DNA of 64,000 nucleotides from Bartonella sp. DB5-6 (GTDB lineage Bacteria > Pseudomonadota > Alphaproteobacteria > Rhizobiales > Rhizobiaceae). Location: contig NZ_JH725120.1 of NCBI RefSeq assembly GCF_000278115.1, positions 1-64,000 of the forward strand. The letters are read 5' to 3'. Below, one piece after another: positions 1-64,000 of this stretch; within the stretch, counting starts at the first letter, position 1, and every line of letters begins with the position of its first letter. The notes beneath the pieces were generated by a model, which saw only the letters and a program-made list of their open reading frames with translations, had not been told where the DNA came from and ran no database searches. Position numbers and translations under genes: made by a program.

Positions 1-798
1 TCACGCTAAAGACTAAATCATGACCTGCTGCCAATTGTCCGCTATTTTCAAGCTTCCCTGTTTTGATGACAAAATCTCGTGCCGCTAAAACCGATAAGGC
101 CTATGCAGACGCATAAAAGTTTAAGTTCAAGAGAGAGCCTGTCTGCTTGCAGCATAGGTGTTAACTTCTTCTCGGTTGCAGATGGCGCAACGCCTGTAGC
201 ACTATATTCATCGCGAAAGATGACATATCCGGCCACAAGGCTTACAATGATGTCAAACACACAAAGTGCCGCAATCAAACCATTATAGCCAGCCCCAGCT
301 GCTACCCCTCGCAGGCTGGTTGCTTCTAAGAGATAACCACTAAGTGCTGCTCCCAAAAAGGCACCAATCTGCACCACTGTTTGCATAATGCGGGAAACCT
401 TTTGAGCGCTAATATAACCTTTAAGCGCTAGTTTGGTATTATAAGTCTCGAGCGTACTTAAGGTGATCAAAGAGAGATAACCGATAGAGATAGATACAGC
501 AATAAAACCAGAAGAAGAATCAGCTTAATGAAAAAGAGCAATCAATATAAGGAGGCTATAGATGATGATCCGCCTTTTGTATAAATCTACCAACCTCAGC
601 GAAGACCTAATGCGGACAAGCCCGCTTTTTTTCAAAAGATAGAGTGTAAGGGTTCCCAAAGCCATGGACACACCCAAAAAAAACCGATGAAGATGTTATG
701 CGATAAACGTTCCAAAGATTACTTAAGAATAGCACCATATCAGAAAGATAAAGCACAACAACAAGCCCATAAAACCGAAAAAACAGTTCTTTGCGCAC
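1..798 (-). pseudogene. MFS transporter remnant, runs off left edge
   Basis: Only pieces of a Major Facilitator Superfamily permease remain. A probable GTG start at 798 sits just after a GGAGG run and opens a first membrane helix (residues like RFYGLVVVLYLSDMVLFLSN). The frame shifts near 660, and a second stretch (LVDLYKRRIIIYSLLILIAL) ends at an in-frame TAA near 525. The reading resumes to about 90 with further helices (VVQIGAFLGAALSGYLLEA). Another frameshift near 80 lets a last frame read on to the window edge. Several independent lesions make function very unlikely. The substrate cannot be told. The gene points away from the oxygenase and dehydrogenase remnants to its right, so it need not belong with them. 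Confidence 0.6.
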
Positions 799-1434
799 GC
801 CCCCCTCCACATATTTTAAAACACGCAATATGATGATCAGTACACATATCTATAAACAAACTAGTGCACGTATTGCTGAGTATGTCAAGTTTTTCGATAG
901 AAGAATAATATAAGTCTGACCGTTAACATTTATCGTAGCGATAGCTCATTTTCGAGAGATTGAATAGCGAGGGTGGCTGGTGTTTTTGCTGCGCTTATTG
1001 CAAGCCATCTTACCAATAGTTCTTTCGTAAAAGTGATAATTTTGCGCACCATTTCATCTGCTAACAATACCGCAAAAATTTATGATCTAAAATGCGGTTA
1101 TAGCGCGCAAATCTACATACCAACATGATCTTTGAATTTCTTCAAAGTCGATCCTGCACGCTTTCCATAACCTTCAAACTTGGTATCAAGCTTATTACCC
1201 GTATATGCCCCACACAAAAAGCATACTTTGGAAAATTTTATAGATATAGCCAACAAAACGATAGATTTTGCAAAGGATAATATTTTTTAAAGTTATGAAA
1301 TCAATAGTTATACGGGTGTAATTAAAAGAAAATTGCCAAAAATATCAGACGCAATATCATCGATATATTATATTACACAAAATCATTAAAAACACGCTTA
1401 ATGCTTTTTTGATATATAAAAAAGAAGGCACAAA
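799..1434. other. Intergenic, decayed sequence, no supported gene
   Basis: About 640 bases with no intact gene. On the minus strand near 930-1200 there is a broken open stretch (fragments such as MVRKIITFTKELLVRWLAIS and LDTKFEGYGKRAGSTLKKFK) interrupted by stops. It may be another dead gene, but I do not recognise it. Confidence 0.4.
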
Positions 1435-1742
1435 GTGTGGGATGTTTTTATATACCAATTCTGCATTGAGGCAAAAAAAGGAATACAAGGAAATCCTATA
1501 TCTGAAAACATTCATAAAGATGGTCATACATTCATAAATATGCACATGATCGACAAACACAATATTGAAGGTAGCACATCCTATATCTATGATAAAAACA
1601 GAAAAAATAAAAGAGTTCACTTGCAAGGGAACTTGAGAAGAGAATACCACTAGGTGATATGGAAATATACCATTCAGCTTCTGCAATTTCATCAATAAAT
1701 GATGAAGACGGTTTAAGGGGTTTAATGGTTATCGATTATAGA
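1435..1742 (+). pseudogene. 2OG-Fe(II) dioxygenase remnant (PF10014-like)
   Basis: The C-terminal part of a 2-oxoglutarate/Fe(II)-dependent dioxygenase resembling Pfam PF10014, a family that includes L-isoleucine 4-hydroxylase. Visible hallmarks are the WDVFIYQF opening, an HKDG stretch carrying the H-x-D iron ligands, and the NIEGSTSYIYDKN segment (family pattern N-x-x-G-G-x-S-x-I-Y-D). A frameshift near 1620 moves to the frame reading LARELEKRIPLGDMEIYHSA, with the distal iron-ligand His, and ends RGLMVIDYR. The N-terminal half is missing or unrecognisable. The overlapping minus-strand ORF is only a shadow. It lies 11 bases before the hydroxyacid dehydrogenase remnant on the same strand, so both were probably in one operon with the FAH-family gene and the LysE remnant. 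The family call rests on motif recall, not a search. Confidence 0.6.
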
Positions 1743-1753
1743 TAAAGAATCCA

Positions 1754-2694
1754 ATGAAAATTGCGATAACCGATAGAAAAACTGAAATGAGTGAATTTGA
1801 AAAAAACACTGGCTGTTTTGGGCGCTAAATTTTATTTCTTCAACACTTTAAATGAAGATGACTTTCCTGACAAAATTCTGGAAAGAGGTTGATGTCTTAT
1901 TAATCTTGCATGCAAAAATAACAAAGAAAACAGCCAAGAAATTATCTAAGTGTAAATAGCAGTACGCTTCGGTATCAATTATGACCAAGCAGATTATGAA
2001 GCGCTAAAAAAACACGGCGTTGAATTTACTAATAACCCTTCTTATTGTACAGATGAAGTAACTGACACTGACTTAACCATAATTTTGGAGGGTTGCAGAC
2101 AAATCTCCAAACATAATGATTTAGCAAAAAACACCATAAAATATAGCAAGAAAACAATCTTAAAAACATTCTGCCAAAAGTATAAAACCATTGGATTGAG
2201 TAAAATCAGAAAAGCAACACGAGAATGGTTAAAACCTTTTGGATTTAAAGTAATTATCTATGATCCATATATTGGTGAAAATCTTGCCTCATCTTTCAAC
2301 TTCAAACTTTTCGAAGATATTGATTACCTTTTAGAAGAATCTGATGTAGTATCACTACACTGCTCTCTTACAAAAAGACAACAGGAATGATTAATTCAGA
2401 ATTTCTCAAAAGATGAAGAAAAACGCTATTTTAGTGAACACAGCGAGAGGTAAAATCCTGAGTGATTTTGATTGTTTAGAAAACCATCTAAGGGTGAAGC
2501 CTGAGTTCCATATGCTTGTTAATGCTTTACCTATGGAACCACCAAGTAGCGACCCTCTCATTAAAGCTTGGAGAAACAATGCTAAGTGGCTGTCGTTAAG
2601 GTTAATAATTCACCCACACAACGCATATTTTTCAGAAAACTCACATATCGATATGAGAAAAGATGTTGTTTTCACAATTATATCTTGCTTATAA
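1754..2694 (+). pseudogene. D-isomer-specific 2-hydroxyacid dehydrogenase, broken
   Basis: A decayed NAD-dependent D-2-hydroxyacid dehydrogenase of the SerA/CtBP/lactate dehydrogenase type. It starts MKIAITDRKTEMSEFEK, hits a stop after about 24 codons, and continues in other frames. Recognisable blocks include VDVLLILHAKITKK, then a Rossmann-domain piece (WLKPFGFKVIIYDPYIGENL), EESDVVSLHCSLTK, and, after a TGA at 2388, KKNAILVNTARGKILS, the conserved NTARG block. The C-terminal His region survives as LIIHPHNAYFSE. The glycine motif is degenerate and there are at least three frameshifts or stops, so it is dead. An intact gene of the same superfamily lies at 12583. The FAH-family gene starts 31 bases after its end. 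Confidence 0.75.
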
Positions 2695-2725
2695 AAAAAG
2701 AAAATGAAAGACTTGGTGGTCTCCT

Positions 2726-3334
2726 ATGATTAATAACATTTACTGCGTTGGACTCAATTATGTTGAACATGCTCATGAACTAGGCAATGTTGTTGAAGAT
2801 AAACCGGTTATATTTAGCAAACCGAACAGTTCACTCATCTTAGGAAATAAAATTTATCTCCCTGATTTTTCTAAAGAAATTCATTTTGAGACTGAAATTG
2901 TGCTTAGAGTCTCAAAGGATACTTTTATGGTCAGTGAGATAAAGGCTGAAGAATGCTACGATGCAGTAGCTGTAGGTCTTGACCTTACCGCAAGGGATTT
3001 GCAAACAAAACTGAAAGAAAAAAGACTTCCTTGGCTTTTGTCTAAAGGATTTAAAGGAGCTGCATACGTCTCTGACTTCATAAACAAGGAAAAAATAAAC
3101 AACCCCATAACCTTTGCAATGAAATTGAATGGCGAAACGAGGCAATTTGGCAATACAAAAAATATGATATTCAACTTTAGGAAAATAATATCATTTTTAA
3201 GTAGCCACATTCAGCTAAGACGTGATGATATCATATATACGGGGACTCCACAGGGAGTAGGGAAACTTTCTAAATTTGATAAAATAGAATTATATCTCGA
3301 AGATAAATTAATTTCAGAGTTAGAAGTAAAATGA
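2726..3334 (+). CDS. Fumarylacetoacetate hydrolase family protein
   Basis: An intact 202-residue FAH-family protein, close in length to the short bacterial members (about 210-220 residues) that hydrolyse, decarboxylate or isomerise beta-keto acids using a divalent metal. Visible signatures are CVGLNYVEHAHELG at the start, the metal-binding FETEIVLRV (E-x-E) block near residue 52, GLDLTARDLQ near residue 92, and YTGTPQGVGKL near residue 171. A GGTGG run 7 bases before the ATG may be the ribosome site. It sits between a dead hydroxyacid dehydrogenase and a dead LysE exporter, whose ATG overlaps this stop codon (ATGA). It is the only open gene in this relic operon, so it is either still used or only recently freed from selection. 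The real substrate is unknown. Confidence 0.85.
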   Translation: MINNIYCVGLNYVEHAHELGNVVEDKPVIFSKPNSSLILGNKIYLPDFSKEIHFETEIVLRVSKDTFMVSEIKAEECYDAVAVGLDLTARDLQTKLKEKRLPWLLSKGFKGAAYVSDFINKEKINNPITFAMKLNGETRQFGNTKNMIFNFRKIISFLSSHIQLRRDDIIYTGTPQGVGKLSKFDKIELYLEDKLISELEVK

Positions 3335-3945
3335 ATCATCAAATACTCACCTTTTTTATTGTTTCATTTTTTTAGTCATCTCACCAAACCTGAATATGGC
3401 CCTTATCATCGAGAATGCAACGAGACTTGGAAAAGAGAACGCGTTTGCGAACGTTTGGGGATTGTGTACAGCAACATATGTGCATGAGTCACTTTCCATA
3501 TTAAGTGTATCAGCACTCATTCTCAACAAGACGCTGTTTTTTTAGTAAAACTCATGGGTGGTGGCTATTTATTATATATGGGAGTTAAATAGATTAAATC
3601 TGGAATAAACAGCTTAAATTCAAAAAAATATCAAAGAATGAAAAGCATTCTGTAGGTAAACAAAGTTTTTCACCAGCTATATGGACAGTTTTCTGACACA
3701 AATATTAAACCCCAAAGTATAAATATTTTATATAGCAGACTTTCCAAAATTCTTGACTTCTGGCAGTAGCATTAAAAATGCTTTTAACTTGTAACAATAC
3801 ATTCCCTCAACATATTTACATGGTTTACTTTAATGACCATTTTTATATCATTTGCTAGCGCCATTTTAAAAAAGCAAGGCGTAAAAGGATATATAGCGAC
3901 AGGGACAGTTTTATCTCTGTTTTCTTTTTTCATTTTCTTTGGATA
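3331..3945 (+). pseudogene. LysE/RhtB-type amino-acid exporter remnant
   Basis: It begins with an ATG overlapping the stop of the FAH-family gene (ATGA), a sign of former translational coupling. The start MNHQILTFFIVSFF meets a stop at once. Changing frame gives MALIIENATRLGKENAFANV and then LCTATYVHESLSILSVSALI, followed by KLMGGGYLLYMGVK. This is the typical first half of LysE/RhtB exporters, with the GGGYLLYMG helix. The second half is more eroded (pieces like LKKQGVKGYIATGTVL), with several stops. The family exports amino acids and derivatives. This copy cannot make a full protein. Confidence 0.7.
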
Positions 3946-4349
3946 ACTTCATTTATCGATAATAAGTCACACAGCCGATAGACAAATCTCTCTATGATTT
4001 TGCTTTCCTATCGCTGTTAATATCGACATCTTTGCTCCCACAAAAGCTCATACTACGACTAATTCTTCCTCGTTTTTTCTGTATAATTGAACTATGAGTT
4101 AACTTAACGTACTTTTCTAATTTTAATAAATTAAAATTCAGTATAGTCTATTTGATGATGTTTTGAGCTATCACATTTACCTCACCATCACCCAAAAGCG
4201 CTACAAATTGCAGATTATAAGCGCTGGCAAACTCCTAGCAGTCTTTCATCTCATAGCTATCTCTCATACTGATTCAGATAATCCAAGTAATTCAAAACAA
4301 CATCAAAACAATGAGATTAAATTGACCAATCCACCCCCTCTTCGTTGAA

Positions 4350-5690
4350 AATAATGCTGGAATTTCTATTAAAACTTTCACTGATAGTTACATTAAAGAT
4401 ATGAATTTATCAATCAATACAGTTAATCTCAACAATTTGGAGACCCATACTGACATTTTATGAGCAGCTGATACTTTTTTTGAAAGACAAAGATTTTAAG
4501 GTAATACCCAACAGTACCTTATGTTAAGCACAAATCATTTTACTTCAGAAAAGAAAATCAAAATTGCAAAAGATAGAGATGTATACTTTTGATCTGAAAA
4601 ACAACATGACATGGGCGTTGAAGACTAGCACATAGAAAAAAATAAAAATAGAAAACTGCTTGTATCAACCAAAGTTTACATTTTGATATTTTTGTGCTTA
4701 ATCTCGATAATAGCTCTATTATTTTTGAAAGATCGACAAAAGAGCATTACCAAACATTGCATATAGAAAACCTAAAAACACAGCAATCCACAACATAACG
4801 AGAAATGCACAGATTCACTTAAATGCCTCATGGAGTGATGGCACTGCAATAAATTTGCAAAAAACTGATCAACTTCTCATTCACAGTAATTTTTCAGGCT
4901 CCACAGCAGCTTATGTCACAAAATGTGAAGGAAATAATTTAAAGCAAAAACTCATGCTTCTTCAAATGCGCGTAATCTTACACTTAATTCAAATATCTAG
5001 AAATGCAAAACAGGACTATTTCAAACCTATAAACCTCTACATCACAAGATATGTTGCACCGGATAAATATCTGCTGCGTGCCTATAACTAAAATCAAACC
5101 AAAAGAAAGCCAATATTGAACAAAATCTTTTTGATAAAAAGAAGAAAAAATTCTAGAATTTCCATTTGCAACCTGAAATTCTTGCTTCCAATCCCAGCTA
5201 TAATGCAACAGCACACACACTGTTGTGTAACAAATGGCTAATTACGTTATCTACCAAACGCGCCTTTAGCCGACATGAGAACATCAATCTCGAAAAAATG
5301 AAGAAAAAAACAGATTATTCCTCTACATTTATGGAAATGTAGGAACTTTATCTTCTAAGCAGAATCCTCTTAAATATGGTTATGGTGCTGATATCCACTA
5401 TACTGCTCTACAAAGTAGTATCGCATTAGCTGTGCTTAAAGGACAAAACACCACAACTCACTCTGGTTTTCTAAATACCTATGGGCAAGCGTTTTTTACC
5501 CCCAAAGGATACACTTGCATGTTCAACGCAAAACTTTCACAAGATTTTGCCAAACGGTGTAAATACATGAGAAGACTTCTTATTCACAACTGTAAAATAA
5601 AAGATTCTGTAAACTTCTCACTTCCTTTGTAACAAAGAAAGCAACTGCCTTCCACTTATAATACCAATAAAACGATTGTGGAAATCATTT
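4350..5690 (+). pseudogene. Autotransporter (type V secretion) remnant
   Basis: A heavily shattered Bartonella-type autotransporter. Passenger fragments include GSTAAYVTKCEGNN and, near 4960-5090, a stretch ending YVAPDKYLLRAYN, resembling the end of a pertactin-like beta-helix. The barrel begins near 5300 with a frame reading LYGNVGTLSSKQNPLKYGYG, then ALQSSIALAVLKGQNTTTHS and FLNTYGQAFFTPKG. These barrel repeats recur in Bartonella surface autotransporters. At least five frameshifts or stops are needed to thread it, and no signal peptide or C-terminal Phe is left in frame. Earlier passenger pieces may reach back to about 4150, but I cannot place the start. It is most likely a dead paralogue of genes elsewhere in the genome. 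Confidence 0.6.
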
Positions 5691-6134
5691 AAAATTTTCT
5701 GTCATTGGAGACTTTTTCTTCAGTAAGACGGCAGCTCTATAATTTATTAGACATAACGACTGAGGATAAAAGACTCTCTTTATTATGACATCAAAAACAA
5801 TTATAGGACATATAAACGGGGAGGATTTTCTATAACCCATGAGGTTCCTTATAACTGTTAAGACAGCTTAACAATGCCTGCCATAATAATACTAAGTCTT
5901 CTTATCAACCATTTATCGGCCATCTCAGCGATAACTTAAAATTTTGTAAAATATCTGTTGCGTTGTTGTGGAATAGATATTCCTGTCAGTTAGATATTCT
6001 TTATTGGTTATCCACATGAAATCATAAAAAACGTTTTTCCCCCTTTACTCCTCATTTATATCATGCTTCGATACAGAGGATTACTTTTTTCAGTGTAATT
6101 TTGAATTTTAAATAATTAAAGGGAACCTCAAAAA
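5691..6134. other. Intergenic region before cycA
   Basis: About 440 AT-rich bases between the autotransporter relic and cycA. They must contain the cycA promoter, but I see no convincing sigma-70 box pair. A GGGAA ribosome site lies about 10 bases before the cycA ATG. I see no tRNA, other gene or strong hairpin. Confidence 0.35.
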
Positions 6135-7535
6135 ATGAATTATAAACAAACTTTAAAAAATAATCCTCAGGAGAAGTTAAAACGTGGATTAGATAACCGT
6201 CACGTACAACTTATAGCCCTCGGTGGAGCTATCGGAACGGGTCTCTTCATGGGATCAGGAAAAACAATTAGCGTAGCAGGCCCGTCCATCATACTTGTTT
6301 ATGCTATTATCGGTTGTGCCTTATACTTTGTAATGCGTGCTATGGGAGAATTATTGCTTTCTAATTCACAATATCGGTCTCTTATTGATTTTTCAACCGA
6401 TATGCTAGGACCAGGAATTGCTTTTTTTGTCGGCTGGAGCTATTGGTTAAGCTGGGTTGTAACTGGAGCCGCGGATATTATTGCAATCATCGCTTATACG
6501 CACTTTTGGTGGCCAGAACTCAACCCATGGATTATCGTCTTCTCCTGCATTATCTTCTTTTTAACCCTTAATCTCCTTGCTGTAAAATTTTTCGGTGAAC
6601 TTGAATTCTGGTTTGGTCTTATCAAAGTCATAGCAATTGTAGCATTAATTATTGTTGGGTTTTATATGATCGCTACTGGCTTCACCTCTCCAAATGGTAC
6701 TGTTGCCTCTCTCGGTCATGTATGGAATGGTGGAGATATATTTCCTCGGGGAGTTGCAGGTTTTTTTGCCGGATTTCAAATTGCTATTTTTTCTTTTGTT
6801 GGTATAGAGATTGCCGGAACAACTGCTGCTGAAGTCAAAGAACCTAAAAAAGTTCTACCAAGAGCAATTAATGCAATACCAGTTCGTATTGTACTGTTTT
6901 ATATCTTTTCTCTCGCTGTGATTATGTCAGTCACACCTTGGGATCAAGTTATTCCAGAGAAAAGCCCCTTTGTCTCGATGTTTTGGCTTGCTGGCATTCC
7001 GATAGCTGCTGGTTTGGTAAATTTTGTTGTTCTCACCTCTGCTGCTTCTTCAGCAAATAGCGGTATTTTTTCTACCAGCCGCATGATATATGGGCTTGCA
7101 ACACAAAAAGGTGCGCCTCGCCTTTTGGGCAAACTTTCTAAACACCATGTTCCAGCCAATGCCCTATTCTTTTCTTGCTTATGTATTTTATTAGGATACA
7201 CAATTGCATCACTATCTCCAAGCATCATAAGTGCTTTTACAATTGTGACTAGCATTTCAGCTATTGCATTTTTATTCGTATGGTCTGTAATCTTAGTTAG
7301 CTATATTGTGTATCGTCGTAATCATCCTCAACTGCATACTGAATCTATATACAAAATGCCAGGAGGCGTTGTCGTATGCTGGGTTATTTTAGCTTTTTTT
7401 GCTTTCATGGTCTATTTGTTAACATTAGAATCTGATACTCTAACAGCTTTAAAATATGGTGTAGTATGGTTTATTCTCTTAGGCGTAATGTATTTCCTGT
7501 TTATAAGAAAAAAAACTGCTCAAAATAAAAAATAA
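6135..7535 (+). CDS. cycA: D-serine/D-alanine/glycine permease (CycA-like)
   Basis: A 466-residue inner-membrane amino-acid:H+ symporter of the AAT family within the APC superfamily. It closely tracks E. coli CycA from memory: the start has NRHVQLIALGGAIGTGLFMG (first helix with the G-A-I-G-T-G substrate motif). GTTAAEVKEPKKVLPRAINA follows helix 6, SPFVSMFWLAG lies in the middle, and VVLTSAASSANSG follows. About twelve hydrophobic helices are evident. It takes up D-alanine, D-serine, glycine and possibly L-alanine, useful both as nutrients and for peptidoglycan D-Ala supply. It stands alone on the plus strand, followed 25 bases later by a strong terminator, so it is monocistronic. Family certain; exact substrate range inferred. 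Confidence 0.88.
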   Translation: MNYKQTLKNNPQEKLKRGLDNRHVQLIALGGAIGTGLFMGSGKTISVAGPSIILVYAIIGCALYFVMRAMGELLLSNSQYRSLIDFSTDMLGPGIAFFVGWSYWLSWVVTGAADIIAIIAYTHFWWPELNPWIIVFSCIIFFLTLNLLAVKFFGELEFWFGLIKVIAIVALIIVGFYMIATGFTSPNGTVASLGHVWNGGDIFPRGVAGFFAGFQIAIFSFVGIEIAGTTAAEVKEPKKVLPRAINAIPVRIVLFYIFSLAVIMSVTPWDQVIPEKSPFVSMFWLAGIPIAAGLVNFVVLTSAASSANSGIFSTSRMIYGLATQKGAPRLLGKLSKHHVPANALFFSCLCILLGYTIASLSPSIISAFTIVTSISAIAFLFVWSVILVSYIVYRRNHPQLHTESIYKMPGGVVVCWVILAFFAFMVYLLTLESDTLTALKYGVVWFILLGVMYFLFIRKKTAQNKK

Positions 7536-7560
7536 AATCTATATACAAAGAGTACATCAA

Positions 7561-7586
7561 AAAGGGTAACCAAAGTTACCCTTTTT
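7561..7586 (+). terminator. Rho-independent terminator after cycA
   Basis: A perfect 10-bp stem (AAAGGGTAAC pairing with GTTACCCTTT) around a CAAA loop, followed by more T. It lies 25 bases after the cycA stop. The symmetric A/T flanks mean it may also serve transcripts arriving from ilvC on the other strand. Confidence 0.85.
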
Positions 7587-7631
7587 GTACATAAAGCATA
7601 AAAGCTGTTTACATAATATTTCATATGAACT

Positions 7632-9607
<1,976 letters not shown>

Positions 9608-10342
9608 TTACTCTAGTAACCGAATGAAACGCTGAACAGTGTCATGCATTCCATACTCTAACGCATCAGCAATAAGTCCATGACCAATAGACACTTCATC
9701 AAGCCAAGGAATACGGTTAACAAGAACAGGAAGATTCATAATTGTTAAATCATGTCCTGCATTAACACCTAATTGCAGCTCTTTAGCTCTTCTTGCTGCT
9801 AAAACAAGCTTATTTAACTCCTGATCTTGCATTTCCTTATACTTAAACGCACCACCGTAAGGCCCAGTATAAAATTCCACACGATCAGCACCAATCACTT
9901 TAGCAATATCAAGACCATCTACAGTAGGGTCAGCAAATAATGACACACGAATTTTTTTTTCTTTCAAACGCTTAATAATAGGTGCTAAAAATTCTGCATC
10001 TTGAAAAAAATTCCAACCATGATCAGAAGTTGACTGAGCTGGATCATCAGGAACAAGAGTAATCTGATCCGCATATTTTTCCGCTACATCCAAAAATCTA
10101 TCGCTTGGATAACCTTCGATATTAAATTCAGCAGTAGGAAACGTATTGTTTATTAAACAATGTATATCTGGCAAATCAGCAAAACGAATATGCCTTTCAT
10201 CAGGTCTCGGATGAACCGTTAAACCAGCAGCACCAGCTTTAAGTGCTATATGCCCAATATTCTTGATATTTGGCCATGGTAGATTACGCCGATTGCGTAA
10301 AACAGCAATAGCATTAAGATTAACCGAAAGCTTCACTGCCAT
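9608..10342 (-). CDS. pdxJ: Pyridoxine 5'-phosphate synthase
   Basis: PdxJ, 244 residues, condenses 3-amino-2-oxopropyl phosphate with 1-deoxyxylulose 5-phosphate to give pyridoxine 5'-phosphate, the last ring-forming step of the DXP-dependent vitamin B6 pathway. Visible family features are [15 protein letters not shown] at the start (substrate-binding N-x-N), [13 protein letters not shown] with catalytic His, EFNIEGYP with catalytic Glu, [10 protein letters not shown], and NAGHDL and [11 protein letters not shown] near the end. The ATG at 10342 is preferred over an upstream in-frame TTG because AGGAG lies 6 bases before it. It is followed downstream by decayed DNA, and 80 bases separate it from the helicase gene on the same strand. 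Confidence 0.95.
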
Positions 10343-10422
10343 GCACAACTCCTATTTTCTGTATATAATTCTAAAATCAGAAAAAGATACATCCACCAGC
10401 ACAATTTTAAAGAATAAATTTT

Positions 10423-11544
10423 CTATCGAACAATTGTTAATCGCTCTGCCGCACGCGTAATTCCCGTATAAAGCCAGCGCGCATACATATCACGAAATGC
10501 AAAACTTTCATCAAATAAAACCACGTTATCCCATTGAGACCCTTGCGCTTTGTGAACAGTTAATGCATACCCATAATCAAAATCATCATACCTTTTTTTT
10601 AATTGCCATGAAATCTCATTATCAGGGTTATCAAATACTGCTTTTAAAAGCTTAATCTTTGCCACCCCACGCTCACTTTCTTCTGGTTTAACGAGAAGAT
10701 TAATTCCCAGTTTAACCGTTTCCTTCTGTGAAGTCATCACTTTCCATAAAGAACCATTCAACAAACCTTTAGCAGGATCATTACGCAAACATACAAGTTT
10801 ATCACCCGCTTGTGGATAATCTGCTGTAAACCCCTTCAGCACACGTAAACGTTTATTATAAAGGTGACGTGTTCGGTTCACCCCTACCAACACTTGATCA
10901 GCATCCAAAACCAATTGTTGATCCACCTCTTTACGCGTAACAACGCGAGCTTCACCATAATCACCATAAGCAATATCGCGTCCTTGGCGCACATTCATAG
11001 CGAGACGAACGATCGGATTATCACGCGCTTGCCGATGAATTTCTGAAAGAAGAAAATCTGGTGTGCCATTGGAAAAAAAACCTCCTCCTGATATAGGAGG
11101 CAACTGACCTGGATCACCAAGAACAAGAATTGGTGTCCGAAAACTCATCAAATCACGCGCTAATTGCTCGTCGACCATCGAACACTCATCAACAATGATA
11201 AGTTTAGCTTGCGCAGCAGCACTTTTCCGATTCAATGCAAATGTTGGTGCAATAGACTTTTTTCCTGTTACCTCATCGGAAATTTCTTCTTCTCCACGCG
11301 GACAATAAATCAATGAATGAATAGTACAAGCATTACTCGCACCTTTAGAACGCAAAACTTGTGCCGCTTTGCCTGTAAACGCAGCAAATTGGACAGAACC
11401 ATCAACTGTTTCAGCAAAATGACGAGCAAGTGTCGTCTTCCCTGTCCCCGCATAGCCAAAGAGACGAAAAAGCGGAGAACGCCCCTCTCTCAACCACGTA
11501 GCAACAGCCTTCAAGGCATTATCCTGTTCCGGTGAAAACTGCAT
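10423..11544 (-). CDS. RecD-like ATP-dependent helicase (AAA/UvrD-like)
   Basis: A 373-residue superfamily 1B helicase core. The Walker A motif GYAGTGKTTLA is near residue 29. FAAFTGKAAQVLRSKG (motif Ia) follows, then IIVDECSMVDEQLA (Walker B), LVLGDPGQLPPISGGGFF (motif III), and the C-terminal YALTVHKAQGSQWDNVVLFD and WLYTGITRAAERL (motifs V and VI). This matches compact RecD2/Pif1-like ATPases found alone in many rhizobial genomes, shorter than RecD of RecBCD and lacking its N-terminal domain. Likely role is DNA repair or processing; no partner is encoded nearby. The ATG start fits the usual N-terminus (FSPEQDNAL). Confidence 0.85.
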   Translation of the reverse strand: MQFSPEQDNALKAVATWLREGRSPLFRLFGYAGTGKTTLARHFAETVDGSVQFAAFTGKAAQVLRSKGASNACTIHSLIYCPRGEEEISDEVTGKKSIAPTFALNRKSAAAQAKLIIVDECSMVDEQLARDLMSFRTPILVLGDPGQLPPISGGGFFSNGTPDFLLSEIHRQARDNPIVRLAMNVRQGRDIAYGDYGEARVVTRKEVDQQLVLDADQVLVGVNRTRHLYNKRLRVLKGFTADYPQAGDKLVCLRNDPAKGLLNGSLWKVMTSQKETVKLGINLLVKPEESERGVAKIKLLKAVFDNPDNEISWQLKKRYDDFDYGYALTVHKAQGSQWDNVVLFDESFAFRDMYARWLYTGITRAAERLTIVR

Positions 11545-12133
11545 AGTTTATCAAAATAAGATTCGCATAAAAAGAGCAAGTGTTTTGAAAATAAAAACAC
11601 TATCAAGAAAAGTTTTTGTCGTTACGAATTTCTGATACACAGCCGTCCTACTACTTTCACAGAATAATGATCAATTATTTACCCATTGCTTTTTCAAAAT
11701 ATTGTAACAATCTAAATTTTATCTATACATCGATCTTCTTGGTAACACCTTGATACTTATCAAATATAATTTTTTATAACAGTAACACCAACAATGGAAT
11801 ATGCATATCTTAAATTTAAAATAACACCTATATACGCTTTTTCTAACCAAAATTTAGAATGAAAAAAGAGCATTGCAATTGCAAAACCCTCGCTAGAAAA
11901 AATGTCCTAACAGGATAAAAATAATGTAATTTTATGAACACTATTTTACACAATCAATCAGCTTTCTTGCACATAAAAATAAAATACAACCACTATTAAG
12001 AAATAATAATTAAATATATCAAAAACCTTTTGGCAGAAATAGAAATAGCTTTCAAAAAAACTACTTAATCCTATGATGATACACCTATAAAGTTCCTATT
12101 CCCCTCTTATCATGATTTTAATAAATTTACTCT
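11545..12133. other. Intergenic, no gene seen
   Basis: About 590 very AT-rich bases between the helicase start and the restriction-gene relic. I see no open frame worth calling and no RNA gene. A 12-bp palindrome (TTGCAATTGCAA) lies at 11873-11884, but without a T run I do not call it a terminator. Confidence 0.35.
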
Positions 12134-12380
12134 TCATGCTACGAATAAGTTATATCTCAACGAATAAAGAGAGATATCACGCTTATATGAAGCACGCCTT
12201 ATCTCGCACAAATATGTAGCTTTTTCTGTTTCTACAATAAAATCTGGTTCGTAAGTATGTCCTTCTTGGTAGTCTATTATAAAAAAACTGGGACACGGTT
12301 TCAGTCCAGCTTAGCACTTCAGGTCCGTCCTCTAGAATATGAGAAAAGTGCAATTCTCCATCTACTGTATCAAACTTTTT
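12134..12380 (-). pseudogene. Type III restriction (Res) subunit C-terminal remnant
   Basis: Two minus-strand frames join into a short protein tail. The first reads KFDTVDGELHFSHILEDGPE and VLSWTETVSQFF. After a frameshift near 12270 the second reads DYQEGHTYEPDFIVETEKAT, then YLCEIRRASYKRDI, and stops at 12134. The Y-x-PDF-(9-14)-CEI pattern recalls the PD-(D/E)xK nuclease end of type III restriction endonuclease subunits, with EIR where active enzymes have E-x-K. The helicase domains and the modification gene are gone. The call rests on a short motif and is tentative. Confidence 0.45.
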
Positions 12381-12582
12381 CTTTTTGTCGCAATGTTTTA
12401 AAGTTTATAAAAACTAACTGATTAATGCTATTCTTATTCTAGAAATAACAATGACATCAAGGGGTATAATTTGTTAATAGGCTTGGCGTTATGTCAAAAT
12501 ATCAGCGATGAGATTGCTTTTTGGTTGTTTTAGAAATGAAATAATGAGCTCAAATATTGATGAATGAAACGGGAGGTTTAAA

Positions 12583-13509
12583 TTGAAAATATTAATTCCA
12601 GATGACTATCAAAAAGCCACCCTAACATTACAGTCTATTACAAAATTAATGAAATCGCATGAAGTGCTGGTTATAAATAATTTAGCTAAAGAATGTGATT
12701 TAGAAGATAAGCTCAAAGAGATAGATATTCTTATCTTAATCAGAGAGCGAACTATAGTTGATAGAGATCTTCTCCTGAAACTGCCAAATTTAAAATTAAT
12801 CTGCCAAACAGGCCCTATAGGTTCCCATATTGATATAGAAGCTTGTAGAGACTTAGGAATTGAAATATTAGACGGTGGTGGAGATCCAACTTCTGCTGCT
12901 GAATTTGCATGGCTCTTAATTATGTCTGCGCGTAGAAAACTCTATGAATCTGTGTCTGACATGAAAAAAGGACGATGGCAAACAACATTTGGCAACCAAA
13001 TGAAAGGGGCTACTCTTGGAATATTCGGGTTTGGGCGTATTGGTAAAATGGTTGCTCAATATGCTCAAGCTTTTGGCATGTCCATTTTGGTTTATGGGAG
13101 CGAGCGTTCAACGCAAGAAGCAAAAAATTTAGGTTATCATTTTACGCATTCAAAAGATGAATTTTTTACACGTCCTGACATTATATCCGTACATTTACGT
13201 TTAAGCGATAAAACCAGAGGAATCATTCAATTAGATGATCTATTGAGCATGAAACCTCATGCTATTTTTGTCAACACAGCACGTTCAGCTTTGGTTGAAA
13301 AAGGGGCGATAGAAAAAATACTAAGTTTGGAAAATTCAACTTACTTTGCACTGGATGTTTATGACAACGAGCCAGTATATGAGAGCAAATTATTGCAATC
13401 AGACAGAGTTCTTTGCACACCGCATCTGGGCTATGTGACTGGAGAAAGCTTTGAAAATTATATTGAAAAAGCTTGCCAAAATATAGCGTCTTTTATGAAG
13501 AGCGCTTAA
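12583..13509 (+). CDS. D-isomer-specific 2-hydroxyacid dehydrogenase
   Basis: An intact 308-residue NAD(P)-dependent dehydrogenase that would reduce a 2-oxo acid to a D-2-hydroxy acid, or the reverse. The nucleotide fold shows LGIFGFGRIGKMVAQYAQAF (G-x-G-x-x-G) near residue 146. HLRLSDKTRGII and FVNTARSALVEK follow, with ALDVYDNEPV (catalytic Glu region) and TPHLGY (catalytic His) near the end. An unusual TTG start is supported by GGGAGG 6 bases upstream. It leads a plus-strand group whose next two members, an MFS transporter and a clavaminate-synthase-like oxygenase, are dead. Members often act on phosphoglycerate, lactate, glyoxylate or hydroxypyruvate; the substrate here is unknown. Confidence 0.85.
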   Translation: MKILIPDDYQKATLTLQSITKLMKSHEVLVINNLAKECDLEDKLKEIDILILIRERTIVDRDLLLKLPNLKLICQTGPIGSHIDIEACRDLGIEILDGGGDPTSAAEFAWLLIMSARRKLYESVSDMKKGRWQTTFGNQMKGATLGIFGFGRIGKMVAQYAQAFGMSILVYGSERSTQEAKNLGYHFTHSKDEFFTRPDIISVHLRLSDKTRGIIQLDDLLSMKPHAIFVNTARSALVEKGAIEKILSLENSTYFALDVYDNEPVYESKLLQSDRVLCTPHLGYVTGESFENYIEKACQNIASFMKSA

Positions 13510-13739
13510 TGCCGGCTAAGCCAATGTTTGTAAAATTTATCTTATATCGCTAGCGTATTAAATTTGCACTACACATAACAGCTTATTTCTTTAAATTAAG
13601 CATATTCCTTAGCTTTAATATTAATACCAATCGTATTGACAGATTTTTATGTAATCCGCATAAAATAACTAATTTATTGTTACAATCATTATTAAAAAAG
13701 GCTACTTCATTGGAATACACTTTAACTGAAGGGGGCTAA

Positions 13740-14932
13740 GTGAGCAATAATAAATTTATAGAAAAAAATATTATAGATGGATTGTATTGCTTGTTGCCAC
13801 TATCGCTCAAGCATGAGCCTGCTTCTTTGTTTAAGGGATTGGTCCTTTAGCTGAATTTTTTTAAGAAGGATTTCTCGCTTAGTGACTCTCAGATAGGTTT
13901 GCTGTCTTCAGCAGCGCAGTTTCTACTTATAGCTGGCGAATTACTAGACAAATCTAACGAGCGCTATATTGTTGGAGTTGGCGCGGTCGGCGTTTCTGTC
14001 ACTCTTTTGTTGGGAGCAATCGCAGATAACTATATTTCCCTTTTGATCTGTTTGCTAATTGTAGGAGGATTTTATAGTTCTGCTCAATCCAGTGGCGCTA
14101 AATCTGTTTCTTCATGGTTTCCACAATCGCAACGCGGATTTGCAATGGGAATAAGGCAGGCGGGACTACCATTAGGTGGGGCATTAGCTGGGATAGTTCT
14201 TCCTGCTAGTGCATTTGTCTATGGCATACAAAGTGCGTTTTTGGTCGGTGCCATAGTTTCTTTTTTAGGTGGATGTACATTTATTATTTTTTATCACTCA
14301 CCAGCAAAAGTTGTAGCTATCGTTCCAGAAAGCAAGGCAAGAGTTTCGTTCTATGCAAATGTAAGGTCTCGTCTTGCGATGTTGGCTGCGCCGCATATGA
14401 AGAATATTATTTTTTCAGGCGTTTCACTTGTGATCGTTCAATATGTTTTAACCATTTTTATAACGATTTATTTTTATAGAATCTATCACCTGTCTCTAGA
14501 TAAAAGTGCTTATTTGTTTTTTGTTTCACAGGCTTCTGGTGCCTTAGGAAGAATTATTTTAGCAGCGTGGAGTGATTATTGTAGAAACGGACGATTTTTT
14601 CCTGTCTTGTTTTGCATGATTGCAGTCGTTTTTGGATTTTTAATATTAATTTTGGGCATGAGTGGATCCATAATTTATTTAACTATTTTATCTGCTTGGT
14701 TAGGTTTTTTGGATTAGGATGGCATGGCCCTTGGGTTGCTTATATTGTAGACTCTTCGCCGAAAGAAAGCGTTGGCTTTTCTCTGGGTTTAGCAATGTCT
14801 GTAAATCAAATCGCAATTATTACTGCTTCACCATTATTTGGATTAATCCAAGATTTTACAGACACTTATTTACTAACATGGCTGATTTTAATTTTAATGA
14901 TTATTTTTTCACTTTTCTTAATAAAAAAGTAG
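13740..14932 (+). pseudogene. MFS permease, frameshifted and with stops
   Basis: A nearly full-length MFS transporter, now broken. A GTG start follows AAGGGGG; the true N-terminal reading (IVLLVATIAQA, then IGPLAEFF) contains two or three in-frame stops and a frame change before 13890. A long open part follows with QIGLLSSAAQFLLIAGELLD, then SSWFPQSQRGFAMGIRQAGL and PLGGALAGIVLPA, typical of MFS helices 1-5. A TAG at 14715, one base out of frame, separates this from the last two helices, which read GLGWHGPWVAYIVDSSPKE to the end at 14932. It lies 230 bases after the dehydrogenase and 27 bases before the oxygenase relic, consistent with one former operon. The best open segment is 272 residues, so a partial protein could still be made. 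Confidence 0.8.
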
Positions 14933-14959
14933 GGAAATATAATTGAGGAGGAAATTATA

Positions 14960-15956
14960 ATGATAAATGAAAATACTTTTGAATTGAACAATGGCGAAAG
15001 AGACAAACTTTGGGAGGCTTCAGACCATGTTATTTATGATCCATACGGTAGTATTGAATATTCGGTTGAGCTAAAAAAACAGCATTTTCGCTGCTACCAC
15101 ATAGAATATTGACAATTCTTATAAAGAAAAAGGTGTCTATTACTCCTAGACCATATTTAATCTTTGAAAACCTTCCAATTGATAGACAAATTAATACGTC
15201 ACCTACTCCTTATAATTTAGATGCGTCTTGTAAAAGTGGCTATATTAGCGAAAATTTAATTATGATGTTTTCTTTATTAATCGGAGAGCCTTATTCAATT
15301 AAGTTTGAAAGCAAACATATAGTAAATAACCTAGTTTCTTTAGAGGATAATAAAAAAGATTATACAGGATTAGGATCTGACGTTGAGTTAGATTTTCATA
15401 TAGAAAATGCTGCACTAAAATTTATAACTGGTTTAAATTTATCTCCTAAAAGGATACTTTTATCTGGTATTCGCAATGAAGTTGATGGCCCGTTAACGAG
15501 AATATCTGTTGCACATCTAGCTTTAAAACTTTTAAGTGAGAAGGATTTGAATAGCTTAAGGGATAATTTATATATAATTAATGTTCCTATAGATGGAGAA
15601 AAAATGGGGTAACCTCTACAAGTAAAGTGCCCCTAGTTCGAGGAGACAGTGAATTCCCAGATATCGGCACTGTTTTTTATCTGGGCATGTTAGAACCATA
15701 GTCAAAAAAAGCCAAGGAAGCTTTAGATCAATTTTATGAAGCTACTAAGGCTGTATCTTTTGGAATTGATGTACAACCAGGAAGATTATTATAGATTGAT
15801 AACAGAATGGCTCTACACTCTAGAGAGAAATTTTTTGGGTCATTTGATAGGAAAATCCAATGCGGTGGATTCAAAGAGTATTTGTGTCTGCAGATTTATG
15901 GAATCATAGATATGTGGAACAAATATAAAGAAAGAGTATTTGATTTTCAATGTTAA
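14960..15956 (+). pseudogene. Clavaminate-synthase-like (TauD/TfdA) oxygenase, broken
   Basis: Relic of a 2-oxoglutarate/Fe(II) oxygenase of the clavaminate synthase-like/TfdA-TauD superfamily. GAGGAGG precedes the ATG. Frame one reads MINENTFELNNGERDKLWEA to about 15090. Frame two (15109-15612) shows LIFENLPIDRQINTSPTPYN and LGSDVELDFHIENAALKF, where H-x-E are iron ligands, and GIRNEVDGPLTRIS. Frame three continues LVRGDSEFPDIGTVFYLGML and FGIDVQPGRLL, then NRMALHSREKFFGSFD, which carries the distal His and the Arg that binds 2OG. The iron and 2OG residues are all still readable, so decay seems recent. It is the last gene of the group starting at 12583. Such enzymes commonly hydroxylate free amino acids; the substrate here is unknown. 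Confidence 0.7.
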
Positions 15957-16618
15957 TGTCCTGATAATGATATGACGTTGAGTATTATTCTGGTTTATAT
16001 GTTAACTACACATCTCATATGTAGAGACTTCTCCCGCATAATCAGGTGAAGTTACTACCTGATTATAAGCTATGGTGGCCAATTGATTTTCTATGGCTGC
16101 GTTTGATCTTTGTTATTTTTTCCCTTCCTTTCAAGCCGCTAAGGGGATTCTCCTATCAAGCCCTTGAAAGAGCGATTTGGAGTAATTTCATAATGCGAAA
16201 CCAAAACATAGTGACAAACTATTGTTTTCATAGGCATGACGGTTTGCATGGCTTCACCCTTCAAGCACGGTGGCTTTTTTCTTGCACGATGGAATCTTTC
16301 ATATATGAGACAACATAATTAATTTATAACAGATAATTCAATATATTATCTAAAAAATGCACCGAAATAGCTATTAATGTGAACATATGAATTAAAAAAC
16401 AAACATCGCGTACAAATAAATTCAAACATAATTGCACACGACTTATAACATTTTTTAGATGAACAAATAATAATACACCCCCCTCTCTTTAAACAAAGAA
16501 TGAAAATCATAAAATGAGCTCTAAGGATAATAGGAACTCTCCACAAAGAAGAGACAGAGATGAAGACTCCAAAGACTTCATCATCACCATCCTTTACTAT
16601 TTTGTTAATATACTCATT
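15957..16618. other. Intergenic between oxygenase relic and ilvB
   Basis: About 660 bases. A plus-strand ORF at 16046-16318 has no recognisable protein character. On the opposite strand (about 16247 down to 16131) a short frame reads KTIVCHYVLVSHYEITPNRS before a stop; I cannot assign it. A weak hairpin (GATGAAG/CTTCATC, 16559-16582) lies after the ilvB stop but lacks a T run. Notably, no ilvN (acetolactate synthase small subunit) is found here, its usual place. Confidence 0.4.
16038..16066. repeat. Perfect 10-bp inverted repeat
   Basis: ATAATCAGGT and its exact reverse complement ACCTGATTAT lie 9 bases apart, about 80 bases after the oxygenase relic. There is no T run on either side, so it is a poor terminator. 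It may be an operator-like site or a leftover structure. A second, weaker inverted pair (CTTTCAAG/CTTGAAAG) lies at 16128-16170. Confidence 0.45.
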
Positions 16619-18418
16619 TTATACAAGAATCTTTCCTTCGGAAGAAACAGCATTTGCAACGGCTTCATCATTAGCTTCATCAGGTAACAGCATATCATTA
16701 TGCGCACACCCAGATGGAATCATGGGAAAACAGTTTTCTAAATTAGCAACACGACAATCGAAGAGAACTGGCTTATCACAATCAATCATTTGCTGAATTT
16801 TATCATCAAGTTCATCTGGATGTGAACAACAAAGACCAACCACTCCGTAAGCTTGTGCCAATTTTACAAAGTCAGGCATCGATTCCGTATAAGAATGAGA
16901 AAGACGATTGCCATGCAACAATTGCTGCCACTGTCGGACCATACCCATATACTGATTATTTAAAATAAAAATTTTCACTGGTGTATTATGTTGAATTGCT
17001 GTTGCGAGCTCTTGAATATTCATCTGAATTGAAGCATCCCCAGAAATACATAACACAAGCGCATCAGGGTGTGCTATTTGAACACCAATAGCAGCAGGAA
17101 GACCATACCCCATAGTTCCAAGACCACCAGAAGTCATCCAATGTTTTGGCTCATCAAAACGATAATACTGTGCAGCCCACATCTGATGCTGCCCAACATC
17201 AGTCGTGACATAAGCATGCACATCTTTGGTAAGTGCATAAAGCCGTTCAAGAGCATATTGTGGCATAATGACATCTTTTTTCTTCATATATGCTAATGAA
17301 TTACGAGCTTTCCAGCGATTGATTTGCTTCCACCACTCCTTACGACTTTCGCTTTTAAATATTGGCTGCTGCATATGCAAGCGTCGATTGATATCTCCCA
17401 AAACATCAGCTACATCGCCAATAAGTGGAACTTCTACTTTTACAATCTTATTGATAGAAGAAGGATCTATATCAATATGAATAATACGCGCATGAGGAGC
17501 AAACGCATCAAGCCGCCCAGTAATACGATCATCAAACCGTGCACCAACAGCTAACATAACATCACAATCATGCATGGCCATATTAGCCTCATAGGTTCCA
17601 TGCATTCCAAGCATTCCAAGCCAATTCTTGCCAGAAGCAGGATAAGCACCAAGTCCCATAAGCGTCGAAGTGATCGGGAAGTCTCCTAGTTGAACCAAAT
17701 CATGCAAAAGCTGTACAGCTTCAGGGCCCGATGAAATGACACCACCACCAGAATAAATAACAGGGCGTTTTGCTTCTGCTAAAAGAGAAACAGCACATTC
17801 GATAGTCTTAGTATTCTCTTTAAACTGTGGACGAGAACGCAGAGATGCCGAAACTTGAGGAGCTCTATAAACACCTGAAGCAAATTGCACATCTTTAGGA
17901 ATATCAATCAAAACCGGCCCTGGACGTCCTGATTGAGCAATAGAAAAAGATTCATGAATGATTGCTGCAAGATCATTCACATTTTCGACCAAACAATTAT
18001 ATTTAGTACAAGACTTTGTAATACCAACCGTGTCAGCTTCTTGAAAACCATTTGTTCCAATCACAGTTGTTGGAACTTGACCAGAAAAACAAACAAGTGG
18101 GATAGAATCCATAAGCGCATCTTGCAAAGGTGTCACAGCATTCGTTGCCCCTGGACCAGAAGTCACCAGCATAACGCCTACTTTCCCTGTACTACGTGCA
18201 TAACCTTCAGCAGCATGACCCGCTGCTTGTTCATGACGCACCAAAATATGACGAACTGCATCTTGTTGATAAATAACATCAAAAATAGGAAGAACAGCCC
18301 CACCAGGATAACCAAAGAGATGTTTAACCCCTTGATCAATAAGAGCTTGAACCACCATTTCAGCACCCGACATTATTTGTCCGTCTGCATTCTCTTGCAA
18401 TCTTGGATGATCTGTCAT
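16619..18418 (-). CDS. ilvB: Acetolactate synthase large subunit
   Basis: Thiamine-diphosphate-dependent acetohydroxyacid synthase catalytic subunit, about 599 residues. It joins two pyruvates, or pyruvate and 2-oxobutyrate, in the first common step of valine/leucine and isoleucine synthesis. Seen in order: [14 protein letters not shown], then [15 protein letters not shown] with the catalytic Glu, [17 protein letters not shown]-region motifs in the middle third ([11 protein letters not shown]), and near the C-terminus [14 protein letters not shown] leading to [10 protein letters not shown], the ThDP-binding GD...NN motif. The ATG at 18418 is chosen because the upstream in-frame ATG (18445) sits at the edge of an attenuator hairpin, while GAGTGGGA precedes this one. 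No regulatory-subunit gene (ilvN/ilvH) follows. Confidence 0.93.
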
Positions 18419-18445
18419 TTTTCCCACTCGCCTACTTGGTAGCAT

Positions 18446-18495
18446 AATAAAAAAGCCCCCGAAGGAGCCTATAAAAAAAGGCTCCGAGAGAGCCC
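18446..18495 (-). promoter_or_regulatory. Attenuator-like double hairpin before ilvB
   Basis: On the minus strand the leader holds two terminator-like hairpins in a row. The upstream one pairs GGCTC (18490-18494) with GAGCC (18480-18484), followed by T7. The downstream one is a 7-bp stem closed by a C(TTCG)G tetraloop (18453-18470) and followed by T6. The 3' arm of the first (GGAGCCT, 18479-18485) is also a perfect 7-bp complement of the 5' arm of the second (AGGCTCC, 18464-18470), so an alternative antiterminator could displace both. This fits transcription attenuation of ilvB. Which signal is sensed is not clear. Confidence 0.7.
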
Positions 18496-18573
18496 ATTAC
18501 ACACAAAACATATATTGCATGCCCCCCCACTTCGCATAAAAAACGTAAGAAGAATATTCCTTTATGGCAGGAG

Positions 18574-18602
18574 ATTTTAATTCTATTGATGTCATTCGTC
18601 AA
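18574..18602 (-). promoter_or_regulatory. Likely sigma-70-type promoter of ilvB leader
   Basis: On the minus strand TTGACG (18597-18602), a 17-base spacer and TAAAAT (18574-18579) make a good -35/-10 pair. Transcription from about 18567 would give a leader of roughly 120 bases carrying the two hairpins. Prediction by eye only. Confidence 0.55.
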
Positions 18603-18679
18603 TAAAAAATTATATTTCCTAAAAAATCTCTATTCACTACTATCTTTCTGATTTTTTTTCAAACTTCTCACCTCTTTTA

Positions 18680-19552
18680 TCAAGAAATAGGCGTCCACTC
18701 TTCATCAAATTGATTACGAAACCATGTCATTTGCCTTTTTGCATATCTCCTTGTCTGTGTTTTTACTGCTTCAAGAGCATTCTCAAAACTTCTATATCCA
18801 TCCAAATAAGCTATAAATTCAGGTATACCAATAGCCTTCATCGCTGGTAACAAAGGGGAAATCATGAGCTTTTTCATAGCAACCACTTCTTCTAAAGCAC
18901 CTTTTTCAAACATAAAGTCCAACCGCTTATGAATACGTTCATAAAGCAATTGACGTGATGGAATGAGAAGAATTTTTTCGGCACAATTTGGCACAATCAA
19001 AGGGGGAGTTTTTTGTTTCTGCCACCAGCTTAACTTCTTATCAGTTGCATCATAAACTTCCAAAGCACGGATGATACGCTGACCATCTTGTGAAGAAATT
19101 TTCTCAGCGAGAACAGCATCAACCTGCAACAACTGACGATAAAGGCTTTCAGCTCCTTCTTTATCAAGCCGAAATCGCCATTTCTGCCGCACAACATCTG
19201 GAACATGAGGAATTTTTGCAATCCCCTCTAAAAGGGCACGAAAATACAGCCCTGTTCCACCAACAAAAATAAGTGATTTCGACGTAAATGTAGTCAACAA
19301 TTTCTCAACATCACGCGACCATTGCCCTACTGAATAATTCAGAGTAGGACTCACATAACCATAAAGATAATGTGGAACAATTGCAGTATCAGCCTCCGTT
19401 GGCCGTGCCGTTAAAATATTTAAAACATCATAAACCTGCATTGAATCAGTGTTGATGATAAGAGCATTTTTTTCTTTGGCCATCTGTAAGGCAAGCGCTG
19501 ATTTTCCACTTGCTGTTGGCCCCGCTATCAATGTAATCGTTCTCTGTATCAT
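18680..19552 (-). CDS. miaA: tRNA dimethylallyltransferase
   Basis: MiaA, 290 residues, transfers the dimethylallyl group to N6 of A37 in tRNAs reading UNN codons. The P-loop GPTASGKSALALQMA is at residues 11-25, followed by INTDSMQVYDVLNILTARPT (substrate-binding Asp and the T-A-R-P-T family signature) and FVGGTGLYFRALLEGIA. The C-terminal TQTRRYAKRQMTWFRNQ is the usual R-Y-A-K-R-Q family signature. It lies between degP and ilvB on the minus strand with about 260 bases to the ilvB leader promoter region. Confidence 0.95.
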   Translation of the reverse strand: MIQRTITLIAGPTASGKSALALQMAKEKNALIINTDSMQVYDVLNILTARPTEADTAIVPHYLYGYVSPTLNYSVGQWSRDVEKLLTTFTSKSLIFVGGTGLYFRALLEGIAKIPHVPDVVRQKWRFRLDKEGAESLYRQLLQVDAVLAEKISSQDGQRIIRALEVYDATDKKLSWWQKQKTPPLIVPNCAEKILLIPSRQLLYERIHKRLDFMFEKGALEEVVAMKKLMISPLLPAMKAIGIPEFIAYLDGYRSFENALEAVKTQTRRYAKRQMTWFRNQFDEEWTPIS

Positions 19553-20142
19553 GAATGGAAATGCCTATATCCATTAATCAACAACTTATTGCAACACACA
19601 TAATCAACCCCTAACCCTGCATTTCATTCACCGTGTCAAAGAGTGAACTCTTCAAACAAAATACAAGCAAAAAAATTCTATAATTAATACAGAGAAAGCG
19701 CCTATAATTATTCTACCACTTTTGAAAAAATGAACACAATAATAACCCCTAAAAAAGTCTCAAAGCATTTCCTTTTGCTATCATTATGCAATAATAAAAC
19801 ACAACCACGAAATTTTTTCAGGATGACCATCATAAACAAACATACTTTTTACAATTCTATACAGAAATAAATGATATTTTTTATAATAAATCTTCAGCAA
19901 ATTACTTTTTTAAAGCACTCATTTTCCTCATATTGTTTCTTTCCCATCAACCACAAAACAAGACGCAACAACTCTCACAAATTATGAGCTCTAATACGAA
20001 TCTTCCTGTAATAATTGCTATTTAAAGAACCGAAGCGAGTAAACAATCATCTATCGCATACGTTTATAACGATAACAGAGACATAAACGGTTAAACACAC
20101 ATTCAAAAAATAATCTCCAAAGCAACAATCCACCCCCAAATA
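19553..20142. other. Intergenic, no gene seen
   Basis: About 590 AT-rich bases between degP and miaA. I find no open frame with protein character, no RNA and no clear terminator. It presumably holds the miaA promoter. Confidence 0.35.
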
Positions 20143-21645
20143 TCAATCTATTGGAATCGTTACGAACCGTAACTCTCCATCTGGCTGAGCAACAATGCAT
20201 AGAGCATTTTTGCGTCCAGCTTCACGTAATTTGTGAATACGTTTTTTAGCCTCATCAATTGTTGTGACAGAACTTTGATTAATATCAACAATCACTTCAC
20301 CAATGCGAATACGCTTTTTATCTGCCGCGCTATTTTGTGTAACAGATGTCACCACCAATCCTCGAACCTTATCCGTAATTGAATAACGATGACGCAAATC
20401 CGCTGTCAGCTCAGATAATGTCATTCCCATAAATTGTACTGTCATGCTTTTCGATACAGAACTGTTTTTTTCATCATCGGATTCTTCTTCTGTATTTTCA
20501 TTTGCGTCTGTCTCAATCAAACGACCAAGCTTAACCTGTACAGTTTTCTCCTGCCCGTCCCGAAAAACAGTAACATCTACCACTTTTCCTTCTGGACTTT
20601 CCGCCACTAAACGCGGTAAATCACGTGCATGCTTAATTTTCGCATCCCCAAAGGAAAGAATAACATCTCCATCCTGTAACTGGCTATTATCGACATTCGC
20701 CTGTTCTATTTTACCAGCAACCAATGCCCCCACAGCGTCGTCCAGTTTCAAACTTTTTGCAATATCTTCTGTCACCGGTTGAATACGAATAGCTAACCAA
20801 CCACGCCTTATTTCTCCAAAATCACGTAACTGATTAATCACAGAAAGAGCCATATCGGATGGTATTGCAAAACCAATACCAATAGACCCTCCAGAAGGCG
20901 AAATAATTGCCGTATTAATCCCAATCACCTCACCATTTCTATCAAACAACGGACCACCAGAATTTCCTCGGTTAATCGCTGCATCTGTCTGAATAAAATT
21001 ATCATAAGGACCAGCATTAAGATCACGATTGCGTGCAGAAATAATACCAACAGTTACACTTCCACCAAAACCATAGGGATTCCCGATAGCCATCACCCAA
21101 TCACCAATGCGTGCTTTTTCTGAATCACCAAAACGCACAGCCTTTAATTTTTTATTTCCTGCATCCACCTGAAGTAATGCTAAATCAGTCTTACTATCCT
21201 TTCCAAGCAATTTTGCTTTCAGCTTTGTACCATCGGTAAAATTAACTTCAATATCATCAGCATCAACAATAACGTGATAATTTGTAACAATAAGTCCTTT
21301 TTGCGCATCAATCACAAAACCAGATCCCAAAGAAGGTACCTTTTGAAACTGACTATCCTTTTGACCATTTTTAGGTGTAAAAAAATCACTAAAATATTCT
21401 TGCAACAATGAATCTTTCGGAATAACAGGTATCGAAGTGTACTCATCCTGTTCGGTTCCTTCAACAATTTGTGCTGTGGAAATATTCACAACCGTCTCCA
21501 AAAGCTCAGCGGCTAAATCAGGAATCGGAAGATGTGTATTCTTTGTCTCCTCCCCCCAAGAAAAACTGATTGAGGTTAATAAAAATAAAACCACACAAAC
21601 AACAATTTTTGTAGCAAAAAACTTCAAAGATGTATTTCTACCCAT
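20143..21645 (-). CDS. degP: Periplasmic serine protease of the Do/DegP family
   Basis: HtrA/DegP-type periplasmic protease-chaperone, 500 residues. The N-terminus is a signal peptide (basic residues, then IVVCVVLFLLTSISFSWG). The trypsin-like domain shows the triad His in TNYHVIVDADD, Asp in SKTDLALLQV, and Ser in RGNSGGPLFDRNG. Two PDZ domains follow: the first around residues 275-370 (RGWLAIRIQPVTEDIAKSL), the second at the C-terminus (VRGLVVTSVTQNSAADK), separated by an acidic linker. It degrades or refolds misfolded envelope proteins. The upstream neighbours hflK/hflC on the same strand keep the common rhizobial order. A 151-base gap to hflC suggests a separate promoter is possible. Confidence 0.93.
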   Translation of the reverse strand: MGRNTSLKFFATKIVVCVVLFLLTSISFSWGEETKNTHLPIPDLAAELLETVVNISTAQIVEGTEQDEYTSIPVIPKDSLLQEYFSDFFTPKNGQKDSQFQKVPSLGSGFVIDAQKGLIVTNYHVIVDADDIEVNFTDGTKLKAKLLGKDSKTDLALLQVDAGNKKLKAVRFGDSEKARIGDWVMAIGNPYGFGGSVTVGIISARNRDLNAGPYDNFIQTDAAINRGNSGGPLFDRNGEVIGINTAIISPSGGSIGIGFAIPSDMALSVINQLRDFGEIRRGWLAIRIQPVTEDIAKSLKLDDAVGALVAGKIEQANVDNSQLQDGDVILSFGDAKIKHARDLPRLVAESPEGKVVDVTVFRDGQEKTVQVKLGRLIETDANENTEEESDDEKNSSVSKSMTVQFMGMTLSELTADLRHRYSITDKVRGLVVTSVTQNSAADKKRIRIGEVIVDINQSSVTTIDEAKKRIHKLREAGRKNALCIVAQPDGELRFVTIPID

Positions 21646-21796
21646 GACATGCCTTTAACAAAATGCTGCAAAAAGCCTCACTAAATTTATTTATGCAAAA
21701 TCAGTATGGCCCAATACCCTAGCTCTTATCATAAAAGAAAGCGACCACTGACGACACTTCTCATATCAAAGCTCCTTCAACAGTCTACTGTGTCAT

Positions 21797-22732
21797 CTAC
21801 TCTTTCCCAAGATTTGGATCAATTTTACTGAAGCCAGTATCCATTGGTGATGAAAACTTTCTATTTGCTTGCAGTGGATGACGGAAATAGAAAAAGAAAT
21901 CTTCGTTTGGTGAAATCACCATAGGAACACGCTCCAAATTTTTGTACTGTTCCATCGCTAACCAAAAATCATAGAAAGCCGGATTAGCTTCTCTTGCATT
22001 CAATAAAAGACGAATGCTTTCAGCCTGACCTTCACCACGAGTAATTTCAGCATCACGCTTTGCAGCTGCTACAATTTCTTCATATTCACGATTAGCTTCC
22101 GCCACAATACGATCCCGCTCCTGCTGCCCACGAGCACGAATATTTTCCGCTGCAGCTTCACGTTCAGCTGCCATTTGCCGATAAACATCCTCCGACACCG
22201 CATCAGTCAAATCAGTTTTGCGAATACGCACATCAAGAATGGTGATACCCAATGAACCTGCATCTACAGAAAACTGTCGCTGCACTTCAGTCATCATCGC
22301 TCCCCGTTCATCTGATAAAGCTGCCTTAAACTCTCGCTTACCATAAACGGCCCGCAAAGCATCTATAAAACGCGGCGCAAGATTTTCACGCGCAGCAATT
22401 TGCGGACGCCCTGAAGCAATGCGCTGTAAAAACAACTTAGGATCCGTAATACGATAAATAAAGAACGCATCAACTTCATAATAAGCACCACCACGAACCT
22501 GTACAGATTGTGTGGGAACATCATAACGCAATAATCGATTATCAATAACAATCATCTTATCCACAAAGGGCATTTTCAAATAAATCCCAGGCTCAGACTC
22601 TACCTTAACAATTTGTCCAAAACGCTTAATTGCCACTTGTTGACGAGGATAAACAATAAAAATAGACATCCACAAGACCATCAAAAGAAGCACTATGGTA
22701 CTAAACATAAAAACGAAACGAGACTGCTGCAT
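21797..22732 (-). CDS. hflC: Membrane protease regulator HflC
   Basis: SPFH/prohibitin-domain protein, 311 residues, with one N-terminal membrane helix (MFSTIVLLLMVLWMSIFIVY) and the bulk in the periplasm. With HflK it forms a large cage around the FtsH AAA protease and limits its access to membrane substrates. Characteristic stretches are YPRQQVAIKRFGQIVKVESE, ILDVRIRKTDLTDAV and REAAAENIRARGQQERDRI, part of a long coiled coil. Its start lies two bases after the hflK stop, so the two are co-translated and likely made in equal amounts. Confidence 0.94.
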   Translation of the reverse strand: MQQSRFVFMFSTIVLLLMVLWMSIFIVYPRQQVAIKRFGQIVKVESEPGIYLKMPFVDKMIVIDNRLLRYDVPTQSVQVRGGAYYEVDAFFIYRITDPKLFLQRIASGRPQIAARENLAPRFIDALRAVYGKREFKAALSDERGAMMTEVQRQFSVDAGSLGITILDVRIRKTDLTDAVSEDVYRQMAAEREAAAENIRARGQQERDRIVAEANREYEEIVAAAKRDAEITRGEGQAESIRLLLNAREANPAFYDFWLAMEQYKNLERVPMVISPNEDFFFYFRHPLQANRKFSSPMDTGFSKIDPNLGKE

Positions 22733-22734
22733 AA

Positions 22735-23880
22735 TTAGCGTCCTTCAGAAATGCGAGAATCTAATAATGATTTAGAATGTGCTGATATTTTTTTCGTATT
22801 TTCTAATGAATCGCTACGTAGCAATTCATTCAGAGGTAAATAAGGCACTGCCGGAGAATTTACTTGGTCAAGAACCAACTTATTTGATGAAGAAAGAATA
22901 CGCCCCATTGTCTCCATATAAAAACGATAACGCGTAGCCTCTGGTGAAATTGCTGCTGCACGAGCTATAGCCTGAAAACGCTCAGCACGTCCGCGTGCCT
23001 CTTCAACCATTTGCGCCTTTTCACCTTTTGCTATTTCCCGTGTACGTGAAGCTTCACCATTTGCTAAACCAATCTTGGTAAAACGCACACGATTGCCTTC
23101 TTCAATCATTCGCCCGCGTTCCTGCTCTGCTTGCTGAACAGAATTAAACGCAGCGGCAACCTTCGTAGGAGGAGCAGCTTCACTGATAGAGACACGGCTT
23201 ATTTCAACACCAAGTTGATATTTATCTACAGTCAACTGAATAACTTTTCTAACATCATTAGCAACTTCTTCTTTCTTGTCACGTAAAACATCATCAACAG
23301 GTCTTGAACCAATAACTTCACGCATTGCACTCTCTGCAACTTGACGAACTGTCCCTTCTTGATCACTCACATTGAATAAAAATTGACTTGGACGTGAAAT
23401 CCGATAGTAAACAGAGAAGTTGACATTAACAATATTCTGATCACTCGAAAGCATCAAACCTTCACTTTGTTGCGCCTGACCAGACTGACCACCAATCGCG
23501 ATTGTTTTTTCCGTTAAAGGCACTTTCATATAGGTCTCAATTGGCCAAAAGTGAAAATGCAAACCATCTCCGATGATTCCTTCCTTAGGAACACCAAAAC
23601 GCAACTCCACAGCTTGTTCATTTTGCTGAACGATATAAAGCGACTGATAGAGCAAAAAAAACACGGCAAGCAGAAGTAACAGAACAAAAATCCCACTTCT
23701 ACCAACTTGCTTAAACTGATCCTTCCCTTTACGCAAAATGTCATCAAGATTGGGACCATTATTACCACTGTTATTGCCCCCAGACCCAAAAAGATTCTTA
23801 GCTGGCGCTTTCTTATCGCCACCCGATTTATTTTTATCGCCGCTCCATGGGCCGCCACCATTTTGATTTGTCCAGGGCAT
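22735..23880 (-). CDS. hflK: Membrane protease regulator HflK
   Basis: The HflK partner of HflC, 381 residues. A Gly/Asn/Lys-rich cytoplasmic N-terminus (NQNGGGPWSGDKNKSGGDKK) is followed by one helix (FVLLLLLAVFFLLYQSLYIV) and an SPFH domain (EQAVELRFGVPKEGII, then VNVNFSVYYRISRPSQFLF). The C-terminal region has RYRFYMETMGRILSSSNK, common in HflK. Start ATG at 23880 is chosen over the GTG two codons earlier because AGAGG lies 5 bases before it. The gene follows folA on the same strand by about 120 bases. Confidence 0.94.
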   Translation of the reverse strand: MPWTNQNGGGPWSGDKNKSGGDKKAPAKNLFGSGGNNSGNNGPNLDDILRKGKDQFKQVGRSGIFVLLLLLAVFFLLYQSLYIVQQNEQAVELRFGVPKEGIIGDGLHFHFWPIETYMKVPLTEKTIAIGGQSGQAQQSEGLMLSSDQNIVNVNFSVYYRISRPSQFLFNVSDQEGTVRQVAESAMREVIGSRPVDDVLRDKKEEVANDVRKVIQLTVDKYQLGVEISRVSISEAAPPTKVAAAFNSVQQAEQERGRMIEEGNRVRFTKIGLANGEASRTREIAKGEKAQMVEEARGRAERFQAIARAAAISPEATRYRFYMETMGRILSSSNKLVLDQVNSPAVPYLPLNELLRSDSLENTKKISAHSKSLLDSRISEGR

Positions 23881-23999
23881 TATCACCTCTTTAACTGACT
23901 ACCATTAATTAAATATTAACCATTTACTCGCTCTTATAGGATACCTCTTACCCGATTACAATGTAAAGAACAGGCTTCCTCCCCTTAAATTACAAATGA

Positions 24000-24509
24000 T
24001 TACTTCCGCTCATAAACCATAAAACGTGATGGATGACTATCTTTAACTCCTTCTGGAATATATTGTGTTTGTATAATAGTCCACTTTTCTTTGTCGAAGA
24101 CAGGAAAAAAGCTATCACCTTTAATGGAAGCTAAAACTTCTGTAAGAAATATTTTATCAGCAATAGGCAACCCTTGTTGAAAAATTTCACCACCACCAAT
24201 AATAAAAACTGCATCTGCACTATTTTGAGAGGACACCCTTTTTGCAACCGAACAAGCCTGAGATAAAGAGTGTGCAATAACAGCGCCTTCAGCTGAGAAA
24301 GCACGATTGTGAGTAATGACAATATTTGTGCGCCCAGGTAAAGGACGGCCAAGAGAATCCCAAGTCTTTCGACCCATAATAATGGGTTTACCGAAAGTCA
24401 AAGCCTTAAAGCGTTGTAAATCCGTCGACAAATGCCAAGGCAAAGCACCTTCATGACCGATAACACCATTTTCTGCAACAGCTGCAATTAAACAAACTTT
24501 AAAAATCAT
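24000..24509 (-). CDS. folA: Dihydrofolate reductase
   Basis: A 169-residue DHFR reducing dihydrofolate to tetrahydrofolate with NADPH. Visible are [20 protein letters not shown] (the active-site W-H-L region), [20 protein letters not shown] (NADPH-binding) and [14 protein letters not shown] (the conserved Gly pair). The acidic substrate-binding residue is the Asp in [10 protein letters not shown]. It overlaps thyA by four bases (ATGA), the expected coupling, since thymidylate synthase produces the dihydrofolate this enzyme recycles. Confidence 0.95.
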
Positions 24510-25300
24510 ATTGCCACCGGTGCTCTAATATGTGTCTGGGCGTCATAATTAAGCAATTCAAAATCTTCAAATTTAAAAGAAAAAAGATCTGTTACCTCTG
24601 AATTTATACGCATAAACGGCAAAGCATTTGGTACACGTGACAACTGATATTGAGCTTGTTCAAAATGATTAGAATAAAGGTGGGCATCACCAAGGGTATG
24701 AATAAAATCTCCTACTTTAAGTTCGCTCACTTGCGCAATCATCATCGTTAATAACGCATAGGAAGCAATGTTGAATGGAACACCTAAAAAAATATCCGCT
24801 GAACGTTGATAAAGTTGGCAAGATAATTTACCATCAGCAACGTAAAATTGAAAAAGACAATGACAAGGAGGAAGAGCCATTTCCTCTATCAATGCGGGAT
24901 TCCAAGCAGATACAATTAGGCGACGAGAATCAGGCGTTTCTTTGATCATAGTTAAAAGGTTATTAATTTGATCAATATGTCTTCCATCGGGAGCAGGCCA
25001 AGAACGCCACTGATAACCATAAATAGGACCAAGGTTTCCCTTTTCATCAGCCCATTCATCCCAAATTGATACACCATGTTTCTTCAACCATGCAATATTT
25101 GTATCACCTTTAAGAAACCACAAAAGCTCATAGATGATCGAACGCAAATGCAGTTTCTTTGTTGTTAACAATGGGAATCCAGCTTGTAAATCAAATCGCA
25201 TCTGATACCCAAAAATCGATCGCGTCCCAACACCAGTGCGATCTGTACGATCAATGCCCTGATGTAAAACATATGATAAAAAATCAAGGTAGGTTTTCAT
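24506..25300 (-). CDS. thyA: Thymidylate synthase
   Basis: ThyA, 264 residues, the same length as E. coli ThyA. It methylates dUMP to dTMP using methylene-tetrahydrofolate. The active-site Cys is in [39 protein letters not shown] holds the dUMP-binding Arg and Asn, and [13 protein letters not shown] the folate-site residues. The N-terminus [20 protein letters not shown] is typical. It is the first gene of a thyA-folA pair, with hflK-hflC-degP following on the same strand. Confidence 0.97.
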
Positions 25301-25430
25301 ATTAAGATTATGGACGATTCTATCGATTATAGAAAATAAAAACTGTAAAATTCGTAAAAATACAATTCAAATCAAATCTCTCTTCTCAAAACGTCTTGCA
25401 CAAGAATATTACTACTATCTAATTAAATTT

Positions 25431-25459
25431 TTGACGCAAAAGATAAAATACTGTAGACA
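25431..25459 (+). promoter_or_regulatory. Possible promoter of the first kgtP-like gene
   Basis: TTGACG and TAGACA are separated by 17 bases, about 50 bases before the ATG at 25510. The -10 match is weak, so this is tentative. Confidence 0.3.
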
Positions 25460-25509
25460 ATTTTTAGGGGTCTAAATAAACGTAAACATAATTATAAAGG
25501 GATAGACTT

Positions 25510-26817
25510 ATGGTGAATGAAGCAGCTCTAGCACCGCATGATACAAGGAGGCGTATCTTTGCTATCATATCTAGTGCATCAGGTAATTTAGTAGAATGGT
25601 ACGATTTTTACGTTTATTCCTTTACATCGATTTATTTTGCATCACAATTCTTTCCCTCTGATGGTAATGTTGTTGCACAACTTTTACAAGCTGCTGGTGT
25701 TTTTGCCATTGGTTTTCTTATGCGTCCTATTGGAGGATGGCTCTTCGGATTTATTGCTGATCGTTATGGACGCAAACGCTCGATGCTTATTTCTGTTTTT
25801 ATGATGTGCAGCGGTTCGTTCTTAATAGCAGTACTTCCTACCTATGAAACCATTGGAATGGCAGCAGCAGTTCTTTTACTCTTACTTCGAATGCTTCAAG
25901 GACTTTCTGTCGGCGGTGAATATGGCACTACAGCAACTTATATGAGTGAAGTTGCCCTCAAAAATCGCCGTGGGTTCTTTAGCTCTTTTCAATACACTAC
26001 GCTGATTGGTGGACAACTTTTAGCCAGCCTTGTAATATTCATTCTAGCGCTTTATCTCACAGAAGATCAGTTAAAAGCATGGGGCTGGCGTATTCCTTTT
26101 GCAATTGGTGGATTAGGAGCAATTGTTGCGATTTATCTCCGCCGTTCGCTTCATGAAACAACAACCGAAGAAAGTCGTTCTAAAAAGCAGGCTGGTAGTC
26201 TTATAGAGCTTTTACGCAATCACGGAAAAGCTTTCTTTTTGGTTATTGGCTTTACAGCTGGAGGATCGCTTACATTTTACACCTATACGACTTATATGCA
26301 AAAGTATCTGATCACGACTACCGGATTTGATAAACATACAGCCACAACTATAATGACAGCTGCACTCTTCGTTTTTATGTTACTTCAACCTTTATTTGGC
26401 TTTCTAGCTGATAAAATTGGTACAAAAACTTCACTCCTCATGTGGAGTATTTTATCTATTATCTTTACGATTCCTGGGCTTAAAATGATTGCTGACGCTA
26501 ATGAGACAAAGGTTGCTTTATTAATCATTATCGGAATGCTATGCATTATGAGTTTTTATACGTCCATTTCTGGTATCGTAAAAGCGGAAATGTTTCCTTC
26601 TTCAGTACGTGCAATGGGAGTTGGGCTCTCCTATGCTATTGCTAATGCATTATTTGGTGGATCAGCCGAATATGTAGCACTTTGGTTAAAAAATATGGGA
26701 TATGAATCTGTCTTCTATTTTTATATAACCGGCATGATGATAATTGCATTTATTGCAGTTATCTTGATGCCCGATGCCAGAAAAAAAGGATATCTTCAAG
26801 GTGATGGAATCCATTAA
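25510..26817 (+). CDS. kgtP: KgtP-like 2-oxoglutarate:H+ symporter, copy 1
   Basis: A 435-residue permease of the metabolite:H+ symporter branch of the MFS, with twelve helices. From memory it tracks E. coli KgtP (alpha-ketoglutarate permease) along its whole length: [20 protein letters not shown] in helix 1, [20 protein letters not shown] (MFS loop 2-3 signature), [20 protein letters not shown], and [20 protein letters not shown]. It is followed by a strong terminator, so it is a single-gene unit. Two close paralogues lie downstream (27553, 29305) on the same strand. 2-oxoglutarate uptake is the expected role; other dicarboxylates or osmolytes remain possible. Confidence 0.85.
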
Positions 26818-26831
26818 AGTTTCCTGTGCTG

Positions 26832-26860
26832 AATCAAAAGCCCTACTAGGGCTTTTGATT
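26832..26860 (+). terminator. Terminator after kgtP copy 1
   Basis: AATCAAAAGCCCTA and its exact reverse complement TAGGGCTTTTGATT flank a single C, giving a long stem followed by a short AT-rich stretch. It lies 15 bases after the stop codon. Confidence 0.8.
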
Positions 26861-27463
26861 ATGATAATCGTATAAATTCAGTATTAACAATCCTTTATAC
26901 GCTTTTCCTTGATATAAACCATGAGAAGTATATTCTCTCACTATATTATCAGTATGTTATTTTTTCTACCGAATTCGGTACACTTAGATTAAAAAACATT
27001 TTATTTGTTTAAAATACCTTCACTTTTTTATCAAAATAAAAGAAAAAAGAGGTTATTATCTAATAATGATGATCCTTTATTGAAAATAATTTCTCTTCAT
27101 GACAAAAACATACCGACCTTATTTTGAAACTCTCAAAGAACGAAAATTTTCACCGCATTATAATGCAATACCTTAAAATATGGCAAATTTGTCAATAAAC
27201 ACCAAGCACTGCACAACACACTCAATAACACTATTATATGCCTTAATGTTTAGCTAAATTGATAATGAGGAAACAAAAACAACGGTTTTCTTAATCACAT
27301 AAACTTTTCTTCCTCTAAGATAATCACAAAACACAGTATAATTAAGAAAAATACAATCTCTTATAAAGATTAGATTTCTTCATCCTATTACAAAAATAAA
27401 GAATCCCAAAGACATGAAAATATAATCCAAATAATCTGTTTCAAAAAACTGTTATAATAAATT
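26861..27463. other. Intergenic between kgtP copies 1 and 2
   Basis: About 600 very AT-rich bases. Unlike the gap after copy 2, I see no DUF2853 remnant here and no open frame of note. The last 90 bases before copy 2 belong to the shared upstream repeat. Confidence 0.4.
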
Positions 27464-27521
27464 ATCATTATACAATTGAATTTTGATGATACAAATCGTA
27501 AACAATTTTAAATAGAGAAAA
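27464..27521 (+). repeat. Upstream repeat A, before kgtP copy 2
   Basis: This stretch is nearly the same as 29217-29274 before copy 3. Shared blocks are ACAATTGAATTTTG, TACAAATC, TAAACAA and TTTAAATAGA, with only scattered changes. It extends to roughly 32 bases before the ATG of copy 2, so the promoter or leader was copied together with the gene. Confidence 0.75.
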
Positions 27522-27552
27522 GAAATATTAAATATTAAAAGGGAATTACTTA

Positions 27553-28860
27553 ATGAAAAGCAAAACAACTTTAGCACCACATGATACAAGAAAACGTATT
27601 TTTGCTATCATATCCAGTGCATCAGGAAATCTCGTAGAATGGTATGATTTTTATGTCTATTCCTTTACGTCTATTTATTTTGCATCACAATTTTTTCCCT
27701 CGAATGGCAATACCGTTGCGGAACTTTTAAAAGCCGCAGCTGTCTTTGCTATGGGTTTTCTTATGCGCCCTATTGGAGGATGGCTCTTCGGATTCATTGC
27801 TGATCGTTATGGACGAAAACGCTCAATGCTTATATCTATTTTTATGATGTGCGGTGGGTCTTTCCTCATCGCCATACTTCCAACTTACGAAACTTTGGGA
27901 ACAACAGCGGCCTTTCTTCTACTTTTAGTCCGAATGCTTCAAGGACTTTCAGCCGGCGGTGAATATGGTACAGCAGCAACGTATATGAGCGAAGTTGCCC
28001 CTAAGAATCGTCGTGGGCTTTTTGCTTCTTTCCAATATGCCACGCTTATTACAGGTCAACTTCTCGCCAGTTTCATTGTATTTATTCTAGCACTTTACCT
28101 CACTGAAGATCAATTAAAAGCATGGGGCTGGCGTATTCCTTTTGTGATTGGTGGCTTCGGAGCAATGATCGCTATTTACCTCCGTCGTTTACTCCATGAA
28201 ACAACAACAAAAGAAAGCCGCTCTCAACAAAACAGTGGTAGTCTTAAAGAAATTCTACGCAATCACAAAAAAGCTTTCTTCTTAGTGATGGGTTTTACAG
28301 CTGGAGGATCACTCACATTTTATACCTATACAACTTATATGCAAAAATACCTGATCACAACGACCGGATTTGATAAACACACTGCGACAACAATCATGAC
28401 TGCTGCACTCTTTGTTTTTGTATTACTCCAGCCCCTATTTGGTTCTCTAGCGGATAAAATTGGAGCAAGAGCTTCACTTATCATTTGGAGTAGCTTATCC
28501 ATCATCTGTACAATTCCTGCACTTAGAATAATTGGTAGCGCTAATAACGCATGGGTTGCGCTATTCATCATCCTTGGAATGCTCTGTATCATGAGTTTTT
28601 ATACATCCATCGCTGGTATCATAAAAGCAGAATTATTTCCTGCTTCAATCCGAGCAATAGGTGTTAGTCTCTCTTATGCTATTGCTAATGCATTATTTGG
28701 CGGATCAGTTGAAGCCGTAGCACTTCAATTTAAAAAAATCGGATACGAATCTGTATTCCCTTTTTATATAATCTGTATGATGATCATTGCGTTCATTACA
28801 ATTCTCCTCATGCCGGATATAGACAAAGGAGGATACCTTAAAGATGATGAGATTCGTTAA
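27553..28860 (+). CDS. KgtP-like 2-oxoglutarate:H+ symporter, copy 2
   Basis: Second paralogue, also 435 residues, with almost the same helix 1 ([20 protein letters not shown]) and loop signature. It differs from copy 1 mainly in the loops and at the C-terminus (PDIDKGGYLKDDEIR). RMLQGLSAGGEYGTAATYMS and [20 protein letters not shown] are conserved, so the substrate is probably similar. It has its own leader repeat and its own terminator. No stop or frameshift is seen, so all three copies appear functional. Confidence 0.85.
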   Translation: MKSKTTLAPHDTRKRIFAIISSASGNLVEWYDFYVYSFTSIYFASQFFPSNGNTVAELLKAAAVFAMGFLMRPIGGWLFGFIADRYGRKRSMLISIFMMCGGSFLIAILPTYETLGTTAAFLLLLVRMLQGLSAGGEYGTAATYMSEVAPKNRRGLFASFQYATLITGQLLASFIVFILALYLTEDQLKAWGWRIPFVIGGFGAMIAIYLRRLLHETTTKESRSQQNSGSLKEILRNHKKAFFLVMGFTAGGSLTFYTYTTYMQKYLITTTGFDKHTATTIMTAALFVFVLLQPLFGSLADKIGARASLIIWSSLSIICTIPALRIIGSANNAWVALFIILGMLCIMSFYTSIAGIIKAELFPASIRAIGVSLSYAIANALFGGSVEAVALQFKKIGYESVFPFYIICMMIIAFITILLMPDIDKGGYLKDDEIR

Positions 28861-28875
28861 ATTTTCTATATGAAA

Positions 28876-28907
28876 TAAAAAAGCCTAAAAAAATTGGGCT
28901 TTTTTTT
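28876..28907 (+). terminator. Terminator after kgtP copy 2
   Basis: AAAAAAGCCTAA pairs with TTGGGCTTTTTT (one G-T wobble) and a T8 tail follows. The sequence is clearly related to the terminator after copy 3, as expected from segmental duplication. Confidence 0.8.
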
Positions 28908-28935
28908 CATTGTTGCATAAAAAAACATTTTGGTG

Positions 28936-29118
28936 TCATGTAAGTTTTATGAAGTGTATTAATTGTTTGTCCACAAAATAAGAAAAAATCATAGTTTTTT
29001 TTCTGCGATCATCAGACATTACCTCTGCAACTTTTGAAACTGCTGTTTTTGCATTCCACTCATCAATACCAAAGGCATCTTGAACCCATATTTCAACGTA
29101 TCCTCTTCCTTTAAATCT
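28936..29118 (-). pseudogene. Decayed second copy of the DUF2853 gene
   Basis: The minus strand reads YVEIWVQDAFGIDEWNAKTA, then VSKVAEVMSDDRRKKTM, then FSYFVDKQLIHF, ending in TGA at 28936. The intact gene at 30696 has the matching VEKWVQDVLGADAQSAKTAV, SKIADMMSGERRK and FYYLVAKQLNALHKI. The N-terminal third is lost. Its place right after kgtP copy 2 mirrors that of the intact copy after copy 3, so the permease and this gene were duplicated as one block and the extra DUF2853 copy then decayed. Confidence 0.8.
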
Positions 29119-29216
29119 CGTTTGATAACTTTTATCTTCCTAAAAAAATATAGCTTTCAAAAGGCATGAACAGTTAACCAAATTAAGCCGTCTCAAAGAA
29201 CTTTCATAAGAAATCA

Positions 29217-29274
29217 TCATTACACAATTGAATTTTGGTGTTACAAATCATAAACAACTTTAAATAGAAAAAAA
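29217..29274 (+). repeat. Upstream repeat B, before kgtP copy 3
   Basis: Partner of the repeat at 27464-27521, with the same order of conserved blocks. It ends about 30 bases before the ATG of copy 3. Confidence 0.75.
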
Positions 29275-29304
29275 TAAACTATAGATCTAAAAGGGGAGCA
29301 CTTC

Positions 29305-30627
29305 ATGAAAAATGAAATAACTTTAATACAACATGATAAAAGAAAACGTATTTTTGCTATCATATCCAGCGCATCAGGGAATCTGGTAGAATGGTATGAT
29401 TTTTACGTTTACTCATTTGCGTCGATTTACTTTGCACCACAATTTTTCCCCTCAGATAGCGACATTGTCACCCAATTTTTAAAAACTGCAGGAATCTTCT
29501 TTATTGGTTTTCTTATGCGCCCAATTGGAAGTTGGCTCTTTGGCTTTATTGCTGATCGTTATGGACGCAAACGCTCAATGCTCATATCTATTTTTATGAT
29601 GTGTGGTGGCTCTTTTCTCATCGCCATACTTCCAACTTATGAAACTTTAGGGAGAACTGCGGCAATTCTCCTGCTTTTACTTCGAATGATACAGGGACTT
29701 TCAGCCGGAGGTGAATATGGTACAGCAGCAACTTATATAAGCGAAATTTCCCTTAAAAATCATCGCGGTCTCTTTGCTTCTTTCCAATCTACAACGCTTA
29801 TTACTGGTCAACTTTTAGGCAGTTTTACTATATTTATTTTGGCACTTTATCTAACGGAAGATCAATTAAGAACATGGGGCTGGCGTATTCCTTTTGCGAT
29901 TGGTGGATTAGCAGCAATAATTACACTTTATCTACGTCGTTCGCTTCATGAAACAACCACTAAAGAAAGCCGTTCTAGAAAACAAACTGGGAGTCTTAAA
30001 GAGCTTTTAAGCAAACACACAAAAGCCTTTTTTGTAATTGTTCTCTTCGCCTCTGGAGGCTCTCTCACATTTTATACCTGTACGACTTATATGCAGAAAT
30101 ATCTAATCACAACTACCGGCTTTGATAAACATACCGCTACAACTGTGATGACTGCCGCACTCTTTATTTTCATATTACTTCAACCCGTATTTGGTATACT
30201 AGCTGATAAAATTGGAACAAAAAATTTACTTATTATTTGGAGTGTACTCTCTACCCTCTTTACGATTCCTGGACTTATCATAATCGGTCATACGGATAAT
30301 AAATGGATTGCGCTATTAGCCATTATTGGAATACTCTGTATCATGAGCATGTATACATCCATATCTGGTGTCGTAAAATCAGCGATGTTCCCCTCTTCAG
30401 TGCGAGCACTAGGAGTTGGTCTCTCTCATGCTATTGGTAATGCATTACTTGGTGGTTCTGCTGAATACGTAGCACTTGGATTAAAAAATATGGGATATGA
30501 ATCACTCTTTTATTTTTACGTAACCGGCGTGATGATCATTGCATTCATTGCCACCCTCTTTATACCGGATATGAGTAAGGGGGGATATCTTCAAGAGGAT
30601 GAGCCCCATCAAAACTTCTCACATTAA
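29305..30627 (+). CDS. KgtP-like 2-oxoglutarate:H+ symporter, copy 3
   Basis: Third paralogue, 440 residues, with a longer C-terminal tail ending QEDEPHQNFSH. Helix 1 reads [20 protein letters not shown] and the loop [20 protein letters not shown], where a Gly of the other copies is Ser. The helix-7 region [20 protein letters not shown] carries a Cys in place of Tyr. It is the most divergent of the three in the N-terminal half (PSDSDIVTQFLKTAGIFF). A clear AAGGGGAG ribosome site precedes the ATG. The reading frame is fully open. Confidence 0.85.
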   Translation: MKNEITLIQHDKRKRIFAIISSASGNLVEWYDFYVYSFASIYFAPQFFPSDSDIVTQFLKTAGIFFIGFLMRPIGSWLFGFIADRYGRKRSMLISIFMMCGGSFLIAILPTYETLGRTAAILLLLLRMIQGLSAGGEYGTAATYISEISLKNHRGLFASFQSTTLITGQLLGSFTIFILALYLTEDQLRTWGWRIPFAIGGLAAIITLYLRRSLHETTTKESRSRKQTGSLKELLSKHTKAFFVIVLFASGGSLTFYTCTTYMQKYLITTTGFDKHTATTVMTAALFIFILLQPVFGILADKIGTKNLLIIWSVLSTLFTIPGLIIIGHTDNKWIALLAIIGILCIMSMYTSISGVVKSAMFPSSVRALGVGLSHAIGNALLGGSAEYVALGLKNMGYESLFYFYVTGVMIIAFIATLFIPDMSKGGYLQEDEPHQNFSH

Positions 30628-30635
30628 GAGAAAAC

Positions 30636-30663
30636 GAAAAAGCCCAAGTAATTGGGCTTTTTT
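30636..30663 (+). terminator. Terminator after kgtP copy 3
   Basis: AGCCCAA pairs with TTGGGCT around GTAA, with flanking A and T runs extending the stem and a T6 tail. It lies between the converging kgtP copy 3 and DUF2853 genes and may serve both. Confidence 0.82.
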
Positions 30664-30695
30664 GTAATAATTGCATAAAAGTTTAATTTTTATAC

Positions 30696-31001
30696 TTAAA
30701 TTTTATGAAGTGCATTTAATTGTTTAGCGACCAAATAATAAAAAGTCATACGACTTTTCCTACGCTCTCCAGACATCATATCTGCAATTTTCGAAACAGC
30801 TGTTTTAGCGCTCTGCGCATCGGCACCTAATACATCTTGAACCCATTTTTCAACGCGTTCCAACTCTTTTGGATCTGATGTAGCAACCAACGATGCATCC
30901 TGCTTTTGCATCACCAAAGCCAAACGCTGTCTTAGCCGTTCTATGGCAGCCCCATCAGGATTTGGATCATATAATTTAATATCTGCTAGATCATTTGTCA
31001 T
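30696..31001 (-). CDS. DUF2853 family protein
   Basis: A small soluble protein of about 101 residues matching, from memory, the DUF2853 family of alphaproteobacteria. Conserved C-terminal stretches are VEKWVQDVLGADAQSAKTAV, ISKIADMMSGERRK-like and FYYLVAKQLNALHKI. No catalytic motif or membrane segment is seen, and the function is unknown. The ATG at 31001 (MTNDLADIKLYDPN) is preferred over an in-frame TTG further up, which overlaps the GGAGAGGAG that serves as ribosome site. It converges with kgtP copy 3 and diverges from ssrA. Confidence 0.8.
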   Translation of the reverse strand: MTNDLADIKLYDPNPDGAAIERLRQRLALVMQKQDASLVATSDPKELERVEKWVQDVLGADAQSAKTAVSKIADMMSGERRKSRMTFYYLVAKQLNALHKI

Positions 31002-31136
31002 TCTGCAACATCTCCTCTCCAAAAATTAGCGGCTGTATTGTTACAACCACATCTAAATATAGCTTATAAATAATTAGAGGATTTAAAATATTAACAACCC
31101 CCCCTTTCCGAAAGGCTGTTCTTCATCTATATTTAA

Positions 31137-31460
31137 GGAGCTGGCTTGCCGGCTATGGTAATAAATGGACGGTGAAATAAACCTATTGGACCCGGGGGCG
31201 GTACCCGGCGCCTCCACCAAAGTATAATCTCTATTGGTTATATTTTGGTGGGGGCGAAATAGGATCGACAAAGGCGTAAAGATCGCTCTTTTACTCGGCA
31301 TAGTACCACCGTTATCGGGCTAAATGAGTAGTTGCAAATGACAACTATGCGGAAGCACGTCTCGCCGCTTAAGGTGGTGTGAATGCTTCAAATTAAGCCT
31401 TAAACCGTCGCAGGTTTAAGCGGGGTTCGAAGGCACCTGGCAACAGAAGCCTTCACTTTT
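31137..31460 (+). ncRNA. ssrA: tmRNA, circularly permuted two-piece form
   Basis: The alphaproteobacterial permuted tmRNA. The acceptor piece comes first: a T-arm-like CCGGG/CCCGG stem and a 3' end CGCCTCC-A-CCA finishing at 31219. After an excised spacer of about 30 bases, the coding piece begins at 31250 with GGGGGCG, which pairs with CGCCTCC (one G-U) to form the acceptor stem. The tag frame at 31334-31372 reads ANDNYAEARLAA and stops at TAA. TTGCC at 31146 in the acceptor piece can pair with GGCAA at 31439 near the coding-piece end, joining the halves. Outer ends are approximate. It rescues stalled ribosomes and tags the peptide for ClpXP; the adaptor gene sspB follows. Confidence 0.93.
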
Positions 31461-31624
31461 GTTAATATTATTGATTGATCTATTAGATATTATTTTTCAT
31501 AAAATTTCACATTATTTTCGGTTAATTTAGATGCATCGTAGACAAAATATTGCTATCTTTAAAATACATTCTATTGCACAATATTGTGCACGCTCGTCTT
31601 CTGCGTGAAATAAAGGAATATTCG

Positions 31625-32170
31625 ATGATTCAAGATCAAATCCGTTACGATATTCTCGTTCAGGATGCGCTTCGTGGGGTTATCCGTAAAGTTTTATCGG
31701 AAGTTTCTAAAGCAGGTCTTCCGGGAAACCATCATTTTTTTATTACCTTTTTTACAAATGTTCCAGGTGTGAAAATTTCTTCTCGGCTTAAAAATCGTTA
31801 TCCGGAGCAAATGACAATCGTATTACAACATCAGTTTAGAGATTTAAGCGTTTCAGAAACTGCCTTTGAAGTAACGCTCTCTTTTAGAGAAATTACCGAA
31901 AAATTAGTGATTCCTTTTACTTCTATCCAAGTATTTTATGACCCTGTAGCGTCATTTGAAGCGGCATTTGACCTACCCTCAAATCTTAACCTTAGAGAGA
32001 GTAAAAACTCAGAAAATACACCGTCCACACCTATCGTTCTATCAGATAAACAAAAAAAAGAAAATACGCTCACAAAAGAACAAAATCTCACTACAAATCA
32101 GGAAACCTCAAAAAATGATGCCAAACAAAGTGCTGATGTTGTCTCATTAGATTCTTTTAGAAAAAAATAA
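31625..32170 (+). CDS. sspB: ClpXP adaptor SspB (alphaproteobacterial type)
   Basis: An adaptor of 181 residues that binds ssrA-tagged peptides and tethers them to ClpX. The conserved N-terminal domain has MIQDQIRYDILVQDALRGV, HHFFITFFTNVPGVKISSRL and VIPFTSIQVFYDPVASFEAA. A Lys/Glu/Thr-rich flexible linker follows, and a short tail VVSLDSFRKK matches the usual ClpX-binding XB motif. The start at 31625 is chosen because AAGGAA lies 7 bases before it and the extra upstream residues do not fit the family. Lying 165 bases after ssrA, it links tag synthesis and tag recognition at one locus. Confidence 0.92.
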   Translation: MIQDQIRYDILVQDALRGVIRKVLSEVSKAGLPGNHHFFITFFTNVPGVKISSRLKNRYPEQMTIVLQHQFRDLSVSETAFEVTLSFREITEKLVIPFTSIQVFYDPVASFEAAFDLPSNLNLRESKNSENTPSTPIVLSDKQKKENTLTKEQNLTTNQETSKNDAKQSADVVSLDSFRKK

Positions 32171-32177
32171 ATATTTC

Positions 32178-32360
32178 ATGACTGAACCGATTAACCTTCG
32201 CCAATTTCGAAAACGAAAAAAACGTGCAGAAAAAGCTGTCCATGCAGAAGAAAATCGCTATCGTTTTGGACGAACAAAAGCTGATAAACTTTTAGAGAAA
32301 AAAGAAACTTTAAAAGCGCAAAAAATTCTCGATCAAAATCGTTTATGGTGCGACGAATAA
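32178..32360 (+). CDS. DUF4169 family small basic protein
   Basis: A 60-residue highly charged protein matching, from memory, the DUF4169 family found in rhizobia (NLRQFRKRKKRAEK and RYRFGRTKADKLL are the conserved pieces). It is mostly predicted helix. Function unknown. It starts 7 bases after sspB and is followed 10 bases later by the RHH_4 gene, so all three are likely one transcript. Confidence 0.8.
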   Translation: MTEPINLRQFRKRKKRAEKAVHAEENRYRFGRTKADKLLEKKETLKAQKILDQNRLWCDE

Positions 32361-32370
32361 GAGTGAAAAA

Positions 32371-32622
32371 ATGCACGAAAATAATCCTATTGATTGGAAA
32401 AAAGCGGTCCCACGAAAAATATCTGTACGCATTGGTGGACACACAACAAGCGTATCTTTAGAGCAACCATTTCTAGACATTCTCAAAGCTATAGCACGCA
32501 AAAAAGGACAATCTTTAGCCTTTATTATCACCGATTTTGACAGCAAAAGACCACAAAAAGCGAGTCTTTCGGCTTCATTACGCGTTTATGCACTTCAATA
32601 CGTTCTTACTCAACGCCTTTAA
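32371..32622 (+). CDS. Ribbon-helix-helix (RHH_4) domain protein
   Basis: An 83-residue protein resembling the RHH_4 family, common beside sspB in alphaproteobacteria. The beta-strand part is PRKISVRIGGHTTSVSLEQP and the helices read FLDILKAIARKKGQSLAFII and SASLRVYALQYVLTQRL. It probably binds DNA as a dimer, though targets are unknown. The sspB-DUF4169-RHH_4 order suggests a conserved small operon. Confidence 0.82.
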   Translation: MHENNPIDWKKAVPRKISVRIGGHTTSVSLEQPFLDILKAIARKKGQSLAFIITDFDSKRPQKASLSASLRVYALQYVLTQRL

Positions 32623-32702
32623 TGCCCGTTTTATTTGGTTTACAATCTTTGCCTTCTTATTCAACGGAAGCTGTTGCGGCTTTTAAAAGAAAATATTTTT
32701 AG
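32622..32702 (+). other. Tiny ORF overlapping the RHH_4 stop
   Basis: A 26-codon frame (start MPVLFGLQSLPSY) begins at the TAATG overlap with the previous stop, a typical coupling arrangement, and ends before uvrD. There is no recognisable family. It could be a real leader-like peptide or a truncated gene end. Confidence 0.3.
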
Positions 32703-32744
32703 GTCTAGCACTCAGATGAAAAAAATACTACACAAGAAGGCATA

Positions 32745-35063
32745 ATGAATAATTTTTTCGATAACATACCATTTTTCGAAGATGAATCTCCGCTCCAAAA
32801 GTATGAAAATAACCCTAGGTTAGTTGCTCATACTTCACAATATGATGCCGATTATTTAAAACAACTTAATTCCGAACAACAACAAGCTGTGATGAATACT
32901 CAAGGGCCTCTTTTAGTTCTTGCGGGTGCTGGTACGGGAAAAACACGTGTTTTGACTACGCGCATTTCTCACATTTTACGCTCTGGGCTTGCCTCTCCTC
33001 AGCAAATACTTGCTGTAACTTTTACCAATAAAGCAGCACGCGAAATGAAAATGCGTATTGGTGCACTTATTGGTGAAATTGTTGAAGGTATGCCTTGGCT
33101 TGGAACTTTTCATTCCACCGGTACAAAAATCCTGCGTCGCCATGCAGAACTTGTTGGTTTAAAAAGCAACTTTACAATTCTTGATAGCGATGATGTCCTT
33201 CGACTTTTAAAACAGCTTATTCAAGCAGAAGGATTGGATGATAAACGTTGGCCAGCACGAAATCTCGCTATAATGATTGATTCTTGGAAAAATCAAGGGC
33301 TTTCACCAGAACACATTTCAGAAAGTGATGCCCATTCCTTTGGCAACGGCATGGGACGCAAACTTTATTACAGCTATCAGGATAGACTAAAAAGTCTTAA
33401 TGCCTGTGATTTCGGCGATCTCCTGCTTCATTCTATCTCTATCTTTCAACATAATCCAGATATTCTTCACGAATATCATTTCAAATTCCGCTATATTCTT
33501 GTGGATGAATATCAAGATACGAATACAGCACAATATCTTTGGCTTCGCCTTTTGGCACAACAACCTAAAGAACACCATGTCAACCTTTGTTGTGTTGGTG
33601 ATGATGACCAATCTATTTATGGGTGGCGTGGCGCTAAAGTTGATAATATATTGCGTTTTGAAAAAGATTTTTCTCCTGCAAAAATTATTCGTTTAGAACG
33701 CAATTATCGCTCAACATCTCACATTCTCAAAGCTGCTTCTCATCTCATTTCTCATAACCAAGAAAGACTTGGAAAAACACTTTTTTCTGATCAAATAAAT
33801 GCAGAAGAAGAAAAAGTAAAAATTCATGCAGCATGGGATTCTGGGGAGGAAGCGCGGGCAATTGGAGAAGAAATTGAACGTGTACAACAAACCGGACATT
33901 CATTAAATCATATAGCAATATTGGTGCGCGCATCATTCCAGATGCGTGAATTTGAAGACCGCTTTGTCACACTTGGTCTTAACTACCGCGTCATTGGTGG
34001 CCCACGCTTTTATGAACGAATGGAAATACGTGATGCCATGGCTTATTTGCGCGTTGTTGTTCAACCAGCAGATGATTTAGCTTTTGAACGCATTATCAAC
34101 ACGCCTAAACGGGGCTTAGGAGATGCGACCCTACGCACTCTTCATGAAAGTGCACGTGCGCGCTCTATTCCTCTCTTTGCCGCTGCAGCAACAATAATTG
34201 AAACGGATGAGTTAAAACCAAAAGCACGCAGTTCATTGCGCAGCATTATTGAAAACTTTCGTCGCTGGCAAAATATGCTACAATACACCCCCCATAGAGA
34301 ACTTGCCGAAATAATACTTGATGATTCAGGCTACACAGCTATGTGGTTAGAAGATCGCTCACCAGAAGCACCAATACGGTTAGAAAATCTCAAAGAAATG
34401 ATCCGCTCTATGGAACAATTTGAAAGCCTTCATAGCTTTTTAGAACATGTTGCACTGGTAATGGACGCTGATAACAATGAAAATACCGATGCGGTCAACA
34501 TCATGACTCTTCATTCAGCCAAAGGACTTGAATTTGAAACAGTTTTTCTTCCCGGCTGGGAAGAAGGGCTTTTCCCCCATCAACGCTCATTGGATGAAGG
34601 AGGTCGTTCGGGTTTAGAAGAAGAAAGGCGCCTAGCTTACGTAGGGCTAACAAGAGCAAAAAAACATTTGCATATATGGTTTGTATCCAATCGAAGAATT
34701 CATGGATTTTGGCAACCAGCACTTCCATCCCGTTTTTTAGGGGAATTACCAGCAGAACATATAGAATTAATAGGAATAGAAACATCTTATGGTGGTTATG
34801 GGAAATCGCACTCTAAACAGCAAAATCCCTTTTATAATAATTATTCCAAATCAAGATGGAAACGTGCACAAAAAAACATTGAAGAAAAAAACATTGCCCA
34901 ATCAATCTCTGAACCTGCTTCAGACTTTTCAATCAATGATCGGATTTTCCATATAAAATTCGGTTATGGTCATATTACAGCAATAGACGACCATAAATTA
35001 ACTATTATATTTGAAAAAGCGGGAGAAAAGCGTGTACTCGATAATTTTGTAAGCAAAGCCTAA
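32745..35063 (+). CDS. uvrD: UvrD/PcrA-type DNA helicase II
   Basis: Superfamily 1A 3'-5' helicase, 772 residues. Motifs in order: LNSEQQQAV (Q motif), VLAGAGTGKTRVLTTRI (Walker A), FTNKAAREMKMRI (Ia), LGTFHSTGTKIL, LVDEYQDTNTAQY (II), CVGDDDQSIYGWRGAK (III), RLERNYRST (IV), VNIMTLHSAKGLEFETVFLP (V) and RLAYVGLTRAKKHLHI (VI). The last 45 residues (VFHxKFGYG-like: RIFHIKFGYGHITAID) form the Tudor-like tail of UvrD/PcrA that contacts RNA polymerase. Roles are nucleotide excision repair, mismatch repair and replication restart. A GAAGG ribosome site precedes the ATG. Confidence 0.94.
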   Translation: MNNFFDNIPFFEDESPLQKYENNPRLVAHTSQYDADYLKQLNSEQQQAVMNTQGPLLVLAGAGTGKTRVLTTRISHILRSGLASPQQILAVTFTNKAAREMKMRIGALIGEIVEGMPWLGTFHSTGTKILRRHAELVGLKSNFTILDSDDVLRLLKQLIQAEGLDDKRWPARNLAIMIDSWKNQGLSPEHISESDAHSFGNGMGRKLYYSYQDRLKSLNACDFGDLLLHSISIFQHNPDILHEYHFKFRYILVDEYQDTNTAQYLWLRLLAQQPKEHHVNLCCVGDDDQSIYGWRGAKVDNILRFEKDFSPAKIIRLERNYRSTSHILKAASHLISHNQERLGKTLFSDQINAEEEKVKIHAAWDSGEEARAIGEEIERVQQTGHSLNHIAILVRASFQMREFEDRFVTLGLNYRVIGGPRFYERMEIRDAMAYLRVVVQPADDLAFERIINTPKRGLGDATLRTLHESARARSIPLFAAAATIIETDELKPKARSSLRSIIENFRRWQNMLQYTPHRELAEIILDDSGYTAMWLEDRSPEAPIRLENLKEMIRSMEQFESLHSFLEHVALVMDADNNENTDAVNIMTLHSAKGLEFETVFLPGWEEGLFPHQRSLDEGGRSGLEEERRLAYVGLTRAKKHLHIWFVSNRRIHGFWQPALPSRFLGELPAEHIELIGIETSYGGYGKSHSKQQNPFYNNYSKSRWKRAQKNIEEKNIAQSISEPASDFSINDRIFHIKFGYGHITAIDDHKLTIIFEKAGEKRVLDNFVSKA

Positions 35064-35109
35064 TAAAATTATCTTTCTTAACAAAAAACATTTTCTCATT
35101 TTATCTTAA

Positions 35110-35739
35110 TTATTTCCATTTGTGAATAAAAGCCTCAATTGGAAGATTTTGCATATCAGACAATGCACTGTAAATTTTATCAAGCGGCCAATTCCACCAA
35201 GCCATCTCCAAAAGCATATGAATCACATAATCAGAAAAACGCATCCGCAACAGCTTTGCAGGAATACCAGCAACAATCATATAAGGTAAAACATCTTTTG
35301 TTATAACAGCGTTAGCACCAATGATAGCACCATGTCCAATTGTTACCCCAGGCATAATAACCGCACCACGTCCAATCCATACATCATGTCCAACAATAAC
35401 ACGTTTTACACGACGCCTTTCACGAAAGGAACTCTCCAACGGCATATAACGAAAATATTCGTTAGGACGATATGTTATTTTATGTGTGGAAAGGCGTTCC
35501 ATAGGATGCTCTAGCGCATTCACACATACATGAGATGCAATAGAACAAAACCGCCCAATATCGCTATAAATAGCTTCACTATTGCGCTCAAAATAAGAAA
35601 AATCTTCAACCATTACATCACGCAAAATCACCCGCTCATTAATTTCCACATAGCGTCCCAATTTACAGCCATGTAGCCGTGCTGTCGTATGAATACGAGG
35701 CTCACTCTCACGGAATCGAAGATCTCTCTCAATATTCAT
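35110..35739 (-). CDS. Hexapeptide-repeat acyltransferase (XAT/CatB-like)
   Basis: A 209-residue left-handed beta-helix acyltransferase. Imperfect hexapeptide repeats run through LHGCKLGRYVEINERVILRD, IGRFCSIASHVCVNALEHP (with the catalytic-type His) and VGHDVWIGRGAVIMPGVTIG, then HGAIIGANAVITKDVLPYMI, ending in AGIPAKLLRMRF, where acetyl-CoA sits. It is close to xenobiotic acetyltransferases and to the phosphonate-associated hexapeptide transferases, but no phn gene is nearby. The substrate is unknown. It converges with uvrD, with only 46 bases between the two stops. Confidence 0.82.
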   Translation of the reverse strand: MNIERDLRFRESEPRIHTTARLHGCKLGRYVEINERVILRDVMVEDFSYFERNSEAIYSDIGRFCSIASHVCVNALEHPMERLSTHKITYRPNEYFRYMPLESSFRERRRVKRVIVGHDVWIGRGAVIMPGVTIGHGAIIGANAVITKDVLPYMIVAGIPAKLLRMRFSDYVIHMLLEMAWWNWPLDKIYSALSDMQNLPIEAFIHKWK

Positions 35740-35878
35740 TCATCTTCTACCAATTGTTTTTCTATAAATAACATGAAAGAACATACAGACTAGCGAAACA
35801 AAATCAACCATGAAACAGAGATTGCAAAGTTAACTAGCCAATGTTACAATTTTTTGATCTATCTAAGAAAGTAAAACT

Positions 35879-36460
35879 ATGAAAAATGTAATACGTATCT
35901 TGGGGCTGACAGTCATATTTCTTATAGGCATTTTTATTTATGATACGTTGAGAAATAAGCCTTTAGGCGATAATTTTATACTCACTGATTCCAATGGAAA
36001 GACTATCACCGAAATTGATATTCGAAGCAAGCCTTCGATAATTTTCTTTGGCTTCACCATGTGCCCTGAGAGCTGCCCTACTACGCTAATCAATCTTGAT
36101 CGATGGCTGACAGCTCTTGGACCAAGAGCTGATAAATTAGGAGTATGGTTTGTCACTGTTGACCCTGAACGTGACACACCAGAAGTACTACATGATTATC
36201 TCAGTAATTTTAACAATAAAATTATTGGAATCAGTGGAGATCCTGAAAAAGTTCATAAAATGGTAGATTCTTTTAACATCGTCGCTGAAAAAGTACTAGG
36301 AACAGATGGTAACTATACATACAATCACACAGCAGCAATCTTTTTACTAAAAAAAGGTGGAAAACTAGCCGGTGTTATTCCCTATGAAATTGAAGAAGGC
36401 GGTAATGAATTAAAAGATGATATCGCCATTGAACGACTTAAAAAACTCGTTTCGAACTAA
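35879..36460 (+). CDS. SCO1/SenC copper-binding family protein
   Basis: A 193-residue thioredoxin-fold protein with an N-terminal membrane anchor (IRILGLTVIFLIGIFIYDT), the rest in the periplasm. The copper-binding signature is complete: Cys-x3-Cys in FFGFTMCPESCPTTL near residues 62-66, and the distant His in YNHTAAIFLL near residue 143. VWFVTVDPERDTPEVL is the family's D-P-x-R-D-T-P block. SCO proteins deliver copper or reduce thiols for assembly of the CuA site of cytochrome oxidase; no oxidase gene is in this window. Confidence 0.92.
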   Translation: MKNVIRILGLTVIFLIGIFIYDTLRNKPLGDNFILTDSNGKTITEIDIRSKPSIIFFGFTMCPESCPTTLINLDRWLTALGPRADKLGVWFVTVDPERDTPEVLHDYLSNFNNKIIGISGDPEKVHKMVDSFNIVAEKVLGTDGNYTYNHTAAIFLLKKGGKLAGVIPYEIEEGGNELKDDIAIERLKKLVSN

Positions 36461-36489
36461 ATAAAAAGCTTGTTAAAAGAAAGAACAAA

Positions 36490-37359
36490 ATGTCGCAACA
36501 AGTTCGTCTGTATTGTACTATTTTTAAAGAGGAAGCAGAACGGTTTTATACTCTTATGGAAACAGCCTTTGATGAAGAAGGATATCCTCTTGCGCTTGCA
36601 GAGGTAGATGAAAAAAATGCCGTGTATGAACTGTCACTTTATGTAGATAAAGAAAACAAAGAAAATGCTTCAAAACGTTTTTCAAATATCTTTTCTATAG
36701 ATCCCAATAAAATTAACCACGAAATTTTACCCGATATTGATTGGGTTCAACAAAGCCTTCAAGGACTAACACCTGTGCATGCCGGTCCTTTTTTCTTACA
36801 TGGAAGCCATAGCCGAAGCGACATTCCACCAAATGTTTTGCCTATTGAAATTGAAGCTAATCAAGCTTTTGGCACCGGACATCACGGAACAACAGCTGGT
36901 TGTTTGGAAATGATTGCCAAAGTAATGCAAAATGAAAATCCACAAAATGTTCTTGATCTTGGTACCGGTAGCGGTATACTTGCTATTGGCATCGCAATGC
37001 TCAAACCTATTTCTATACTTGCGTCTGATATTGATCCCATTGCTGTTCAAGTTGCACAACACAATATCGAACTCAATGGTGTAAAAGAATATATTACAGC
37101 TGTTACAGCAACAGGTTTTGCCCATGATCAAATTGCATCACGTGCACCCTTTGATCTGATCGTTGCCAATATCCTTGCCAATCCACTCATTGAACTTGCA
37201 CCAGAAATGGTACGAGCACTTCAAAAAGGTGGATCACTTATACTCTCTGGAATTCTTGAAGAACAACGCACCTCTGTATTGGAAGCATATGTTAAACAAG
37301 GCTTACAACACATTGAAACATACCACCGTCAAGAATGGGTTACGATACATCTAAAATAA
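36490..37359 (+). CDS. prmA: Ribosomal protein L11 methyltransferase
   Basis: PrmA, 289 residues, trimethylates ribosomal protein L11 with S-adenosylmethionine. The SAM motif is VLDLGTGSGILAIGIAMLKP near residue 157, followed by LASDIDPIAVQVAQHNIELN. The catalytic-loop motif DLIVANILANPLIELAPEM is near residue 222. The N-terminal substrate-recognition domain is shorter and less conserved, as usual. It overlaps the upstream end of the next open frame, but the chosen aminopeptidase start lies 17 bases after its stop, suggesting an operon. Confidence 0.92.
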   Translation: MSQQVRLYCTIFKEEAERFYTLMETAFDEEGYPLALAEVDEKNAVYELSLYVDKENKENASKRFSNIFSIDPNKINHEILPDIDWVQQSLQGLTPVHAGPFFLHGSHSRSDIPPNVLPIEIEANQAFGTGHHGTTAGCLEMIAKVMQNENPQNVLDLGTGSGILAIGIAMLKPISILASDIDPIAVQVAQHNIELNGVKEYITAVTATGFAHDQIASRAPFDLIVANILANPLIELAPEMVRALQKGGSLILSGILEEQRTSVLEAYVKQGLQHIETYHRQEWVTIHLK

Positions 37360-37376
37360 AAGAAAAGGACGTTACT

Positions 37377-39203
37377 ATGTATCAATCTTTTGAGGCGACA
37401 ACAAATCCTACTCATGCTCTCGAACGTATTACCTTTCTTCGTAAAGAACTCGATCGCCTTGGACTAGATGGCTTTCTTGTCCCACGTGCAGATGAACATC
37501 AAGGAGAATATGTCCCCCCACATGCTCAACGTCTTAGCTGGCTTACTGGCTTTACTGGATCATCAGGTATTGCACTCATTTTAAAAAACAAAGCCATCAT
37601 ATTCACAGATGGGCGCTATAAACTCCAAGTTCGCCAACAAACTGATCCTAATATTTTTGAATATGAAGACCTCATAACTTACCCACCTTCACAATGGCTT
37701 GAAAAAAATGGGCGAAAGCTTTCTATTGGCTTTGATCCATGGCTCCACACCATTGCCGCTATAGATACATTGAAAAATGCATTAGAAATGAAAGCAAGTG
37801 GGAAACTTATAACAGTTCAACAAAATCCCATTGATCTTATCTGGCATGACCAACCACCATTACCACAATCTGCCTTATCGATTCATCCTCTCAAATATGC
37901 AGGATGTAATACCGATGAGAAGCTGTCCTTGATTCACAAAAATATCGAGCAAACCAATGCAGATGCTTTTATTTTCACAGACCCCTCTTCTATTGCATGG
38001 ATATTCAATATACGTGGCAATGATGTTTCCAACACACCTTTTGCCCTTTGTTTTGCTCTTATTCCCATCAAAGAAGCACCCACCTTATTCATTAACGGCG
38101 CAAAACTGGGTATAGAACAGAAACAATATCTGGAACGTTATGCAAAATTATACGAACCAGAACAGCTTATTCCAAAAATCAAAGATTATGTTCAAAAGAG
38201 AGCAATTTTTGCCTTAGATCCACGACTAACGTGCGAAAAATTACGCACCACTATTGAAGAACAAGACGGCTCTTTTATTACGCTTACTGATCCCGCTGCT
38301 CTACCACGTGCCATTAAAAATAGCACAGAACTAAACGGGGCGCGCAAAGCACACCTGCGCGATGGTATAGCCCTTACGCGTTTTTTTTCTTGGTTAGATA
38401 AACAAACACTAGGGTCCATAAATGAAATTTCTGCTGCTCAAAAATTAGAAGAATTTCGCATAACAACAGCAAAAGAAATGGGAGAAAAGCTTGAAGATCT
38501 CTCTTTTGATACAATTTCAGCAGCAGGAGCAAATGGTGCCATTGTTCATTATCGTGTAACGACTAAAACAAATAAACAACTCAATGCTGGTGAACTTTAT
38601 CTTGTAGATTCAGGTGGACAATATCGTGATGGCACGACAGATGTCACACGCACAGTAGGGATTGGGAATATTGGAGAAGAAGAAAAACGCTGTTTCACTC
38701 TTGTCCTCAAAGGCATGATTGCTCTTTCAACCGCACGATTTCCAAAAGGTACACGCGGACAAGACATTGATTCTCTAGCACGTATTGCCTTATGGAAAGC
38801 AGGTTTTGATTATGCCCATGGCACTGGTCATGGAGTTGGATCTTTTCTCTCTGTTCATGAAGGACCACAAAATTTTTCGCGCAATGGGTACCAAGAATTG
38901 ATTCCTGGAATGATTATTTCTAATGAACCTGGATATTACCGCGAAGGTGCTTTTGGGATTCGTATTGAAAATTTGATGATTGTAAAACCAGCACAAAAAA
39001 TGAACGGTGGAGATACAGAAATGCTCTCGTTTGAAACACTCACACATTGTCCCATTGATCGACGCTTAATTCTCCCAGAGCTTTTGACACTAGAGGAGCA
39101 ACAATGGCTCAACGACTACCACGCACATGTTTATCAGATTAATGCACCTTACTTAAATGAAGAAGATAAAGAATGGGCAAAAGAAGCAACCATGCCTCTT
39201 TAA
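37377..39203 (+). CDS. Xaa-Pro aminopeptidase (M24B, long form)
   Basis: A 608-residue aminopeptidase P, the three-domain form (two creatinase-N-like domains and a C-terminal pita-bread catalytic domain). Dinuclear metal ligands can be read: Asp in YLVDSGGQYRDGTTDVTRT (two Asp), His in HGTGHGVGSFLSVHEGP, Glu in IISNEPGYYREG and Glu in GIRIENLMIV. It removes N-terminal residues ahead of proline in the cytoplasm. The ATG at 37377 (MYQSFEATTN) is preferred to an earlier one because AAGGA lies 7 bases before it. No signal peptide. Confidence 0.92.
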   Translation: MYQSFEATTNPTHALERITFLRKELDRLGLDGFLVPRADEHQGEYVPPHAQRLSWLTGFTGSSGIALILKNKAIIFTDGRYKLQVRQQTDPNIFEYEDLITYPPSQWLEKNGRKLSIGFDPWLHTIAAIDTLKNALEMKASGKLITVQQNPIDLIWHDQPPLPQSALSIHPLKYAGCNTDEKLSLIHKNIEQTNADAFIFTDPSSIAWIFNIRGNDVSNTPFALCFALIPIKEAPTLFINGAKLGIEQKQYLERYAKLYEPEQLIPKIKDYVQKRAIFALDPRLTCEKLRTTIEEQDGSFITLTDPAALPRAIKNSTELNGARKAHLRDGIALTRFFSWLDKQTLGSINEISAAQKLEEFRITTAKEMGEKLEDLSFDTISAAGANGAIVHYRVTTKTNKQLNAGELYLVDSGGQYRDGTTDVTRTVGIGNIGEEEKRCFTLVLKGMIALSTARFPKGTRGQDIDSLARIALWKAGFDYAHGTGHGVGSFLSVHEGPQNFSRNGYQELIPGMIISNEPGYYREGAFGIRIENLMIVKPAQKMNGGDTEMLSFETLTHCPIDRRLILPELLTLEEQQWLNDYHAHVYQINAPYLNEEDKEWAKEATMPL

Positions 39204-39448
39204 ATAAAATAGCACAAACATCTTCTAATTATTCTTACAGGACACCGCATTTTTTCTTTTTAAGAGAAAGTATGTTTGCATGAGTAAATACAAAAAATGT
39301 TTCTATTATATCGCTGTTCTGAAGAACAACATTTTACAGCACGAAAGATAATTATTAGAGTTACATATTAGTTTTTAATGTCAATAAATCACACCTGATC
39401 AAAAATGACAAATACTAGTAAATTCACCATGCTTGAAGAAGATCCACC

Positions 39449-41647
<2,199 letters not shown>

Positions 41648-41738
41648 TTAGCACCTTATTACGAATAGAATTCAAATGAACACATACTCACCAATAATAT
41701 AATTGATAAGCCATTAAAATATTGCGTATCAATTATAT

Positions 41739-43400
41739 CTACGCAAGAAGCTTTTGAGCAGCTGCACGCGCCTCTTTCGTAATCTGTTCTCCCGCCAACA
41801 TGCGAGCAATTTCTTCTGCACGCTCATGCTCCTCCATTTTATGAATAGCTGTAACAAAGCAGCCTTTATCATCACTTTCTATCTTTGAAATAAGAAAATG
41901 ACTATGTGCTTTAGATGCTACCTGTGGCGCATGCGTAATAGCAAAAACCTGAACACTTTCTGATAAACGCTGCAACCGTTGCCCAATAGCAGCAGCAACA
42001 GCTCCACCAACTCCCGTATCAATCTCATCAAAGATCAATGTGGGAGCTGAACAACGATCAGACAAAACAACTTTTAATGCCAATAAAAAACGAGACAATT
42101 CACCGCCAGAAGCCACACTAAGCATTGGCCCTGCTCGTGTTCTAGGATTTGTTCGAACCCAATACTCAATACGATCTACCCCCTCTGCAGTACGCTTTTC
42201 GGCATCACTCTGCATTTCAACGATAAATTCTGCTTTTTCCAATTTCAATGCTGGTAACTCAGCCATAACGCTTTCAGACAAATGATTTGCTACTTCTCGA
42301 CGCTTTATTGACAGCGCTTGCGCCAATGTATCATAATCTTTCTGTGCTTGCCCTGTCTCACCTTCTAAACGCGCTAATGTGATCTGAGCTTCCTCAAAAT
42401 CAGCGAGCTCATTATCCATTTTATCACGCAACTGAACCAATTCATCCGCAGAAACGTGATATTTACGAGCAAACCCCCGAAGAGCAAAAAGGCGCTCTTC
42501 TATCCGTTCCAATTCACTAGGTTCAAAATCCAATGCCCTCACTGCTGTTTCAATGCCTTCTTGCGCTGTTGCAAGTGCATGCAATGCCTCATCAATGGAT
42601 TTCACCACAGGTGCAATCAGCGCCTGCGCCTCAGAAATTTTCCGCTCTAAACGCCTCACCAAATTGGAAAGAACTGGAATTGGCGATTTTGTCCCTCCTA
42701 AAAGATCATCTGCTTCCTTAATATCCGCCGCTATTTTTTCTAATTTCAGCATATCTGCACGACGAAGAGAAAGAGCTTCCTCTTCACCAACCTGAAAATC
42801 AAGCTTTTCAAGCTCTTCCACACACGCACGAAGATAATCAGCCTCACGCACAGCATTTTCTACTTTCATACGCTGTTGTTGCAAACGCTCCTCAAAATCA
42901 CGCCAAATCCGATAGGAGCGACGCAAATTTTCTACTTCATTTTCAAGCCCACCAAAAGCGTCTAATAACTGGCGATGTGTGGCAACATCAATAAGTGCGC
43001 GATCATCATGCTGTCCATGGATTTCAACTAACTGACGGCCAACATTACGCATCAATGCAACACTCGCCACTTGATCATTGATAAAAACACGACTACGACC
43101 GTCGCTTGATTGCACACGTCGCAAAATAATATCGCCTTCATCATCAAAACCATTCTCACGGATAAGTTGACGTGCAGGATGTGAGACAGGTACATCAAAA
43201 ACAGCCGTCACCTGCCCTTGAGCAGCACCATGACGCACAAGCGAAGCGTCACCTCGCCCCCCGAGAGCTAGTGACAAAGCATCAAGGAGAATAGACTTCC
43301 CAGCGCCCGTTTCACCAGTTAAAACCGATAACCCCGCTGTAAAATGAATATCGAGCGTTTCGATCAAAACAATATTATGAATCGAAAGCTGTACCAGCAT
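41739..43400 (-). CDS. recN: DNA repair protein RecN
   Basis: An SMC-like ATPase, 553 residues. Walker A GETGAGKSILLDAL is near residue 30, preceded by LSIHNIVLIETLDIHF. Two coiled-coil arms fill the middle (LEKLDFQVGEEEAL to LERIEERLFALR). The C-terminal half carries the signature SVASGGELSRFLLALKVVL and Walker B TLIFDEIDTGVGGAVAAAIG, then QVFAITHAPQVAS. It tethers DNA ends in double-strand break repair. It starts 6 bases after bamD on the same strand, an order shared by many rhizobia. Confidence 0.95.
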   Translation of the reverse strand: MLVQLSIHNIVLIETLDIHFTAGLSVLTGETGAGKSILLDALSLALGGRGDASLVRHGAAQGQVTAVFDVPVSHPARQLIRENGFDDEGDIILRRVQSSDGRSRVFINDQVASVALMRNVGRQLVEIHGQHDDRALIDVATHRQLLDAFGGLENEVENLRRSYRIWRDFEERLQQQRMKVENAVREADYLRACVEELEKLDFQVGEEEALSLRRADMLKLEKIAADIKEADDLLGGTKSPIPVLSNLVRRLERKISEAQALIAPVVKSIDEALHALATAQEGIETAVRALDFEPSELERIEERLFALRGFARKYHVSADELVQLRDKMDNELADFEEAQITLARLEGETGQAQKDYDTLAQALSIKRREVANHLSESVMAELPALKLEKAEFIVEMQSDAEKRTAEGVDRIEYWVRTNPRTRAGPMLSVASGGELSRFLLALKVVLSDRCSAPTLIFDEIDTGVGGAVAAAIGQRLQRLSESVQVFAITHAPQVASKAHSHFLISKIESDDKGCFVTAIHKMEEHERAEEIARMLAGEQITKEARAAAQKLLA

Positions 43401-43406
43401 ATAAAA

Positions 43407-44300
43407 TCAACGTGCCCTATTCTTATCACCACTCAAAGCATGTGAGATCCAAGAAGACTTATGCTCCTGTGGCGATATGCTATTTTTTTGCAATAAATTA
43501 TAAGAAAATTTATACCACTCACTTTTTGGATAATTACGTCCTAAAATAGCTGCTGCTGTTTGCGCTTCCGCGGTTAAACCGAGAGCAAGATTAACTTCCG
43601 CTAAACGAAAAAGCGCTTCTTCAATTTGATTTGTATCAGAATATTCTTCAACTACCGTACGAAATCGTCTACTCGCAGCAAGATAGCGCCGACCTTCTTC
43701 ATAGTAACGGCCAATCTGCATCTCTTTACCAGCCAGCTGCTCCCGTCCAAAACGTATTTTAGCTTTAGCATCTTTGACATACTCAGAATTAGGATAACGC
43801 TCCACAAGAAGCTGCATAGCAGCAATAGCCCGTTTCGTATCACGTTGATCTCGCGTAACATCAGGAATTCGACGGAAAGAAGAAAGACCAATAATATAAT
43901 AAGCATAAGCAGAGTCATCTGCTTCTGGATAAAGGGTAATATAGCGCTGAGCCATACTAATTGAATCATCATATTTTCCGAGTCGATAATTTGTAAAAGC
44001 CCCCATCACTAGGGATTTACGACCCCAGTCAGTATAAGCATACTGCTTTTCAATCACAAGAAACTTTTTTGATGCATCCGCAAGCCGCCCACTATCAAGG
44101 CTAGCAAGTGCCTGATTATATAAAACATCTGGTGGATCCATTTTTAAAACATATGCAGATGGATCAAGGGTGTTTTTCTCTTTAAATAAACAACCTGCTA
44201 ACATGCAAGAGCTTCCCAAAAGCACCAGCCCCAATACTTTTCGTACAATGTTAGATTTCCTATATGCTATATTTCCAATACATACATGAGATTTTATCAT
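43407..44300 (-). CDS. bamD: Outer-membrane assembly lipoprotein BamD
   Basis: A 297-residue lipoprotein of the outer-membrane beta-barrel assembly machine. A hydrophobic leader ends in the lipobox MLAGC; TPR-like helix pairs follow (LYNQALASLDSGRLADASKK, FTNYRLGKYDDSISMAQRYI, and FRTVVEEYSDTNQIEEALFR near the end). The motif YPEADDSAYAYYIIGLSSF is typical of BamD. The start ATG at 44300 has GGAGG about 12 bases upstream, longer than usual; a farther TTG has no ribosome site. It helps fold barrel proteins such as the autotransporters that Bartonella uses at its surface. Confidence 0.9.
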   Translation of the reverse strand: MIKSHVCIGNIAYRKSNIVRKVLGLVLLGSSCMLAGCLFKEKNTLDPSAYVLKMDPPDVLYNQALASLDSGRLADASKKFLVIEKQYAYTDWGRKSLVMGAFTNYRLGKYDDSISMAQRYITLYPEADDSAYAYYIIGLSSFRRIPDVTRDQRDTKRAIAAMQLLVERYPNSEYVKDAKAKIRFGREQLAGKEMQIGRYYEEGRRYLAASRRFRTVVEEYSDTNQIEEALFRLAEVNLALGLTAEAQTAAAILGRNYPKSEWYKFSYNLLQKNSISPQEHKSSWISHALSGDKNRAR

Positions 44301-44470
44301 AGTTTTATCCAACCTCCAGAAAACATCACCTTGTAGCAAAAATTATTTATTAAAAATTCTATACCACATCACTTTAAAATCCACTAACCAATTTAGTTGC
44401 TTAGGTCAATCATCCCCTTAAAAATCAAACAAGCAACAAGAAAATCTTTTCAATTTTTCTTTCACGCTAC

Positions 44471-45343
44471 CTATAAACAACTTTTTTCGTAAGAAGATTT
44501 GTCTGCCAAAACAGCTTTCACCAACTGCGAATTAATTCTATGCCCACTACAATAAGAACGAAACAATCCAATAAAAGGTGCCCCTAGCAAAGCGGTATCA
44601 CCAATCGCATCAAGCATTTTATGCCGCACGCATTCATTCTTCCAATAAGGACCATCTGAATTCATGATTTTATCATCAAGGCCTATAATAAGAGAATTTT
44701 CCAAAGAAGCGCCTATCCCCTTTCCAGAAGCCCATAATTTTTCCACATCTTTGACAAAACCAAAAGTGCGTGCACGTGATAAATCATCTCTAAACCCCTT
44801 TGTGGTAAGATCAAAATTGAAGTGTTGCTTACCAATAGCAAAAGAAGGAAAAGAAATTGTTACATCAAAACGACGCCCATCAAACGGCAAAAACTCTGCA
44901 ACACCACCAGCCCCTTCAACCCGCAGCGGTTTTTTTATAATGAAATAGGAACGCAGCGCATCCTGCTGTACAATGCCAACGTCTTCAAAAGCCTGACAAT
45001 ACTGCCATGCAGACCCATCCAAAATAGGGACTTCATGACTCGATACTTCAATAACAAGATTATCTAAATTATAAGCAGCGATTGCAGCCATCAAATGTTC
45101 AATCGTTTCAATTCTGTACTCTCCATGCCCAAGCACCGTTGATAATTCAGTCGCTCCCGTTTGCAATGCATGTGCTTGAAATATTTGCTCTGTTCCATCT
45201 AATTCACAGCGCTTAAAAACGATGCCACACCCAACGTCAGCTGGACAAACCTTCATCACAGACAAACAACCACTATGAACACCATAGCCCTTAAATGTCA
45301 CGGCGTTTTTAAGAGTAGACTGATATTTTTGCATCAGCTTCAT
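44471..45343 (-). CDS. lpxC: UDP-3-O-acyl-GlcNAc deacetylase
   Basis: LpxC, 290 residues, removes acetate from UDP-3-O-acyl-N-acetylglucosamine, the committing step of lipid A synthesis. Zinc ligands are visible: His in ETIEHLMAAI, and His and Asp in VRHKMLDAIGDTALLG; the catalytic His is in YCSGHRINSQLVKA. The N-terminus FKGYGVHSGCLSVMKV is typical. It lies downstream of ftsZ, separated by a strong terminator, so it probably has its own promoter. Confidence 0.95.
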   Translation of the reverse strand: MKLMQKYQSTLKNAVTFKGYGVHSGCLSVMKVCPADVGCGIVFKRCELDGTEQIFQAHALQTGATELSTVLGHGEYRIETIEHLMAAIAAYNLDNLVIEVSSHEVPILDGSAWQYCQAFEDVGIVQQDALRSYFIIKKPLRVEGAGGVAEFLPFDGRRFDVTISFPSFAIGKQHFNFDLTTKGFRDDLSRARTFGFVKDVEKLWASGKGIGASLENSLIIGLDDKIMNSDGPYWKNECVRHKMLDAIGDTALLGAPFIGLFRSYCSGHRINSQLVKAVLADKSSYEKSCL

Positions 45344-45420
45344 TACATCACTTCATTGTATTATTTTGCGCCTTTTAAAATATTTATAAAACCATAAAAA
45401 TAATATGCATAGCAAATAAT

Positions 45421-45445
45421 AAACCCGCTTATTATAAGCGGGTTT
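45421..45445. terminator. Terminator between ftsZ and lpxC
   Basis: AAACCCGCTTAT and its exact reverse complement ATAAGCGGGTTT flank one T. On the minus strand it ends with T bases, so it should stop transcription coming out of ftsZ. It lies about 100 bases after the ftsZ stop and 80 before lpxC. Confidence 0.82.
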
Positions 45446-45549
45446 ATAAAAAACAGAGTATTTTTCCCAAAGTGCAATATATTTTACTACACAAGGCTTT
45501 TACTCATCATAAAAAAGTCAATTTTCTTCTTTTTCTCACTTCTTCGGGA

Positions 45550-47262
45550 TTAATTTGCTTGGCGACGCAAAAACGCTGGTATTTCCAACTGATCTTCTTC
45601 ACTCATAAAATTACGCTGATCTTGCGGTACATGAGGATGCAATTCACCAGAACGACGTGGAAGATAAACAGAAGCATCTTGCTGCTGAGAAGGTTTCACA
45701 GCGGGCTCAAGCCGAGCTTCTGGTTCAACCTCTTCACGATGTGTCAAACTCTGTTTCAAACGCTGCCAAAGATTGCGAGGACCTTGGTCGGCTACAGACG
45801 ATCTCTCACGTTGACCATGAGCAACAGGAGGAAAATCCTTTAACTCAGGCATACGCATAGGCGAACGCGCTTGCATCTGTTGTACTTGCTTTTCTTTTTG
45901 CTTCACACCCCCTGCCATCTCATCAAGAACATGCGCCGTCGCCTCCATACTCACTGGTGCAACCATAGACTGCTGCAAACCTCGGTTAACTTGCATACGT
46001 GATGCATTTGACATCTGCCCATGCACAGCACCAGTTCCATAAGGAACAGTATTCGCACCTCGTGTAACAATGGTATCTGCAGGCTGGGCAAAAATTTGGC
46101 TTTTGGGGCGAAACTGTTCTCCAGGCGATTTCCCTTTTTCTATTTCCAGTGCTTCTATCACTTCTACCATTGACTCAGAACGCAAGGGAGGAGACTGAAC
46201 ATGAAAAGAAGCCTGCGACATTCCAAGATCACTCTTACGAATTGGAGCAGCTGGTCTTTGAATTTGAGGATGAGAGGGCTGAATTACATCACTTACCTCA
46301 CGATCAATACCCGTTGCAACCACAGATACACGAATAACACCTTCCAGTGACTCATCATCAATGGCTCCAAAGATAACATTCGCATCCGCATCCACTTCTT
46401 CACGAATACGATTGGCAGCCTCATCAACTTCAAAGAGAGTCATATCACGACCACCAGTAATGGAAATAAGTAAGCCACGAGCACCACGCATAGAAGTATC
46501 ATCCAACAGTGGATTCGCAATAGCAGCTTCAGCAGCATTCAAAGCGCGCCCCTCACCAGATGCTTCTCCAGTTCCCATCATCGCTCGACCCATTTCGTGC
46601 ATAACAGAACGCACATCAGCAAAATCAAGATTAATGAGCCCCTCCTTAATCATAAGATCTGTAATAGAAGCAACACCGGAATAAAGCACTTGATCAGCCA
46701 TAGCAAAAGCATCAGCAAATGTTGTCTTTTCATCAGCAATACGGAAAAGATTCTGATTTGGAATAACAATCAACGTATCAACAGACTTCTGTAATTCTTC
46801 AATACCAGCCTCTGCCGTTTTCATACGACGCGCACCTTCAAACTGAAATGGCTTAGTCACAACACCAACAGTCAAAATACCTTTTTCACGTGCTGCGCGA
46901 GCCACAACAGGTGCCGCTCCCGTTCCAGTACCTCCACCCATACCGGCAGTAATGAAAACCATATGAGAATCTGCCAAATGGTCGATAATTTCATCAATAC
47001 ATTCATCAGCCGCCGCTTGTCCAACTTCTGGCAAAGCGCCAGCACCTAAACCTTCTGTAACTGCTGCACCAAGCTGGATGACACGTTCAGCCTTTGACAT
47101 AGCCAAAGCCTGTGCATCTGTATTTGCAACAACAAAATCAACTCCCTGAAGACCAGCATTAATCATATTATTCACGGCATTTCCACCACCACCGCCAACA
47201 CCAAAAACGGTAATACGTGGCTTCAATTCCGCGATATCTGGCCGATGCAGATTAATCGTCAT
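45550..47262 (-). CDS. ftsZ: Cell division GTPase FtsZ
   Basis: The tubulin-like ring protein, about 570 residues, far longer than E. coli FtsZ (383). Gly-rich GTP site: [15 protein letters not shown], then [20 protein letters not shown]7 loop: [20 protein letters not shown]. After residue 320 comes a linker of about 235 residues rich in Gln, Pro and Met, and then the conserved C-terminal peptide [13 protein letters not shown] that binds FtsA and others. Long linkers are known in Bartonella and other rhizobia. The ATG at 47262 (MTINLHRPD) follows AAGGAAAAGGA. It lies 68 bases after ftsA. Confidence 0.96.
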
Positions 47263-47330
47263 TTCCTTTTCCTTCTCATAAGACACCGCAAGCCAAAGCG
47301 ATGAAATTTAACTTCCCTTTATAGACTTAC

Positions 47331-48632
47331 TTAAAAACTCTCACGCAACCACTGACCAACACGCTGAAAATACCCACGCGCGCCTGTCGATAAATGATTC
47401 ACTGCAGTCTGCATTGTTTTTTCTTCAAAACCCACCAATTGCGGATAAATCAACAACCCAACCGCAGATGTAAACGCCGCCCCTTTTGCAAGAGAAGGAA
47501 GCCTCGAAATACCCAAAGGCCGCCCTATACGAACATTTCTTCCTAATATGGTACGTGCCATCTCCGGCAATCCTGTTAACTGACTTGCCCCCCCAGTTAA
47601 AATAACACGCTTACCAATAATGTGACCAAAACCAGAACGATTTAAACAATCACGTACCATCTCTAAAATTTCTTCAACCCGTGCACGAATGATCCGACCA
47701 AGAACAGCACGAGGATATTGAATTTCACGATGCTCATTCCCAATCTCCGTCACATTAATCATATGCTTCTCATCAGCGCTTGTTAGAAATGCTGAACCAT
47801 AGACAACCTTTAGACGCTCTGCCTCTGTAAGTGACATAGAGAATCCACGTGCAACATCAAGAGTTACATGATGTCCACCAACAGCAAGTGCCGCCGCATG
47901 AACAAACTTTCCTTCAAAAAACACTGAAAATGTCGTTGTTCCACCGCCAAAATCAATACACGCTGCCCCTAAATGCGCCTCCTCATTCATCAAAACAGCA
48001 AGACCACTTGCAAAGGGGGTTGCAACCATTGCTTCAACACTCAAATGTGCACGATTAATACAAGTTTCTAAATTACGCAAAGACGCTGTTTCCGCTGTTA
48101 CCACATGCACATCCACACCAAACAATTCTCCTGCCATTCCAACAGGATCAGAAATTCCTTTATCTCCATCCAACACATAAGAGACAGGAACAGAATGCAT
48201 AACATGACGCTCTGCATCAAAAGCTTTGCGCGAAACATCTGAAAATGCTACTCGCATATCACGCCTAGTTACTTCACGGCCGTTCAAACATACCATTCCA
48301 TTGATAACAGCACTTTGTAATCGGCTTGAGGAAAAATTCACAATTACAGAATCCACCACCAAGCCAGCCATTTTTTCTGCCGCATCAACAGCCAACCGTA
48401 TTGATTGCTCTGCTGCAAACATATCCATCACAACACCGGATTTTATACCGCGTGAGCGCTGTACTCCAAAGCCTAAGATTTCCATAGAATGCGTACGACC
48501 ATGTAAATAATGCGTATGCTTCAAAGGACGCAAACAAGCAATGAGACAAACAATCTTACTAGAGCCAACATCAAGAACCGTTAAAAAACGTGTTTTACGC
48601 CCCCCCACATTATTTGATCTAAGCGACATCAT
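47331..48632 (-). CDS. ftsA: Cell division protein FtsA
   Basis: Actin-like divisome ATPase, 433 residues. Phosphate-binding LTVLDVGSSKIVCLIA is near the start, the 1C domain lies in the first third, ACIDFGGGTTTFSVFFEGK is the second phosphate loop, and RVILTGGASQLTGLPEMA is the adenosine motif. The C-terminal helix (FQRVGQWLRESF) is amphipathic and attaches the protein to the membrane. It anchors FtsZ. The start overlaps the ftsQ stop, with AGGA 6 bases before it. Confidence 0.95.
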   Translation of the reverse strand: MMSLRSNNVGGRKTRFLTVLDVGSSKIVCLIACLRPLKHTHYLHGRTHSMEILGFGVQRSRGIKSGVVMDMFAAEQSIRLAVDAAEKMAGLVVDSVIVNFSSSRLQSAVINGMVCLNGREVTRRDMRVAFSDVSRKAFDAERHVMHSVPVSYVLDGDKGISDPVGMAGELFGVDVHVVTAETASLRNLETCINRAHLSVEAMVATPFASGLAVLMNEEAHLGAACIDFGGGTTTFSVFFEGKFVHAAALAVGGHHVTLDVARGFSMSLTEAERLKVVYGSAFLTSADEKHMINVTEIGNEHREIQYPRAVLGRIIRARVEEILEMVRDCLNRSGFGHIIGKRVILTGGASQLTGLPEMARTILGRNVRIGRPLGISRLPSLAKGAAFTSAVGLLIYPQLVGFEEKTMQTAVNHLSTGARGYFQRVGQWLRESF

Positions 48633-49540
48633 AGGCTTCCTGCCTTTCGCGCTTTTAAAACGCGTTCTTCTTCTACCACAGCAGCACCACGACGTTCCAA
48701 CGCCTCATCAGACAAAGAAACTGTAATGCGATCAGCAAGACGTAAATCAACACTTAGAATATCGCGAGTAAAAAAATCTTGAACTGCACCTGTCTTAATA
48801 AGAAAAGAAAGTCTTTCAAATGCATCCTGTTCAGGCAACATAACACGCACCCCGTTATCCAAAACAAGATCCCAACGCCGATCACCTACACGCACAAAAG
48901 CGCGAACACGACTGAAAAATTGCGGATATCCCGAAAGCGTTTGAATAAACATTTTGGCAGCGTTCTGCGCACCTTGACCAACTACAAGAGGCAAACCCAA
49001 AACGACGTTTTCTTTAAAGGGCACAATGATGTGACCTGTATGATCAATAATATCCATTATGCCATCATGCTGCCAAATTGCATACGGCTCACGCTCCTCG
49101 AGCGAAATAAGCACTCTGTTGGGATAAATCTTCTGGATATTAACCGACCTAACCCAAGCCTGCTGTTCCAAAAGAGAACGTGCCTTATCAACATCAAAAG
49201 TGAATATAGATGGAGCAATATCAAGCCCTAAAATTTTCAAAACTTCCTGTTTTACTAAGCGCTTATTACCACTTATATCGACATCGGTGACCACAAAGCC
49301 AATATCCGATACGACTGTCTTTATAATCATTCCCATATGACCACTTGATGAAAGACCATAAAGTACCGTAACAAAGAAAAATAATAAAACAGCAAAAGAA
49401 CCCAAATGACGCGGAATATGAAGTCTGATAAAAACAAACTCAAACATAAACCGAAGAAAGCGACGATAAAGACGCGGCAAAGCTGACACTAACGGCACCT
49501 CCATCAGAACATCTGTTTTATTAACATTCAACGCATACAC
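48629..49540 (-). CDS. ftsQ: Cell division protein FtsQ
   Basis: Divisome membrane protein, about 303 residues: a cytoplasmic N-terminus, one helix ([20 protein letters not shown]), a POTRA domain ([20 protein letters not shown]) and a beta domain ([20 protein letters not shown]). It joins the divisome and recruits FtsL and FtsB. I choose the GTG at 49540 ([10 protein letters not shown]) because GGAGG lies 7 bases before it; a GTG seven codons earlier lacks a site. It overlaps ddl by 13 bases and ftsA by 4, so the three are tightly coupled. Confidence 0.9.
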
Positions 49541-50448
49541 GACGCGTCCTCCACCATCCACTGAACAATATCGCCATAAGTACGACCACTCACTTTTGCA
49601 ATATCAGGGACAAGAGATGTGGGTGTCATACCGGGCTGCGTATTAATTTCAAGCCAAACTAATTCTCCCGTTGCCTCATCAAAACGAAAATCAGAACGGC
49701 TAACACCTCGACAACCTATCGCCTGATGTGCTGTTAGAGACATTCTTTGCACATTTTGGTAAATATTTGATGAAAGTTGCGCAGGACAAATGTGAAGAGA
49801 ACCACCAATTTTATATTTCGAGTCATAATTATAGAATTGAAAGTGCTGATCAGGAAGAATTTCACAAACATCCAGCACCTCATTTCCCAAAACAGCACAA
49901 GTAAGTTCGCGACCAGGAATATATTTTTCAACAATCACTTCATCTGCATAACCCCAACCAGCTTCTAAAACATTATGCGGCGGGACAGACTCATTTCCTT
50001 GTACAATCACGACACCAAAACTCGACCCTTCACTCACAGGCTTAATCACATAAGGAGGCTCTAAAGGATGCACTCGCCCCACATCAAAGCGGCTCATCAC
50101 ACGAGAAGGAGCAACAGAAACGCCAACGCTTGCAACAATAATTTTTGCACGCCCTTTATCCATTGCCAACGCCGATGCCATCACTCCCGAATGAGTATAG
50201 GGAATTTTCAAATATTCAAGAATACCCTGAATGCGGCCATCTTCACCAAATGGACCATGTAACGCATTAAAAGCGATATCAGGCTGTAATTGTTCAAGAA
50301 TAGAAGCGATCTGACCATCAACATCTATGCGACTCACGCGATACCCCTGCTCTTCAAGAACATCAGCACAAGCAGTACCTGAAGACAAACTTACAGACCG
50401 TTCAGAAGAAAACCCTCCCATTAATACAGCTATATGCTCATCTTTCAT
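49528..50448 (-). CDS. ddl: D-alanine--D-alanine ligase
   Basis: ATP-grasp ligase, 306 residues, making D-Ala-D-Ala for the MurF step. It has [18 protein letters not shown] at the start, [16 protein letters not shown], and [18 protein letters not shown] (ATP-grasp lid). It ends with [20 protein letters not shown], the metal-binding E-x-N motif. The DdlB-type length fits its dcw position. Upstream cycA could bring in D-alanine that feeds this step. Confidence 0.96.
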
Positions 50449-50685
50449 AATAATTCACCCTCATTTGTGTACTATATATAGATTACATAGAAACCACCAA
50501 CACCATATACGGGAAATGCCAAGATTTATCCTTGCGAATCAATAACCTAGCATTTTGCATAATGAATCAGACTCAAGCGTATGACGCAAGAGTTTCTTTG
50601 TTAATTTATTGATTCTTAATAGATTTTTTTCATTATCTCTTTGAAATGACTCAATTTTTTATTACAATTTTTTTGTTATATTGAA

Positions 50686-51663
50686 TCAATGAATTAAATG
50701 ATCAAAAGAGGAAACATTACGGCCTTGTTCAAATTGACCAATGCGTTGTATTTCCCACTGTAAGAGCTGTGCTGAGTGAGCAAAAACACGAGCACGTACT
50801 GTTTCTCCTAACATCTCAAGATCATAGCCTGTTGCTTGCCCTGTATTGATCATAAAATTACAGTGCATTTCACTCATTTGGGCTCCACCAATCCGCAAAC
50901 CGCGGCATCCTGCTTCATCAATAACACGCCATGCAGATGTATTTTCAGGATTTTTAAAAGTTGATCCACCTGTTTTTTCGCGAATAGGCTGTACTGTTTC
51001 CCGATGAAGGGCAACTTCATCCATAGCCGCACGAATGTTGTCTTTATTTCCTAGATGCCCTTCCAATAAAGCAGCAGTAAAAATAAAATCTTTAGGAATA
51101 TCACAATGACGATAGGAGTAGTGCATATCTTTTAGACTCAAGATATGATGTTGTCCTCTACGATCAAGGGCATAAACCTCAACAACACGTGCAGCTGTCT
51201 CAATACCATTAGCTCCTGCATTCATTTTGAGTGCTCCTCCAAGACCACCAGGAATACCGTGATAAAAATGAAAACCTGCAATCTCAGCCTCTAAAGCTGC
51301 CGCTGCTAAGTGTTTACCTGCCGTAGCAGCCCCAACCAAAAAACGCTTTGGAGAAACTTGCCGCACTTGCCCAAATCCTTTGGCTGAAAGACGAATAACA
51401 ACACCAAGAATCCCTCCATCGCGCACCAAAAGATTAGAGCCAATCCCCACAACTGTTACAGGAATGGATTCGGGAAGGTTCTGAAGAAACAAGGCTAAAT
51501 CCGCTTCATCAGCAGGCTGATAAAAAAGCTCTGCTAGTCCACCGGTGCGAAACCACGTCACTTTACGCATATCAACATGAGGCGTAAGTTTGCCTTTTAT
51601 TCCACTTAACCTCGTTTGTAACCGCGCTAACAGCGCCTCACCATCAATGAGCTGAAAATTCAT
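50686..51663 (-). CDS. murB: UDP-N-acetylenolpyruvoylglucosamine reductase
   Basis: FAD enzyme of about 325 residues that makes UDP-MurNAc with NADPH. The FAD domain shows [35 protein letters not shown] and [20 protein letters not shown]. The substrate domain has [13 protein letters not shown], with the catalytic Ser and Lys, and [20 protein letters not shown]. This is the type I MurB form. Candidate starts at 51672, 51666 and 51663 lie within the end of murC; the farther in-frame ATG would add a spurious hydrophobic leader read from murC DNA. The 237-base gap to ddl after it may hold a promoter. Confidence 0.93.
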
Positions 51664-53071
51664 CATTGCCATCCAATACCGCCAGCTGATGAGGCAACGC
51701 ACAAGCCCACTGTGTAATACTGCCAGCACCAAGAAAAACAACATAATCGCCTGATTTAACAGAAGTAGAGACAATCGAAACAACATCTTCCAAACAATGG
51801 ATCAAACGCACATCACGATGACCAGCCATTTGAATATGTTCCACCAATTCTCTAGCACCAAAACCAGCAACTGGCTCTTCACCAGCCGCATAAACAGGTG
51901 CAATTAACACTGTATCGGCATCATTAAAACAAGAAGCAAAATCATCAAACAAATGATACAAACGCGAATAACGATGTGGTTGAGCAATTGCAATCACACG
52001 CCCTTTTGCACTCTCACGCGCTGCACATAAAACAGCTTTTATTTCAACAGGATGATGCCCATAATCATCAAATATTTCAACGCCACGCCAACTTCCTGTT
52101 TGCGTAAAACGCCGTTTTACTCCACCAAATTTTGCTAAGCCTTTTTTTATAGATTCATTTGAAATGCCAAGTTCATGAGCAATGGCAATCGCCGCAGTTG
52201 CATTAGAAACATTGTGCCGTCCAGACATTGGCAAGATCAAATTTTTCAACTCAGTCTCTTTCCCTGTCTTGCGTGAACGAATAAAAACATCAAAATGCGT
52301 TTTTTGACCATCCATCGAAAGATTAAAAAAACGAACATCCGCTTGTGGATTTGCACCATAAGTGATTACCCAACGATCATCAATACGACTAGCCAATGAC
52401 TGAACCTCTGTATGATCAAGACATAAGACAGCAAAACCATAAAAAGGTACATTCTCTACAAATTGCCGAAAAGCTTGGCGCACAGCAGCAAAATTCCCAT
52501 AATAATCCAAATGCTCAGCATCAATATTGGTAACAACAGCAATATCAGCAGGCAACCTTAAAAAGGTGCCATCACTTTCATCAGCTTCAACCACCATCCA
52601 ATCACCTTCACCCATACGCGCATTCGTTTCATAAGCATTAATAATACCGCCATTAATCACCACCGGATCAAAATGACCAGCGTCCAGAAGTGCTGCTACC
52701 ATTGATGTAGTCGTTGTTTTACCGTGCGTACCACCGACAGCTATTGCTCGACGAAATCGCATAAGCTCCGCTAGCATTTCCGCTCGTCTCACAAGCGGCA
52801 AATGCTTTTCTTTTGCTGCAATATACTCAGGATTTGTTTTTTTTATAGCAGTAGAAAAAACAACAACCTCTGCATCTCCTAAATTTTCAGAGCGATGACC
52901 TATATAAACGTTAATTCCCTTTCCCCGTAAACGTTCAACATTTGCACTCTCAACTTGATCTGAGCCTTGAACTTTATAGCCAAGATTATGAAAAACCTCC
53001 GCAATTCCACTCATGCCGATTCCACCGATTCCAACAAAATGGATAACGCCTATATTAAGCGGCATCTTCAT
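51644..53071 (-). CDS. murC: UDP-N-acetylmuramate--L-alanine ligase
   Basis: Mur ligase adding the first residue, L-Ala, to UDP-MurNAc; 475 residues. It has the N-terminal Rossmann-like [19 protein letters not shown], the ATP loop [18 protein letters not shown], and [15 protein letters not shown] and [12 protein letters not shown] in the central domain. [20 protein letters not shown] opens the C-terminal domain. The ATG at 53071 is chosen because AGGAG lies 7 bases upstream. It overlaps murG by 17 bases. Confidence 0.95.
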
Positions 53072-54191
53072 CAAAAAACTCCTCTTTTATATCTGATAAT
53101 GATCGCCCAACAATCAACGCTTCAGCCATATCAGCAAGGCGACTGGTTGCATGAGGCTGTCCAACTTTTTTTGCAGCAAGCGCTTGTTTTTTCAATAAGT
53201 GCGGTGAACAACAAGCCTCTGTTAAAAGAGAAGCGAGTCTTTGTGCGTTCAAATCTTTTTCTGATACAATTTTAGCTCCCCCTACAGTAGAAAGAAGTGC
53301 GGCATTCGCAGACTGATCATGATCAATAGCATAAGGATATGGAACCAACAAAGCAGGTCGACCAATCACCGCTATTTCACAAACGGATGAGGCACCAGCA
53401 CGCGATAAAATAAAATGAGATCGCGCCATACGTTCTGCCATATCATCAAAAAAAGAAGCAACTTCTGCTTGCACACCCATCATATGATAGGTTTTTATCA
53501 ATTCTCCAGCTTCCCCTCGAACTTGCTGCACAACCCGCAAGCGTTTACGATTCTTATCATCCAGCAAAGCAATCGCTGCCGGAACAATTCGTGAAAAAAA
53601 AGAAGCTCCTTGGCTCCCACCAAAAACCAAGAAATGAAATGGTTTTTCACCCGCCGAAGAATGATAAGGGATTTCTGCTGCTTTAAGAACAGCCTCACGC
53701 ACAGGATTCCCAGTCAAAAGTATTTTATGAGCATAAGTATTATTTTGCGACAATAAGCCACCTGCTATTGCATGCACAAAAGCTGCCAACATTCGATTGG
53801 CACGCCCCATAATAGCATTTTGCTCATGAATAAATGTTACACGCCGCGTTAAAGCCGCGACAATAAGAGGAGGAAAGGTAGGATATCCCCCAAACCCACC
53901 AACAAGAACAGGACGCAATTTATAAAAAAGCACCAACGATTGCCCCATTCCTTTTAACAAAGCCCAAAATGTTTTTATAAGTGCAAAAGGATGACATCCT
54001 GTAAATGTTGCCGATGAAAGTACATGTGTATGCTCTTCATCAAAGCAGCATACAAAACGTTTGGCTCTTCCATCTGTTGCCAAATGAACATCATATCCAC
54101 GCCGCCTTAATTCAACAGCAAGTGCTTCTGCAGGAAAAAGATGTCCACCTGTACCACCAGCTACCAAAACAATAACTTTTCTACGAGTCAT
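53055..54191 (-). CDS. murG: Lipid II synthase MurG
   Basis: Membrane-associated glycosyltransferase, 378 residues, transferring GlcNAc to lipid I. G-loop 1: [21 protein letters not shown]-loop 2 near the middle: [36 protein letters not shown] contacts UDP-GlcNAc; [18 protein letters not shown] follows. It overlaps ftsW by 11 bases upstream and murC by 17 downstream. It works with MraY and hands lipid II on for flipping and polymerisation. Confidence 0.96.
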
Positions 54192-55338
54192 AAGTGGTAT
54201 CCAAAACAGAAAAAGGGGGAAAAGCTGAAAGGCGTGCTTCTGGCCAACGGCGTGTTAAACTAAGCAGAATGCCCATTGAAAATGCAATTGCCACCATAGA
54301 CGAACCACCATAAGAAATAAACGGCAATGTCATACCTTTTGGAGGGATTAAATGAAGATTAACTGCCATATTAATCCCTGATTGAAAGCCAATCATCATT
54401 GCCATGCCAGTAATACCGAGACGTATAAATGAATCACGCGTATTCAATGCTATATATAATGAGCGCATAACGATAAAGCCAAAAAGCATCATAATTAAAA
54501 GACAGAGGATAATACCATATTCTTCAGCAGCAACAGAAAACACAAAATCTGTATGGCTATCAGGGATGATACGTTTCACAGTTCCTTCTCCCGGTCCTTG
54601 CCCAAACCAACCACCATTCAAAATAGCCTCACGTCCTACATCCACTTGAAAGGTATCGCCTTCACCTGTCAAAAAACCATTGATCCGTTCACGAACATGA
54701 TGAAGAAAAAGATACGCTAAAAAAATTCCTACAATACCTAAAATGATAAAGAAAAAAATAATAGTAAGGGACACACCAGCAACAAAAAATAAACCACCCC
54801 ATGTTGCACTTATTAAAAGTGTTTGACCAATATCAGGCTGTAAAACAAGAAGCATACAACAAAAAGCATAAAGCGCAGTAGCAAGCGTGTAGCCCAAAAT
54901 ACCTCTACTTCGTATATGTTCTGAAAAAAGCCAAGCAGACATCACCACAAACGCTGGTTTCATAAACTCTGAAGCTTGTATAGAAAGACCAAATACAGGA
55001 ATCCACCGTCGTGCTCCCTTCAACTCTGGTCCAAAGAACAAAGTTACAACCATAAGAACAAGCGTCACAATTAACAAAAGTGCACATAAACGGCGAATAT
55101 TACGAAGCGAGAAAAAAGAAATAGTAACCATCGTAAAAAACGCCGGAATGCTAAAGATAATATGCCACCGAACAAAATAAAAACTATCAGCAATTCCGAT
55201 TTTTTTTGCAATAGTGGGGCTCGCAGCAAAAGACAGCATAATGCCAATCCCCATTAAAATCAAACAAGCCGCAAAAATAGAGCGATCAATCGTCCACCAC
55301 CAATTCGCGATTGGGTCTCTATCTGCACGCGCAACCAT
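54181..55338 (-). CDS. ftsW: Septal peptidoglycan polymerase FtsW
   Basis: SEDS-family glycosyltransferase, about 385 residues, with around ten helices. The catalytic Asp lies in the extracellular VLQPDIGQTLLISATW region, where the family places it. Other marks are GARRWIPVFGLSIQASEFMK, GPGEGTVKRIIPDSHTDFVF, and PFISYGGSSMVAIAFSMGIL near the C-terminus. FtsW polymerises glycan at the septum together with FtsI. The ATG at 55338 (MVARADRDP) is chosen because upstream residues look non-native, but the ribosome site is weak. A 124-base gap separates it from murD. Confidence 0.93.
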   Translation of the reverse strand: MVARADRDPIANWWWTIDRSIFAACLILMGIGIMLSFAASPTIAKKIGIADSFYFVRWHIIFSIPAFFTMVTISFFSLRNIRRLCALLLIVTLVLMVVTLFFGPELKGARRWIPVFGLSIQASEFMKPAFVVMSAWLFSEHIRSRGILGYTLATALYAFCCMLLVLQPDIGQTLLISATWGGLFFVAGVSLTIIFFFIILGIVGIFLAYLFLHHVRERINGFLTGEGDTFQVDVGREAILNGGWFGQGPGEGTVKRIIPDSHTDFVFSVAAEEYGIILCLLIMMLFGFIVMRSLYIALNTRDSFIRLGITGMAMMIGFQSGINMAVNLHLIPPKGMTLPFISYGGSSMVAIAFSMGILLSLTRRWPEARLSAFPPFSVLDTTYDS

Positions 55339-55462
55339 TATATCCACTTTACCCTTTTCATAATTCCACTCAAAGTGATACGATTTCTCCCCTTTTAGCA
55401 AACACTTCAAAAATAGAATTACACAAAAAAAGATTCTGGAATATTAACGCAAAAGTATTTTT

Positions 55463-56869
55463 TTAAGTTCCTGATTCTTTTAACTGCATAACAAAAGAAA
55501 TAAATGCTTCTCCACGCATTTCATAATTTTCAAATTGATCATAACTTGCGCAAGCGGGTGAAAAAAGAACCACAACCTCTTTCGCTTTGCAACGCATTGC
55601 ATCAGCAGCAGCTTCATGCACTGCATTTTCTAAAGTCAAGCTCATCGAAAAAGGAAAAGCAGATTCAATAACATCAGCAAATTCTTCCGCCGCAGTCCCA
55701 ATCAAATAAGCTTTGTGAATTTTATGAAAAAAACTTCTAAGAGAATTAATTCCACCTTCCTTCGCCTGCCCTCCAACAATCCAAAAAATATCATTAAAAG
55801 CAGAAAGCGCAGGAGCTGATGCATCTGCATTTGTAGCCTTACTATCATTAATAAACAAAACCGCCCCCATTTTACGTACCAGCTGCATACGATGCGCTAA
55901 CCCTTTATAACTTGCTAAATGCTTGTTCATATGTAGATCAGTCATTTTTAAAGCCTGCAATGTTGCCAAAGCCATAAGAGCATTTTGCGCATTGTGACTC
56001 CCGCGCAATGCAGGCATATGAGCAAGATCTGCAAGCATCTGACGTTGCCCATAGCAAACAGAAAAAAGCTTAGTCCCATCCGCATAAAAACCATTTTTCA
56101 CAAAGTGTTCTTTAGAAATTGCTTCAACTGGACGTCCCTCATAAACCAATTGTTGATACAAATCCCGACAAGCGGCATCATCAACTGAAATAAAAGCATG
56201 AAAAGCCTTAGCAACTAAATGCCTTTTGCTCCGTACATAATGAAAAAAGCTACCATGGCGATCAATATGATCAGGCGTCAAATTCAATAAAAGTCCAATG
56301 GTTGGCTGAAGAGAGGGCGTGAGGTCGATCTGAAACGATGAGCATTCAATCACATAAATACGTTTTTTTACAAATGGCTTAAGCGTCAATATCGCAGTAC
56401 CAATATTCCCCCCCATTTGTACATCATAGCCCATCTGTTCCAAAAGATGAGAAAGCAAAGCTGTTGTTGTCGATTTTCCATTGGTTCCCGTAATAGCGAT
56501 GAACGGAACATCCTGATCGCAAAAACCATGATATTGCAAAAAATGATTGCGCGCACGAACAAATAACTCAATATCACCGATAATTTCTATATCTTTTTGA
56601 CGTGCTTTCTCAACAACCCAATGCGGATGAGGATAAGTTAAAGGAACGCCAGGGGCTAAAATCAATGCAACAAACTCAGACCAATCCTCATAACGAAGAT
56701 CTCTTGTTGGAATATTTAGCCGACAAGCCGCTTGTACACTCGAAGAATTATCATCCCACGCAACTACATCTGCACCACCACTGATCAATGCTTGCGCAGT
56801 AACTAATCCTGATCGCCCTAATCCAAACAGAGCAACTTTTTGACCTTCATAACACGTAACAGGAATCAC
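55463..56869 (-). CDS. murD: UDP-MurNAc-L-Ala--D-Glu ligase
   Basis: Mur ligase adding D-glutamate; 468 residues from the GTG start. It has [20 protein letters not shown], the ATP loop [42 protein letters not shown] and [14 protein letters not shown]. The C-terminal domain has [20 protein letters not shown]. The GTG (MIPVTCYEG) lies 4 bases after the mraY stop; an earlier ATG in frame would start inside mraY. Confidence 0.92.
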
Positions 56870-56873
56870 TCTT

Positions 56874-57944
56874 TCACCGCAATTTAAGTGTTGAAAGACC
56901 AATTAAGGCAAGAACGATCGAAATAATCCAAAAACGTATTACCACTTGACTTTCAGTCCATCCTTTTTTCTCAAAATGATGGTGTATAGGGGCCATAAGA
57001 AACACACGCTTTTTTGTCAATTTGAAATAACCAACCTGAATAACAACCGAAAACCCTTCCAAAACAAAAAGTCCACCAATAAGAGCCAAAACAATTTCAT
57101 GTTTTGTTGCCACAGAAACAGTACCTAAGAGGCCTCCAAGAGCCAATGAACCTGTATCCCCCATAAAAATAGCCGCCGGAGGCGCATTGAACCATAAAAA
57201 ACCAAGACCAGCACCAACAACAGCTCCCAATAAAACCGCCAACTCTCCCGTCCCCGCCACATAATGGATTTGTAAATAATCAGCAAAATTTATATTACCA
57301 GAAAGGTAAGCAATCAAAGCAAAAGAAAGGGCTGCAATCATCACAGGAACAATAGCTAGTCCATCAAGCCCATCAGTCAAATTAACCGCATTACCAGTCC
57401 CTACAATCACAAAAGCAGAAAAAGGAAGAAAAAACCAACTCAAATTGATAAAATAGTCTTTTACAAAGGGTAAAGCCAATCCAGGCGAATTAACTTGTAA
57501 GATCATAAAAGCAGCAATAATTGCAATCAAAAATTCCAAACTCAACCGCGCTTTACCAGAAAATCCTTTATGTGTTTGTTTTGTGACCTTTAAATAATCA
57601 TCATAAAAACCAATTGCCCCGAAAGAAAGCATAACAAATAACGATATCCAAAAATAAATATTCGATAAATTACACCACAAAAACGCCGATACCATCGTAC
57701 CAGTTAAAATCATCAATCCACCCATAGTAGGTGTTCCAGCTTTTTTAAAATGTGTTTGAGGACCATCAGCACGAATTGGTTGGCCTTTCCCCTGCCGCAA
57801 TTTAAGAGAAGCAATGATGCTAGGACCAAACAAAAATACAATGAGCCCCGATGTAAGCATAGATGCTATAGTACGAAAAGTAATATAACGAAAAACATTG
57901 ACTCCTGGAAGCCAATCACTAAATGAAGAAAAAAACAGCATCAT
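56874..57944 (-). CDS. mraY: Phospho-MurNAc-pentapeptide transferase MraY
   Basis: Ten-helix membrane enzyme of about 356 residues that moves phospho-MurNAc-pentapeptide to undecaprenyl phosphate, forming lipid I. The signatures are complete: [20 protein letters not shown], the Asp-Asp pair in [51 protein letters not shown], and [13 protein letters not shown] (His triad). The ATG at 57944 follows murF by 13 bases; a farther in-frame start would lie inside murF. Confidence 0.95.
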
Positions 57945-57957
57945 AGTACAAAAAAAC

Positions 57958-59388
57958 CTATTTAAATGAAAGAGAAACCGCTTTATAGTGATCAAGGAGT
58001 GCAGCCACAATATCTGATGAAGAAAGACTGTGGGATGATTTAATCATAAGCAGATCCCCATTGGAAATTTCTGCAAAAATAAGCGGTAAAATTTTTTCAA
58101 TATTTTCAGCATAGTGAACCTTAACATATGCAGACAAATCAGTAGCTAAAGACTTCATTGCTTTACCAAATAAAAAAACTGGATGAGCGCCAGAAAGACA
58201 GATTGGCTTTACTAAAGCATGGTGGAGTTTTTCACTATAAGCTCCTAATTCAAGCATATCACCCAAAATAGCAATTCTCCTACCACCTGTCCCGACAGGC
58301 CCTATAGCAAGCAGATCAAGAGCAGCACTCATAGACGCAGGATTAGCATTATAGCTTTCATCAATTAAATGAAATTCTCCCCCCTTTGGTAAAGATAGAC
58401 GATAACAAACACCACGCCCCTCTTGAAGAGGAAAATGGTTCAAAGATAGAAAAACAGGTTCCAAATCCACATCAATAGCATCACAAACAGCAATAACACC
58501 TAAACTATTTTGTACAATATGTCGTCCAGGAGCACCAATTTTAACCCCCTTATCTTGCCCACAAATACGTACGATCATAGAGGAATAATCCGTTAGAAGA
58601 CGTATATCTCTAGCCTGATAATCAGAATTTTCAGCTTCACCAAAGCTTAAGATTTTCTTCACACCACATTGCTTTGCCTTCTGGACTAAATAAGAAAAAA
58701 AATCATTATCGGCATTTAAAATGGCTACACCTTCATCGTCTAATCCTTCAAAAATTTCAGCTTTTGTATCTGCTATTTCTTCAAGATTTTTGAAAAAACC
58801 CATATGACCCGCAGCAATATGCGTAAGCAAAGCAATATGTGGACGCACCAATTTCACCAGAGGGCGAATTTCGTCTTTATGATTCATCCCAATTTCAAAG
58901 ATGCCATAATCACACTCCACAGGCATCCGCGCCAAAGTAAGCGGTACCCCCCAACAATTATTAAAAGAAGCAAGATTCGCATGAACTTTTCCAAAAGTTG
59001 CAAGCACTTGTTTTAGGGCTTCTTTTGTCGTTGTTTTTCCCACGGAACCTGTTATTGCGATAATCTTAGCTTTTGAACGCTTACGCGCAGCTTTCGCAAG
59101 TTTTTCTAAAGCTTGTAAAACATCAGGAACAACAATCAATGGAGCGGATATTTTTCCCATCTCAGCCAAACGATTTTCTGAAACGACGAGAGCACTTGCT
59201 CCTCGCGCATAAGCTTGTTCAGCAAAATCATGGCCATCAAGATGATGCCCTTTAATACAGAAAAAAATATCACCTTCTACAAGAGTACGACTATCAATGG
59301 AAATCCCAGAAAAGTTTTCTGGCATGCACCCCACGACAAAGCCATCAGTTGCGGTAATAAGTGCTTGTTTATCCCATAAAGCTGTCAT
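57958..59388 (-). CDS. murF: UDP-MurNAc-tripeptide--D-Ala-D-Ala ligase
   Basis: Mur ligase joining the D-Ala-D-Ala made by Ddl; 476 residues. It starts with the UDP-binding domain ([20 protein letters not shown]), then the ATP loop [17 protein letters not shown]. Next come [34 protein letters not shown] and [20 protein letters not shown], ending with [19 protein letters not shown]. It overlaps murE by four bases (ATGA), showing tight coupling of successive steps. Confidence 0.96.
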
Positions 59389-60833
59389 CTACGTTCCTGC
59401 AAAGCATCAATCACTTTCAAGCGATCTGAGAAAGGATATGTTTTTTCCCCTATAATTTGACCATTCTCATGACCTTTTCCAGCAATGATTAACGTATCCC
59501 CTGCTTTTAAAAGCCCTACCGCATGAGAAATAGCTTCACCACGATCTGCTATTTCTATAGCACTTGGTGCTGCTTGTAAAATATCTTTGCGAATTTTCTC
59601 TGGCATTTCGGTGCGAGGATTATCATCCGTTACAATAACAATATCAGCCTTATTTTCTGCAATTTTTCCCATCAAAGGCCTTTTTCCTTGATCACGATCA
59701 CCTCCGCAACCAAAAACAAGGATTAAGCGTCCCTGCGTAAAGGGACGAACAGAAAGTAAGACCTGCTCTAAAGCTTCTGGTTTATGCGCATAATCTATAT
59801 AAACAGGAGCATTATTTTCCGTCTTTCCAACCAATTCCAACCGCCCAGGTGCTCCCTGCAAAGTTTCAAGCGAATGAAAAACCCTATCAGGAGCAACACC
59901 TGTTGCAATTGCTAATCCCGCTGCCATAAGCGCATTGATCACCTGAAAATCTCCAGCGAGAGGCAAATCAAATGTATAAATATTGTTCTCAAGACGACAT
60001 TCAACACACTGTCTTGAACGTTGGTGTTCAACACGATTAATGGTGATAAATTGCCCTTTACGCCCAATTGTAAAAACACGACGGCGCGCTTTCGTGACAG
60101 TATCAATAACTTTTTGCGAATAAACATCATCCGCAAAAATAAGAGCAGGAGCATCTTGAGGCAAAAGCGTATCAAACAACCTCATTTTAGCATGCAAATA
60201 ATCCTCTACACACCTGTGATAATCCATATGATCACGTCCTAAATTGGTAAAAGCGCCAGCAGTTAAATGTACCCCGTCAAGTCGCCTTTGATCAAGTCCA
60301 TGCGAAGATGCTTCAAGGGCTGCATGTGTAACCCCTTCATGAGCAATTTCAGAAAGTAAACGCTGCAAGACTACTGGATCAGGTGTTGTAAGAGAACCAT
60401 AATCATTCCGGTTAGGAGAAACAACACCCACCGTCCCTATACTAGCAGCACATAAACCGACATGTGTCCAAATTTGCCGAACAAAAGAGACAACTGATGT
60501 TTTACCACTTGTCCCTGTCACAGCCACAATCGTTTCAGGTTGAGAACCATAAAAACGTGCAGCTGATTTCGCTAAACTATGACGGACATCATAAACACGT
60601 AAAACGGGAACAGATAAATCCTCAAAAACAACATTATGATCTGTAACAATTGCTCGCGCACCACGCTTTAGTGCATCATTTATATAATTTCTACCATCAC
60701 CTTGATTTCCTTTAACAGCGAAAAAAACATAGCCTGGAAAAATTTGCCGAGAATCCGCACTTATGCCTGTTATTTCCATTGAAGAAAGGTTCTCATCTTC
60801 AAAACATTCTGTAAAAATTTTTCCAAACAACAT
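59385..60833 (-). CDS. murE: UDP-MurNAc-tripeptide synthetase (meso-DAP)
   Basis: Mur ligase adding the third residue; 482 residues. The DNPR motif in [14 protein letters not shown] identifies meso-diaminopimelate as substrate, as expected for Gram-negatives. The ATP loop is [16 protein letters not shown], preceded by [35 protein letters not shown] and LGRDHMDYH lie in the middle. The C-terminus [15 protein letters not shown] is typical. It follows ftsI by 23 bases. Confidence 0.96.
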
Positions 60834-60856
60834 AATAGCGCACCTTTATATTAATT

Positions 60857-62599
60857 TTACTGTTGTTTAACGAATCTCGAACTGTTCTTTGTACTCAAAA
60901 TAGGCTCATACTCTTTTTCAAAATCTGGTTTTATTCCCAAAAAACTAGCTGAACGACGAATAATATTAGCAAGCACCGGACCAGCATTCATTGCTGCTGT
61001 TGCTGAACGCTGTCCATCTTCAGGCTGAGGTTCATCAATAATTGTTAAAACAACATAGGTAGGATTCTCAATAGGAAAAGCAGCAAGAAAACTATTGAAA
61101 TTTTTTGTTTTAGAATATTTTCCATTTTCAACTTTTTCGGACGTTCCTGTCTTACCACCAACGCGATAACCTTCTACTTTTGCATTACGTCCCGAACCAA
61201 TATCACTGTTTAACTTATAAAGATAACGCATATTTTGACTCGTTTTAGCCTGCAAAACTTGTTTTGCATGTTGCAAAGCTTGTTCTTTTGTACGTTTTAA
61301 AAACGTAGGTTCAATCAACCAACCACCATTTACTAAAGCAGCAGCACCTACTGCTGTTTGCAAAGGCGTTGTTGCTATACCATGTCCAAAAGAGATCGTC
61401 ATAGAATGGATATCTTTCCAATGAGATGGTACAATAGGGTGTGCAACTTCAGGTAATTCCGTTGTCATGCGATCAAGTAAACCAAGTCGTTTCAAAAAAT
61501 CACGATGTCCGTCAATTCCTATCGCCAATGCTTCCCTAGCAGAACCAATGTTAGAGGAATAGATAAAAACCTCCCATAACGTTAAAGGACGATTTTTCCC
61601 ATGAAAATCACGAATAAAATAATTTTGACTTGCTTTAATAGGCTGTGAAGCATCAATAACACTATTTAAATGAAAAAGACCTGAATCAAGTGCCATTGCA
61701 GTCGTAAAACTTTTAATAATAGATCCCATTTCAAAAGTTCCAGCGGTCATCCGATTTAAGCGATCACTTTTCAAAGCTTCAACAGGATTTCCAGGGTCAA
61801 AATCTGGTAGTGATGCCATAGCAAGAACTTCATTCGTGTGGATATTTAAAATAACAGCTCCTGCCGCAATTGCTTTATAACGCTTCATTGCCTTCTTAAG
61901 TTCATCATGCATAATTGTCTGAACACGCACATCAATCGAAAGCTGAACTGACTTTAATGATTCTTCAGTTGCAAGACCAGCTGCACGCAAGGCACTCAAG
62001 CCAGCATCATCAATATATTTTTCCATACCCGCTATGCCCTGATTATCAACATTCACCATGCCGAGAATATGCGAAACCACAGATCCACTCGGATAAAAAC
62101 GACGGATTTCAGTACGAAACCCAATTCCAGGAATACCAAGAGCCATAATTTGCGACTTCTGCATTGGCGTTAATCCACGCTGAATCCAAGAAAAACTAGA
62201 CTTTCTTTTTAGGCGTTTATAAGTTTCCTGCCAATTGAGATCGGGCAAAACTGTTGAGAGCAATTCAATGGTTTCATCCACATCAATAATACGTCGTGGT
62301 TCAACAAAAAGCGAATAAGTTTTAATATCCGTTGCCAACAAACGACCATTACGATCAATAATGTCGGGACGCGCAGTCAATTGAAGAACACTAGGTCCTT
62401 TTGCTTCTTCAATCTGCCCGCCTTGAAGCCCATAAGAAATAAGACAAGCCCCCATAACTCCATATAAAATAAGAAAACAAAACAAAGAAAAAAGCAAGCG
62501 CGGACGACTAGAATAGGAACGACGAGCGGGAAAGTTTTGAACATCTAGTGTGTTCTTTAAGCGCTTTTCCTGCTGCGAAAATAAAAAGTATGATTTCAT
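60857..62599 (-). CDS. ftsI: Septal transpeptidase FtsI (PBP3)
   Basis: Class B penicillin-binding protein, 580 residues. It has one N-terminal helix (LLFSLFCFLILYGVMGACLI), then a pedestal domain (RPDIIDRNGRLLATDIKTYS), then the transpeptidase. The active-site Ser is in FEMGSIIKSFTTAM (S-x-x-K), with IYSSNIGSAREAL (S-x-N) and YRVGGKTGTSEKV (K-T-G). It crosslinks septal peptidoglycan beside FtsW. An ATG at 62599 overlaps the ftsL stop (TGATG); a GTG one codon earlier is also possible. Confidence 0.95.
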   Translation of the reverse strand: MKSYFLFSQQEKRLKNTLDVQNFPARRSYSSRPRLLFSLFCFLILYGVMGACLISYGLQGGQIEEAKGPSVLQLTARPDIIDRNGRLLATDIKTYSLFVEPRRIIDVDETIELLSTVLPDLNWQETYKRLKRKSSFSWIQRGLTPMQKSQIMALGIPGIGFRTEIRRFYPSGSVVSHILGMVNVDNQGIAGMEKYIDDAGLSALRAAGLATEESLKSVQLSIDVRVQTIMHDELKKAMKRYKAIAAGAVILNIHTNEVLAMASLPDFDPGNPVEALKSDRLNRMTAGTFEMGSIIKSFTTAMALDSGLFHLNSVIDASQPIKASQNYFIRDFHGKNRPLTLWEVFIYSSNIGSAREALAIGIDGHRDFLKRLGLLDRMTTELPEVAHPIVPSHWKDIHSMTISFGHGIATTPLQTAVGAAALVNGGWLIEPTFLKRTKEQALQHAKQVLQAKTSQNMRYLYKLNSDIGSGRNAKVEGYRVGGKTGTSEKVENGKYSKTKNFNSFLAAFPIENPTYVVLTIIDEPQPEDGQRSATAAMNAGPVLANIIRRSASFLGIKPDFEKEYEPILSTKNSSRFVKQQ

Positions 62600-63003
62600 C
62601 ACCGCACGCCTTTTCGAACAACGCTGTTCCCCTGAGACGCACGATTATTTGCCAAAATATCCTCACCATCCTCCAAGATATTTTGTTTAATCACTTCTTC
62701 AATTGGATCATGTACACGTACCGGAATATCCTCAAGCTCTACTACCTGTCGAGGCTGCATGATCTCTAAACCAAGCTCTTTTTGATAACGCTTCGCAAGT
62801 TTTTGCATTCGTGAAGGCTCAATCATCATAGCCCATTCAGCATGAAGCAAACTCACCGTATTTTTTGCTGCGGCAATTTCATGTTCAAGACGACGAACTT
62901 CGCTCATCCGTTTTTGAACATCATATTTTACCTTATAAGTAAGACCTGCCATACAAATCATAATCATCACTAAAATCATATCAAATGTACGAAAAACTGT
63001 CAT
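62599..63003 (-). CDS. ftsL: Cell division protein FtsL
   Basis: A 134-residue bitopic protein: a short N-terminus, one helix ([19 protein letters not shown]), and then a coiled coil ([20 protein letters not shown]). [20 protein letters not shown] fits the family. The tail rich in acidic residues extends beyond most FtsL proteins. FtsL links FtsQ and FtsB to FtsW/FtsI activation. Placed between rsmH and ftsI with four-base overlaps, which supports the call despite low sequence conservation in this family. Confidence 0.88.
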
Positions 63004-63998
63004 TTTTTGCTGCCTTCAAAATTGGCAATCTCTGCTAAACCAAATAATTTCATATCAGAAGCAAGACACTCGGCTTTAGTACGTATCCCAATACGCAACC
63101 TCGCAGAACGTGAACGAGGATTTTGCTGGAGCTCTTCTTTAGTGGCAGTAATCCCGCCTTTAAACAAAGGAAAAAATGTTGCTGGAGCTGTCTCTATTTC
63201 AGGAAGATAGCGCGATCTCATACGCTCTCCTGAACGAGCAGAAAAAAATCTTTTGACCATACGATCTTCAAGAGAATGAAAACTCACGACACCCAGACGG
63301 CCTCCTGCTTTTAAAACGCGTTCAGCAGCAAATAAGCCACGCGCAAGTTCACCAATTTCATCATTAACATAAATGCGCAGAGCTTGGAATACACGCGTTG
63401 CAGGATGAATGCGATCTCTGCTTTTACATCCCACCAACGCCTCGATGGCATGAGCGAGATCACCTGTACGCAAAAAAGGCTGAACGCAGCGGCGCTTTTC
63501 AATCATCCGTGCAATTCGGCTCGCATAGCGTTCTTCTCCTAATATTTTAAAGATTCGCGCTAACACATCACCTTTTAAACGATTTACAACATCTGCAGCA
63601 GTGAAACCAGTCTGAGCCATTCGCATATCTAATGGACCATCTTTTTGAAAAGAAAACCCCCTCTCAGCTTCATCAAGCTGCATTGAAGAGACACCAATAT
63701 CCAAAATAACTGCATCCACCTTCTCTTCAACGACACGATCTAACTGTGAAAACTCCATATGCACTAAACGAAGTCGTGGAAAAAATTCATCAACAAGCAC
63801 TTGTCCCTTATCAATAGCATGAGGATCACGATCAAGAGCAATAACCTGTGCACCTGCATTTAATAAAGCACGCGTATAACCACCAGCACCAAAGGTACCA
63901 TCAATTACTCTTGCCCCAACCAATGGCATAAGCCCAGCTAAAACTGGTTGTAATAACACTGGAATATGGCGTTCAGCTCTGTGACCCTGCTCTGTCAA
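63000..63998 (-). CDS. rsmH: 16S rRNA m4C1402 methyltransferase, 5' end at edge
   Basis: RsmH (MraW), at least 332 residues, methylates N4 of cytidine 1402 in the ribosomal P site. SAM-binding marks are [58 protein letters not shown] and [29 protein letters not shown] is the family's C-terminal block. The frame opens at a TTG two bases from the window edge, so the true start could lie outside. It overlaps ftsL by four bases and leads the dcw run in this window. Confidence 0.93.
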
Positions 63999-64000
63999 AA

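What the first reader, a model, noticed from the sequence alone, without database searches (positions are those of the whole stretch)
1435..15956. Two decayed clusters, each with a 2OG-Fe(II) oxygenase, a D-2-hydroxyacid dehydrogenase and a transporter
Relic one (1435-3945) reads PF10014-like oxygenase, hydroxyacid dehydrogenase, FAH-family enzyme and LysE exporter. Relic two (12583-15956) reads hydroxyacid dehydrogenase, MFS permease and clavaminate-synthase-like oxygenase. The oxygenases come from different families, so this is not one duplication. The shared logic (hydroxylate an amino acid, process a 2-oxo or 2-hydroxy acid, export or import) suggests two related pathways for unusual amino acids, perhaps a small metabolite, that this lineage once carried and is losing. 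Only one enzyme in each remains open. The reading of motifs is direct; the pathway idea is inference.
Basis: partly seen in the sequence, partly recalled or inferred. Interest (0 to 1): 0.75.

Follow-up and report, generated by a model that had tools for sequence, protein, structure and literature searches.

The report
Two decaying metabolic operons, one surviving enzyme
Two broken small gene clusters in a Bartonella-like genome turn out to be real operons with open copies in related species: an old one from which most species that carry it keep only a likely metabolic clean-up enzyme, and a young block that seems to have passed between species before falling apart.

Summary
In detail: both gene lists are right, and only FAH (2726-3334) and one dehydrogenase (12583-13509) are open. 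Both were real operons: L069 has cluster 1 wholly open (PF10014 oxygenase, D-2-hydroxyacid dehydrogenase, FAH, LysE, with overlapping starts), L046 cluster 2 (dehydrogenase, MFS, clavaminate-synthase-like oxygenase).

They are not one story. Cluster 1 is old. Among 37 genomes with a trace, FAH is open in 31, LysE in 8, its dehydrogenase in 4, its oxygenase in 1; FAH is the only open gene in 23, and no genome keeps another gene without it. Where the dehydrogenase is broken, FAH dN/dS is still 0.13 and FAHD1's catalytic residues are kept. Best guess: it survives as an FAHD/OAT1-type enol-oxaloacetate tautomerase.

Cluster 2 is a 4.9-kb islet, found in 34 of 71 genomes. Of 20 others examined at the site, 14 have it empty (6 unresolved). 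It is the least diverged part of the window (the 5 lowest of 61 bins) although mostly pseudogenes, and its tree conflicts with its flanks: it probably moved between species, then decayed.

Substrates remain unknown. Outside the genus the oxygenase of cluster 1 adjoins LysE in 7 of 97 loci, FAH in none.

The parts
1240..1754 (+). Relic of PF10014 2OG-Fe(II) oxygenase (OX1), frameshifts and stops, 5' part not found
   Evidence: E 1e-13; own genome 1264-1611; aa 67-237 of the open homologue, 57-76% identity
1757..2730 (+). Relic of D-2-hydroxyacid dehydrogenase 1 (HAD1), stops and a frameshift
   Evidence: (aligned pieces 1800-2378 and 2407-2730, 63-79% identity)
2726..3334 (+). Open FAH/FAHD1-like gene, 202 aa; the surviving gene of operon 1
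   Evidence: PF01557 1e-43; FAHD1 1.7e-40
3331..3945 (+). Relic of LysE/RhtB-type exporter
   Evidence: aa 14-199, aligned 3369-3910, 55-56% identity, stops; the open homologue matches PF01810 at 1.3e-25
11720..16590 (.). Islet of about 4.9 kb, low divergence between species; the site is empty in other species (edges soft)
   Evidence: divergence trough; empty sites and where homology stops
12583..13509 (+). Open D-2-hydroxyacid dehydrogenase 2 (HAD2), 308 aa, TTG start; the surviving gene of operon 2 in the window
13677..14932 (+). Relic of MFS permease (2 stops, then a frameshift)
14960..15955 (+). Relic of clavaminate-synthase-like/TauD-type oxygenase (OX2); first frameshift at a run of seven A at 15073
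   Evidence: open homologue:
10423..11544 (-). Left flank of the islet: helicase-like gene (called RECD here), found in 71 of 71 genomes
16619..18445 (-). Right flank of the islet: acetolactate synthase large-subunit gene (ilvB; the name is from reading the sequence, no search was run on it)

Best explanation
Two metabolic operons of different age are decaying near each other. Operon 1 (OX1-HAD1-FAH-LysE) is old in the genus. In its intact form OX1 probably hydroxylates a free L-amino acid, LysE exports the product, and HAD1 and FAH handle the related 2-oxo/2-hydroxy acid (inferred). It has been lost many times, but FAH is kept. The most likely reason is a job outside the pathway: enol-oxaloacetate tautomerase (OAT1) repair activity, as measured by others for FAHD1 and E. 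coli YcgM. Operon 2 (HAD2-MFS-OX2) is a 4.9-kb islet between a helicase-like gene and ilvB. It spread between species by recombination after they had diverged, then decayed independently in most of them, leaving HAD2 in some and the MFS in others. Shown: intact copies, retention of and selection on FAH, catalytic residues, low divergence, tree conflict, empty sites. Inferred: substrates, direction of transport, tautomerase activity, the vehicle of transfer.
For: Intact four-gene operon with overlapping starts in L069; HAD1-FAH-LysE open in L042, L043, L071; open cluster 2 in L046. Gene states in all 37 genomes with a trace of this FAH: FAH open in 31, LysE 8, HAD1 4, OX1 1; FAH alone open in 23; no genome with another gene open and FAH not. 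FAH dN/dS 0.126 over 30 genomes, 0.127 in the 26 with HAD1 broken. FAHD1 positions G24, H30, E33, K47, E71, D102, R106, Q109, K123 kept in 30 of 30, E73 in 29 of 30. Minimum losses on the flank tree, 30 tips: LysE 15, HAD1 11, FAH 3. OAT activity of FAHD enzymes: PMC10825186 (passages). Cluster 2: dS 0.105 (HAD2) and 0.164 (MFS) against 0.50-0.58 for FAH and four genes between; the 5 lowest of 61 1-kb bins are contiguous at 12-17 kb; its distance is near 0.07 at most flank distances (rho 0.18), and each data set rejects the other's tree; empty sites.
Against: 20 of 71 genomes show no FAA-hydrolase gene or remnant, so the repair job is not indispensable in the genus, and FAH itself is broken in 6 of 37. 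No enzyme activity was measured. In cluster 2 the survivor differs: of 34 genomes HAD2 is open in 18, MFS in 11, OX2 in 3; HAD2 alone in 16, MFS alone in 7, which looks more like lag after recent arrival than selection for HAD2. The flank tree is built from three neighbouring genes, not the genome, and HAD1 of two genomes apart in that tree is 99% identical, so cluster 1 has recombined too. The AU test used 2000 replicates; the program asks for 10000. The 250 bases between HAD2 and MFS are as diverged as the helicase-like gene (0.123 against 0.122), and one bin outside the islet (47001, 0.092) is nearly as low as the islet's highest.
Confidence: 0.65

Rival explanations
1. Both clusters are ordinary ancestral genes lost during host-linked genome reduction; which gene stays open is chance.
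For: Decay is widespread and every gene of both clusters is broken in some species. In cluster 2 the survivor is HAD2 in some genomes and the MFS in others. A run of A breaks OX2 in many species.
Against: Among 37 genomes FAH is open in 31 and HAD1 in 4, and no genome keeps another operon-1 gene without FAH; at least 11 separate HAD1 losses on the flank tree against 3 for FAH; FAH dN/dS stays 0.127 where HAD1 is broken. Vertical descent does not explain the divergence trough at cluster 2.
Confidence: 0.15
2. FAH stays because it still does a hydrolase or decarboxylase reaction (acylpyruvate or oxaloacetate) on a substrate from elsewhere, not tautomerase repair.
For: Best solved relatives are FAHD1 acylpyruvases; FAHD1 is described as oxaloacetate decarboxylase and acylpyruvate hydrolase (abstracts; passages of PMC8398924).
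Against: In PMC10825186 the decarboxylase specific activities of ten FAHD enzymes are hundreds-fold to about 100,000-fold below their tautomerase vmax (table).
Confidence: 0.3
3. Cluster 2 is old and vertical; its low divergence reflects strong constraint or slow mutation.
For: HAD2 and MFS open copies show purifying selection (dN/dS about 0.2); the stretch between HAD2 and MFS is not less diverged than the flanking helicase-like gene.
Against: The trough includes pseudogenes and non-coding DNA: 11545-12582, 13510-13759 and 15960-16600 have median p-distances 0.108, 0.123 and 0.103, about the same as or below a conserved coding gene at 0.122, while non-coding stretches around cluster 1 align in few relatives (1 to 6 of 14 for bins 4001-5501). 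Synonymous distance is about a fifth (HAD2) to a third (MFS) of that of neighbours.
Confidence: 0.08

Closest known systems
Hil and IDO operons (PF10014 L-isoleucine dioxygenase operons of Pantoea, Pseudomonas, Bacillus thuringiensis; PMC3684760, passages seen)
   Same: PF10014 amino-acid dioxygenase with a dehydrogenase and an exporter in one operon
   Different: Here a D-2-hydroxyacid dehydrogenase instead of a short-chain dehydrogenase, LysE instead of RhtA/MFS, plus FAH; no ORF that I recognised as HilA, HilR, HilP or HilD in the 9.2 kb of L069 (no profile search for them); OX1 scores 49 bits against the HilB cut-off of 350
FAHD/OAT1 family (human FAHD1, E. coli YcgM; PMC10825186, passages seen)
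   Same: Size, sequence, and the FAHD1 catalytic and metal positions checked
   Different: Carried in an amino-acid-hydroxylase operon; below the YcgM model cut-off (148 against 201 bits)
Clavaminate-synthase-like amino-acid hydroxylases (asparagine oxygenase, arginine and lysine hydroxylases, GntD)
   Same: OX2's open homologue aligns over most of its length to asparagine oxygenase, arginine beta-hydroxylase and L-lysine 3-hydroxylase
   Different: E-values only 4e-13 to 1e-12; substrate not predictable. Its nearest plasmid relatives (six at 41-43%) sit with MFS and ATP-grasp genes in the three that could be read (a fourth has no annotation); no ATP-grasp gene was recognised here
Interspecies recombination in Bartonella, including the gene transfer agent BaGTA (PMC6899734, passages seen)
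   Same: DNA exchanged between species by homologous recombination
   Different: No link of this islet to BaGTA was tested

Membership tests
PF10014 2OG-Fe dioxygenase | Pfam score above gathering cut-off | tested here: met
   Open copy 174.5 bits against 23.1; window piece 51.9 bits
PF10014 2OG-Fe dioxygenase | Iron and 2OG ligands (HxD...H, Arg; roles recalled) | tested here: met
   H159, D161, H210, R225 invariant in the 9-sequence alignment; the window relic keeps HKDG and YHSAS in two different frames
PF10014 2OG-Fe dioxygenase | Hydroxylation of a free L-amino acid | not testable with these tools
   -
HilB (NF042428) | Curated cut-off | tested here: not met
   49 bits against 350
FAHD/OAT1 | FAHD1 catalytic and metal residues | tested here: met
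   All ten positions checked are present in the window copy; 30 of 30 genomes for nine of them, E73 29 of 30.
FAHD/OAT1 | YcgM model PRK10691 cut-off | tested here: not met
   148 bits against 201 for the L069 copy; the window copy was not scanned with it
FAHD/OAT1 | Enol-oxaloacetate tautomerase activity | not testable with these tools
   -
LysE exporter PF01810 | Pfam cut-off | tested here: met
   90.4 bits against 25.6 for the open copy in L069; the window relic is identified by alignment only
Clavaminate-synthase-like / TauD PF02668 | Pfam cut-off | tested here: met
   44.8 bits against 27 for the open copy in L046; no Pfam match for the window pieces
GntD / VioC / clavaminate synthase equivalogs | Curated cut-offs | tested here: not met
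   82.7 against 345, 60.8 against 418.6, 65.6 against 450 bits
D-2-hydroxyacid dehydrogenase (HAD2) | Nucleotide-binding glycine motif and Arg, Glu, His triad (roles recalled) | tested here: met
   First Gly of the motif, R, E and H in 16 of the 16 open copies compared; two more open copies were not compared
Horizontally spread islet | Divergence well below flanks, tree conflict with flanks, empty sites | tested here: met
   conflict is with a tree of three flanking genes only

The most novel reading that the evidence does not exclude
A metabolic islet (HAD2-MFS-OX2), now seen in 34 of 71 species of one genus, moved among them by recombination into a single site after they had diverged, and was then broken in nearly all of them. 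Near it, an older operon was dismantled many times while its FAH gene was captured as the replacement for the lost ancestral FAHD repair enzyme, so that a pathway enzyme outlived its pathway.
Probability: 0.45. Interest if true: 0.65.

Novelty: new variant of a known kind. Interest (0 to 1): 0.5.

Why it matters
It gives a natural case of a pathway enzyme kept after its pathway is gone, with repeated separate losses to test it on, and points to a testable general reason (enol-oxaloacetate repair). It also shows that neighbouring relics in a shrinking genome can have very different ages, so reading them as one lost trait can mislead. If the islet swept through the genus, its short-lived benefit is a question about host or vector metabolism that can now be asked.

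Tried and rejected
One shared pathway or one duplication: rejected; the dehydrogenases are 26-29% identical, the oxygenases belong to different families and the clusters differ in age. Membership in the Hil operon family: rejected. A common ancestral frameshift in OX2: rejected as a marker, because the break lies at a run of A where species lack 0, 1, 2 or 3 bases against the open copy. OX2 in the order: 2 genomes other than the window's among 397, 26-28% identity. Neighbours of single genes elsewhere: a 44% HAD2 relative in Vibrio lies with adenylation, ATP-grasp and MFS genes, but a 44% one in Pantoea does not; two 39-40% HAD1 relatives have no oxygenase, FAH or LysE annotated beside them; of the three nearest MFS relatives one (52%) lies with a cleavage enzyme, an aminotransferase and RidA, one (46%) with nothing telling, one (52%) is unannotated. 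The MFS has no BLAST match to the MFS genes of the ATP-grasp clusters. An earlier count of open HAD2 and MFS (16 of 35 and 7 of 35; 15 and 7 of 30 tips) missed genomes whose cluster 2 had not been fetched; one search replaces it. One search had an orientation error for several loci; one search replaces it. Which amino acid is the substrate could not be advanced. No structure was predicted.

Literature: searches (PMC open subset) listed no paper whose title or abstract start describes these clusters in Bartonella. [quoted passage not shown] florenciae and absent or pseudogenes in B. tribocorum, which may or may not be these genes.
Full report
What is there. Piece by piece, cluster 1 matches PF10014, 2-Hacid_dh and FAA_hydrolase; the LysE relic is seen only by alignment to an open relative. 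Cluster 2 matches 2-Hacid_dh and MFS; its oxygenase relic is seen through an open relative that matches PF02668 above its cut-off and the GntD, clavaminate synthase and VioC models below theirs. Only FAH (2726-3334) and the second dehydrogenase (12583-13509) are open. The genome has 2.13 Mb in 25 contigs and the window starts at a contig end.

Intact versions. The genus search holds 71 genomes. One (L069, genome G070) has operon 1 wholly open: oxygenase 237 aa, dehydrogenase 329 aa, FAH 202 aa, LysE 210 aa, each start overlapping the stop before. Three more have an open dehydrogenase-FAH-LysE with a broken oxygenase (L042, L043, L071). Cluster 2 is wholly open in L046, genome G013 (dehydrogenase 308, MFS 423, oxygenase 333 aa), 1 of the 34 genomes with a trace of it.

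The surviving FAH. 37 of 71 genomes have this FAH or a remnant. With the region fetched for all 37, FAH is open in 31, LysE in 8, the dehydrogenase in 4, the oxygenase in 1 (open: at least 92% of the reference aligned without stop). FAH is the only open gene of the operon in 23, and in no genome is another gene open while FAH is not (genome-wide counts agree for the dehydrogenase, 4 of 71, and the oxygenase, 1 of 71). On a tree of flanking genes with 30 tips, the minimum number of separate losses is 11 for the dehydrogenase, 15 for LysE and 3 for FAH. FAH has dN/dS 0.126 over 30 genomes and 0.127 among the 26 in which the dehydrogenase is broken, against 0.06-0.16 for four neighbouring genes. 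Ten positions of human FAHD1 (numbering taken from the alignment; roles of G24, H30, E33, E71, D102, R106, Q109 and K123 from passages of PMC8398924; K47 and E73 recalled) are kept in 30 of 30 genomes, except one at 29 of 30; the neighbouring R25 varies. In each of the 31 genomes with an open copy it is the only FAA_hydrolase match at E 1e-8. Another 14 genomes (2.2-2.9 Mb) have only other FAH types, 32-37% identical in the 13 that measured, and 20 have none. PMC10825186 (passages) reports that FAHD enzymes, E. coli YcgM included, are fast enol-oxaloacetate tautomerases that protect succinate dehydrogenase, with little decarboxylase activity. I therefore think FAH stays for that repair job. 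This is inference; the 20 genomes without any FAH speak against it being indispensable.

Cluster 2 is younger and moved. Synonymous divergence between species (median) is 0.105 for HAD2 (114 of 120 pairs; pairs with dS up to 0.05 dropped, which can only raise it) and 0.164 for the MFS (21 pairs), against 0.50-0.58 for FAH, an amino-acid permease, ilvC, pdxJ and the helicase-like gene (ilvC named by reading). Against 14 relatives the median nucleotide identity of the window is 90-96% in the 500-base bins from 12001 to 16500, mostly pseudogene, and 74-89% in the bins from 6001 to 12000 and 16501 to 17500. Over the 64 kb and 7 relatives, the five lowest of the 61 one-kb bins with enough data are the five contiguous ones from 12001 to 17000; the next, 47001, is nearly as low as the fifth. 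In 30 genomes the median cluster-2 distance is 0.070-0.080 at every flank distance above 0.04 (rank correlation 0.18, against 0.51 between the two flanks), and each alignment rejects the other's tree (AU 0.0015 and below, 2000 replicates). Of 37 loci, six were left out by name beforehand (two of G035, a second piece of G002, G033, G023, G010) and one (G017) fell to a coverage filter. The helicase-like gene is in 71 of 71 genomes. I fetched its neighbourhood in 20 genomes without cluster 2 at the site (19 of the 37 without any trace, and G023, whose relic lies on another contig): in 14 ilvB lies 330-2380 bp away with no trace of the cluster, in 6 ilvB was not in the fetched stretch. In genomes with the cluster the gap is 2243-5455 bp, 4.5-5.5 kb in 27 of 32. 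In 11 empty sites compared, homology with the window stops near 11.58-11.73 kb and resumes near 16.59-16.65 kb (one weak 70-base match in G023 lies further in). The simplest reading is an islet of about 4.9 kb carried between species by recombination in the flanks, then broken separately: HAD2 is open in 18, MFS in 11, OX2 in 3 of 34; HAD2 alone in 16, MFS alone in 7, none in 7. Unlike FAH, no one gene survives throughout. Interspecies recombination and a gene transfer agent are known in Bartonella (PMC6899734, passages); a link to this islet was not tested. A few genomes have the cluster or pieces of it elsewhere or split (G023, G035, G017, G002).

How the operons may have worked. Operon 1: PF10014 enzymes with known activity hydroxylate free L-amino acids and sit beside dehydrogenases and exporters (PMC3684760, passages). 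Among 97 loci with OX1 homologues outside the genus, a LysE gene overlaps or lies within 75 bases of the oxygenase in 7 and within 1 kb in one more; FAH is present in none and a dehydrogenase in one. So 'hydroxylate and export' looks like a recurring core, though in a minority of loci, and the dehydrogenase and FAH are additions that I saw only in this genus. OX1 is distant from everything found (up to 37% identity). Operon 2: the oxygenase is nearest to six plasmid-borne proteins of Pantoea, Rahnella and Burkholderia (41-43%); the three whose neighbours are annotated lie with MFS and ATP-grasp genes. A 44% relative of HAD2 in Vibrio lies with adenylation, ATP-grasp and MFS genes, one in Pantoea does not. 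The MFS has 52% relatives, one of them in a neighbourhood that looks catabolic. Import, hydroxylation and oxidation of an amino or carboxylic acid, or a shortened small-metabolite route, both fit. Neither substrate can be named.

Verdict.

Noticed in passing
window 14960-15955; run of A at 15073: The cluster-2 oxygenase gene has a run of A near codon 38 where species lack 0, 1, 2 or 3 bases against the open copy; in G038 the rest of the frame is open, so slippage could still give product.
   Followed up: partly
window 48-828, - strand: Fragments of what looks like another decayed membrane transporter at the contig end (weak MFS_1 match, E 0.008).
   Followed up: no
window 7535-7632; L042 8148-9554: Some relatives have two tandem amino-acid permeases beside ilvC; the window keeps one (6135-7535).
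   Followed up: no
window 4100-5650: About 1.5 kb of decayed coding-like sequence; four pieces tried have no Pfam match.
   Followed up: partly
window 25510-30627: Three open sugar-transporter/MFS genes of 435-440 aa in a row on the + strand.
   Followed up: no
G017 C1:1229590 and C2:155810: One genome has a 119-aa partial second copy of the helicase-like flank next to its displaced cluster 2.
   Followed up: no
L042 and L071 (G043, G069): The cluster-1 dehydrogenase of these two genomes is 99% identical although they are apart in the flank tree, so cluster 1 has recombined too.
   Followed up: no
window 31125-31463: tmRNA gene with tag ANDNYAEARLAA.
   Followed up: no
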